Shown: positions 1-39,932 of the stretch, piece after piece | Layout of the letters: the number at the start of each line of letters is the position of its first letter | Position numbering within the stretch: position 1 is the stretch's first letter | Assembly: GCA_023150835.1 (NCBI GenBank) | Contig: JAKLKB010000076.1 | Coordinates: forward strand, 1-39,932 | Length of the DNA: 39,932 nucleotides | Direction of reading: 5' to 3' | DNA from: Myxococcota bacterium | Lineage (GTDB): Bacteria; Myxococcota_C; UBA6777 | Translations under genes and position numbers: made by a program | The notes under the pieces: model-generated | The model's input: the letters and a program-made list of their open reading frames with translations, nothing else | What the model was told of the DNA's origin: nothing | The model's database searches: none

Positions 1-60
1 GTTGAACATCTTCTCAAATGAGGCGGTGAACTCTTGTGCTTCGGCGCTTTGTGTGAACAT
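1..60 (-). CDS. 5' end of a leftward gene, cut by the window edge
   Basis: The minus strand has an ATG at 60-58 preceded by a purine-rich AAAGGGG Shine-Dalgarno-like stretch, followed by 20 open codons to the window edge (MFTQSAEAQEFTASFEKMFN). The short amphipathic start with 'FEKMF' resembles the N-terminus of phasin-family granule proteins, but twenty residues are not enough to assign a family. It would be transcribed divergently from mtfA, sharing the 333-bp spacer that holds a family B repeat and a 22-bp tandem array. Confidence 0.45.
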   Translation of the reverse strand, partial: MFTQSAEAQEFTASFEKMFN

Positions 61-130
61 CTCTATTCCCCTTTCGCGTTTTGAGGTGCGCCATTATGCC
101 ACAAGAATCTGCTTTTACTTCTTAACCTGA

Positions 131-200
131 TGCCAATGGGCAGCCACAGGGGCTGCCCCTACGTTTTACGATCACGCAGAGGGCGGATCTCGTATCACAT
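131..200 (+). repeat. Family B dispersed repeat (palindrome-bearing)
   Basis: About 70 bp containing the inverted repeat GGGCAGCCACAGGGGCTGCCC, then CTACGTTTTACGATCACGCA and GGGCGGAT. Closely similar copies lie near 7524-7600 (inverted), 16661-16720, 22900-22974 and 25794-25866, all between genes. The element carries no plausible gene. Its palindrome could form a hairpin in RNA or DNA. Confidence 0.75.
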
Positions 201-215
201 GTTGCGCCTTGGTCT

Positions 216-303
216 TGTGTGCGTGAAACCGCGATATCGTGTGCGTGAAACCCCGGTATCATGTGCGTGAAACCTCGATATCGTGTGCGTGAAACCTCGG
301 TAT
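216..303 (+). repeat. 22-bp tandem array, four units
   Basis: Four consecutive 22-bp units of the form CGTGTGCGTGAAACCTCGATAT begin at 216, 238, 260 and 282 and differ at only a few positions; a decayed fifth unit follows (CGCTTGCGTTCAAC). There are no spacers, so it is not a CRISPR array. It sits 90 bp upstream of mtfA in a divergent promoter region. It could be a protein-binding array or a neutral minisatellite. Confidence 0.8.
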
Positions 304-393
304 CGCTTGCGTTCAACATGGCGCGCTTCTGTATTGTGAGAGCCGTGTCATCGTGGGTCAAGAAATGTCCACAAAAGCCCAAAAGGAGTCGTT

Positions 394-1179
394 ATGTTCG
401 GGATATTACGTCGTTGGCGACGAAGCCGTCTGCTCAAAGAGCCTTTTCCTGCCGAGTGGATCGCGATCCTGCAAGAAAAAGTGCCGTTTTATGTCTCGAT
501 GAAACCGAGCCTCACTCCCCGCTTCTTGGGGCAGTTGCAGATCTTTCTCGATGAAAAGCACTTTGAAGGCGCACAAGGCTTTGTGATCACCGATGAAGTG
601 CGCGTTGTGATCGCCGCGATCGCTGTCCGACTCACCACCTACCTTGATATCTCGATGTATGATCGCTTGACGGAGATCGTCGTTTATCAAGAAGATTACC
701 GCCACCCAAACCAAAAAAATGCACTCGATGGCCCCGAACAGCCCGGCATCGTGTACGGTGAAGCCCATCGCTTCGGAACAGTCGTGCTTTCGTGGAAAGC
801 CGTCATTCGAGGATTACGACACGAAGACGATGGACAAGACACCGCAACCCACGAGTTTGCCCACGTCTTGGATATCGCCGATGGCTCGTTTGATGGCACT
901 CCGATCTTGCCCTCCATGCGCGATTATCGGCCTTGGGCCGAAGTCATGAGCCAGCACTTTTTCGCCCTCCGCGATGGCAAACGCCCCGAACGCAAAGTCC
1001 TTGATGATTATGGCGCAAAAAACGAGGCCGAGTTCTTTGCCGTTGCTTCCGAAGTCTTTTTTGAAAAGCCCGAAAAACTTCAGAAACTTCTCCCTGATCT
1101 GTACGCTTGCCTCCGAAGCTTCTATCGTTGGGATCCCGCCCTACCCACCGAGCAACAACCCGATCCTCCTACTTCTTGA
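394..1179 (+). CDS. mtfA: MtfA-type M90 zinc metallopeptidase
   Basis: A 261-aa soluble protein of the M90/MtfA family, cytoplasmic zinc aminopeptidase-like enzymes. In E. coli MtfA binds and inactivates the glucose repressor Mlc (DgsA). The zinc motif HEFAH is at residues 153-157 in the context 'DTATHEFAHVLD', and downstream acidic residues in 'EAEFFAVASEVFFE' fit the third-ligand region. Length matches the family (about 260-270 aa). The start is ATG 394, with AAAAGGAG five bases upstream. It is a single-gene unit, divergent from the edge gene. No Mlc homologue is visible in the window, so the regulatory partner here is unknown. Confidence 0.9.
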   Translation: MFGILRRWRRSRLLKEPFPAEWIAILQEKVPFYVSMKPSLTPRFLGQLQIFLDEKHFEGAQGFVITDEVRVVIAAIAVRLTTYLDISMYDRLTEIVVYQEDYRHPNQKNALDGPEQPGIVYGEAHRFGTVVLSWKAVIRGLRHEDDGQDTATHEFAHVLDIADGSFDGTPILPSMRDYRPWAEVMSQHFFALRDGKRPERKVLDDYGAKNEAEFFAVASEVFFEKPEKLQKLLPDLYACLRSFYRWDPALPTEQQPDPPTS

Positions 1180-1414
1180 ACCCTTGTTTTTTTTCACAAA
1201 CAAATGCCTTGACAACACAGATATCGCAGCGTATGTTCTCGCCGCCAAACCAACAAAGAACCCAATTCCTTTGTGTTTCCAAAGACAAAGGACCATTTTT
1301 TCTGAATCGCGATTCATTATGCAAAGCCGCTGTCCCGAAGGCGGTAAGATCTAGCCCGAACAGGCGTTGCTTGTGGGCGAACGGATAGAGAGAAGAAAGC
1401 TAGAGGGTGTGTGC
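1180..1414. other. Spacer between mtfA and lipoprotein gene
   Basis: 235 bp with no convincing ORF, hairpin terminator or dispersed repeat. A T-run follows the mtfA stop but has no stem before it. The promoter of the lipoprotein gene presumably lies here, but I cannot place it. Confidence 0.4.
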
Positions 1415-2956
1415 ATGATTTCTTATTCAAAAAGCCGATGGATGCTTGTGTTGTTGTTGTCGTTGTGGGGGGTCGCGTGTTCGACCGAGATCACAACGCC
1501 CAAGACCGAACCGACAAAAGAGACCGCAAAGCCTGATCCTTTGAAGCAGCCCCCACCTTCGGTCGTCACCAGCGGCGAAGTGAAGATCCCCGAAGCCTCG
1601 GTTCAATCGCCTAATACGCCACCAGAATCCCCCTCGGCAGGCGAAGTCAAGTCTTCGTCGGCCCCGTTGGAAGCTTCCAAAGACCGCTCGGATCGGGCTT
1701 GTCAGATCGTGTTGCGTACGTTTCATCGTGTTGTCGAGCCGACAGGAACCCCGAAGCATCACTGCCAAGATGGCCTATGCTGGTGGGTTTTCCGCGCAAC
1801 GGTGGACGTCGCACAAGCCGCGCTGGATGGGCAATGGCAACCCCGTTTGTTGTATCGTTCGACCAACACACCCGATACATGGTACGAACTGGTCGGACAG
1901 CCCGAAACTGGCGCAGCAACGGGTTTTCAGCGTTATTCATTCACTCTCCAAAACAACACCATCCGCGACGGCATCAGCGCCACCGCCATCCAACGCTCCG
2001 AAGTCGGAGCCATCCCTTTTCTCAAGCATTACGCCGAAGGCCGCTTGTTTGATCACAACCGCCTCAACGACGATTTCGCCCATTATCAGGTCAATCTCGC
2101 CAACCAATGGGCGATCCAAGAACAGGCTTCCGTCTGTGGTCAGCGCCCCGAAGCCACGCTGGTCTTTGATGCAGGTTGGCAAAATACCCAACACGGCGCG
2201 ATCCTCGCAGGTGGCGATCTTGTGGTCGATTACAACCTCTATCGTCTGACCCAATGCCACGGCTCGACTTATATGGGCCAACCCACATGGAATACGCTGG
2301 CCTATGTCCGCTTTCTTCCAAGCAACCAAGTGGTCAATGCCCCGCTGTTCGACCGTGTCGACGCTAACGGTGCATTTGTCGCCAAAAAAGCCCGATTCAC
2401 CGTCCCCACAGGCACCAACGCTGTCGAGCTTTGGTTTATGACTTCGGGCCGCACTTGTAGTCCTGCATGGGACAGCAACTTCGGCAACAACTACCGCTTT
2501 TCCGTACGTTCGACTCCTCCCGCTGCGGTGAAATGGGCAGGAGATTGGGGCAACGGCTTGTGGCGTGGATGTTCCCATCGCCCCGGCCTTTCCGAACCCG
2601 TCAACGTCGATAGCTACATCCTTAGCCGCGCTTGTCACTTCATTTACGCCGATGTCTATGTCCCCGGTCTCACCGATGGTTCAGCGCTCAGCCCCCAAGA
2701 TATCCAAGCCCAAGTCCAATATCGTACCGACGATGGCGAACTTCGCACCGCATGGCTGAGTTTTGTCGAGCGCGTCGGCAACAACTATCGCTACGTCTGG
2801 ACTTTCCCTGCTGCCGAGATGATCCACGTCTATCCCAACTGGCAACGCTATTCCTTCGCCTTCCGTTTCTCCACCAACGGCCTCACATGGTTCCGCATCG
2901 CTCAATCCGACGGCCCCGACGGTGGCGCTTTCCGTACCATCATCCGTCAGTATTAG
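1415..2956 (+). CDS. Cys-rich secreted lipoprotein, unknown function
   Basis: A 513-aa predicted lipoprotein. A short basic N-terminus and hydrophobic segment end in the lipobox LWGVAC (Cys at about residue 23), followed by a Thr/Pro/Glu/Ser-rich linker to about residue 85. The rest is a mature region rich in aromatic residues and paired cysteines (CQIVLRTF...HHCQDGLCWW, VCGQRP, TQCHGS, RTCSP, RGCSHR, RACHF). This suggests disulfide-stabilised beta-rich domains, possibly two or three related modules with 'W..Y...' strands. It resembles uncharacterised DUF6209-like proteins common in myxobacteria, but I cannot verify this. The start is ATG 1415 with TAGAGG eight bases upstream; a longer in-frame extension from 1367 would bury the signal peptide. 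Confidence 0.8.
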   Translation: MISYSKSRWMLVLLLSLWGVACSTEITTPKTEPTKETAKPDPLKQPPPSVVTSGEVKIPEASVQSPNTPPESPSAGEVKSSSAPLEASKDRSDRACQIVLRTFHRVVEPTGTPKHHCQDGLCWWVFRATVDVAQAALDGQWQPRLLYRSTNTPDTWYELVGQPETGAATGFQRYSFTLQNNTIRDGISATAIQRSEVGAIPFLKHYAEGRLFDHNRLNDDFAHYQVNLANQWAIQEQASVCGQRPEATLVFDAGWQNTQHGAILAGGDLVVDYNLYRLTQCHGSTYMGQPTWNTLAYVRFLPSNQVVNAPLFDRVDANGAFVAKKARFTVPTGTNAVELWFMTSGRTCSPAWDSNFGNNYRFSVRSTPPAAVKWAGDWGNGLWRGCSHRPGLSEPVNVDSYILSRACHFIYADVYVPGLTDGSALSPQDIQAQVQYRTDDGELRTAWLSFVERVGNNYRYVWTFPAAEMIHVYPNWQRYSFAFRFSTNGLTWFRIAQSDGPDGGAFRTIIRQY

Positions 2957-3340
2957 TCTCCTTCGATGTGGGGGATTTTGTGGGGGATTTTGGATGGGGG
3001 ATTGAGTTTGTTTGATGGGGCGCTGCCCCATGCCCCGCAAGGGACTGTCGCCCCTTGACCCCGTGTTGGCGAAGAGATCACAGGTTTTTCAAACAAACGA
3101 CGCTCTCGCTTGAGGTGCCGCGAACACGGCTTTTTCTTGAATGCCCTTCTCGAAAACAGAGTCCACTTGCACCCATCGTGTGCTCGTAAAACCCAGGGCA
3201 GCCACAGCGGGCTGCCCAAGAATAGGGCAGTTCCAGCGGATCGAATCGCCATCGCTCTTCAACGAAAGCTAGACAACGCCGCAGATCGTGTGCGATAGAC
3301 ACAGAACGCTTCAACTACTTTGCTTGCAAGGAGTGTTCTG
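2957..3340. other. Gene-free spacer filled by repeats
   Basis: 384 bp between the lipoprotein and kinase genes. It holds a family A repeat (about 3013-3139) and a hairpin block resembling family B (GGGCAGCCACAGCGGGCTGC at about 3196). No ORF with a ribosome-binding site is present. Confidence 0.6.
3013..3139 (+). repeat. Family A dispersed repeat
   Basis: It begins with the small palindrome TGGGGCGCTGCCCCA, then CCCCGCAAGGGAC, CCCTTGACCCCGTGTTGGCG, AAGAGATCACAGGTTT and GCGAACACGGCTTTTT. A near copy lies at about 22992-23117 in the same orientation, and inverted copies at about 7684-7812 and 25613-25748. Shorter relatives occur near 8771, 16724 and 32998. Confidence 0.75.
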
Positions 3341-6300
3341 ATGGCCAAGAAAAAGTCGCAGCCCAAGCAGCCACCCAAGGAAAAGCAGCCACAGCCGCCA
3401 CCCGTGCATGGTGGAGATGCTCACCAAACGACGTTTTCGGATGCAACACGCCCACGTCGCCAACGCCGTGGAGATGCTCACCAAACGACGTTTTCGGATG
3501 CAACACGCCCACGTCGCCAACGCCGTGGAGATGCCCACCAAACGACGTTTTCGGATGCAAAGCCGCTTTCTTCCGTACACGGCGGAGATGTCCTGTCGAC
3601 GGGCCTTGCTGATGATCCATTGCGCTTGTCGGTTCATGGTGGGGATGCTTTGCTGACGGGGGGATCTTCTGCGGGGCGTACCTACCAAGCGCCTGCGGAG
3701 GTGTTGTTTGGCCGATACGAGTTGCTTGATAAGCTCGGTCATGGGGGGATGGCCGAAGTGTGGCGCGTACATGATCGCCATACCAAGCGATCCGTGGCGT
3801 TAAAGCGGATCAGCGGGCATCTGCAAGCCAATGAAGAAGCGCAGCGCCGCTTTTTCCGAGAGATCCAGTTGTTGCAGGATCTCAAACACCCGCACATTAT
3901 CGCGATCTACGAAGCTTCTCCCGAAGGATTCTTTTTCACGATGGAGTTATTGGCAGGGCGGGATCTGCGACAATATCTCTTAGAGCGTAAGCGATTGCCG
4001 CTGCATCTGGCCTTGGATATCTTTGGACAAGTGGGGCGAGCCTTGCTTGCAGCCCATCAATCGGGGATCGTACACCGTGATCTCAAACCTGAAAATATCT
4101 TCTTGCTCGACAATCCGCCGTTATTTGTCAAGCTGCTCGACTTCGGGATCGCCGTAGCACTCGAAGGGACGCGCATGACCATGACCCAACAGATGCAGTT
4201 GGGGACGGCGTATTACATGGCTCCTGAGCAGCTACACGGCGATACCCATGCCATCGGCCCCGCAGCCGATGTGTATAGCTGCGGTGTGCTGTTGTACGAG
4301 ATCGTCACGGGACGCATCCCACAGATCGGCGCACCGTCGATCTCCAAGCATCTCGGAAAGCTCGAAGAAAAGGGGCTTCTTGGGCGAGAAGAGATCCCCT
4401 CCGAACTGCGCGACGCTTTTTTTTCGCACCTTGCAGAGATCGAAAAGGCGTACCAACGGGCGCTTCCCAGTGAACCCGAAGACCGTTGCTCTTTGCAGGA
4501 ACTCACTTCTTCGGTGGATGCGCGCCTTCTGATGTGGATGCGCCAACGCGAACAAGCCGCAGCGCAGCGCATCTCTGCGATCAAGCAATCGATCGAAAAA
4601 GGCCAAGAGCAGCAAGTTTTCGCGTCGCTTCTACCTGAACTCGTGGCGGTGTTTTCAGAACAAAAGGTGGTGAGGAAGTTTGCAGAGTCTCTCGTGGAGG
4701 CCCGAAAAGAGCGCGATATCTTGGTGGCCTCTCTAAGTGCGAAAGAGGCTGAAGGGGCACCCTTTTGGGAAGGACGGGCCGCGAAGTGGCAGTCCGCGCT
4801 GCAACGCTCGTCGTACGGGGGGCTGTATCGGCATCATGCGTTTGCGGCGACGCTGCTGGAGAAACGGCGTCGTTTCGATGCAGCCAAGCACGAAAGTCAT
4901 GCGCTGGCTGAAACCAAAGGCCCGATCATAGCGAGCGTAGCATGGGCGAAGACAGCCCATCACTTCCAAGCCGCGCAAGCATGGAAGGCTGTATTGGCAG
5001 AAGAAAGCACGCGTCAGCAACGTTGCGAAGAAGCCACCGAAGCGTTGTTGCAGACCTTGAAGGAGCCTTGGCCCTTGGAGGCGTTGCAAAAAAATCTTGC
5101 GATGTGGGATGAAGCCGCGAAAGAGAGCGCCGTCGCACGGTATTTTAAGGAAGCGCAAAATCAAGCTTTCATAGAAGCTGTCGAAGAAGATCGACAATTG
5201 CGAAAACTTCAAAAAAAGAGAATCCTTCATCAAAAAATGCTCGAAAATTTGCAAACATTCGAGGTCTCTCCTGAAAAAGCAATCGATGAGTGGGCCGTTT
5301 TTTCTCAAAAAAATTTTCTTTTTGATGAAGAGAAAATCTTCGTTGAAGCGCACGAAACAAATTTACGGGTACTTCGCAAATCGCAACCAACTTCTATTTT
5401 TTCGAATCCGTTGGTTTTTATTCGGAGCTTTCAGGATACCTTGCGCTTTATGAGTGGGCAGCAAGAGCAAAAGCCTTTGCTCTTTAATCCTGTTGTCCTC
5501 TTGCTTTGGCTTGTTTTGGTGGGTGTACCGATTGGAGCCATGGTTCTTCCTATGGCCGACTACGCTTTAAGTCCTGCGCCTTTTTGGCTTGCTTTCTGGG
5601 TGGCTGCTTTCTTTTTGCTGCTGTTTGCTTTGTTTTTTCCGTTTTCATGGGGGGGAACATTTGGCCGACAAATCAAGTTTTTGCGAGAAGCTTATCGAAA
5701 AATCGTTCAAGATCCTGCTATCGCGATGCCGATATTTGAAAAGGGTTCTTTCATTTCGATCGAGAAATCTTCACGGCAGAAGGATTTTGAAACACTTTCT
5801 CGTGCAGGTAATCTTGCGAAGAAGGGAAACACCTCCTCAAACACCGAGATGACGACACAGCCAGTTCAAAAAGAGGTGAAAAAGACTTCTCTCACAACGA
5901 ACAACGCAACCGTGCAAAACTCAAAGAAGGCAGAGCATCAGAGCGTACCAAAACCACAGATCGCGCATCAAGCTGGATTTCTAAAGGTGTTTCACGTCGG
6001 TGGGGTAGATTTTCCGATGCGCTGGGTCCCTGCTGGATCGTTTTCGATGGGAGCACCAAAAGACGACGGTGAGGCGTTTGAAAATGAAAAACCTCATCGC
6101 CATGTCACGATTACGCAAGGATATTGGATGATGGAAACACCCGTCACGCAAAGGCAATACCTCGCAGTGATGGGCAAGAATCCATCGCGTTTCAAAAAGG
6201 CAGGGTTGGAAGCGCCTGTCGAGAACGTGAGTTGGGTCGATGCAGCGGTGTTTGCAAACAAACTGTCAGAGTTGGAGGGGCTATCGCCTTGTTTTGCAGG

Positions 6301-6745
6301 AAGCGGCGAACAGATGGACGGTGTAGGGAACAAGGGAAGCGATTACGTCGGGTGTAAGGGCTGGCGGTTGCCGACGGAAGCGGAGTGGGAATACGCTTGT
6401 CGTGCGGGTACGACGACACCGCGTTACGGGAAGTTGCGCCAGAGCGCATGGTACGAAAAGAACAGCGGCAAGACAACGCATACTGTGGGACAGAAGCAAG
6501 CCAACGCGTGGGGGCTACACGATACGCTGGGCAATGTCTGGGAGTGGTGCTATGACTGGTATGGTGACTATCCGGCACAAGCTGCAACGGATCCGATCGG
6601 AGCAGCTACAGGCAGCTCGCGCGTCGGTCGGGGTGGCGGTTGGGACAGCCACGCCAACTACGTGCGGGCGGCGCTGCGTAGCAACGGCGCGCCGACGTAC
6701 CGCTACGACGGCCTCGGTTTCCGTGTTGTCAGGTCGAGCCCCTAA
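3341..6745 (+). CDS. Ser/Thr protein kinase with two TM helices and SUMF1/FGE-like domain
   Basis: A 1134-aa Hanks-type kinase. Three 19-residue tandem repeats (GDAHQTTFSDATRPRRQRR) at about 25-75 precede an intact kinase domain at about 125-320: Gly-loop GHGGMAEV 133-140, Lys155, HRDLKPEN 245-252, DFG 267-269, APEQ 294-297. A long helical/coiled region follows to about 690. Two hydrophobic segments at about 717-740 and 751-770 are predicted to span the membrane. The C-terminal 240 residues are a formylglycine-generating-enzyme-like (SUMF1) fold (MRWVPAGSFSMG, GWRLPTEAEWEYACR, NVWEWCYDWYGDY, GLGFRVVRSSP). The catalytic Cys region reads GGGWDSHANYVRAALRS, lacking FGE cysteines, so it is probably a binding module. 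Start ATG 3341 has AAGGAG seven bases upstream. DNA for residues about 600-870 is more AT-rich than the flanks. Confidence 0.92.
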   Translation: MAKKKSQPKQPPKEKQPQPPPVHGGDAHQTTFSDATRPRRQRRGDAHQTTFSDATRPRRQRRGDAHQTTFSDAKPLSSVHGGDVLSTGLADDPLRLSVHGGDALLTGGSSAGRTYQAPAEVLFGRYELLDKLGHGGMAEVWRVHDRHTKRSVALKRISGHLQANEEAQRRFFREIQLLQDLKHPHIIAIYEASPEGFFFTMELLAGRDLRQYLLERKRLPLHLALDIFGQVGRALLAAHQSGIVHRDLKPENIFLLDNPPLFVKLLDFGIAVALEGTRMTMTQQMQLGTAYYMAPEQLHGDTHAIGPAADVYSCGVLLYEIVTGRIPQIGAPSISKHLGKLEEKGLLGREEIPSELRDAFFSHLAEIEKAYQRALPSEPEDRCSLQELTSSVDARLLMWMRQREQAAAQRISAIKQSIEKGQEQQVFASLLPELVAVFSEQKVVRKFAESLVEARKERDILVASLSAKEAEGAPFWEGRAAKWQSALQRSSYGGLYRHHAFAATLLEKRRRFDAAKHESHALAETKGPIIASVAWAKTAHHFQAAQAWKAVLAEESTRQQRCEEATEALLQTLKEPWPLEALQKNLAMWDEAAKESAVARYFKEAQNQAFIEAVEEDRQLRKLQKKRILHQKMLENLQTFEVSPEKAIDEWAVFSQKNFLFDEEKIFVEAHETNLRVLRKSQPTSIFSNPLVFIRSFQDTLRFMSGQQEQKPLLFNPVVLLLWLVLVGVPIGAMVLPMADYALSPAPFWLAFWVAAFFLLLFALFFPFSWGGTFGRQIKFLREAYRKIVQDPAIAMPIFEKGSFISIEKSSRQKDFETLSRAGNLAKKGNTSSNTEMTTQPVQKEVKKTSLTTNNATVQNSKKAEHQSVPKPQIAHQAGFLKVFHVGGVDFPMRWVPAGSFSMGAPKDDGEAFENEKPHRHVTITQGYWMMETPVTQRQYLAVMGKNPSRFKKAGLEAPVENVSWVDAAVFANKLSELEGLSPCFAGSGEQMDGVGNKGSDYVGCKGWRLPTEAEWEYACRAGTTTPRYGKLRQSAWYEKNSGKTTHTVGQKQANAWGLHDTLGNVWEWCYDWYGDYPAQAATDPIGAATGSSRVGRGGGWDSHANYVRAALRSNGAPTYRYDGLGFRVVRSSP
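3413..3559 (+). repeat. 57-bp in-frame tandem repeat in kinase gene
   Basis: Two 57-bp units starting at 3413 and 3470 appear identical, and a third (from 3527) matches for about 33 bp before diverging. The unit is a multiple of three, so copy-number change keeps the kinase frame. It encodes a 19-aa basic Ser/Thr-containing unit ahead of the catalytic domain. Confidence 0.9.
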
Positions 6746-6756
6746 TTACGGTTTGC

Positions 6757-6780
6757 CGTTTTACCGTTTTACCGTTTTAC
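6757..6780 (+). repeat. 8-bp microsatellite downstream of kinase gene
   Basis: Three perfect copies of CGTTTTAC begin 12 bp after the kinase stop codon, followed by a decayed copy. There is no stem-loop, so I do not call it a terminator. Confidence 0.8.
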
Positions 6781-6993
6781 CGTTTGCGGTCCGCACTATC
6801 GGGTAGAAAAGAGGGTGGTCGTTTGGTGAACGGATCGCTCGTCCTTCGGCAGTGTAGTGGTGTGTGCAGTATAGAGCGTAGCGGGTTCTGATGGGCGTGG
6901 CGCTTCAGGACGCAAGGCAGCGAGCTCCGCCGCGCCGCGTCGTGAAGTGTCGCGCTTGGCTCGAAGCGAGGCGCAAGTTTCGGCGCACAGCGT

Positions 6994-7524
6994 GTGGCAT
7001 GGAAAACCAAGCGGCGGGTTCGTGCTTGGGATGAGACGCATGGGTTGGTGTTTTGTGAACACTTGAACTTGTACTTGTTTGAATTGCCGAAGTTTTCGCT
7101 GGATGGTTTGCCGCAGACTCCGAACAAGCGGGAACAATGGCTGCATTTCTTAAAGGAGGGTCATGTTATGCGACCAGAGATCGCTGAAGCATGGAAGACA
7201 CCAGAGATCGAAGAAGCGATCAAGGAGCTTCAAAAGCTGTCGAAAGATCGGTCTTGGCGTGAAGCCTATAACGATCGAGAAAAAGCCTTGCGCGATTATA
7301 TCTCGATCATGCACGAGCGTTTCGAGGAAGGTCTTGAAAAAGGTATCGAGAAAGGTATCGAGAAAGGTATCGAGAAAGGGTTGAGATTGTCTGCACAGCG
7401 TTTGTTGGAGAGCGGGATGGAAGCGGAGCGCGTGGTATTGGGGATGTCGCTGGACGTGGTGGCGGAGATCGAGGCCCACCGAATGCCTCTTCATACGGAT
7501 GTTGCAGAGAAATCGAAGACGTAA
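6994..7524 (+). pseudogene. 3' remnant of an Rpn-family PD-(D/E)XK transposase-like gene
   Basis: The 176-codon frame matches the C-terminal part of Rpn/PD-(D/E)XK-transposase-family proteins: 'LNLYLFELPKF' followed by 'LEGLPQTPNKREQWLHFL'-like sequence (here LDGLPQTPNKREQWLHFLK), then a helical DREKALRDY segment and a charged EKGIEKGIEKG tail. The nuclease core normally found upstream (about 150-200 residues with the D and ExK residues) is missing. The 250 bp before it has no homologous frame in any phase that I can recognise, so it is probably a truncated, non-functional remnant. The tail is encoded by a 12-bp tandem repeat (7330-7380). An intact small gene starting at 6994 is less likely because no ribosome-binding site precedes that ATG. 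Confidence 0.65.
7330..7380 (+). repeat. 12-bp in-frame repeat (EKGI units)
   Basis: About four copies of AAAGGTATCGAG encode repeated Glu-Lys-Gly-Ile. Such tails are common in Rpn-type proteins and expand by slippage. Confidence 0.8.
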
Positions 7525-7600
7525 TACGAGATCCGCCCGTTGCGTGCGTAAAGATGTAGGGGCAGCCCCCCGTGGCTGCCCTATTACAGGGCGTCTACGC
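7524..7600 (-). repeat. Family B dispersed repeat, inverted
   Basis: Reverse-orientation copy: ATCCGCCCGT, then AAAGATGTAGGGGCAGCC and the hairpin GGCAGCCCCCCGTGGCTGCC. It starts at the stop codon of the Rpn remnant. Together with the family A copy beginning near 7684 it makes up most of the 334-bp gap to truC. Confidence 0.7.
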
Positions 7601-7683
7601 ACGACCCTTCGTGTACACTTCACTCGGATATCGTACAAGCGGCCTTTTGGGAGGCGATTGGGAGCGCGAAGGGAAGGGGCATT

Positions 7684-7812
7684 CACAAAAAAGCCCGTGT
7701 TCGCACCCCTTCAAGCGGTGCAGTCGTTGATTTGAAAAGCGTCTGTGTACCCCGCCAACACGGGGTCAAGGGGCGACAGTCTATGGCGGGGTGTGGTACC
7801 TCGCCCCACAAA
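7684..7812 (-). repeat. Family A dispersed repeat, inverted
   Basis: Contains AAAAAAGCCCGTGTTCGC, CCCCGCCAACACGGGGTCAA and the GGGGTGTGG...CCCCACA palindromic end, the reverse complement of the 3013-3139 and 22992-23117 copies. No gene is found within it. Confidence 0.65.
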
Positions 7813-7858
7813 AGCAAAGGAACAGACAACACCCCACAAAAGAAAGACTGAAAACGAA

Positions 7859-8713
7859 TCAGGATTCTTCGAGGGAATCAATGGGATCGAGAGGAACGAG
7901 AGGGGCGCTGGAATCGACGGAAGTATCGGGATTGACGGAAGGATGGGGAACGACGGCGGGATCTTCGTTGGCGAGAAGGGCGTGGAGATCGGCGGGGCGG
8001 AGTGCATCGACCCATGCGGGATCGGAAGCAAAGAGCGTTGCGGGCCAATCGTCGGGGGTGATGCTCATTTTTGCGATGGGTTCGAGCATATCGAGTGGGA
8101 CAGGAGCGAAGAGATCGATGATCTCTTGGGTGACGGGGTGTGGAAACCGCAGACGGAAGGCATGAAGGGCCATGCGCTTGAGGTCGAAGGTGTCGTGATG
8201 GAGGTGGTTTTGTTTGTTGTCGCCGCGCTTGCGGTCGCCGATGATGGGATGGTTGATCCCGCCGAGGTGACGGCGCAATTGGTGAAGGCGTCCTGTGAAG
8301 GGGACGGCTTCGACGATGCTGCGGTGCGGGCCGCGTGCAAGACGGCGGTAGGCTGTAAAAGAAGGGACACGGGGGCCGTTTTCATCGCGGGTGAGGGGGC
8401 GGTCGATCAGTCCTTGTTCGGGGGCGACACCACGGACGAGGGCGACGTAATGTTTTTGAAGCTGGCGTTGCATAAAAAGCTGATTGAGAAGTTGCGCAGC
8501 TTCTTTGTGTCGGGCGACAAGCAAGATGCCGCTGGTGGCGCGGTCGAGACGATGGGCGAGATAGACGGTTTGCTTGAGGCGCTTGCGTAGGAGATCGGTG
8601 AGTGTCACGCGATCACGCCCGATGCCTCGGTGTACAAGGAGTCCTGAGGGTTTGTACACGGCGATCAAGTCGTCGTCTTCGTAAAGAATGGCGATATCTT
8701 CTTGTGGAAACAT
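7859..8713 (-). CDS. truC: TruC-like tRNA pseudouridine synthase (RluA family)
   Basis: A 284-aa RluA-family pseudouridine synthase, closest in pattern to TruC, which isomerises U65 of tRNA. The catalytic motif HRLDRATSG is at residues 54-62 (Asp57 nucleophile). The later block TGRLHQLRRHLGGINHPIIG and 'GDRKRGD' is the TruC-type RNA-binding and active-site region. There is no S4 domain, as expected for TruC. The C-terminal 35 residues (from about 250) run on as a Pro/Asp/Ser-rich tail not typical of the family. Start is ATG 8713 with AGAAAGG upstream. It appears to be monocistronic, bounded on both sides by dispersed repeats. Confidence 0.88.
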   Translation of the reverse strand: MFPQEDIAILYEDDDLIAVYKPSGLLVHRGIGRDRVTLTDLLRKRLKQTVYLAHRLDRATSGILLVARHKEAAQLLNQLFMQRQLQKHYVALVRGVAPEQGLIDRPLTRDENGPRVPSFTAYRRLARGPHRSIVEAVPFTGRLHQLRRHLGGINHPIIGDRKRGDNKQNHLHHDTFDLKRMALHAFRLRFPHPVTQEIIDLFAPVPLDMLEPIAKMSITPDDWPATLFASDPAWVDALRPADLHALLANEDPAVVPHPSVNPDTSVDSSAPLVPLDPIDSLEES

Positions 8714-8770
8714 GGGGCCTTTCTGAGGCTACACGAGCGTCTTGGGTGGATGGTTGAATAGCTGTGCTTG

Positions 8771-8840
8771 TTCCGCCGATACGGGGTCAAGGGGACGAAG
8801 TTCCCTTGCGGGGTGTGGGGTAGAACCCCATACGCGCCTT
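8771..8840 (-). repeat. Family A dispersed repeat, short inverted copy
   Basis: Contains CCGCCGATACGGGGTCAAGG, AAGTTCCCTTGCGGGG and ACCCCATACGCGCCTTG. The last block recurs at 39788-39800 next to the meaB start and near 25738. Confidence 0.65.
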
Positions 8841-8901
8841 GTTAAGGTGGAAACCTCGTAGAGTTGGTCTTGATCGCCTTTTTTTTTTCTCCCCCCCCCT
8901 C

Positions 8902-9030
8902 AATCCCCCCGTGAACGGGGGGAAGTTGGAACGGGCAGCGTCTGCATTTCGTGCATACAGCGTGCGTCATGAAAAAACAAAATCCCCGATGCTTCCGACT
9001 TTCGCTCCCTCCCCTGTTCACGGGGGAGGG
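8902..9030 (+). mobile_element. Family C MITE-like element
   Basis: About 125 bp bounded by inverted copies of a C-rich/GTGAAC/G-rich end: CCCCCCGTGAACGGGGGG on the left and CCCCTGTTCACGGGGG on the right. Bases 8926-9030 match the reverse complement of 39828-39932 over 105 bp with a single mismatch. No coding capacity for a transposase is present. Terminal inverted repeats plus near-identity at distant sites fit a small non-autonomous element, though no target-site duplication could be defined by eye. Confidence 0.65.
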
Positions 9031-9080
9031 CGAGCAGACAAATACGTAAAGACCGTTATCAGAAAAGTGCGTAAAGACCG

Positions 9081-9809
9081 TCAAACAGCACTACGACTGC
9101 TGCTTGCGTGTGGGCCGTAAGTCGCGAGCAGATAACGCATGATGGCTTGCGGATCGCTGAGGGAGGTCGCGGTGTTGGTGTCGATGAAATAAGGGATGTG
9201 GACTTCTCCGCTGACACGCAAAAGCTCGGCGCGGCGCATACTTCCGTGTGCAACGTTCTTGATCCAGCAGGGCAGATCGAGCGAATGGAGGACTTCGCGG
9301 ATCATGCGGCAAGAGGGAGAGCCTTCGTATTGGTACAGCACCAACATCTCGCGGGGAAGGGGCCGTTGTTCGATACCGCGTTCAACAGACGCCCCTTTTT
9401 GTCGGATGGATGAAGATATCAGCGCGTTGATGGTTTGAAACGGAGCACGAAGATGGCTGAAAAGGCCGCGCCCTCGGCCATATTGTTCGCAGAGATAAGT
9501 GATGATCTCTTCGGATTCGTAGATCCTGCGGCCTGTGTTGGGATCGAGTAGGAACGGGAAGAGCTTTTTTCCCCCCAGTTCTTTGAGTTTTTCGCGGTGT
9601 TGGGAGCCGCGAGCGGTGGGATAACTGATGTAGTCGATATCGAATTCGCTGAGGAACTCACGAACTTTGCGACTAAAGGGACAGACTTCGGACTCAAACA
9701 ACTGCAAAGGCCGCACAGGCGGGGCAGCAGGGTGATACAACACAAAGATGCCTCGCCCGGGGCGGGTGATAGAAACCCCCAAGTGACTGAGATGATCGAA
9801 AAGGCCCAT
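9081..9809 (-). CDS. Tandem GST-N/glutaredoxin-like thioredoxin-fold protein
   Basis: A 242-aa protein with two consecutive GST N-terminal/glutaredoxin-like domains. Domain 1 (about 34-112) has LQLFESEVCPFSRKVREFL with Cys43/Ser46 and the cis-Pro region 'KLFPFLLDPNTG', then 'YESEEIITYLCEQYG'. Domain 2 (about 155-231) has LVLYQYEGSPSCRMIREVL with Ser164/Cys167, 'VHIPYFIDTNTA' and 'LSDPQAIMRYLLATYG'. The two domains keep opposite cysteines of the CxxC motif. Such tandem proteins are usually annotated as GST N-terminal-domain proteins; glutathione-dependent redox activity is inferred. Start is ATG 9809 with AGGAG six bases upstream; an in-frame extension to 9980 is Arg-rich and not supported. 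Confidence 0.82.
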   Translation of the reverse strand: MGLFDHLSHLGVSITRPGRGIFVLYHPAAPPVRPLQLFESEVCPFSRKVREFLSEFDIDYISYPTARGSQHREKLKELGGKKLFPFLLDPNTGRRIYESEEIITYLCEQYGRGRGLFSHLRAPFQTINALISSSIRQKGASVERGIEQRPLPREMLVLYQYEGSPSCRMIREVLHSLDLPCWIKNVAHGSMRRAELLRVSGEVHIPYFIDTNTATSLSDPQAIMRYLLATYGPHASSSRSAV

Positions 9810-10030
9810 AGCCGCTCCTGTATGGATGCTGACGTTGCGCACAGCGTACCGCCCTGTTTGGAAGACGTGATGGCGTCGGTGTGCCAGAGGCGTGTCACTG
9901 CGAAGGCGGAGTCTCCCACGCCTTGCAAAAAGGCGCAAGAGTCGGCTTTGAACGAGAGCCGTTGTGTTCGCTTGGCACAAGCCAGACAGAAAGCAGGGCC
10001 GATGCTGTCTCTTTTTGAGATGGACTGCTT

Positions 10031-10072
10031 GCTTAAATCATCTTGTTTTGAGCTTAAATCATCTTGTTTTGA
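10031..10072 (+). repeat. Perfect 21-bp tandem duplication
   Basis: Two perfect copies of GCTTAAATCATCTTGTTTTGA lie back to back in the spacer upstream of the GST-N gene. They are markedly AT-rich compared with the surroundings. Confidence 0.9.
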
Positions 10073-10282
10073 GACGGTGATCTTTTTGCGAGAGAGTTGT
10101 TTCGGGCTTGGGAAGCGGAGGACAACCTTGTGGGGGTGGGTAGAGAGCAGTCATGGCAAGGGGTGGCACACGGCTTGCCCTACAAGCCACCAACGTCACA
10201 AGACACCCTTGATGGATTCCATCTTTGAGTTTCTTCCGTTTTTTCCGGTTATCGAGAGTCCCGTCCCCCCTCGGTAACCAAG

Positions 10283-10315
10283 AAAGGCTCTGCGTCTCGC
10301 AGGGCCTTTTTTTTT
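10283..10315. terminator. Hairpin terminator closing the ternary operon, probably bidirectional
   Basis: An 11-bp stem, AAAGGCTCTGC/GCAGGGCCTTT with one G-T pair and a 5-nt loop (10283-10309), is followed on the plus strand by a T run to 10315. Read leftward, the same hairpin follows ten bases after the vWA stop codon and ends in CCTTTCTT. It can therefore terminate the leftward operon, and also any rightward transcript. Confidence 0.75.
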
Positions 10316-10325
10316 GAAAGATTTT

Positions 10326-11975
10326 TCAAGAGCCGCTGACCAAGGCAGCGATGAGTTGTGTGCGCGATGCAGCGATGCTTTCCATGCTGCTGCCTTCGAT
10401 CGGCAAGTAAAAAGAAAAGCTGTGTAGGTCTTGTTCTCGGGCGTAGGAAGTGGGTGGACGTTGGGCGTCAAGGATGTCCTCTGAAGAGTCGATACCTGCT
10501 CGTGATTTTTGTTTTTTGGCGCGTCTTTTTTCGAGAGAGGGTTTTCGTTTTGGGGGCGGTGTGGTGGAGGGGATTTCTTGTGGGGCGAACGGGGCGGTGT
10601 TTGGGGAGGTGGGTTGGAGGATGGGAAAAAGGATACCGTGGATCGCGGGGAGATGATCGTTGTATTGCGTAAAGATATCTTGCCAGTGGCGGATATTTTG
10701 GTAACACAGGGCGATGGCGTAGACCTTGCGTTGTGGGTCAAGGCAGTCGCGGGGATCGAGGGTGCGGGAGAGATGGAGATGGACGCTGCCGTGTTGGATC
10801 TCGTCGTAGAGTCGGAGCTTGAGCAGATCGAGGTCTTGTTGAAAGGCGGCGGGATCGAGGCGACCATGTAAGCAATGGATGTGAAATTGAAGCGCGTCAT
10901 GCTCGAAGTATCGGGTGAGATCGCGGATCAAGCGTAGGCAGAGTCCGAGCAAGAGGATGGAGAACTGATAATCGTAGCCGCTGGATTTGAGGGAGAAGAT
11001 CTCGCCGAGATCGAGGATCAGGTGGACGGTTCGGCGTTTTCGGCGAAGTTGCCCAGCATCGCGGGTGTAGAACAACAACTCACCTTCGACAAAGCGCAGA
11101 TCGAAGAGATCGATCTCTTCTTTGGATTCCATGTAGATAAGCTCGGAGAGAACGAGGTTTTCGAAGGCTCCGCGTGTGGTGATCTCGGAGATCCCGCCTG
11201 TCGGGTAGTAGGTTTCGTCGACAAAAGCGGTGTCGCTGTCGGCGGATTCGTCTTGGATCGGGAGTTCGCGTAAGTCGATCTCGCCCAAGCGTCGCTCGAT
11301 CTCGATCAGTTGGCGACAGCCGATGCGTAAGGCTTCGGTCTTGAGCTTTTCAAAATGGGTCAGTTCAAAGAGATCTTCTTCGTGCAAGAGGTCGGACCAT
11401 CGGACTTTTTGCGATGTATTTTGAAGGAATCGCAAAAGCTGTTGTGCAAACGAAGGGAGCTTTGGCAGGGCTTCGGTGATGCGTTGGTGGGCTGCATCGA
11501 TCTGGTCGTAGGAAGTCGCAGAAAGCATGCTCCCGCGCAACTGGGAGGGATGCAACAAGATATCTCGTGGCGCATTCGCCGCAAGAGGACGCCACAGCAG
11601 TTCAAGTAAGCGAAGATGAAGCTGTTTTTTGTCTGGGGCGGTTTGCAGCATCTCGAAGGCTGTTTGGAGATGGAAGTTTTGAAGAAAGCGAGACAGCCAC
11701 TCATTTTCGTAGCGCAAGCGCAAGGTGCGTTCTTCTTCGGGCCAATCTTGGAAGCCTTTGAGCGAAGCAAAGCGGGTGTTGTGGCCTTCGTAAAGCAGCG
11801 CACCAAGGTCCACGATCAAGAAAAACGGGAGATGGTAATGCCCCAGCCCAGCAAGGTGGCGATACCAGACGAAGGCGGGCGAAAGGTAAGCGCGCAAGAG
11901 ATCTTCGGAGAGCGCGCTGTAGCGCAGGCTTGCGAGCAGATAAGAAGTGGTTTGGGCTTCGGGGATGGTGTGCAT
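10326..11975 (-). CDS. vWA-like protein of the FtsH/MoxR/vWA operon
   Basis: A 549-aa protein, last gene of the operon, 28 bp after moxR. An alpha-helical N-terminal half (1-245) precedes the pattern PTGGISEITTRGAFENL...SELIY at about 258-280, seen in vWA proteins that partner MoxR ATPases. A Rossmann-like domain starts with the strand VHLILDLGEIF at about 317-327. The usual DxSxS metal-binding (MIDAS) motif reads DLGEI, so metal-dependent adhesion is probably lost. A Pro/Lys/Arg-rich insertion at about 470-500 precedes a short C-terminal segment. MoxR-vWA pairs act as chaperone-like or conformational switches; here it probably links MoxR to the rest of the complex. ATG 11975 was chosen because the extension to 12074 overlaps moxR and lacks a ribosome-binding site. 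Confidence 0.75.
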   Translation of the reverse strand: MHTIPEAQTTSYLLASLRYSALSEDLLRAYLSPAFVWYRHLAGLGHYHLPFFLIVDLGALLYEGHNTRFASLKGFQDWPEEERTLRLRYENEWLSRFLQNFHLQTAFEMLQTAPDKKQLHLRLLELLWRPLAANAPRDILLHPSQLRGSMLSATSYDQIDAAHQRITEALPKLPSFAQQLLRFLQNTSQKVRWSDLLHEEDLFELTHFEKLKTEALRIGCRQLIEIERRLGEIDLRELPIQDESADSDTAFVDETYYPTGGISEITTRGAFENLVLSELIYMESKEEIDLFDLRFVEGELLFYTRDAGQLRRKRRTVHLILDLGEIFSLKSSGYDYQFSILLLGLCLRLIRDLTRYFEHDALQFHIHCLHGRLDPAAFQQDLDLLKLRLYDEIQHGSVHLHLSRTLDPRDCLDPQRKVYAIALCYQNIRHWQDIFTQYNDHLPAIHGILFPILQPTSPNTAPFAPQEIPSTTPPPKRKPSLEKRRAKKQKSRAGIDSSEDILDAQRPPTSYAREQDLHSFSFYLPIEGSSMESIAASRTQLIAALVSGS

Positions 11976-12003
11976 GGCGCTCTCGTTTTGGAGATCTGTT
12001 GCG

Positions 12004-12999
12004 TTAATGAAGACGGAGAAGCGTATCGACTTTTTCTCGAACGGGAGCAAAGTCTTGGATGCGATCGGCGACATAGCGCAACAAAACGAGGTCTTCTTTG
12101 GTGACGACGCCTCCGTGAATTAAGAAGGCGCGTGTACGGATCAGTTTATAGAGTTTGATCACTTTGCGGTCGCTGATCTCGATGCGGTCTTCTTTTTCGA
12201 GTGTTTTGAGGATGCGTTTGAACAGAGCGTAGACATCGCTTGGGAAAAAGCGGTCGCGATCTGTTCTGCCTTCTTTGTCTTCGGTGCGAGACATCGTGTG
12301 ATCGAGATAGGCTTTGAGTTTGAGAAAGTCTTCAAGGCGGCAAAGGTCGGCCCAAGGGCGCTGTTGGAAGGCTTTGTACGTCTCGTTGCGCAAGCCTTTT
12401 TCGAGAAGTTCATCGAAGTGTGTTTCGCGCACACTTTCGCTTTCGACTTTGAGTGTGAAGCGGTCGCGCAAGGCTCCAAGCTCAGAGAACTCAGGGATCT
12501 CATTCGTTGCTCCAAAAAGCATGACCAGATCGATCGAGATCGGCTTACCATCTTGGTAATATTTTCGCTCATTGATGATCGTAAGAAGCGTATTTAAGAT
12601 CGCGGAGTTTGATTTAAAGATCTCATCCAAGAAGGCGACGCGAGATTGAGGAAGTTTACCTTCGGCGCGTCGGAGGTAGCGACCTTCTTTTAATTGGTTG
12701 ATATCGATGGGGCCGATGATCTCGCTTGGTTCGGTGAATTTGGTGAGCATATACTCAAAGTATTCTTCACCTTCAAGGCCGATGGCTTGGGCGAATTTGA
12801 CGATCAGATCGGACTTGGCGGTACCGGGTTTTCCGACGAGCAAGAGGGGTTCTTGGGCGAGGGTGCAGAGGACCATCAAGTCGACGATATCTTCTTTGTT
12901 GACGAAGTACTGCGCGAGGTGTTTTCGGACTTGGTTGACGCGCTTGCGGAGGTTTTCGACTTGGGGTTTGAGATCTTCGAAGGCGTATGTAGGAAGCAA
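12004..12999 (-). CDS. MoxR/RavA-type AAA+ ATPase
   Basis: A 331-aa MoxR-family AAA+ protein with Walker A GKPGTAKS (56-63), Walker B VAFLDEIF (121-128), sensor 1 GATN (163-166) and arginine-finger region ALRDRF (176-181). All catalytic elements look intact. The 'KFTEPSEIIGPIDI' segment (87-100) is the MoxR/RavA-specific insert. MoxR ATPases remodel partner proteins with a vWA subunit, and the gene immediately downstream encodes such a protein. The start is TTG 12999, two bases after the upstream stop. The ribosome-binding site GGGAG lies seven bases upstream inside the 3' end of the 1077-aa gene, implying translational coupling. Confidence 0.93.
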   Translation of the reverse strand: MLPTYAFEDLKPQVENLRKRVNQVRKHLAQYFVNKEDIVDLMVLCTLAQEPLLLVGKPGTAKSDLIVKFAQAIGLEGEEYFEYMLTKFTEPSEIIGPIDINQLKEGRYLRRAEGKLPQSRVAFLDEIFKSNSAILNTLLTIINERKYYQDGKPISIDLVMLFGATNEIPEFSELGALRDRFTLKVESESVRETHFDELLEKGLRNETYKAFQQRPWADLCRLEDFLKLKAYLDHTMSRTEDKEGRTDRDRFFPSDVYALFKRILKTLEKEDRIEISDRKVIKLYKLIRTRAFLIHGGVVTKEDLVLLRYVADRIQDFAPVREKVDTLLRLH

Positions 13000-13001
13000 G
13001 G

Positions 13002-16000
13002 TTATTCTCCCATCGGTTGAGTGAGGTCTTCGTGAAGGATACGTTCGCGCAGAGCCATCTCATCGCGATCCATGTATTGTTTCATTTGTCCGAGAGCGAG
13101 TTGTTCTTTGCTCGCAGCGATGCGTACGAGTTGCAGTTGAAGAAGATAACCGAGGCGCTGTAGGGCGCTTCCCTCATAGTACACGCGCATCGTGCTATCC
13201 GGGGCGTTGATCTGTTGAACGAATTGATCGGTGATGCTTTGAAGAAGTTGATTTCGTTCTTGGAGTGGTAGCTCTTCGATGGCTTGGAGAGCGACACCGC
13301 AAAAGTCGAGGAAGTCGATGGGGTTGTCGATCCAGCGGTAAAGCCACATCAGACATTGTTGGATGATCTCGATGGCTTGGGGCAAACGCTCAAGAGAAAC
13401 CAGACCTTGGGCGATGTGCAGGCGCATCAACATAAAGAACAGCCCACGCACGGAGTCCGATTCATCAGGAGGGCGGGAGGGGGCTACGCGAACAAAGTCC
13501 AAGAAATGCGCGAGCAAGACGTGGCCGGAGCCGCCCCATCGGAGCTTTCCAAGCAGATCGACAAAGCGCGAGATGGCTTTGGCGACTTCGTTGTAATCGA
13601 CGGGCGCACGGGAAAAATCGCCTTCACCCCGTATCGCATCGCGTAGTACCGACAGAAAGGTTTGGGTGAGGTGTTCGATGTGATCGGCTTTTCCCTGTTT
13701 GTGGGCTTCTTGGAGTGCTGCAAAGGCTTCTTGGAGGCGGGGCGCATGGATCGGAGCGTCCGTGTAGAGACGGCGGACATTGGAGGCGGCGAAGGCGGAT
13801 TGTAGCTCTTTTTCTTTGGCAGGTTGTAAAAGGCGAGAGCATTCTTCTATTTTTTCTTTAAGAAAAGGCTGCTTTTCAAGAAGGGAGGTGTGGTGTTGAA
13901 GCCGAGAGGCTGTGCGGATCTCGAAGGCTTCGTCTGCGTAAGAGGCTACGCTGTGGCTGATCGCAGCGACCCACAGATCCAATTCTTGATCGTCTTTGGC
14001 GTATTGTTGGGCTTCTTGGAGCAGATCGACGCCTGTTGGAAGGACTCCGACTTGGAGATGTCCTGCACCGACAAGGGCTTGCCCGACGATGCGAAAAGGA
14101 GGCAATTGCAGTTGAGCGAATTGGTTGCGCAGGTAATGGAGATGGTGAAGAGCGAGATGCTGATCGTTTTGTTCTGCTTGGGTTTCGGCGAAGAGTTGGC
14201 GGTTGTTTGCGAAGGCGCGTTGGAGAAATGTGGGGATATCGGTGATCGAAAGGCCATATTCATTGAGTTCGCGCAGCATGGATTCGCGCACACGGGCTGC
14301 TTCGCGCTGGTCGCGGTTGCATCGAAGGACTTCACGCCATGCAAGCCAACGTAGCTTTTTGCGTAAGAGAGCTTCGCTCTGATGTAGCCACTGGATATGT
14401 GTCTGCAACCACCCAGTACGGACACCCGTCGGTGCTGTAAAGAGGCTGGACAAAAACGCATCGCGTCTTGTATAGATCTGTGCGTTTTCGGTGGGTACGT
14501 TTGTGTGCTTTGTATGGGCTGTTTTAAAGAATATTTCTTGAAGCTGTTTTTTTAGCAGAGCTTCGTTTGGAGGGGAGGCGAGCCAAAGGGCCTCGATCAG
14601 GCATTCTTGGGCTTCGTCGAGTTTTTGCATCTCTTGTTTGAGTTGAGCGAGCATAAAAAAATCGTCGCTTTGTGGGTCTTGAAGGAGCTGAGCTTCAAGG
14701 GTGCGTTCTTCTTCTTCGAGCGCGCTGCGGCGGTGCTCGGAGGTGGCGGTGGGGTTGGTTTTGGAGCGTGGTGTGGGAGGGCGTTGCGTGGGCGATGTCT
14801 GCGGCTCATTCGTTTCTTTGGGAGAAGTTTCTTGTGCGGATTTTTCTCGATCTTTGGGTGTGTGGGTGTCTCGCGATGAAGTGGACTGGCGTGTGTTGAG
14901 GAGTTCAGGACGGTAAGGAGCGCGGGTGTAGCGGCCTAGGTCAAAAACACTTTGTTGCTGGATGGATTGGAGATGTTCGATGTTTTGGGTGATCAAATAG
15001 TCGATGTATTGGCGCAGCGGAGCGAAAGCGTCTTCGCGGATGCGTGTCAGGGTGGCTTCTTCCATGCGGTGAGTGGACGCGGAAGGGAGGGTGACGAAAG
15101 TCAAGATGCCAGCGCGCAGATCAAAGAGGGGAGTGTATTGGTCGCGGCGGAGTTGGGGCTGAAGCTCGATATCCACAGGAAGCAGCAGTTGATGGATCCC
15201 TTTGTAACAAGCAAAGCGCTGACCGCCAAAGTCCAGCCATGCCCGACCTTTTCCGATCTGTTTTTCACGTAAGAAAAAGCGATGCTTTCCATCTTGATCT
15301 TTCTGGATATTGATCAGCAAAAGAGAAAGATCGTCTTCGTCCATCAAAGACAACTGGCGTTCAAGTTGAGGGCGATGTTGCTCTTCAAGCAGCCAGATCT
15401 CGGGTTCCAACGGGCGATTTCGCGGTTCAAAGCGCAGAGGCAAGGAAAAGCGAGGGGTTTGTTCTTTGCTTTCTTCCCAGTCTTGTTCGGTGTGGAGTTG
15501 GAGGACGAATTGCGCGGCTTTGTAGATATCTTGCCATTGGACGGGGGCGATGGTTTGCGGAGGAGCGCCCTGTGGAACAAAGGTCCATCGGGGTTCACGC
15601 GGCATCTCGGACAAGCGCCACAGATCGATCAAGGGGTGTCGATAGCCCCAAGGCGTAAAAAAATCGGTAGCTTCTTCTGTGTAAAGAGTGATCTGTTTTG
15701 AGTATTGTTCTTTACAGATCTGTAAGAGGTAGAAGGATGGAGCTTCGATCCGCAACAACAAGCCATTGTGGGGTGGATTGTGGAGAGGAGCGTATTGGAT
15801 GCGATCGTTTTGCAGGCGCATACTGATCTCGACGAGGGGACCGAGCTGATCGGGATCATGAAGCCAAAAGATCACATGTTCTTTTGGGGCAGAAAGCGGA
15901 AGAGCGGGGACGAGGTCGACGAGAGAAAGCAAGTCTTGCGCATCGCGGCGCTGGAGGACGAGCAGATCTTGTTGAGATCTATCTGGGAGAAAAAGTCGGA

Positions 16001-16235
16001 GAGAGGACTGGTTTTCTTCGATATGGTAAGTATTTTCAAAAAAATGAGAAAACAGTTTACCGAGCAGGCTTTTTTTACGAACAAAGCCGACGAGCAAAAG
16101 CAAAGGGCGGGTGGGTGGGGTTTGGGGTTGGGCGAGGTAAAGCGAGTAGCCGCGTGCGTTGTGACCTTCCGATCCGTGAAGTCGAATAAAGTCCCAAAAG
16201 GCGTCTATCTCGCGAAAGATCAGGGCGTTGCGCAT
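13002..16235 (-). CDS. Large scaffold-like protein of the FtsH/MoxR/vWA operon
   Basis: A 1077-aa soluble protein that I do not recognise by family. Residues 1-430 look like mixed alpha/beta domains. A low-complexity Ser/Thr/Pro/Lys/Glu linker spans about 435-512. Residues 520-1077 are almost all helical, with TPR-like spacing (for example 'LKQEMQKLDEAQECLIEALWLA' and 'RLPQAIEIIQQCLMWLY'). The layout suggests an adaptor that presents partners or substrates to the ATPases. It sits between the 88-aa protein (53-bp gap) and moxR (2-bp gap). ATG 16235 has no strong ribosome-binding site. In known FtsH/MoxR/vWA systems this position is taken by variable 'X' proteins; assignment to any named one needs a profile search. 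Confidence 0.8.
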   Translation of the reverse strand: MRNALIFREIDAFWDFIRLHGSEGHNARGYSLYLAQPQTPPTRPLLLLVGFVRKKSLLGKLFSHFFENTYHIEENQSSLRLFLPDRSQQDLLVLQRRDAQDLLSLVDLVPALPLSAPKEHVIFWLHDPDQLGPLVEISMRLQNDRIQYAPLHNPPHNGLLLRIEAPSFYLLQICKEQYSKQITLYTEEATDFFTPWGYRHPLIDLWRLSEMPREPRWTFVPQGAPPQTIAPVQWQDIYKAAQFVLQLHTEQDWEESKEQTPRFSLPLRFEPRNRPLEPEIWLLEEQHRPQLERQLSLMDEDDLSLLLINIQKDQDGKHRFFLREKQIGKGRAWLDFGGQRFACYKGIHQLLLPVDIELQPQLRRDQYTPLFDLRAGILTFVTLPSASTHRMEEATLTRIREDAFAPLRQYIDYLITQNIEHLQSIQQQSVFDLGRYTRAPYRPELLNTRQSTSSRDTHTPKDREKSAQETSPKETNEPQTSPTQRPPTPRSKTNPTATSEHRRSALEEEERTLEAQLLQDPQSDDFFMLAQLKQEMQKLDEAQECLIEALWLASPPNEALLKKQLQEIFFKTAHTKHTNVPTENAQIYTRRDAFLSSLFTAPTGVRTGWLQTHIQWLHQSEALLRKKLRWLAWREVLRCNRDQREAARVRESMLRELNEYGLSITDIPTFLQRAFANNRQLFAETQAEQNDQHLALHHLHYLRNQFAQLQLPPFRIVGQALVGAGHLQVGVLPTGVDLLQEAQQYAKDDQELDLWVAAISHSVASYADEAFEIRTASRLQHHTSLLEKQPFLKEKIEECSRLLQPAKEKELQSAFAASNVRRLYTDAPIHAPRLQEAFAALQEAHKQGKADHIEHLTQTFLSVLRDAIRGEGDFSRAPVDYNEVAKAISRFVDLLGKLRWGGSGHVLLAHFLDFVRVAPSRPPDESDSVRGLFFMLMRLHIAQGLVSLERLPQAIEIIQQCLMWLYRWIDNPIDFLDFCGVALQAIEELPLQERNQLLQSITDQFVQQINAPDSTMRVYYEGSALQRLGYLLQLQLVRIAASKEQLALGQMKQYMDRDEMALRERILHEDLTQPMGE

Positions 16236-16288
16236 GGGAGAGGAACTCGCTTTCTTGCTGGGTGTTGGGGGACGATGCGCGGCTTGGG

Positions 16289-16555
16289 TTAACTGGATTT
16301 GGCGGCTTGTTGCGCGTCATGGGGTTGCTCGTTTTGTGTGGTCGAAGCGGCTTGTGGTGTGAGGCGTCGAACTTTGAGATCGCCGACTTCATCAGGACGC
16401 AACACACCTTTGCCGAGCAATTGAGCCATGATCTCGCGGTGTTGCTGCTCATGTTCGATGGGTAGCGCATCGTCATCAGAAGTAAAGTCTACATAGATAT
16501 CTTTTTTTCCCGTTTCAAGGTTGTAGCGAAGATGGATCACGATCTCTTCAGACAT
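16289..16555 (-). CDS. 88-aa acidic protein of the ternary operon
   Basis: A small soluble protein starting at ATG 16555 with AAAGGTG six bases upstream. Residues 1-65 form a compact predicted alpha/beta unit: strand IVIHLRYN, turn ETGKKDIYVDF, then an acidic-His stretch SDDDALPIEHEQQHREIM and helix AQLLGKGVL. The last 25 residues are a Gln/Ala/Ser-rich tail. I do not recognise the family. Small proteins with an 'ETGKxDI...SD.DALP.EHE..H' pattern could be conserved partners or adaptors of this system. It lies between the FtsH-like gene (separated by a 255-bp spacer with repeats) and the large scaffold gene, on the same strand. Confidence 0.75.
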   Translation of the reverse strand: MSEEIVIHLRYNLETGKKDIYVDFTSDDDALPIEHEQQHREIMAQLLGKGVLRPDEVGDLKVRRLTPQAASTTQNEQPHDAQQAAKSS

Positions 16556-16660
16556 GAATGCACCTTTCTTTCTTTTCTGATAGTGAATCTTCTTTTTTAT
16601 GGCACACGATATCTAGCAGATGCGTGGGCGGAAGATGAAGAGTGATCCGCTGTAGCCGCC

Positions 16661-16720
16661 TAATGGTTGGGCAGCCACAGGGGGCTGCCTCTATATCTTT
16701 CGCTCACACAATGGGCGGAT
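16661..16720 (+). repeat. Family B dispersed repeat inside the ternary operon
   Basis: A copy with the palindrome GGGCAGCCACAGGGGGCTGCC and ATCTTTCGCTCACACAATGG lies in the 255-bp gap between the 88-aa gene and the FtsH-like gene. It is followed directly by a family A copy, so the pair forms a composite insertion within the transcription unit. Confidence 0.75.
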
Positions 16721-16723
16721 TTT

Positions 16724-16787
16724 CCGCCGAAATGGGGTCAAGGGGGCAAAGTTCCCTTGTGGGGCGTGGGGCAATGCCCCACACAAT
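16724..16787 (-). repeat. Family A dispersed repeat inside the ternary operon
   Basis: Contains CCGCCGAAATGGGGTCAAGG, AAAGTTCCCTTGTGGGG and the palindrome TGGGGCAATGCCCCA. It ends about 24 bp before the stop codon of the FtsH-like gene, so the operon transcript would carry its hairpin. Confidence 0.7.
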
Positions 16788-16810
16788 TATCCAATCCAAT
16801 CGCATAAGCT

Positions 16811-18982
16811 CTAAGAAGATTTGAAAGTTCGGCCTCCGAAGATATCTTTGAGTTCATGGAGTTGGAGCGTCTTTTTTTCGAGCAGCAGATCCACCAAGGT
16901 TTGAAGCTCGGTGCGGTAGTCAGCGAGAAGCTGTTCGGTGCGTTGGCGCTGCGTTTCGAGTAATTGGGCGATCTCTTGATCGATGCGGGCGGCTGCGTGT
17001 TCAGAGATAGCGCGACGGGGTCCACCTAACTCTGCGGTGTGTTCTGTGTTTGCGGCGACTGTACGCAGGCCGATGGCTTCTCCGCCCATACCCAGTTCTT
17101 CGACCATCATCCGACAAATCTCACTTGCACGCTGGAGATCGTCGTACGAACCGACGGAGATATCTCCAATCAAAAGTTGTTCGGCTAAGCGCCCTGCGAG
17201 CAGGACGCAGATATCGTCCACGAGTTCGGCGCGTGTGATGACATACTTGTTTTCTCGGACGGCTTGCATGACGTACCCGAGGACTTGGTCTTCGCCTGTC
17301 GAGATCGTCACTTTTTCGAGGGTGGGGCATTTGGGTAAAACGTAAGCGCAGAGGGCGTGTCCGGCTTCGTGGACGGCGATGGTACGTTGCTCTTTGGCGG
17401 TTAGTTTTACAGGCTTTTTCTGTTTTTGTTGTAAGATTCGATCGACGTCTTCTTCTGTAATGATATCGCTGGGATTTCCGCGCCGAAGGATCTCGCGTTT
17501 GAGTCCGCGCATGATGGCGTACAAGTGGTCACCGCTGTAGCGGATACCGTATTTTTGATCGACGAATCCGCCTGTTTTTTGTACCATGATCTGCAAGAGT
17601 TCATCGGAGATCTGGAGTGCAAAGTTCTTGCGATAGATATCCAAGATCGCTTTTCGATCATCGTCTTGGGGGTAAGGGATCTCGATTTGAAGCTCAAAAC
17701 GTCCCGGGCGCAACAGCGCGGTGTCAAGGGACTCAAGGAAGTTGGTGGTTCCGACCACAAAGACAAGTTCTTCTTTGCGAAAGCCGTCCATCTCGGTGAG
17801 TAGCTGGTTAACCATGGAGTGTTCAACGCCGCTGCCTGTGTAGGTTCCGCGTGCCGAAGCGAAGGAGTCGAGTTCGTCAAACACGATGATGGAGGGGGCA
17901 GATTTGCGTGCTTGAGAAAAAACACGACGTAGATTTTCTTCGGAATCGCCAACCCACTTGGACTTGAGTTCTGGCCCAGAGACGATAAAGAGAGTGGCAT
18001 CAAGCGCGGTGGCGATGGCTTTGGCGAAGTAGGTTTTGCCCGTTCCGGGGGGTCCGTGAAAGATCATACCTTTAGGGACAAGCTGTTCGATCTGTTTGAT
18101 CTGTTCGGGATTTTGACTGCGATCTTTGAGCAAGAGCAGATCAAGGATCTCGGAGCGGATCTTGTCTTTGACAGCGTTGTATCCGCCGAGATCGCGTTGC
18201 AGATCGACGTTGGGCAGTTCGCAATCGGAGACGAGAGTCATCTGGCGGATCTCGTGATAGATGGCTTTGGTGGCTTCGGGGTGCGCGGGGTCAAAGTCAA
18301 GGCGTTGTGCGAGGTGACCGAGGATCTGGCGACAACGGACAGCATTGACTCCTGAGAGGTATTTGTAAAGTGCAAAGGGGTTAAAGGTTTCCGTCCCGAA
18401 TTTGCGGGCTTCGCGTTGCAGGATGATGGTGGGGAGCTGATCGCGAGGGATGCCGATCAGGGCGTGGCGGACGGCAAAAACATTTTCGATCACCTTGGGG
18501 AGTTCAAAGCTGGGGTCTTTGAAGCCAAGGAAGACGAGATCGGGATTTTCGTAAAAAAGCGTAGCGGCTTCGCGGGTTTCCATATTGAGTCCGCTGCGTG
18601 TGGTGGTGGTCAGGACGTCGAGGTGCGGGAGGACGATGATCTGTTCGTTGTCGCCAGAAAAGACGACCTCTTGGAGTTCGCGCAAGATGCGCTGCATACG
18701 GGTGGTGTTGGCGGTGAGTGCGCTTTCTTCTTCTTCGCCTCCTGCGTGTCCAGAGATCAAGCGACAGCGCAAGCGCGGTTCGGCGTTGCTGCGGCGCAAG
18801 CGTGCGCGTAAAGCTTTGTAAAGGTAAAGCGTCAGTTGTTTATCGCATTCGATTAGAACAGAAAGTCCGAGGCGTAGCTTCTCTTCAATCCAATCCAGTT
18901 CATCGCGGTAGATGGCTTCGGTGGCTTCGTCATAGGTCAGGGCTTGGGGGAGCGAAGAGATGGCGATCTGGTGGTTGGACAT
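16811..18982 (-). CDS. Soluble FtsH-like AAA+ protease (M41) of the ternary operon
   Basis: A 723-aa FtsH-family protein without predicted membrane segments. An N-terminal domain (1-250) contains an ATPase-like block (IIVLPHLDVLTTTTRSG, then 'FLGFKDPSFELP'), which may be a degenerate AAA half. The functional AAA+ module follows: Walker A GPPGTGKT 310-317, Walker B IIVFDELD 365-372, second region of homology with LLRPGRFE 423-430. The M41 zinc protease has HEAGH at 538-542 and the third ligand Asp615 in VGSYDDLQRAS. ATPase and protease both look intact. Ordinary FtsH is about 640 aa with two N-terminal TM helices, so this is a specialised cytoplasmic paralogue. Start ATG 18982 has AGGAAGAG upstream, 47 bp after the 192-aa gene. 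Confidence 0.93.
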   Translation of the reverse strand: MSNHQIAISSLPQALTYDEATEAIYRDELDWIEEKLRLGLSVLIECDKQLTLYLYKALRARLRRSNAEPRLRCRLISGHAGGEEEESALTANTTRMQRILRELQEVVFSGDNEQIIVLPHLDVLTTTTRSGLNMETREAATLFYENPDLVFLGFKDPSFELPKVIENVFAVRHALIGIPRDQLPTIILQREARKFGTETFNPFALYKYLSGVNAVRCRQILGHLAQRLDFDPAHPEATKAIYHEIRQMTLVSDCELPNVDLQRDLGGYNAVKDKIRSEILDLLLLKDRSQNPEQIKQIEQLVPKGMIFHGPPGTGKTYFAKAIATALDATLFIVSGPELKSKWVGDSEENLRRVFSQARKSAPSIIVFDELDSFASARGTYTGSGVEHSMVNQLLTEMDGFRKEELVFVVGTTNFLESLDTALLRPGRFELQIEIPYPQDDDRKAILDIYRKNFALQISDELLQIMVQKTGGFVDQKYGIRYSGDHLYAIMRGLKREILRRGNPSDIITEEDVDRILQQKQKKPVKLTAKEQRTIAVHEAGHALCAYVLPKCPTLEKVTISTGEDQVLGYVMQAVRENKYVITRAELVDDICVLLAGRLAEQLLIGDISVGSYDDLQRASEICRMMVEELGMGGEAIGLRTVAANTEHTAELGGPRRAISEHAAARIDQEIAQLLETQRQRTEQLLADYRTELQTLVDLLLEKKTLQLHELKDIFGGRTFKSS

Positions 18983-19029
18983 GTCTCTTCCTTTGCTTTT
19001 GGAGGGGAGTTGGCTTGGGATGAGAATCT

Positions 19030-19608
19030 CTATCGTGCAACGCGGATCACGAGTTCGTACTGGCCTTGCGAAGTAGATTCGCGGATATCCAAGACCTCGC
19101 CGAGTTGTCGGGCTTTGCGTTTCAGACTTTCGGCATAAACTTCTTGGAGAATCTGATGGGCATTTTGTAAGCGTTCTTGTTCTGCATCAAGCAGGCTTTG
19201 CGTGATTTGCCTTTGGATTGTTTCGGCTTCGCGTTTCAGATTATCACGTGCTTTGGCTTCTTCAAGGAGAAGGGCTTGTCGGGCATTTTCTTGGGCATTG
19301 CTTTTTCTGTCATAGGCATAGCCTGTGGCTTGGACATCCGTTTTTAGGATTTTTTCTTGTTCGAGCGAGGCTTGCATCTCCATTTTTTCGAGATCGTAGG
19401 TGATGGTTTCGCCTTGATTTCCTTGGGCGGTCCATTGGTTGGGGGCGGTTTCTTGGAAGCCGCGTTGTTGGAGGACGGTTGCCATGATATCGCGCATCTC
19501 GCTTTCGCTGAGGATGGGAGTAAGAGCGATAGGGCGAACTAACCGATCGGATAGCGAAAAGCGTTCTTTGACGGAGGACTTGACTTCGACGTGGTAGACT
19601 TGGCTCAC
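19030..19608 (-). CDS. 192-aa coiled-coil protein of the ternary operon
   Basis: A small soluble protein. Residues 1-90 form an alpha/beta domain (YHVEVKSSV, then 'MRDIMATVLQQRGFQE'), followed by a long charged coiled coil (about 85-165, rich in Glu/Gln/Lys/Arg/Ala) and a C-terminal strand QYELVIRVAR. The N-terminal layout faintly recalls DUF1257/Ycf35 proteins that accompany AAA proteins, but this is only impressionistic. The start is GTG 19608: AAAGGAG lies six bases upstream. An ATG 24 bases further up would place that ribosome-binding site inside the gene. It lies between the 431-aa gene (62-bp gap) and the FtsH-like gene (47-bp gap). It may be an adaptor for the protease. Confidence 0.78.
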   Translation of the reverse strand: MSQVYHVEVKSSVKERFSLSDRLVRPIALTPILSESEMRDIMATVLQQRGFQETAPNQWTAQGNQGETITYDLEKMEMQASLEQEKILKTDVQATGYAYDRKSNAQENARQALLLEEAKARDNLKREAETIQRQITQSLLDAEQERLQNAHQILQEVYAESLKRKARQLGEVLDIRESTSQGQYELVIRVAR

Positions 19609-19670
19609 GGACGGCTCCTTTTGGAGAGGCATGATACGCTTGTTGGCGTGGCCTCTGGTGGTGTGAAGAT

Positions 19671-20966
19671 TCAGCCGAGGGTGGGCTGGAGTGTACGTTT
19701 GAGTTCCTTGTAGGTTTGGAAAACCTCCGCAAAGCGTGTTTCTGCGTAGGTTTGGAGAAAGAGGCGATGTGCAGCGTCGCGCTCTGTCGGGTGTAGCGAG
19801 CGGATATCTTCGGCGATATCTTGGATCTGTGCGATCAATCCGATGGCTTGGAGTAGTTCGTCAGTTAGCGTCTGTCGGTCGTTCATGCGTAGGGAGTGGC
19901 TGGCTTCATGAAGCCAGCGCGGCCAATGGACGGTGAGTTGGTCTTGAGCGAGCCAGAGAGAAAAGATCTCTAACCAAGGGGCGAGCAAGTCGTAGCGCTC
20001 GGCTTGTTGAAAGAGATCGATCGCAGAAGACCAGATGCGGTGCATCTGATCGAAATAGTGCAGAAAGGCTTCGGAAGTTGGGTTGGTTTTGGGTGGGGTG
20101 TGTTTTTGGAGCCATGCGTTGCGCAGAAGGGAACCGATCCAAGGCATGAGCGGGGCGACGGATGGATCGAGAAGAAGACGGAGGGCGTCCAGTCCTTGTT
20201 GTTTGGCGCGTTGGTCTTGATGAAAAGAGACAAGCAGGATCAATGGGTTGTTTCGCCACGCGGGATGGGTTGAGCATTCAGGGGGGAGGTGTTGCTGCAC
20301 AAAAGTATAAAGAAAAAAGTGAAGAAGGAGATCGCCATTTTGTCTTGGGTAGAGTGTTGAAAGATGCCGCCATTGTGCATCGAGTACACGTCGCTTGCGC
20401 TGTTCAGAGAGGATGTCTTTTTGGGGAGAGGCCTGATCTTTTCGGGAAGAAGCCGCAGGCTGGGATATCTTGGGGGCATCGGGTGAAGGGAGTGGCTCGT
20501 GGGGGGTGTGCTTTTTTTGGGGGGGGTAAAGTTGGAAGAGATTGAACAGGATGATCAGGGTATCGATGCTGACGTTGCCAAAATTGAGAGGATGGGTAGG
20601 CCAATGGGGGGCATTCCAGAGGCGCGATGTTTGGGGTTTTTCGTGTCCTTTTTTTGCAAAGGAGCGGAGCTGCCAGCCTGTTTGGTTGCACAGAGTTTTG
20701 AGCGTGCCGCAGACGAAGATATCGTGTAGTGCTTCGAGAGCTTCGCGACTGGCGATGTGTTCGTCTTTGAGCGGGAGGATAGAGGTAAGAAAAGGACGCG
20801 GTGGGCGTTCTGGATCGTCGAAGAGATGGGCAGCGAAGGGGATAAGCGCGTGGAAAAAGGCTTTTTGTTCGGGGGTGGGTTCGTCGTGAGAGATGGGGAT
20901 GCCGTTGTGTTCGTGTTGAGAAGAAGGGAAGACTTGGGGGAGAGAAGGTGTGAGCATGGTGGTCAT
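19671..20966 (-). CDS. 431-aa helical protein of the ternary operon, unknown
   Basis: A mostly alpha-helical soluble protein that I do not recognise. Residues about 25-160 include 'FLTSILPLKDEHIASREALE' and 'FGNVSIDTLIILFNLF'. A Pro/Ser/Lys-rich linker spans about 160-190. Residues 195-431 look like helical repeats ending in a charged 'FQTYKELKRTL'. Its ATG (20966) overlaps the TGA of the radical-SAM gene in the ATGA arrangement, so the two are translationally coupled and probably made in fixed ratio. ATG 20957 is an alternative start. An in-frame extension to 21785 is only the antisense of the radical-SAM gene. Its position fits one of the variable accessory components of FtsH/MoxR/vWA systems. 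Confidence 0.75.
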   Translation of the reverse strand: MTTMLTPSLPQVFPSSQHEHNGIPISHDEPTPEQKAFFHALIPFAAHLFDDPERPPRPFLTSILPLKDEHIASREALEALHDIFVCGTLKTLCNQTGWQLRSFAKKGHEKPQTSRLWNAPHWPTHPLNFGNVSIDTLIILFNLFQLYPPQKKHTPHEPLPSPDAPKISQPAASSRKDQASPQKDILSEQRKRRVLDAQWRHLSTLYPRQNGDLLLHFFLYTFVQQHLPPECSTHPAWRNNPLILLVSFHQDQRAKQQGLDALRLLLDPSVAPLMPWIGSLLRNAWLQKHTPPKTNPTSEAFLHYFDQMHRIWSSAIDLFQQAERYDLLAPWLEIFSLWLAQDQLTVHWPRWLHEASHSLRMNDRQTLTDELLQAIGLIAQIQDIAEDIRSLHPTERDAAHRLFLQTYAETRFAEVFQTYKELKRTLQPTLG

Positions 20967-21634
20967 TTCCCTGTAGGTTGGAGAAGAAGGCGGGTGAGGT
21001 CTTGGTGTGGGAAACCGTTGATGGATATCTGGCCGTTGTGAAGGCGGATCTCGATGGTGTTGTTTGCAGCGGGCCAGCCCGCTTGTTCGTCGCGGAGGTG
21101 GGCGTAATGTGGGGAGAGGAAGTGGATCTGTTGGTTGTCTGAGCCGATCCATCGGCGTTTGTGGCTGTGTTGTGCGGGAAGATAAGGCCCATCGATCAGG
21201 AGATCCGTGTGGGCGAGCAAGGCATCCCACGCGGGGCGTTTGGCTTGTTGGAGAGATCGCAGGGTGTAGCCCGTGAAGACCATGACGGAAAGCCCGTGCT
21301 CTTGGGCGGCTTGGGCAAGGCGAGCCAGACCGACGGCTTGGGCGAAGGGTTCGCCTCCGAGCAGCGTGATCCCTTCGATCCCTTCGGTCGAGAGAGTTTT
21401 TTGGATGACGTCTTGTGTGGTTTGTAGCTGTCGGGGCTGGAAGGCCAGCATGTGAGGATTGCAACATCCGATGCAGCGAAAGGGACATCCTTGTACCCAA
21501 AGAGCCATGCGTTTTCCCGGTCCTTCGGCCTCGGTGCATTGGACAACAGCGGCGACGTTGATCAGGTGGCCTGTGTCGATTTGGGCCTGTAGGTCGGCCT
21601 CTTCGAGGGAGAACTTGGGGTTTGTGGGGATCAT
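20963..21634 (-). CDS. NrdG-like radical SAM protein heading the ternary operon
   Basis: A 223-aa radical SAM protein of the small activase type (4Fe-4S single-cluster, NrdG/PflA-like). The CX3CX2C cluster motif is Cys50-Cys54-Cys57 in WVQGCPFRCIGC. SAM-binding GGEPF is at 93-97, followed by 'MVFTGYTL' and 'LIDGPYL', both typical of NrdG. Classical NrdG activates an anaerobic ribonucleotide reductase, but no glycyl-radical enzyme gene is visible in the window. Here it is coupled by ATGA overlap to the 431-aa protein, suggesting a role within the ternary system, such as modifying a partner. The C-terminal 60 residues beyond the NrdG core are extra. Start ATG 21634 has GGAG five bases upstream; the extension to 22198 runs through a minisatellite and is rejected. 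Confidence 0.88.
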   Translation of the reverse strand: MIPTNPKFSLEEADLQAQIDTGHLINVAAVVQCTEAEGPGKRMALWVQGCPFRCIGCCNPHMLAFQPRQLQTTQDVIQKTLSTEGIEGITLLGGEPFAQAVGLARLAQAAQEHGLSVMVFTGYTLRSLQQAKRPAWDALLAHTDLLIDGPYLPAQHSHKRRWIGSDNQQIHFLSPHYAHLRDEQAGWPAANNTIEIRLHNGQISINGFPHQDLTRLLLQPTGK

Positions 21635-22130
21635 CAAGACTCCGTGTGGTGTTTCCTCTTTCGAGCCGTTGCGACAAAGGCGGAAGGCGTTTTGTCGGGT
21701 CGCTTGTTTGGAGACGTTGTTCAAGGTAGTCGGTCGATAGGGGGCTGACAAGTGCGTACAAGCGCAAAGCATACGCAAAAGCCATAGAGAGGTTCGTTGC
21801 GAAGGAAAGCGCGGGGCGTTGTGAGCGAGAAGGTGGAGTGGCGGGAGGTTGAGAAGGCGAAGTCGCGGTAAGCCGAGAAGGCGAAAGTTGAGAAGGCGAA
21901 GTCGCGGTAAGCCGAGAAGGCGAAAGTTGAGAAGGCGAAAGATCGGGAGGATAGGTGAATTAAAAAAAAGATGCAAGGAGGGTGTGACAGGGGGGGAAAT
22001 TGTGTTATGGAGGGGCGGGTCTTGGCGTTGCGGTGGTGGATCATGCCGCTGTATCGGCGAGGATCGCCGTGTCGTTTGCGGGTAGAGGTGGTCTCTATGT
22101 GTGAGCGGCGCATCAGATCGAGGTGAGGAT
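21635..22130. other. Divergent promoter spacer with minisatellite
   Basis: 496 bp between the leftward ternary operon and the rightward response-regulator gene. It should hold both promoters. The only structured element I can see is the 39-bp minisatellite at 21848-21940, followed by an A-rich stretch near 21960. No ORF with a ribosome-binding site and no dispersed repeat was recognised. Confidence 0.5.
21848..21940 (+). repeat. 39-bp minisatellite, 2.4 units
   Basis: Two identical 39-bp units starting GTTGAGAAGGCGAAGTCGCG at 21848 and 21887, plus a 15-bp third copy from 21926. Each unit itself contains near copies of GAGAAGGCGAA, so it probably arose from an older 20-bp duplication. It sits midway between the two divergent promoters. 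Confidence 0.9.
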
Positions 22131-22835
22131 ATGTCTGCTTTGGTGTTGGTCGTTGAGGATGAGCAGGATCTGGTACGCGCACTGGAGTATAACCTCAAAC
22201 GTGAGGGGTATCAGGTGCGTAGCGCGTTGACAGGAGAGGAAGCGTTGGCCCAAGCCGCACGAGAACCTGTGCCGGATCTGGTGTTGTTGGACTTGATGTT
22301 GCCCGATATGTCGGGGGTTGAAGTGTGCCGTCAGTTGCGGCGCAACGAAGCAACGTGCGAAGTTCCGATCGTGATGATCACCGCAAAAGGCGAAGAGATC
22401 GACCGTGTAGTGGGTTTTGAGGTGGGGGCGGATGATTATGTGGTGAAGCCGTTTAGTGTGCGTGAGTTGATGTTGCGGGTGCGTGCGATCTTGCGGCGTG
22501 CGCAACCAGAAACGCCCGAGACACGGGATTTGCGGTTTGGCTGTTTGCGGATCGATACCGAAGCGCATCGGGTGTGGGTGGATGAAGAAGAGCGGCGTTT
22601 GACGGCATTGGAGTTTCGGTTGTTGCACACGTTTTTAACGCGGCGTGGACGGGTGCAGACGCGGGAGATGTTGTTGCAGGATGTTTGGGGGATCGATGCG
22701 GATGTATCGACTCGGACGGTGGATACGCATGTAAAGCGGCTGCGTGAAAAACTCGGTGAAGCGGGCGCGTACGTCAAAACGCTGCGTGGTGTGGGGTATC
22801 GTTTCCGAACCCAACCAGACAGCGACGATCTTTGA
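22131..22835 (+). CDS. OmpR/PhoB-family response regulator
   Basis: A 234-aa two-component regulator. The receiver domain (about 3-120) has the acidic pair Glu9/Asp10, phosphoacceptor Asp54 in LVLLDLMLPDMSG, and Lys105 in VKPFSVREL. The winged-helix DNA-binding domain (about 135-228) has LTALEFRLLHTFL, the recognition-helix region STRTVDTHVKRLREKLG, and the wing VKTLRGVGYRF. The layout is PhoB-like. The partner kinase is encoded 357 bp downstream on the same strand. The start is ATG 22131 with AGG seven bases upstream; a GTG ten codons earlier is in frame but poorly placed. The signal is unknown; phosphate sensing is only suggested by the PhoB/PhoR-like pairing, and no pst genes are present. 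Confidence 0.92.
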   Translation: MSALVLVVEDEQDLVRALEYNLKREGYQVRSALTGEEALAQAAREPVPDLVLLDLMLPDMSGVEVCRQLRRNEATCEVPIVMITAKGEEIDRVVGFEVGADDYVVKPFSVRELMLRVRAILRRAQPETPETRDLRFGCLRIDTEAHRVWVDEEERRLTALEFRLLHTFLTRRGRVQTREMLLQDVWGIDADVSTRTVDTHVKRLREKLGEAGAYVKTLRGVGYRFRTQPDSDDL

Positions 22836-22899
22836 TCTTTGTCTGTTTGGTTTGAGAGGACTTAGACGAAATCCGAGTACACAGCAAAGGAGAGTACGT

Positions 22900-22974
22900 G
22901 GACGCCCGATTATAGGGCAGCCACAGGGGGCTACCCCTACATCTTTACGATCACACAACGGGCGGATTTCGTAT
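22900..22974 (+). repeat. Family B dispersed repeat
   Basis: GACGCCCGATTATAGGGCAG, CCACAGGGGGCTACCCCTAC, CATCTTTACGATCACACAAC, GGGCGGATTTC. Very similar to the copies at 25794-25866 and 131-200. Confidence 0.78.
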
Positions 22975-22991
22975 GGCGCATTTGGATGATT

Positions 22992-23117
22992 TTGTGGGGT
23001 GTCACCCCACGCCCCACAAGGGAGCAAAGCTCCCTTGACCCCGTGTTTGGCGAAGAGATCACAGGTTTCAAAACAACAGCTTTGTCGCTTGAAGTGTCGC
23101 GAACACGGCTTTTTTTG
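22992..23117 (+). repeat. Family A dispersed repeat
   Basis: Starts TTGTGGGGTGTCACCCCACG, then GCCCCACAAGGGAGCAAAGC, CCCTTGACCCCGTGTTTGGC and GAAGAGATCACAGGTTTCAA, ending GCGAACACGGCTTTTTTT. It is aligned over about 120 bp with 3013-3139. Confidence 0.78.
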
Positions 23118-23192
23118 GTAACAAGTCACTTCTATTTGATAGGGCTTTTGAGGGGCGAGAGAAAACAGCAAAAAGGCCGAGAAGCGGTCGGG

Positions 23193-25148
23193 ATGGGATG
23201 GATGAGTGTTCGTTGGAAGATCTTTTTTAGTTCGATGCTGTTGATTGTGGTGTTTGTGGGGACGACAGGTTGGATTTTTCAGCGGGCTTTGCAGGGTTGG
23301 CTGCGCGATCACACGCAACAGGAGATGCAGCGGCAGGCGGAGGTGTTGGGCCTGTGGTTGGCGCGATCTCCCGATATCTCGATGCAAGAGCGAGCAAGCG
23401 TTTTGCAAGAGATGGCGTTGCGGGCGGGCCTGCGGATCACGTTGATCGACGAAAAGGGCGTTGTGTGGGCGGATTCGCATCGTACGGCGCAACAGATTCG
23501 GCAGATGGAGAATCATCTTCAACGGCCTGAGATTCAAGAAATTCTTCAAAAGAAGATGGGAACTGCGATCCGTCGTAGTATGACTTTAGAGCGCAAGATG
23601 TGGTATCTTGCGTTACCTTATGCTTGGGAAAAAAGTACATCTCGCCCTGCGGGGCGAGGGTTTCTGCGGGTGGCGAAGATCCAGCGCGAGGTCGAGATGG
23701 TGGTGGGCCGCTTGGGGGTGGCGTTGTTGTTGGCGACGTTGGTGGGGTTGGTGCTGTCGCTGTTGATTAGCATGGGGACTTCGCACATCGTTTCGCGCAC
23801 GCTGCGTCCGATCGTGGCGAATGCAAGGGCGATAGCGCGGGGTCAAGGCGAGAGTGAAGAGAAGATCGCGGATGAAGAGGGCGTCGATATCCCGTTGCAC
23901 CAGTCTTTTAATCCGATGTCCAAAACAGGCGGACTGGCGGGTTCTTTGCGCTATGTTGCGCAAGAGTTGGCCTTGACAGTTGAGACGTTGGCCAGCGAAC
24001 GCGATCGATTTGCAGCGGTACTTGAAAGCATGAATGCGGCGGTGGTTGCGGTGAATCGGGAATGTCGGATCTCTTGGGTGAATCGGGCGGCGTACACGCT
24101 TTTGGGCCTGAAACAAAGCCCTGTTGGAAAAGCTTTGTTTGAGGTGATCCCGTCGGTGGAGTTGCAAGAGTTGGTCGAACAAGCCCATGCAGGGGTGTCT
24201 TGCGACGCGGAGTTCGATCTGCCCGAGCCACAGGCATTGCGCGTACAGGCGCGTGCCACACCGCTTGCCGCGACGGGCGGAAGCGTCGTCTTGTTGCACG
24301 ATATCACCGAACTACGGCGGTTAGAGACGATCCGCCGTGACTTTGTGGCCAATGTTTCTCACGAACTTCGCACGCCGCTGAGCATCATCCGCGCCAATGC
24401 GGAGACGCTGTTGGACGGAGCGTTAGAGGAACCCGAGATCGCAAGGGAGTTTGTGGGGGCGTTGTTGAACCACGCAGAGCGGCTTTCGCTGTTGGTCAAC
24501 GATCTTTTGGAACTCTCGCGTATCGAGGCCAATCGTTATCCGCTACGTTCGCAGGCGTTGTCGCTCGCGCCGTTGATCCGTCGATCGATCGAATCCATTC
24601 AGTCAGCGGCAGAAAAGAAACGCTTGATGCTTCGCGAAGAACTCGCGGAGGGTTTGGAGGCCCAAGCAGACAAACAAGCACTCGAGCAGATCCTGTTGAA
24701 TCTGATCGACAATGCTGTGAAGTATACACCGACAGGTGGAAAGATTATCTTACGCACGTATGCCAAAGAAGAGGACGCGATGATCGAGGTAGAAGATGAC
24801 GGGCCGGGGATCGATGCAGAACATCGCCATCGGATCTTTGAGCGATTCTATCGGATCGATCCCGGTCGATCGCGCCAACAAGGCGGAACGGGCTTGGGTT
24901 TGGCGATCGTGCGCAACCTTGTCGAGGTCTTGGGGGGGCGCGTTGGTGTAAGGCCGGCCTCTCCGCATGGTTCGATCTTTTGGGTGCGCCTTCCTGCGGT
25001 CGCTTTGCAAGCAGACAGCGAAGAGGACGATCCTTTTTCCGATGAACCAGCCGAAGATCACGACCACGAAGACGATCCTCAAGGGCATTCTTCGACAGAT
25101 GCCACGATCGAAAGGCTCAAGAAGCCTCCGACAGGTGCCGCGATTTAA
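23193..25148 (+). CDS. PhoR-like membrane sensor histidine kinase
   Basis: A 651-aa membrane kinase. TM1 is at about 9-30, with a periplasmic sensor at about 31-173 and TM2 at about 174-196. Next come a HAMP linker (SRTLRPIVANARAIARG), a PAS domain (about 270-375, FAAVLESMNAAVVAVNREC), then HisKA with His390 in ANVSHELRTPL. The HATPase has N-box LIDNAVKYTPTGG, G1 DDGPGIDAEH, F-box FERFYR and G2 GGTGLGLAIV, all intact. The C-terminus adds an acidic/His tail (EEDDPFSDEPAEDHDHEDD) after the catalytic domain, unusual for PhoR. The cognate regulator is immediately upstream. Start choice between ATG 23193 and ATG 23202 is uncertain. The stop overlaps the stop of the convergent membrane gene by 4 bp. 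Confidence 0.92.
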   Translation: MGWMSVRWKIFFSSMLLIVVFVGTTGWIFQRALQGWLRDHTQQEMQRQAEVLGLWLARSPDISMQERASVLQEMALRAGLRITLIDEKGVVWADSHRTAQQIRQMENHLQRPEIQEILQKKMGTAIRRSMTLERKMWYLALPYAWEKSTSRPAGRGFLRVAKIQREVEMVVGRLGVALLLATLVGLVLSLLISMGTSHIVSRTLRPIVANARAIARGQGESEEKIADEEGVDIPLHQSFNPMSKTGGLAGSLRYVAQELALTVETLASERDRFAAVLESMNAAVVAVNRECRISWVNRAAYTLLGLKQSPVGKALFEVIPSVELQELVEQAHAGVSCDAEFDLPEPQALRVQARATPLAATGGSVVLLHDITELRRLETIRRDFVANVSHELRTPLSIIRANAETLLDGALEEPEIAREFVGALLNHAERLSLLVNDLLELSRIEANRYPLRSQALSLAPLIRRSIESIQSAAEKKRLMLREELAEGLEAQADKQALEQILLNLIDNAVKYTPTGGKIILRTYAKEEDAMIEVEDDGPGIDAEHRHRIFERFYRIDPGRSRQQGGTGLGLAIVRNLVEVLGGRVGVRPASPHGSIFWVRLPAVALQADSEEDDPFSDEPAEDHDHEDDPQGHSSTDATIERLKKPPTGAAI

Positions 25149-25579
25149 AGGATCAAGAAGCCAGCGAGTGTTGAGAAGGTGTTGGCAGAGAGGGCAGCCA
25201 CGAAGGCCAAGAGCCATCGGGCCTGTTGGGGAGAGAGCGAAGAGAGCGGAGGATGGGGGGTCGTGGAGAGGGTGGTGCGGATCTCCAAAAGGCGCTCTTG
25301 TGCGGCGTTTGGAGCAAGAAACAGCCCAAGCAGGAGTGTTTCTGTCAAGGTCACCCATGCTTCAGCGACCCATATCCACAACCAAGTAGGCTGAAAGCGT
25401 GGGAAAAGATACCAAAGAAAAGGATGTGTTGCGAGATTAATGAGAAAAAGAACGAAGACATGCCGTCTTGTTTTGCCAAGAGAAGACCACAAAACAAACG
25501 TATAGACGGGCCACTCAAGAGCCAAAGTCCAGAGGAAAGCGTAAAACCAAAGCGAAAAGGGGTAAGAATAAACGGTCAA
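25145..25579 (-). CDS. Small four-helix integral membrane protein
   Basis: A 144-aa hydrophobic protein with about four predicted TM helices (FSLWFYAFLWTLALEW; HVFVLFLINLATHPFLWYLF; WLWIWVAEAWVTLTETLLLG; ARWLLAFVAALSANTFSTLA). The second helix carries 'NLATHPFLWY' and the third 'EAWVTLTE', charged or polar residues inside the membrane that may be functional. I do not recognise the family with certainty. The start is TTG 25579, with AAAAGGA about six bases upstream; the longer TTG at 25618 lies in a family A repeat. It converges with the histidine-kinase gene, and the two stops overlap by 4 bp. Confidence 0.65.
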   Translation of the reverse strand: MTVYSYPFSLWFYAFLWTLALEWPVYTFVLWSSLGKTRRHVFVLFLINLATHPFLWYLFPRFQPTWLWIWVAEAWVTLTETLLLGLFLAPNAAQERLLEIRTTLSTTPHPPLSSLSPQQARWLLAFVAALSANTFSTLAGFLIL

Positions 25580-25612
25580 GGAGTTTCCTTTTTGTGGGGA
25601 GGTATCGTTTGT

Positions 25613-25748
25613 TGGCAAAAAAGCCGTGTTCGTGAGCTTTTTTGCGGTAGAGTCGTTTGTTTGAAAAACATCGGATCACCCCGCCAATACGGGGGCAAGG
25701 GGGCCGCGCTAAGGAAGTGGGGCGTGGGGCAAAGCCCCATACGCGCTA
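25613..25748 (-). repeat. Family A dispersed repeat, inverted
   Basis: AAAAAAGCCGTGTTCGTGAG, TCGTTTGTTTGAAAAACATC, CCCCGCCAATACGGGGGCAA and GGGGCGTGGGGCAAAGCCCC: the reverse complement of the 3013-3139 copy with moderate divergence. Confidence 0.72.
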
Positions 25749-25793
25749 GATTAATACGATATCCAAGTGATGTGTTCTCGTAGGATAGTGTGT

Positions 25794-25866
25794 AGACGCC
25801 CGATTGTTGGGCAGCCACACCTGTCTGCCCCTACGTTTTACGATCACACAATGGGCGGATTTCACC
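25794..25866 (+). repeat. Family B dispersed repeat
   Basis: GACGCCCGATTGTTGGGCAG, CCACACCTGTCTGCCCCTAC, TTTTACGATCACACAATGGG. The stem is diverged (ACACCTGT) compared with the other copies, but the flanks are conserved. Confidence 0.75.
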
Positions 25867-25905
25867 TGACGCCTATGGGGCAAAGCCCCGCAAAAAATTA
25901 TTCAA

Positions 25906-27126
25906 TTACGCTGATTTGATTGGGGTTGGGAGAGATGCTGCGGGCGGGGGATCGGAAGAGCGCGCAGCGTTGCAGAGGACGTGGGCGATAAAGGCCAGTT
26001 CAAGCCACCCGTGGAAGGCGATCAAGGTGAGGTAGGCGTTGCGTGTGTGAACGGCTTGAAAAAGGCCGATGAATGGGACGGCAAGACACCCAAGGATCAC
26101 CAACCACAGGCCGAGAGAGCCAAAGTCTTCACGCAAAGACTCGATATTGCGGCGAAAGGTTGAGGGGCCTTTGCGTGCGTAGAAGTGGTGATTGTTGGGG
26201 ACAAGGCGCAGCCAGATGCTGTAGTGGACGGATTGAGCGAAGGTGTAGATCAAGACGATGCGTAGGCCCCAGACAGGCTCGACGCCGGGAGCCAAGAGGC
26301 GGACCATACCGTTGAGTTCGAAACCGTTGGAGAGATCGCGGTAGGCACCCATCGAGGCAGCCAAGGGTTCCAGCCATCCAGAGGCCAAGAGGCCGATGGC
26401 ACCGAGATAAAAGACCACTACACCTGCATAACGAGGCCAAGGCCCATCGCCGCGTGACCACCACAGCCAGATGCCGACAGCGACGAGGTTATGCAAGTGC
26501 CCAAGCGCAAGGATCGTCTGCCAAGGCCGACCGATCAGCCACATCGAGCACACAGCAAGGAACACCAAAAGGCCCATTCGTAGGCGCAGATCAGCGCGAC
26601 TGGTCGCCACAGCGCCTAAGATCGCCGCACTCCCGCAAGCGATCTCAGCCGCAGGCCAAAACAACAATCCCCCCATCATACCGATCCGCAAAGCCGTCAT
26701 CAGCGCGAGCGGCAACAAGATACCCCATACCGCCCATCGTTCGACCTTTTTGGGAGGGCGTATCAACAAGTAGCGGATATCCGAAACGATGTGCGGCGTC
26801 CCCAACAACAGCGGCCCGATCAACAACAACCACAACGGAACAAACAGCGTACACAACAACGCAACACTCATCCCAAAGATCGCGTACGCCACCACACGCG
26901 CCGAACGATCCGCGATCAGCATCCCGCCCAAGCGCAACCGCACAAACCATCGCCAAAATGCGCGCCGTATGCCATCCAAAAAAGACAGCGCCAAAGAAAG
27001 CGCAGGAGGCAGCGGAGAAAAGGCTTCCGAAGTATGCGGATCTTCGATCGGTGTATGAGAAGAAGGAGGTGATGGATAGGGCGATTGCGGAGAAGGTGTG
27101 GGCAAAGGAGCGATGGGTGGCATCAT
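25906..27126 (-). CDS. Polytopic membrane protein with conserved-looking intramembrane histidines
   Basis: A 406-aa protein with a Pro/Ser-rich cytoplasmic N-terminus (1-45) and about eight TM helices. Histidines fall in or next to helices: GTPHIVSD (His112, Asp116), GHLHN (His210, His212), QSVHYS (His301), NNHHF (313-314) and AFHGWLELAF (His372). This arrangement vaguely recalls membrane di-iron enzymes such as Brp/Blh carotenoid oxygenases, whose first motif is also a PHxxxD-type sequence. Overall similarity cannot be judged by eye, so function is left open. ATG 27126 and ATG 27123 are both possible starts. It follows the MYXO-CTERM-like gene by 87 bp on the same strand and ends at a repeat cluster. 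Confidence 0.78.
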   Translation of the reverse strand: MMPPIAPLPTPSPQSPYPSPPSSHTPIEDPHTSEAFSPLPPALSLALSFLDGIRRAFWRWFVRLRLGGMLIADRSARVVAYAIFGMSVALLCTLFVPLWLLLIGPLLLGTPHIVSDIRYLLIRPPKKVERWAVWGILLPLALMTALRIGMMGGLLFWPAAEIACGSAAILGAVATSRADLRLRMGLLVFLAVCSMWLIGRPWQTILALGHLHNLVAVGIWLWWSRGDGPWPRYAGVVVFYLGAIGLLASGWLEPLAASMGAYRDLSNGFELNGMVRLLAPGVEPVWGLRIVLIYTFAQSVHYSIWLRLVPNNHHFYARKGPSTFRRNIESLREDFGSLGLWLVILGCLAVPFIGLFQAVHTRNAYLTLIAFHGWLELAFIAHVLCNAARSSDPPPAASLPTPIKSA

Positions 27127-27213
27127 GAGGCCCTTTATGGTGGGTGCGGAGGGTGGCGTGAGGTTCGCTCTGGAGGCGCAGCGAACGCCAAAGAGGCGAG
27201 AATGAGGGATGAT

Positions 27214-27663
27214 CTAGGTGTTGCGGCGGGAACGTCGCGTCAGCCAGATGCCGAACAACACAAAGCAAGCGAGAAAAAAGCTGGCGTTGCTCGAACCCGG
27301 CCACGAAAACGCGCTGCATCCGCCTGTTTTTGGGGGCGTGGTTTCTGTGACGCTACCATCCGAAGGGGCAGATTCTTGTTGGGGGGCACCTTCGGATGGA
27401 GCGGGTTCTTGTGTGGTTCCTGTGATGCACTTGACGCAGTCATACTCTTTGCTCGTCGGTGGGGTTCCGTCCGAATAGTCGAGCTTTGTGCATTTGCTCT
27501 GTTGACAAGTGCCTGTTTTGCTGTCGGCAGTACAAGTGTCTCCAGCAGCTTTTTTGTCACAAGCCGCAACTTCGGGGGGGATCACGTCGGCGTGGGTGTT
27601 TCCTGCACAAAAGAAACAGGCCATCGAGATCAGCCATCCAAGCCATCGTTTGTTGTGTCGCAT
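27214..27663 (-). CDS. Secreted Cys-rich protein with MYXO-CTERM-like anchor
   Basis: A 149-aa exported protein. The signal peptide (about 1-27, cleavage after THA in CFFCAGNTHADV) is followed by a Cys-rich module 'PPEVAACDKKAAGDTCTA', GTCQQSKC and DCVKC (about 30-85). Then comes a low-complexity Pro/Ser/Glu linker and a C-terminal GGCSAFSWPG, a TM helix and RRSRR. The Cys-Ser, helix, Arg-cluster order is that of MYXO-CTERM sorting signals, which in myxobacteria direct proteins to the cell surface after processing. 'Exx-C..K.AGD.C' modules occur in many myxobacterial surface proteins. ATG 27663 has GAGG seven bases upstream; the extension upstream to 27825 lacks signals. Confidence 0.8.
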   Translation of the reverse strand: MRHNKRWLGWLISMACFFCAGNTHADVIPPEVAACDKKAAGDTCTADSKTGTCQQSKCTKLDYSDGTPPTSKEYDCVKCITGTTQEPAPSEGAPQQESAPSDGSVTETTPPKTGGCSAFSWPGSSNASFFLACFVLFGIWLTRRSRRNT

Positions 27664-27846
27664 CGGGTATCCTCGTTGTGGGGGTGGGTTGTTTGGTCTG
27701 CATCGGCGCAGAAGTCTTACAGGCCTCTTCGCGATGTATCGGGTCGAGCGGTGGCTCGGATCGCGTTGATGCAGAAGCCATGCAAAATGCCTCTGTAGCT
27801 TGCCTGAAACAGTTGTAGATGGCAATAGCGTTGTGGGGGGGAGTGT

Positions 27847-28764
27847 CTAGGGGCGGGGAGCAACAGCGTACGCGGTATCGTAGATGTCGGCAGGAAGGGG
27901 TTCTCGGCGGATGCGCCATTCTTCGGGGAGTCCGTTGCGGTCGGCCAAGATCACGATCCCACCGACGATCGCGCAGGTGGTGTCACGATCACCCAAGCAT
28001 CGGACGGTGGCCCAAAAAGCTTCTTCGTAGTTGTGGAGGTAGTGTGCAGCGCACCAGACACAAAAAGGAACCGTGTCTTGGCAAGAGATGCGTTGGCCGG
28101 AACCCACCCACTCAGCGACTTTTTCGGAGCCGTCTTGGAGGTCGAAACGCAAGGTCGTCTCGATGTTTTGGCGAACCTGACTTTCGGGCGTGTGGCGCAA
28201 GACTTCTCGAATGAGTTCGGCAGGGGTGGCTTTCCAACCATCACCCACACGCCACGCCAAGGCCGCCATCACAGCGGTGGCAACGGCTCCTGCGATGCCT
28301 TCGGGGTTGGTATGTGTGGGAAGTGCAGAGCGGCGGGCATGTTCGCAGACCGCGTCGATATCTTCCGCAAAATACGCACCCAAGGGCGGAATGCGCATCG
28401 CCGAACCGTTGCCAAAAGAACCCGTTCCACCGAACATCTGCGGAGCGACTTGATCCCACCGTTGCCCTGCGCGCAACTGCGTCAACAAGATATGCGCGCC
28501 GCCGCCGTAGCCACGTCGGGAGTTGTAGCGCGCTGCGAATCGTTTGGCGAGCGCATCAGCATCGATGCCTCCGTCCTCAAGAAGGCTTTCCACGATGCTC
28601 AACGCCATCTCCGTGTCATCGGTATAAGGCCACGGCCCTTCGGGGATCTTGCGCCATGCCATCGCAGGCATGATTTCCGAGGGGAGGCCGAAAAAGCGTT
28701 CCCCCAAAGCGTCCGCAACAGAAAGACCTTCCAAAGACAAAAGCGCCCGTTCGATGGGTTGCAT
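27847..28764 (-). CDS. ADP-ribosylglycohydrolase (DraG/ARH family)
   Basis: A 305-aa protein of the DraG/ARH fold, which removes ADP-ribose from proteins or related substrates using two Mg2+ ions. Metal-binding motifs look intact: YTDDTEM at 47-53, GNGSAMRIPPLG at about 117-128, 'THTNPEGIAGA' at about 150-160, and GDRDTTCAIVGGI near 258-270, matching the family's GGDTDT-type site with Arg in place of Thr. It starts at ATG 28764 with AGGAG seven bases upstream, 53 bp after the MATE gene. No ADP-ribosyltransferase is visible nearby, so substrate and role are unknown. The DNA around its start is duplicated inside the end of the MATE gene. Confidence 0.92.
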   Translation of the reverse strand: MQPIERALLSLEGLSVADALGERFFGLPSEIMPAMAWRKIPEGPWPYTDDTEMALSIVESLLEDGGIDADALAKRFAARYNSRRGYGGGAHILLTQLRAGQRWDQVAPQMFGGTGSFGNGSAMRIPPLGAYFAEDIDAVCEHARRSALPTHTNPEGIAGAVATAVMAALAWRVGDGWKATPAELIREVLRHTPESQVRQNIETTLRFDLQDGSEKVAEWVGSGQRISCQDTVPFCVWCAAHYLHNYEEAFWATVRCLGDRDTTCAIVGGIVILADRNGLPEEWRIRREPLPADIYDTAYAVAPRP

Positions 28765-28862
28765 CGGTTTCTCCTATTGAGTGGTGGCGAGTGCATCGGG
28801 AATTCGGGGCGGTCTCTTTACCTCACCCGCTGCATCGGTTCCTCTTTTGGGGTGGTGGCGGA
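28760..28862 (-). repeat. Direct duplication of the ARH translation-initiation region
   Basis: On the minus strand, CGCCACCACTCAATAGGAG then AAACCGATGCA (ARH start, about 28761-28792) is matched by CGCCACCACCCCAAAAGAGG then AACCGATGCA at about 28831-28862, 71 bp upstream within the last codons of the MATE gene. The MATE C-terminus (EEPMQRVR) is read through the duplicate ATG. Confidence 0.7.
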
Positions 28863-30350
28863 GGCTGTAGGAGGCGCAGAGGGCGGATGGATCGTCTTTT
28901 TCCACAGCGGTATCGACACATAGAGCGCAACCATCCCCGTGATGATCTGCGCCAAGGCGAGCGCCCAAAAGACGCCTTGTGGTCCGAACCAGTTCATCCC
29001 AAGCCACGCCAGCGGTAGTGAAAGGATCGGCATACGCAATAGGGCCAATGCAGCGGCCTTCATCGGTTGGTTGGTGGCGTTAAAGGTTGCGCTGCAAGCC
29101 ATGACCACTCCCGTTAAGGGATAACCAAACGCGACAATCCAGAGATATCTTGTGATCCACGGGACGACCTTGGGATCGTTGGAAAAGAACCGTGCGATCG
29201 GATCCGCCATGACGAAGATCACAAGATAAGCCAACGTCCCGCCCACGAGCGAAAGCATGAAGCTAAAACGCAAGGCCCCCGTCACACGGTCTTTTCGTTG
29301 CGCACCCCAGTTTTGCCCAACAAAGGGAGCCAACGCTGCGCTTACAGCCATCGGCACCATCAAAAACAACATCTCCAAACGCCCGCCTGCTCCAAATGCT
29401 GCAACCGTTTCTTTGCCATAACCCGCAAGCATCCCAGTCAAGATGCCCAAAGACAGGGGCGTTGCGATCTGTGTCGCAGCGGAGGGCAGGCCGATCGCCA
29501 AAACCGCCCGCCACGAGGCGAAGATCCCTTGTAAGCATCGTGAAGAAAAGTCCAGCATTTTTTCTCGTCGTGACAACACCCACAAAGCCACCAACAACGT
29601 TAACGCACGTGAAAAGATCGTCGTAAGCGCTGCACCCGCCATCTCCATTCGTGGGATCGGACCCCAGCCAAAGATAAAGATCGGGTCCAAGACGATGTTG
29701 ACCAAGGCCGCAAAGAACATCACCACCGCAGGCGTGCGTGTGTCGCCCGAGGCTCGGATCGCTCCGTTGCCCACCATCGGGACCACCAAAAACACCACGC
29801 CGATATACCAGATCACCATGTAGTCATGGATCCAAGGCAGCGCGCTTTCTTTGGCCCCCAAAGCCCGAAACAACGGATCGATCGTGAGCAAACCCACCAC
29901 CGCAAAACACGCCACCACCAGCATCGAAAGCAACATCGCGTGTGTCGTGAGCTTTTGCACTTCTTCCCATCGTCCCGCCCCGATCGCCCGTGAGACCACC
30001 GAAGTGGTTCCCGCAGCCAGCCCCAATGCGATACTTCCAACAAATGCCACCACGGGAAAAGTAAACGATATCGCAGCGAGTTGGGCCGTCCCAAGCTTCC
30101 CCACAAAATACGTGTCGATCAGGTTCATCAACATGATCGAAAGGATGCCAAAGACCATCGGCCCTGCAAGCCCCAACACCGTCGTTGCGATCGGTCCTTC
30201 GGTCAGTTTGGCGCGTGGAGGCTGTCTCGCAGACGCCGAAGACGTCGGAGCGATTAACGCGGGTTCAGGTGCAAACGTTTCGATGAGGGGGGGATCGGGC
30301 GAGAGCGATGCGTTGTTTTCTTCGGATATTTGGGCCTCTTTGTTTGTCAT
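28818..30350 (-). CDS. MATE-family multidrug/metabolite exporter
   Basis: A 510-aa inner-membrane protein of the MATE superfamily (NorM/DinF-like), which exports cationic or metabolite substrates in exchange for H+ or Na+. It has a Pro-rich cytoplasmic N-terminus (1-45), then twelve predicted TM helices in two similar halves. 'GPMVFGILSIMLMNLIDTYF' is the first helix of half 1 and 'AVLAIGLPSAATQIATPLSL' that of half 2. Half 1 also has 'TTSVVSRAIGAG' and half 2 'VGQNWGAQRKDRV', the usual MATE loop motifs. Substrate cannot be read from sequence. Start ATG 30350 has GGAG six bases upstream; ATG 30362 is the alternative. It is followed by the ARH gene and preceded by the lamin-tail lipoprotein gene, 124 bp away. 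Confidence 0.92.
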   Translation of the reverse strand: MTNKEAQISEENNASLSPDPPLIETFAPEPALIAPTSSASARQPPRAKLTEGPIATTVLGLAGPMVFGILSIMLMNLIDTYFVGKLGTAQLAAISFTFPVVAFVGSIALGLAAGTTSVVSRAIGAGRWEEVQKLTTHAMLLSMLVVACFAVVGLLTIDPLFRALGAKESALPWIHDYMVIWYIGVVFLVVPMVGNGAIRASGDTRTPAVVMFFAALVNIVLDPIFIFGWGPIPRMEMAGAALTTIFSRALTLLVALWVLSRREKMLDFSSRCLQGIFASWRAVLAIGLPSAATQIATPLSLGILTGMLAGYGKETVAAFGAGGRLEMLFLMVPMAVSAALAPFVGQNWGAQRKDRVTGALRFSFMLSLVGGTLAYLVIFVMADPIARFFSNDPKVVPWITRYLWIVAFGYPLTGVVMACSATFNATNQPMKAAALALLRMPILSLPLAWLGMNWFGPQGVFWALALAQIITGMVALYVSIPLWKKTIHPPSAPPTASATTPKEEPMQRVR

Positions 30351-30474
30351 CCAGATCTCCATCTGTAGGCTGTTTTAAGCGCCTGCACAATCTAGGCGAT
30401 CTGGCCGTTTCCCCCAAGAGTCCCACAAGGAGACGCTGCGTTTCGATTCTGGAACATCCGCTGCCGACTTGATA

Positions 30475-31509
30475 TCAGGGGTTGGCTTGGCCTTGGGAGG
30501 GGTCGGTCGTTTTCCAAGTTCCGCTTGGATCGCCGTTGGGCGAGCGGCTGTAGGACTTTCCGCTAGGGAGTTCCTTCCATTCGACCTTTGCGACTTCGTT
30601 GCCTTGGGGGTCGTAGATCGCGAGTGCTTCGGAGGAACCGAATTTGAACGCAAAGTCGTTGCCGTCCAATTGGAAGACCATGTAGGTTTTGGGGGGGATT
30701 TTCTTCGCGGTGGGAAAGGCGAGGCGCGTTGCAGGATCGGTGGGGGTGTCGGTGGCTGTGTAGTTTGTGAGGTCGAGTTCACCGTCGCCTGCGTTGTAGA
30801 TCTCGAACCAGTCGGGAGTTCCCGAAGCAAAGATCTCGTTGAGTACAAGTTTTCCTTGGGGGGGCGGGGTCGAGCCGTTGTCTTTGTTGGTGGCGGCGGG
30901 GGTTGGGGTGTCAAGTGTTTTGAATGGGCCTGTTGCGTCAGGGATACGGCCAAAACTTTTTCCTGTTGGAGAGTCGCCGTCTTTCCATTTGACAAGGGCG
31001 ATCAGTTCCCCTTTTGGGTTAAAAATAGCCAATTCTTCTTCGCTTCCGAGCTTGAACCCGGGCCACGCATCGGTCATCTCGAAGACTTTGTATTCGCCTG
31101 CCTTGATCGTGGTTCCTGCGGGAAACTTGGTGCGTTTTTGCGGGTTGGTGGGTTCATCAGAGATCGTGTATTCGGACAGGTCGATGACTTGACTTCCACG
31201 ATTGGATATCTCGCACCAGTCGTTGGGTTCGCCTTTGGCGTTGATCTCGTTGATGGTGAGGTCGCTTGCGACGGGCGTGAGATCGGCAACGACTTCGGGC
31301 GTGGATTCGGTCTTTGTTTCGGCAGTACTTTCAGGTAGAAGGTTATCGGCAAGGGTCTGGTCTGGTTGGCCGTCGGGGATGATTGAACTTCCGTCGGTGG
31401 TTTGTTCGGTCAGGGTTTCGGGGGTGACTTCTTCGTGCTTGGCTCCGCTACAATTAAGCTGATGAATCAAGAGAGTTCCAAAGAAAAAGCACAAAAACAA
31501 TCGTCGCAT
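30475..31509 (-). CDS. Lipoprotein with two lamin-tail domains
   Basis: A 344-aa predicted lipoprotein. Signal peptide and lipobox end at QLNC (Cys20). A Thr/Glu/Asp-rich linker at about 22-80 is followed by two consecutive lamin-tail (LTD) beta-sandwich domains. The first (about 85-190) reads LTINEINAKGEPNDWCEI, SNRGSQVIDLSEYTISD, 'TIKAGEYKVFEM'. The second (about 213-335) reads LVLNEIFASGTPDWFEIYN, 'GDGELDLTNYTATD', 'IPPKTYMVFQLDG'. Bacterial LTDs are usually secreted and associated with membrane or polymer binding. The domains share about the same motifs and arose by duplication. The start has GGAGG four bases before ATG 31509. It is spaced 47 bp from the outer-membrane-protein gene upstream and is probably co-transcribed. 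Confidence 0.88.
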   Translation of the reverse strand: MRRLFLCFFFGTLLIHQLNCSGAKHEEVTPETLTEQTTDGSSIIPDGQPDQTLADNLLPESTAETKTESTPEVVADLTPVASDLTINEINAKGEPNDWCEISNRGSQVIDLSEYTISDEPTNPQKRTKFPAGTTIKAGEYKVFEMTDAWPGFKLGSEEELAIFNPKGELIALVKWKDGDSPTGKSFGRIPDATGPFKTLDTPTPAATNKDNGSTPPPQGKLVLNEIFASGTPDWFEIYNAGDGELDLTNYTATDTPTDPATRLAFPTAKKIPPKTYMVFQLDGNDFAFKFGSSEALAIYDPQGNEVAKVEWKELPSGKSYSRSPNGDPSGTWKTTDPSQGQANP

Positions 31510-31556
31510 TTTACCTCCAAAGAGTTTCTAGGAGTTTGGAAAAAAAGAGAGATTGA

Positions 31557-32699
31557 TTAAGAATGAGGCAAAGGTTGTTGTTGAAAGCGCGCATCAAGGT
31601 AAATGGACAGCAGCACCATGACACGGTGGGCCTGTGCAAGCAGGGGGATACCGGGGAGTGGCATCGTGTTTTTGTCTTGGGTTTCGTATTGGTAGGCAAG
31701 ATAAAGTCGGAAGCGCTGGGTTCCTTCGAGTAGATGGGCGTCAAGCAGATCGGAGTACAGCCCAACGGAGATGCGCTGGCGAGTCGCGTCAGGGAGCGCG
31801 GTGTTGGTATTTTGGCGATCATATCGACAAAAAGCGCCGATCCATCGGGTTGCAAAGGCTGCGCGCAACCACGCACTGATCCCGTCGGCGTTGCGATCTG
31901 CGATCTGCGCCCATCCCATCGCGTAAATGTATTCGATCCCGATATCGACAAAGCGGCTCGTCAACGTAAGGGCCGCAGCGATGCGGTGGTTGCTTGCGCT
32001 GCTGATGCCGATCGATCCGTCGCGATAGGTCGCATGAAGACCGACTTCGACCGTTTCTCCCCATAATCGAGGCTGATGTTTGAGGAAGCGAAGCGGTAAA
32101 AGGCTGAGAACCACAGTTGAATTTTTGCCTGTGTTTTGTTCTGCGCGGTTGAGTCCTTCGCCGTTGGTGAGGGCAAAGGCCACAGACAAAGCACCCTTCC
32201 ATGCGCGAAAATGGACGGATGCACCCAGATCCGACTGCTCGAAGAAGTCGCCGCTTTCGCTTAGCAAGGCGCGTAGCCCGCGCATCCGATAATGTGGGCG
32301 CACAGCATCCAACCAAGGATCAGGGATGAGTCCAAATCGGCCTTCTATCCAGCCGATCCATAGAAAATAACGTCCATAACCCCATGCTCTTTGCAGACGC
32401 ATGATGTACGAATCACCGTCGATCCCAAACAGGCTTTGTGGCTGTGCCGAACGCAGGATCTCCACGCGAAGGCTGACGCCAAGAAAATGCGACCAACCCG
32501 CATCCAAACCCAAAACCGACTCGTGGACCTCAAACTCATTGAAGTCTTGGTTGGGTAGCCATGTTGCGTGAAAGCTAGGAAAAGTCCGACTCATCAGGCG
32601 CAAGTGCAGCTTTTTGAAAAACGCCTCTTCGACAGGAGAAGCAGACCACGCCATACAAGGAAAAAAAACGAAGAGTACCGAAAAAAGTACGATACGCAT
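31557..32699 (-). CDS. Outer-membrane beta-barrel-like protein
   Basis: A 380-aa exported protein. The signal peptide (1-20, MRIVLFSVLFVFFPCMAWSA, cleavage near Ala20) is followed by many alternating-residue, aromatic-rich segments of about ten residues, such as 'VSLRVEILRSAQPQ', 'RYFLWIGWIEGRFGL', 'VGLHATYRDGSIGIS', 'FRLYLAYQYET' and 'VLLSIYLDARFQ'. This is the pattern of transmembrane beta-strands; a 14- to 18-stranded porin-like barrel is inferred. It ends in HS rather than a C-terminal Phe, so assembly could be atypical. I cannot name its family. ATG 32699 is supported by the signal peptide; the extension to 33059 is repeat-derived. It lies just upstream of the lamin-tail lipoprotein gene. 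Confidence 0.75.
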   Translation of the reverse strand: MRIVLFSVLFVFFPCMAWSASPVEEAFFKKLHLRLMSRTFPSFHATWLPNQDFNEFEVHESVLGLDAGWSHFLGVSLRVEILRSAQPQSLFGIDGDSYIMRLQRAWGYGRYFLWIGWIEGRFGLIPDPWLDAVRPHYRMRGLRALLSESGDFFEQSDLGASVHFRAWKGALSVAFALTNGEGLNRAEQNTGKNSTVVLSLLPLRFLKHQPRLWGETVEVGLHATYRDGSIGISSASNHRIAAALTLTSRFVDIGIEYIYAMGWAQIADRNADGISAWLRAAFATRWIGAFCRYDRQNTNTALPDATRQRISVGLYSDLLDAHLLEGTQRFRLYLAYQYETQDKNTMPLPGIPLLAQAHRVMVLLSIYLDARFQQQPLPHS

Positions 32700-33083
32700 A
32701 CCATGATCCGTTCGGTTGTTGATCGATGTCACTTGTAGGCAAACACTCCGTGTTCGTGTGATACGATATCCGAGAGCAGCGTGATCGCCACTTTGACCCT
32801 CTGACAGAGAGCTTTGCTCTTCTGCCCCTCGCGGCAGCAGCGAGGTTTTGCGAGCGTCGCAGGGAGAGGGGTGGCGCGCAGCGACGGGGTGAGGGTCGTG
32901 AGGGTCGAACCGCGAAGGGGTGAGGGCCACACGATTTGTACCACTTGACGAAAAACATTCGGTGGCTCTAAGAGGATAGCCGATGTGTTTGAGTATCACG
33001 GGGTCAAGGGAGCCGCGCCCTTGGCAGCGGGGTTTGGGGCAGCGCCCCACAAAAGCCATTCAACTGTGTAACTCCTATCCAAT
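32700..33083. other. Spacer with GC-rich repeat-like block and family A copy
   Basis: 384 bp between the outer-membrane gene and the DUF2252 gene. Near 32805-32935 is a GC-rich block with GAGAGGGGTGGCGCGCAGCG and repeated GGGTGAGGGTCGTGAGGGTC. A family A copy ends the spacer (32998-33055). There is no gene with a start signal. Confidence 0.55.
32998..33055 (-). repeat. Family A dispersed repeat, inverted
   Basis: CACGGGGTCAAGGGAGCCGC, CAGCGGGGTTTGGGGCAGCG and CCCCACAAAAGCC, a diverged reverse-orientation copy with the palindrome GGGGCAGCGCCCC. It lies just past the DUF2252 stop codon and could form a terminating hairpin, though without a T run. Confidence 0.65.
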
Positions 33084-34601
33084 TTAAAAGCGCCACGGGG
33101 CCGCCCGATAGCCAAGAGACGGGCCGTAGGTGTCAAGCATATTTCTGAGCGACAAAAAATCATTGTACGTTCGGGGGCCGTAGGCGTTGATGAAGGCCCG
33201 TTGTTCTTGGACAAAGGCGTCACGTTTGTTTTCGAGCGTGCTGGCGATGGAGGAAAGCCCTTTTTCGCCTTGGAGAGTCGGAGCAAGAGCGTGGGAGCGC
33301 GCAAGCAAACGCCCGGCCTCGATCGAAAAAGCGAGCAAGTCTTCGGTGCTCCACTTTTTTTCGCTATATTTTTCGCGAAAACGTGCAACGCTAAAGTTCT
33401 TTTGGTATTTGGTGCGTTGTCGGATCCGAAAGACCATCGGGGACAGCGCGACAAAGCCGAGATAAGGGTCATTTTGGGTGTCTTCTTGGAGATGCTTTTG
33501 CATCCAGACGACCCGTTCGGCGTTATCGCGGAAGGTCTGCTTGGGAAAAAGCACAAAGCCGGGTAGGGCGGGTGGCTCTGCGATCTCTTTGACTTCAAGA
33601 AGGATATCGTCTTCGAGAGCTTTTGAGGGGCCTTCAACGAGGATGTAGTAACGCAGACGCGGATAACTGCTGACGCCCGCTCCAAACCGCTGTGAAGCAG
33701 CTTTCCATGTAAAAAATCCTTCTGAAAAACGTTTGGGTTCGCTCAATGTGAGCGGATAAGTGCGTAAGACTTCCCGAAGCAAGCGTTGTTCTTCTGCGTC
33801 GATGGGGCCTGTGCGATCTTGGATGATGCCGTTGCTATCGGCTTCAACGGTGCCATGAAACATGACGCGTTGGTTTCCCTCGATGCGCGTGTATTCAAGC
33901 AGATCTTCGTTGGCGTCACCGTCGCGTTTGGCGCGGTTCCATAGATCTTCGACGACGGTGCTTTGGGTACCGTCTCTGCGGGGCTTGTACGGGGGGCCTC
34001 CTGCCTTGAGCCGCATGATCTCGTCGAAGTAAGCCCCCGCGATGCTGGATGCGATCTGGTCTTGTGCCGCTTTTTCGCGCTCGGTGATGCCGATGCTTTG
34101 GGCGGCGATCCAATACCCCAAGATTAAACGGCGGACATCAAAGAGAAAAGGGGCATACATCGAAGCGTCGAAGTCGTTAAAGTCGATGCGTAATGTTCCA
34201 TCTGTTGCGTAATATGTTCCGATATTTTCGGGGTGTGGATCGATCACCGCGCTGATGTAACCGCTTTCTGCGCTACCAAAAGCCGTGGGTGTCGTATCGC
34301 CAGAAAGCATCGTTTGATCGCGCAGATAGATGATCACGCTTCCTCGAAAGTAGGCGTAAAGATCCTGTGCCATCAAGCGGAGTTTCTCTTCGGTAAGTTT
34401 GCGATGTTGCCCTTCGATCGGCTCACTCGGACGGCGCAAGAGCATCCAGTTGTCTTCGATCAGAAGTTGTCGAATGTAAGCTTCCCGAGGCGAGGGGGTG
34501 CTTCCTGAGCAGCCTGTGGAGGTGATGCTCGCGAAAAGAAGCAGGCAACAAAGCCGCCTTCGCAAAAAAGCAGGTGGATAAAAAAAACAGGAGTACATCA
34601 T
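33084..34601 (-). CDS. DUF2252 (kinase-like fold) lipoprotein
   Basis: A 505-aa protein with DUF2252 motifs DPHPENIGTYY (121-131) and DFNDFD (140-145), which resemble the HxDxxxxN and DFD catalytic motifs of aminoglycoside-kinase-like enzymes. Ahead of them is a lipoprotein signal: basic FLRRR, hydrophobic stretch and lipobox STGC with Cys31. The rest of the domain follows (for example 'FDVRRLILGYWIAAQSIG', 'GRLLARSHALAP', 'AFINAYGPRTYNDF'). If truly lipidated, it would lie outside the cytoplasm, away from ATP, so its kinase-like site is odd. Typical DUF2252 proteins are about 400-450 aa and soluble. ATG 34601 or 34598 has no clear ribosome-binding site. It appears monocistronic. Confidence 0.85.
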   Translation of the reverse strand: MMYSCFFYPPAFLRRRLCCLLLFASITSTGCSGSTPSPREAYIRQLLIEDNWMLLRRPSEPIEGQHRKLTEEKLRLMAQDLYAYFRGSVIIYLRDQTMLSGDTTPTAFGSAESGYISAVIDPHPENIGTYYATDGTLRIDFNDFDASMYAPFLFDVRRLILGYWIAAQSIGITEREKAAQDQIASSIAGAYFDEIMRLKAGGPPYKPRRDGTQSTVVEDLWNRAKRDGDANEDLLEYTRIEGNQRVMFHGTVEADSNGIIQDRTGPIDAEEQRLLREVLRTYPLTLSEPKRFSEGFFTWKAASQRFGAGVSSYPRLRYYILVEGPSKALEDDILLEVKEIAEPPALPGFVLFPKQTFRDNAERVVWMQKHLQEDTQNDPYLGFVALSPMVFRIRQRTKYQKNFSVARFREKYSEKKWSTEDLLAFSIEAGRLLARSHALAPTLQGEKGLSSIASTLENKRDAFVQEQRAFINAYGPRTYNDFLSLRNMLDTYGPSLGYRAAPWRF

Positions 34602-34860
34602 CGCGCTTTGCAGATCTTTCGACGCAGGTTTGGGCCGCAGGAAGACGTGCGCTGTGTAGCCGACGTCTGTTTTGATGTCAAGATGTTTTTGTCTTTTGAA
34701 ATCAGATGGTTAAGTTATGTTTGTTGTTTCTTTTTTGTCAAACATCTGTCACATCGTTGTCACGATAGAGGAGGGCGACGGGTGACGATCGAGAGGGTTC
34801 GCGACTTTTGGCGGATCCGGGGTTCGACGGCTTAGCGCGGGCGGGCGACGACGGCGGGGC
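34602..34860. other. Spacer between DUF2252 and DUF4132 genes
   Basis: 259 bp with no recognised repeat copy or convincing ORF. A GC-rich block with GCGGGCGGGCGACGACGGCG lies just after the DUF4132 stop. The AT-rich stretch around 34690-34740 is a likely location for the DUF2252 promoter. Confidence 0.4.
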
Positions 34861-37800
34861 TTAGCGGGTGCCTTTGCGGGTGAGTAGGACGAGATCACGG
34901 GCGATCTCGCTGAAGACGGCAGGAGGAAGTTCTCGCCAAGCGATCTTTGCTTTTTCGTCGGAGACTTCGACACTACGGATATCGACGTCGCTGTCATCGT
35001 CCATGATCTCGGGATACCAACCGCCGTGGCGAAGGGTCACAAAGTAGGGTCCGATCTTGGTGTTGCAAGAAAAGATAAGCCCGGCATCTTCGCGGTCTCC
35101 GCGCTCGTATCCGCATTTTTGAAGCGCGCTGATGAAGGACAGCGAACCCACCGCAGGCAGTTGAACAAGCCACGCGGCATCGGTTTCGGGGAAGTCTGCG
35201 AGGTGGAAGACTTCGCGTTGGAGTTGGGGAAAAAGTGGTTTGCGGCCCATCGCATCGAGCCGATCGATCCATGCTTGGCGTTCTTTGTCGGTCAGGGAGA
35301 TCGGGTGAAGCAGGCGTACAAAGCCTTGGGTCGGCAGTTTGTAGGTTTTGCTGTTGGTTTGGATGAGGCGGAAATCATCTTGGAGCACAAACGTGCCGAT
35401 GGGCTGGTCGCTTGGATCGAGGGCTTCCCAGACGAGTGTTTTTCCAAGGCGATAGAAGAGTGGATGTTCGAGGAAGCGTGCGCGCCACTCTGCAACGGGC
35501 CAGCGTCGTTGTGCGCGCAAGGCGTCTTCGAGGCGCAGGCCGAGAGATTTGTAGAGAGGAGGAAGATGTTTTTTGACGGAGGCAAAGTGTTTTTGACTGG
35601 CTTCGGCTTGGGCGGCGTCGTCGTCTTTGCGGGGGGCAGGAAGGGCCTTGAGTGCCTTGCCGAGGTGGTCGGAGAGGGTCATCGAAAAGTCATCGGCCAA
35701 AACGACGCGGAAGGCGCGAGGACCATAAGACAAAGTCATCTGGCCATCGATCGAAAAGCCCATATCGGAGATGGCGCTTTCGATCAGTTCTTCGGTGGTC
35801 ATGCCGCGTTCTTGAGCCATCTTTCGGAGTCCACGACCTGCACGAGACTTGAGAGCTTCGCGTTTGCCCTTGCGGTGGGCATGATCGAGGTGGCGGATCG
35901 CTTCGGCAGAGCCGTGTCGTGCGAGAGCTTCGACGCCATCATCGCCCCAACGGGTACTTCGGGAGCTTGCGAGTTTGTCAAGCTGGGCAGCGATGGCATC
36001 GATCTGTTGGGGGCTTCCAAAGATCGACTGTGTGTAAAGCGGCCAGCCATCGTCAAAACGGGAGCCTTTGGCGACGATGGCTTCGGAGAGCGCGTGGCAG
36101 CTTGTGTCGCTAAGGCGAGGCCGCAAAGCGCGCAGCAAAGGTGAGCGGCGCTGGAAGTTTTCTTGGGTGACCTCGGCGACGATCCATTGTTGGGCGGCGG
36201 AAGCGACGGAGCTTCCAGTTTTCCAGAGCAAGGTGGGCAGAGGTGCTCTAAGGAGCGTGGCGGGGAGGGGTTGGAGAGGCAATCGCGCAAGGGCTTGTTC
36301 GAGGGCTTTGTGGCCCTCGGAGGTTTCGGGAAAAGCAGAGATATCGAAGTGTTCCGTTTCAAGCTTTGCGATGGCTGTTTGGAAGGCTTGTTGGACGCGG
36401 GGATGTTTTTCGGAGGGCGCGGCTTTTTGAAGTGCTGCGAGGGCTTTTGCGCCACCGAAAGAGGCCATCCACTCGGCAGCTTCGCAGCGTGTGTCGATGT
36501 TTTTGTTTTCGATCAGAGGAAGAACGACATCAACGACCGACTCACCGAGGTTTGCGAGTTTGTCAAAGGCAGCGCGCCGCGTGGTCTTGCGTTTGTCTTG
36601 TGTGCGTTCGATCAGGGCGTCGATCATCTCGGTTGGACGGTGTTCGATGAACCAGTCGAGCGTGGAAGTGTCGTCAAATCCAGAGGCATAATGGCCCATG
36701 CTTTTGGGGCGGTGGAATCGGCCTTGTTGGATCAGGGACTTGATCGCCTCAAGCAGCTCGGGAAAGTCATCCGCGACGGCGCTCAAGAAGGTTCGACCGT
36801 CCCATCGATCAAAGGCGGGGATACAGAGCGCGGCGTGTTGGAGGGCTTCGGGGGTGTGCTTCAGTTGTTCGAGCAGCGCAAGCCAATTTTCATAAGGCGA
36901 GCCGTAAGCCGAAAGGTATGTTCCAAAGAATTCTTTTTCTAAGAATCGCCAGTAGAGCGAGATCAGTGTGGGGCCGATGTGCAGATGCTGCGCCCATGTT
37001 TCGCCTTTGCTGGAGATGAGATCGTCGAGGATCTGTGATTCGTCGGTGGAGAGGGTCGTGGTGGTGGGGGCTTGGATGGTTTCAAGGAGTGCGAGGATCT
37101 CTTTGGCTTTTTCGGTGGCGCGCTGCGTTTGTGCGAGAGCGAACACCTCGGGATGTGGCGGATATTCGGCCAATAAACTGGCGACTGTGAGGCGCGTTTC
37201 TTTGCGTTTGGAACAAAGCAAGGGCGCAAGATAGGGCAATGTGGTTTGGGGGGGGAGGCGGCGCAAGGCTTCGGAAGCGATGTGGCGGATGCTTTTGGAC
37301 TGATCCTGAAGGACAAAAGCCAAACCTTCGATGGCTTCGGCGTCTTGGTTGAGTGCGAGGATCTCAACAAAGAGATAGCGTTGTGGACAGGACCCAGTTT
37401 GGAGCGCGTGTTTGGCGTAGGGAACGAGCGCTTGGGCGATGGGTCCAAGCAGGCCCCCTTTGTGTTCAAAGGTGTAGTAGGAACGGGTGAGCGATTGGAG
37501 GATCTCTTGGGTTTCGTAGTCTGGACTTACGGAGATGGCGGAGAGGCGATCGGTGATGTGTTGGAGGACGGGAGGTGTTGGGCAGGCGGGGAGCCAATAC
37601 CAGTGGGGGTTTTGCTGTTGGAGAAAGATTTTTTCAAGGCGGTCTTGCGGGATCTGTTGCATCAGCTCTTGGGTTTCAAGGATGAACTTTCCAATATTGG
37701 TTCCTCCCCATCCGATGCGAAATGTTTTGAGAAAATCTTGAAAGAAGATATCAAAAAAGGTAGGAGGCGTATGTGAAAGCAGCTTACAAAGCCGCAAGTA

Positions 37801-38667
37801 GATCGCAACATAAGCGAAATAAGGCCATCGAACGCGGTTGTCGTCGGGGTAAGGTTCGACCTTGAGTGTCTGGAGGTGTGCTTCGAGGTGAGGCAGAAAG
37901 CTGTGTGGGAAGATATCGCCAAGCGTAGGCAGGTGTTGGTTGGAGAAAGTATTGCGGCATCTTGCGATGAGTGCGATCTGGTCTTGTGGAGAAGGGCAAA
38001 AAGGGATCAGATCCCGAAGGACGTGTGCTTGTTCAAAGGTGATATCGGGATCTTGGAGGGCCGTTTGAACGAGCAACGGCCCCCACACATCGGGAGGAAA
38101 GGCGTGAGGGCGAGACCAATAGCGCTCTTCCCCTGCGCTGTGGCGGAGATGGGTTTCGGCGATCTTTTCGGCGATTTTTTCTGGGATATCTTTATAAGAG
38201 ATCATTTGAAATTGAGCCAGAGTGTATCCGATTGCAATACGGAAAGGGTCGGGCAAATCGAGCCATTCTTCTTGGAGAGTCTGCGCAAAGTCTTTGTCTT
38301 GTTGTTTGGCCTCGATCAGATCGCGCAAACCGTAGAAGTGGCCGGGAAGATCCTCCTCTGAGTGGATGCTGTAGCGGTTGCCGTAGTTGGTTGCGTGGGT
38401 TGCGTCAGGGAAGTGTTTGTTGATGCTCTTGATCAAGCGGATGAAGTCGTCGCCTGAATAGGCGTCTTTGTCTTGAAAGAGCCGTTGCCAAAGTTCGCGG
38501 TGTTCGCCGAGATCGATGTGATAATCGCGAAAGTTCTCCCACAAGATTTTTGTAAGATAAGCAGGTTCTTTGTTGGTAAGGACAGCGCGTAATTTTTCAT
38601 CGAGGCGATAGTCGCCTTTGAAGCGTTCGATCACGGAAAGGATCTTGCTGTGTTCTTCGTTCATCAT
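34861..38667 (-). CDS. Large HEAT-repeat protein with C-terminal DUF4132 domain
   Basis: A soluble protein of about 1268 aa. Its middle is helical repeat (for example residues about 690-780, RRAAFDKLANLGESVV and ALAALQKAAPSE, HEAT-like), and another HEAT-like run lies at about 460-530. The C-terminal 280 residues match DUF4132 (MolR-type): LSYGPRAFRVVLADDF, LKALPAPRKDDDA, 'LRAQRRWPVAEWRARFLEHP', 'LVWEALD', 'GFVRLLHPISLTDKERQAW'. DUF4132 proteins are uncharacterised and often associated with WGR or HEAT regions; a role in protein complexes is inferred. The TGA of meaB (38669-38667) overlaps its ATG (38667), and a GGAG site is inside meaB, so translation is coupled. ATG 38664 is an equally good start. 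Confidence 0.85.
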   Translation of the reverse strand: MMNEEHSKILSVIERFKGDYRLDEKLRAVLTNKEPAYLTKILWENFRDYHIDLGEHRELWQRLFQDKDAYSGDDFIRLIKSINKHFPDATHATNYGNRYSIHSEEDLPGHFYGLRDLIEAKQQDKDFAQTLQEEWLDLPDPFRIAIGYTLAQFQMISYKDIPEKIAEKIAETHLRHSAGEERYWSRPHAFPPDVWGPLLVQTALQDPDITFEQAHVLRDLIPFCPSPQDQIALIARCRNTFSNQHLPTLGDIFPHSFLPHLEAHLQTLKVEPYPDDNRVRWPYFAYVAIYLRLCKLLSHTPPTFFDIFFQDFLKTFRIGWGGTNIGKFILETQELMQQIPQDRLEKIFLQQQNPHWYWLPACPTPPVLQHITDRLSAISVSPDYETQEILQSLTRSYYTFEHKGGLLGPIAQALVPYAKHALQTGSCPQRYLFVEILALNQDAEAIEGLAFVLQDQSKSIRHIASEALRRLPPQTTLPYLAPLLCSKRKETRLTVASLLAEYPPHPEVFALAQTQRATEKAKEILALLETIQAPTTTTLSTDESQILDDLISSKGETWAQHLHIGPTLISLYWRFLEKEFFGTYLSAYGSPYENWLALLEQLKHTPEALQHAALCIPAFDRWDGRTFLSAVADDFPELLEAIKSLIQQGRFHRPKSMGHYASGFDDTSTLDWFIEHRPTEMIDALIERTQDKRKTTRRAAFDKLANLGESVVDVVLPLIENKNIDTRCEAAEWMASFGGAKALAALQKAAPSEKHPRVQQAFQTAIAKLETEHFDISAFPETSEGHKALEQALARLPLQPLPATLLRAPLPTLLWKTGSSVASAAQQWIVAEVTQENFQRRSPLLRALRPRLSDTSCHALSEAIVAKGSRFDDGWPLYTQSIFGSPQQIDAIAAQLDKLASSRSTRWGDDGVEALARHGSAEAIRHLDHAHRKGKREALKSRAGRGLRKMAQERGMTTEELIESAISDMGFSIDGQMTLSYGPRAFRVVLADDFSMTLSDHLGKALKALPAPRKDDDAAQAEASQKHFASVKKHLPPLYKSLGLRLEDALRAQRRWPVAEWRARFLEHPLFYRLGKTLVWEALDPSDQPIGTFVLQDDFRLIQTNSKTYKLPTQGFVRLLHPISLTDKERQAWIDRLDAMGRKPLFPQLQREVFHLADFPETDAAWLVQLPAVGSLSFISALQKCGYERGDREDAGLIFSCNTKIGPYFVTLRHGGWYPEIMDDDSDVDIRSVEVSDEKAKIAWRELPPAVFSEIARDLVLLTRKGTR

Positions 38668-39782
38668 CAAGGCTCCGAGGTTTGGGGTGGAAGAGAGGTC
38701 GAAGGATGCGTTGGGGTATGGAGCGCGTGCGTGTCGTTGTGTGACACAGGAGTAGATGCGGCCCATGACCAAAATTGCGTATCAAAGGCGATCTGGGCGT
38801 GTTCAAAGGAGGGTTGGGTGCGTAAGTATGCGGTTGGGGTTGTTTTTTTTGCAGAGAGGCAACGCAGAGCTTGTTGGCCGTACTGATCGAGGAGCCAACG
38901 ATGGAAGGCGTAGGCTTCGCGCTGGTGCATGGACGCATGGAGCGGGGGTGGGCGGTAGGCGGCGATCTCGGCAGCAAGGGCATCAAGTCCTTCTTGGGTG
39001 TGGATGCTGGTGCGAACCAGCGCAGGAGAGGGGGCTTGTGGAGAGCGAAGCAGACCGAGGGCGGCTTGGAGGGCGTGGTAGGTTGCGTTTGCTGCGGGTG
39101 CATCGGCCTTGTGCAAGACAAAAGCGTCGGGGATCTCCATGATGCCTGCTTTGATGAATTGGAGTTCGTCACCCGCCAGCGGAGAAAGCAACAAGTACAC
39201 GCGATCCGCAGCGTGACGGATGGACACTTCGGACTGCCCGATGCCAACGGTCTCGATCAACACCAAGTCAAATAGCCAGTACAACAATCGGCAGACTTGG
39301 AATGTTTTTCGGCTTAATCCTCCCAGATCTTGATCCGAAGATTGGCTACGAAAAAAGCATCTTTTTTCGTGTAAAGGAAGTCGGACACGTGTGCGATCCC
39401 CCAAGATCGCTCCACCCGTCAAGGGGCTAGATGGATCGATGGCAAGTACCGCGATGTGCAGATGATTTGGGTGCGCCAGTAGTCGGGGAAGTAGGGCGGC
39501 GATCAATGAAGACTTGCCAGCGCCCGGGGTTCCTGTCAGCCCGATAAATGCGGCGCAACGGGCTTGGGCGGATTGGAGGGCAGAAAGCACGTCGTGTCGG
39601 TATTGCGCGGCTTGGGGGCGTGTGTCTTCAAATAGCGATATCAGCCTTGCGATGGACCATTTGTCGTGCTGTTGCGCTCCTTGGATCAGGCGTTCCGTGT
39701 CGTGTGCGGAGGGGTGGGTGTGCAATGTTGTTCTCGTTGTGTGGCTGTTTGGGTTTGTGTTTGGGTTTGTGTTGTGGGGCAT
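38667..39782 (-). CDS. meaB: MeaB/ArgK-family G3E-type GTPase
   Basis: A 371-aa P-loop GTPase of the MeaB/ArgK family, which protects or reloads the B12 cofactor of methylmalonyl-CoA and related mutases. Motifs: Walker A GTPGAGKSS at 84-92, 'AVLAIDPSSPLTGGAILGDR' (about 111-130), IETVGIGQSE (176-185), 'DELQFIKAGIMEIPDA'. The guanine-specificity motif reads HKAD (224-227) where NKAD is usual. No mutase gene is in the window. Upstream in-frame codons from 39932 are translated from a dispersed repeat. ATG 39782 falls in a small palindrome (GGGGCATTGCCCC) that is itself repeat-derived, so the start is uncertain; family similarity begins only near residue 28. It is coupled to the DUF4132 gene downstream. 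Confidence 0.88.
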   Translation of the reverse strand: MPHNTNPNTNPNSHTTRTTLHTHPSAHDTERLIQGAQQHDKWSIARLISLFEDTRPQAAQYRHDVLSALQSAQARCAAFIGLTGTPGAGKSSLIAALLPRLLAHPNHLHIAVLAIDPSSPLTGGAILGDRTRVRLPLHEKRCFFRSQSSDQDLGGLSRKTFQVCRLLYWLFDLVLIETVGIGQSEVSIRHAADRVYLLLSPLAGDELQFIKAGIMEIPDAFVLHKADAPAANATYHALQAALGLLRSPQAPSPALVRTSIHTQEGLDALAAEIAAYRPPPLHASMHQREAYAFHRWLLDQYGQQALRCLSAKKTTPTAYLRTQPSFEHAQIAFDTQFWSWAASTPVSHNDTHALHTPTHPSTSLPPQTSEP

Positions 39783-39800
39783 TGCCCCATACGCGCCTTG
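39773..39800 (-). repeat. Family A fragment at the meaB start
   Basis: TGTGGGGCATTGCCCCATACGCG and CTTGTG match the end of the family A copy at 8800-8840 (ACCCCATACGCGCCTTG). The meaB start codon lies inside this palindrome. Confidence 0.6.
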
Positions 39801-39827
39801 TGAAGCGGAGGAAAGCCCCCCACCCCG

Positions 39828-39932
39828 CCCTCCCCCGTGAACAGGGGAGGGAGCGAAAGTCGGAAGCATCGGGGATTTTGTTTTTTCATGACGCACGCTG
39901 TATGCACCAAATGCAGACGCTGCCCGTTCCAA
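39828..39932 (-). mobile_element. Family C MITE-like element, cut by window edge
   Basis: The reverse complement matches 8926-9030 over 105 bp with one substitution. One of its terminal inverted repeats (CCCCCGTGAACAGGGG) is seen at 39832-39847; the other end lies beyond the window. It sits immediately upstream of meaB and would supply or alter its promoter region. Confidence 0.75.

Follow-up and report, generated by a model that had tools for sequence, protein, structure and literature searches.

A complete simple-type FtsH ternary operon in a Myxococcota bacterium and a radical SAM protein that seems to accompany such systems almost everywhere

The eight genes described here, as judged from their predicted proteins, are a complete FtsH ternary system of the simple type, an already described kind of machine (Kaur, Burroughs, Iyer and Aravind 2020, eLife 9:e52696, PMC7159879). 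Sequence predicts a cytosolic apparatus, with two AAA+ engines, for remodelling and proteolysis. The new point concerns the radical SAM protein (rSAM). Earlier seen as an optional extra, it seems to accompany the system almost everywhere. Note that no laboratory test of FtsH ternary systems was found in the literature searched; the systems are predictions. Throughout, "the window" is the whole stretch of DNA analysed (39,932 nucleotides, contig JAKLKB010000076.1).

An earlier note, made from the sequence alone, described a same-strand run of seven to eight genes, and all eight ORFs were found at the coordinates given (Table 1). The ORFs lie on the minus strand, at 21634-10326, in the order rSAM, X6, X5, FtsH, X3-analog, X7, MoxR and ivWA. 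The ATGA overlap between the rSAM gene (21634-20963) and that of the 431-aa protein X6 (20966-19671) was confirmed, as was the 2-nt gap between X7 (end 13002) and MoxR (start 12999). MoxR and ivWA are 28 nt apart. Most other gaps are also short, as had been claimed (below 65 nt), but 255 nt separate FtsH from the 88-aa X3-analog gene. Because this gap contains a terminator-like hairpin (16669-16690, plus strand), it is uncertain that one transcript covers all eight genes. A hairpin with a T-rich tail does follow ivWA, where a closing terminator had been proposed, but such features, as a class, barely exceed the shuffle background (21 terminator-like matches in the region, against 15.1 +/- 4.4 in shuffles).

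The earlier reading hinged on relatives keeping these genes together, and homologous clusters do retain the gene set. Among the loci fetched, the full set recurs, in identical order, in seven further loci, and each adjoining gene pair was seen again in 18-28 loci. Hence, a chance arrangement is excluded. Between the window and a sister genome, dN/dS is 0.02-0.21 for seven genes. All compared genes are under purifying selection.

Table 1. Features of the operon, all on the minus strand, with supporting matches
Feature	Coordinates	Strand	Description	Evidence
rSAM	20963..21634	-	NrdG/PFL-activase-like, 223 aa, CX3CX2C motif	Fer4_12 1.8e-32
X6 (fvmX6)	19671..20966	-	all-helical, 431 aa	via relatives, PF20004
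X5 (fvmX5)	19030..19608	-	192 aa, GTG start, N- and C-terminal domains flank coiled coil	PF20003 2.8e-17
FtsH	16811..18982	-	723 aa, soluble AAA+ zinc protease of the FtsH type	AAA 8.1e-42, M41 1.5e-42
X3-analog (fvmX3-analog)	16289..16555	-	88 aa	PF20002 3e-22
X7 (fvmX7)	13002..16235	-	scaffold, 1077 aa	PF20005 2.4e-15
MoxR	12004..12999	-	AAA+ ATPase, 331 aa, TTG start, variant P-loop GKPGTAKS	bpMoxR PF20030 5.6e-61
ivWA	10326..11975	-	549 aa, helical N-terminal domain and divergent vWA	ivWA PF19997 6.4e-25, ivWA-helical_N PF19996 2.4e-11
Hairpin	10290..10302	-	terminator-like, T-rich tail, directly 3' of ivWA	pattern scan

The earlier note had placed the operon among the FtsH/MoxR/vWA ternary systems of the Aravind group. 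The Pfam search that it proposed agrees. Most of the proteins match families built for such systems, and fvmX5, fvmX3-analog, fvmX7, ivWA, ivWA-helical_N and bpMoxR all score above the curated cut-offs. Several published hallmarks are also present. The GXXXTAKS variant of the MoxR P-loop occurs, and the vWA, expected to be divergent and often to lack metal-binding aspartates, has no DxSxS site, which is also missing from 21/21 relatives checked. System-specific fvmX accessories are recognised directly in X5, X3-analog and X7 and through relatives in X6. The window X6 itself has no Pfam match, but its family (proteins of roughly 300-470 aa) matches PF20004 in 21/31 members (best 6.1e-114). Hence, the suggestion that several accessory proteins could be new did not survive. 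The "simpler" subtype of Kaur et al. (PMC7159879) has a stand-alone radical SAM gene. That subtype is recognised by a large helical N-terminal domain on the vWA protein and by a stand-alone effector gene, either radical SAM or NEFF1. Here, the former is present, and rSAM, as the first operon gene, provides the latter. Marks of the complex subtype (beta-propeller-vWA; JAB, E1 and E3 components of Ubl conjugation) were absent from the eight genes and from the scanned flanking proteins. The beta-propeller MoxR-vWA ternary system likewise has a bpMoxR-family MoxR and a divergent vWA; unlike it, the window operon has FtsH and no beta-propeller.

The FtsH protease motif and both ATP sites are intact. 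FtsH is predicted to comprise a conserved N-terminal domain, an active AAA domain and peptidase M41. Among relatives, HExGH is found in 34/35 and the P-loop in 35/35; the N-terminal domain was present in 8/9 genomes searched. As in the published simple subtype, this half of the protein lacks a P-loop; it was not recognised as AAA, whereas an inactive N-terminal AAA domain has been described. X3-analog usually adjoins FtsH (21 loci), and this adjacency makes it a possible adaptor. For the rSAM family, PFL-activating enzyme alone gave a significant PDB match. The domain layout of X5 was read from an alignment of 31 relatives. X7 has an alpha/beta N-terminal part and, according to TPR-type matches of its family, a TPR-like helical solenoid in its C-terminal half. 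A PDB search with X7 returned mainly helical-repeat proteins, with E above 0.001. AlphaFold models of X7 (pLDDT 56) and X6 (pLDDT 47) were too poor to assign folds and were discarded. X6 carries a conserved GG...RLW segment at residues ~96-117, which reads TG...RLW in the window copy.

Distribution of the system is patchy, with fvmX5 in 38/377 Myxococcota and 10/392 Planctomycetota genomes, and some genomes have two copies. All five genomes of the window's phylum also encode a second, dispersed system (B), split between three loci. System B was initially taken to lack FtsH; this was withdrawn, as FtsH was found elsewhere in the genome with its own X3-analog.

Across the 377 Myxococcota genomes, rSAM occurs in 37/38 that have fvmX5 and in 45/339 that do not (Fisher 4e-27, uncorrected for shared ancestry). 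For the rSAM subfamily scoring above 225 bits, the counts are 34/38 and 2/339 (p=1.6e-41, again with shared ancestry uncorrected). Where the operon has no rSAM, the gene is sometimes encoded far off in the genome. Two Planctomycetota genomes (G007 and G427) carry the system without an rSAM of the same family. The rSAM gene adjoins X6 in 22 operonic loci and in four stand-alone pairs. A fifth candidate, L226, was not counted, since it probably represents the same operon, cut by a contig end. In one locus (L084, genome G328), the operonic rSAM has lost the segment with its iron-sulphur cysteines and the neighbouring X6 its GG...RLW segment; the other rSAM-X6 pair of G328 retains both the cysteines and the GG segment. 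In the sister locus (L083, G318), the operon no longer carries rSAM, and X6 shows a comparable deletion. Such coupled loss is confined to this single lineage, and there are counter-cases. Locus L087 has an intact rSAM and has lost the X6 pattern. Conversely, system B keeps the pattern with rSAM encoded apart.

We estimate a probability of about one half for a model in which rSAM licenses X6 within an AAA+ remodelling-protease machine. MoxR and ivWA would act as chaperone and co-chaperone, remodelling a scaffold of X7, X6 and X5. Post-translational alteration of X6 by rSAM, most likely in or near the GG...RLW segment, would license assembly. Adaptors, for which X5 and X3-analog are candidates by adjacency, may deliver either targets or the assembly to soluble FtsH, which would unfold and then degrade what it receives. 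The outcome would be a slow, energy-costly and redox-sensitive switch ending in proteolysis, triggered perhaps by a virus, internal stress or a developmental signal.

Could rSAM instead be an independent hitchhiker upstream, for instance a ribonucleotide reductase activase or a peptide maturase? Its profile is NrdG-like (4e-26, under the cut-off of the NrdG model), and its family also occurs where the system is absent. However, a search of the window's genome and of two relatives, with positive controls, found no NrdD (NRDD), and hence rSAM is not a ribonucleotide reductase activase. The 37/38 co-occurrence, the provision of rSAM in trans where the operon lacks it, and the close linkage to X6 also oppose this explanation, which is already contradicted and which we consider very improbable. 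Selenocysteine in rSAM was considered and rejected; in the five cases read, in-frame stops were the genes' own terminal stops.

Two further readings concern the purpose of the whole machine. MoxR-vWA pairs of known function assemble metalloenzymes. The operon might similarly serve endogenous proteostasis or complex assembly, with MoxR-ivWA and FtsH maturing or turning over a large complex, in the manner of RavA-ViaA or NorQ-NorD, and rSAM as a cofactor or modification enzyme. Those pairs likewise join a MoxR AAA+ protein to a vWA partner; their vWA is canonical, unlike ivWA, and to our knowledge they have no FtsH, rSAM or fvmX proteins. The universal occurrence of system B in the window's phylum favours this proposal, as do rSAM relatives beside other AAA+ modules (e.g. 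Ycf46/Ycf35/DUF2997). Conversely, fvmX5 is missing from about 90% of Myxococcota sampled, and the machine is therefore not essential there. We regard an endogenous role as quite plausible, at a little under even odds. The same patchiness, and the duplicate copies, suit the anti-invader system envisaged by Kaur et al. There, the MoxR-vWA part would impose the threshold for activation, and a peptide effector modified by radical SAM would join FtsH in killing or isolating infected cells. The authors' statistics also tie such systems to multicellular bacteria (PMC7159879). However, no effector domain was recognised among the eight genes, and the flanks, searched with Pfam and PADLOC, are ordinary, with no convincing defence gene or island; PADLOC gave one strong match there, to a generic Ser/Thr kinase. 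PADLOC models specific to anti-phage systems gave no match; the matches obtained were to generic AAA models (IetA and the like) and, weakly, to radical SAM. With the FtsH N-terminal domain as query, tblastn found no plasmid or phage copy. The purifying selection on every gene compared, and the occurrence of system B in each of the phylum's five genomes, are further points against conflict. A defence role is possible, but we hold it only tentatively. Note that Kaur et al. (PMC7159879) treat rSAM as an effector of a subset, modifying a peptide from another gene; here it behaves as near-obligate and is linked to X6.

The rSAM family is also found beside Clp-like AAA+ machines and Ycf46/DUF1257/DUF2997 clusters, the latter in six Planctomycetota loci. 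These clusters, known from cyanobacteria and planctomycetes, resemble the window operon in having an AAA+ protein with an N-terminal half not recognised by Pfam and two small partners, and one has a vWA gene beside it; unlike the operon, they have no FtsH protease domain. The best non-self match of the X5 profile was a DUF1257-like ORF (E=0.001). By hhalign, X5 and DUF1257 gave P=0.013 untrimmed and 0.0014 trimmed, and the full-length comparison does not beat a reversed-sequence control. Homology of X5 to DUF1257 (Ycf35) is suggestive only. Comparisons of X3-analog with DUF2997 gave no signal, and homology is unsupported. It is conceivable, though on balance unlikely, that this one small rSAM family is a general AAA+ partner, in FtsH ternary, Ycf46/DUF1257/DUF2997 and AAA_2/AAA clusters, and that in FtsH ternary systems it radical-modifies X6 and so licenses an ATP-driven proteolytic complex.

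If rSAM is an obligate component, a concrete biochemical question follows: what is its target, and is X6 the substrate? The presence of the same family beside Ycf46/Ycf35-type AAA+ clusters would connect FtsH ternary machines with a set of plastid and cyanobacterial genes that is so far unexplained. If modification of X6 by rSAM does license the complex, radical chemistry would be a new way of controlling AAA+ machines.

The earlier note had read a leftward run of genes in the window as an FtsH/MoxR/vWA ternary system, and the protein families bear this out. In Pfam, X5 corresponds to fvmX5 (2.8e-17), the X3-analog to fvmX3-analog (3e-22), X7 to fvmX7 (2.4e-15) and MoxR to bpMoxR (5.6e-61). 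The vWA-like protein, ivWA, has two matches: ivWA (6.4e-25) and ivWA-helical_N (2.4e-11). In FtsH, an AAA domain of the FtsH type is recognised together with peptidase M41; the radical SAM enzyme (rSAM) is a Fer4_12/radical SAM protein. The Pfam scan gave no match for the 431-aa X6 protein of the window; 21 of its 31 relatives matched fvmX6, with E down to 6e-114. Note that the fvmX, ivWA and bpMoxR names derive from FtsH ternary systems, the 'simpler' subtype of which has a helical N-terminal domain fused to vWA and a stand-alone radical SAM gene (Kaur et al. 2020, PMC7159879). The window operon has both. Since the simple-subtype description fits, filing the operon as a member of the FtsH ternary systems is justified; the inactive AAA domain at the FtsH N-terminus is only putative. 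The system itself is already published. Its accessory proteins, which the note thought could be new, all fall in published families, X6 through its relatives.

The run of eight leftward genes is real (table). The rSAM and X6 genes overlap by ATGA, and 2 nt separate X7 from MoxR. The sole large gap (255 nt, 16556-16810), between FtsH and the X3-analog, contains a GC-rich hairpin. At this position one relative (L073) has ~5 kb of unrelated genes. A terminator had also been proposed to close the operon. A hairpin after ivWA is plausible, but matches of this class barely exceed background. Upstream, between the operon and the response-regulator gene, a 39-bp unit occurs three times in tandem (21824-21925). 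A divergent PhoB/PhoR-like pair, of response regulator and PAS-histidine kinase, lies immediately upstream of the operon (22101-25148). Elsewhere, a sulfatase-modifying-factor domain is fused to a Ser/Thr kinase (3320-6745), with short near-identical repeats at the N-terminus (GDAHQTTFSDATRPRRQRR).

Genes of the window operon and related radical SAM clusters
Feature	Location	Strand	Length
rSAM	within 21634-10326	-	223 aa
X6	within 21634-10326	-	431 aa
X5	within 21634-10326	-	192 aa
Soluble FtsH	within 21634-10326	-	723 aa
X3-analog	within 21634-10326	-	88 aa
X7	within 21634-10326	-	1077 aa
MoxR	within 21634-10326	-	331 aa
ivWA, vWA-like	within 21634-10326	-	549 aa
Planctomycetota DUF1257-like + DUF2997-like + radical SAM	L130:6155-9541
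Same	L169:7853-9211
Same	L172:7567-8941
Same	L174:5782-9247

Homologous clusters keep these genes together. Eight of the fetched loci have all eight in the window's order, and same-strand neighbours recur: X5-FtsH (28), X6-X5 (27), X7-MoxR (23), X3-analog-X7 (22), rSAM-X6 (22), FtsH-X3-analog (21) and MoxR-ivWA (18). The order is shared with a genus mate (deposited as Myxococcota KLAP109), where a contig end cuts X6 and rSAM is on a different contig, and with a second genus (Deltaproteobacteria NP119). Identities to NP119 are 76% for MoxR, 68% for FtsH, 59% for the X3-analog, 57% for rSAM, 50% for ivWA, 47% for X5, 33% for X7 and 25% for X6. The window FtsH groups with these two and four Myxococcota copies (support 99/99). 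Overall, fvmX5 is present in 38 of 377 Myxococcota and 10 of 392 Planctomycetota genomes.

A second system, B, is present in all five genomes sampled from the window's phylum. Its main locus is X6-X7-MoxR-ivWA-X5 (in G004, the fetched stretch ends within X7). A second locus pairs FtsH, of its own clade in the FtsH tree, with the X3-analog, and an additional radical SAM of the window's rSAM family is encoded elsewhere (5/5). Hence, system B is a complete set over three loci, and the separate rSAM probably works for it. That enzyme (L212, L213, L214, L215, L228) always adjoins a transmembrane protein of ~590-620 aa; an SPFH-like protein is nearby in four genomes. The MoxR P-loop is GPPGTAKT in G002 and G003, and canonical in the remaining B copies.

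What might the machine do? ATP sites are intact in MoxR and FtsH, as are the FtsH protease motif and the rSAM cysteines; the vWA metal site of ivWA is lost, and one half of X7 is TPR-like. MoxR-ivWA would remodel a scaffold of X7, X6 and X5, rSAM would modify X6, and FtsH with the X3-analog would degrade a client or the assembly itself. We consider a role in biological conflict possible but somewhat doubtful. The reported association with multicellular bacteria (Kaur et al. 2020, PMC7159879) and the patchy distribution speak for it. However, the operon has no effector domain, the flanking genes scanned with Pfam and PADLOC include no convincing defence gene, and tblastn with the FtsH N-terminal domain found no plasmid or phage copies. 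Furthermore, the genes are under purifying selection (dN/dS against a sister genome of 0.02-0.21 for seven operon and four system B genes), and every genome of the phylum sample has the dispersed system B. Reading rSAM as an RNR activase fails because NrdD was not found in the window's genome.

The rSAM family also occurs with other AAA+ machines. It lies inside Ycf46/DUF1257/DUF2997 clusters (L130, L169, L172, L174, L176, L178); a Ycf46-like AAA+ protein adjoins the cluster in L130 and L174, and L169 and L172 show Ycf46-like sequence at their edge. Elsewhere it sits beside a Pfam-confirmed AAA_2 or AAA protein (L164, L165, L173), and L170, L175 and L177 are similarly arranged. The rSAM enzymes of these clusters still score 130-232 bits with a model built from FtsH-system members only. 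In the rSAM tree, FtsH-system enzymes form no closed clade, and three AAA-cluster members fall among them. Our literature search found no paper joining the FtsH-system rSAM with either cluster type. One intermediate ORF (E=0.001) suggests that X5 and DUF1257 may be of common stock; comparing X3-analog and DUF2997 sequences gave no signal. Other Ycf46/DUF1257/DUF2997 clusters adjoin a vWA protein (L128:7506-10710) or an Hsp70/actin-like protein (L131:3970-7829). G002, a genome of the window's phylum, has an additional radical SAM gene lined up with a DUF1257-like gene, a DUF2997-like 71-aa ORF and a 692-aa ORF (L229:5343-8732).

Across the 377 Myxococcota, the rSAM family occurs in 37/38 fvmX5-positive versus 45/339 fvmX5-negative genomes (p=4e-27), and the subfamily above 225 bits in 34/38 versus 2/339 (p=1.6e-41), with shared ancestry ignored in both tests. 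Eight of ten Planctomycetota fvmX5 genomes have the family. Where the operon has no intact rSAM, an intact copy is found elsewhere in the genome (G318, G328, G176, G191, G240, G290, G263, G258, G167, G242, G333). In four genomes (G328, G167, G242, G333), rSAM and X6 form an isolated adjacent pair outside operons. The operonic copies in G328 have lost the entire CX3CX2C segment of rSAM and the conserved GG...RLW segment of X6, and its second pair is free of both deletions. In the sister genome G318, operonic rSAM is absent and X6 has a similar deletion. L087 runs counter to this pattern: its rSAM is intact, but the GG...RLW segment of its X6 is degraded. From these genomic patterns, rSAM appears to be a near-obligate partner of the system, tied to X6, which is what our analysis adds to the published description. 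This tie is open to direct testing.
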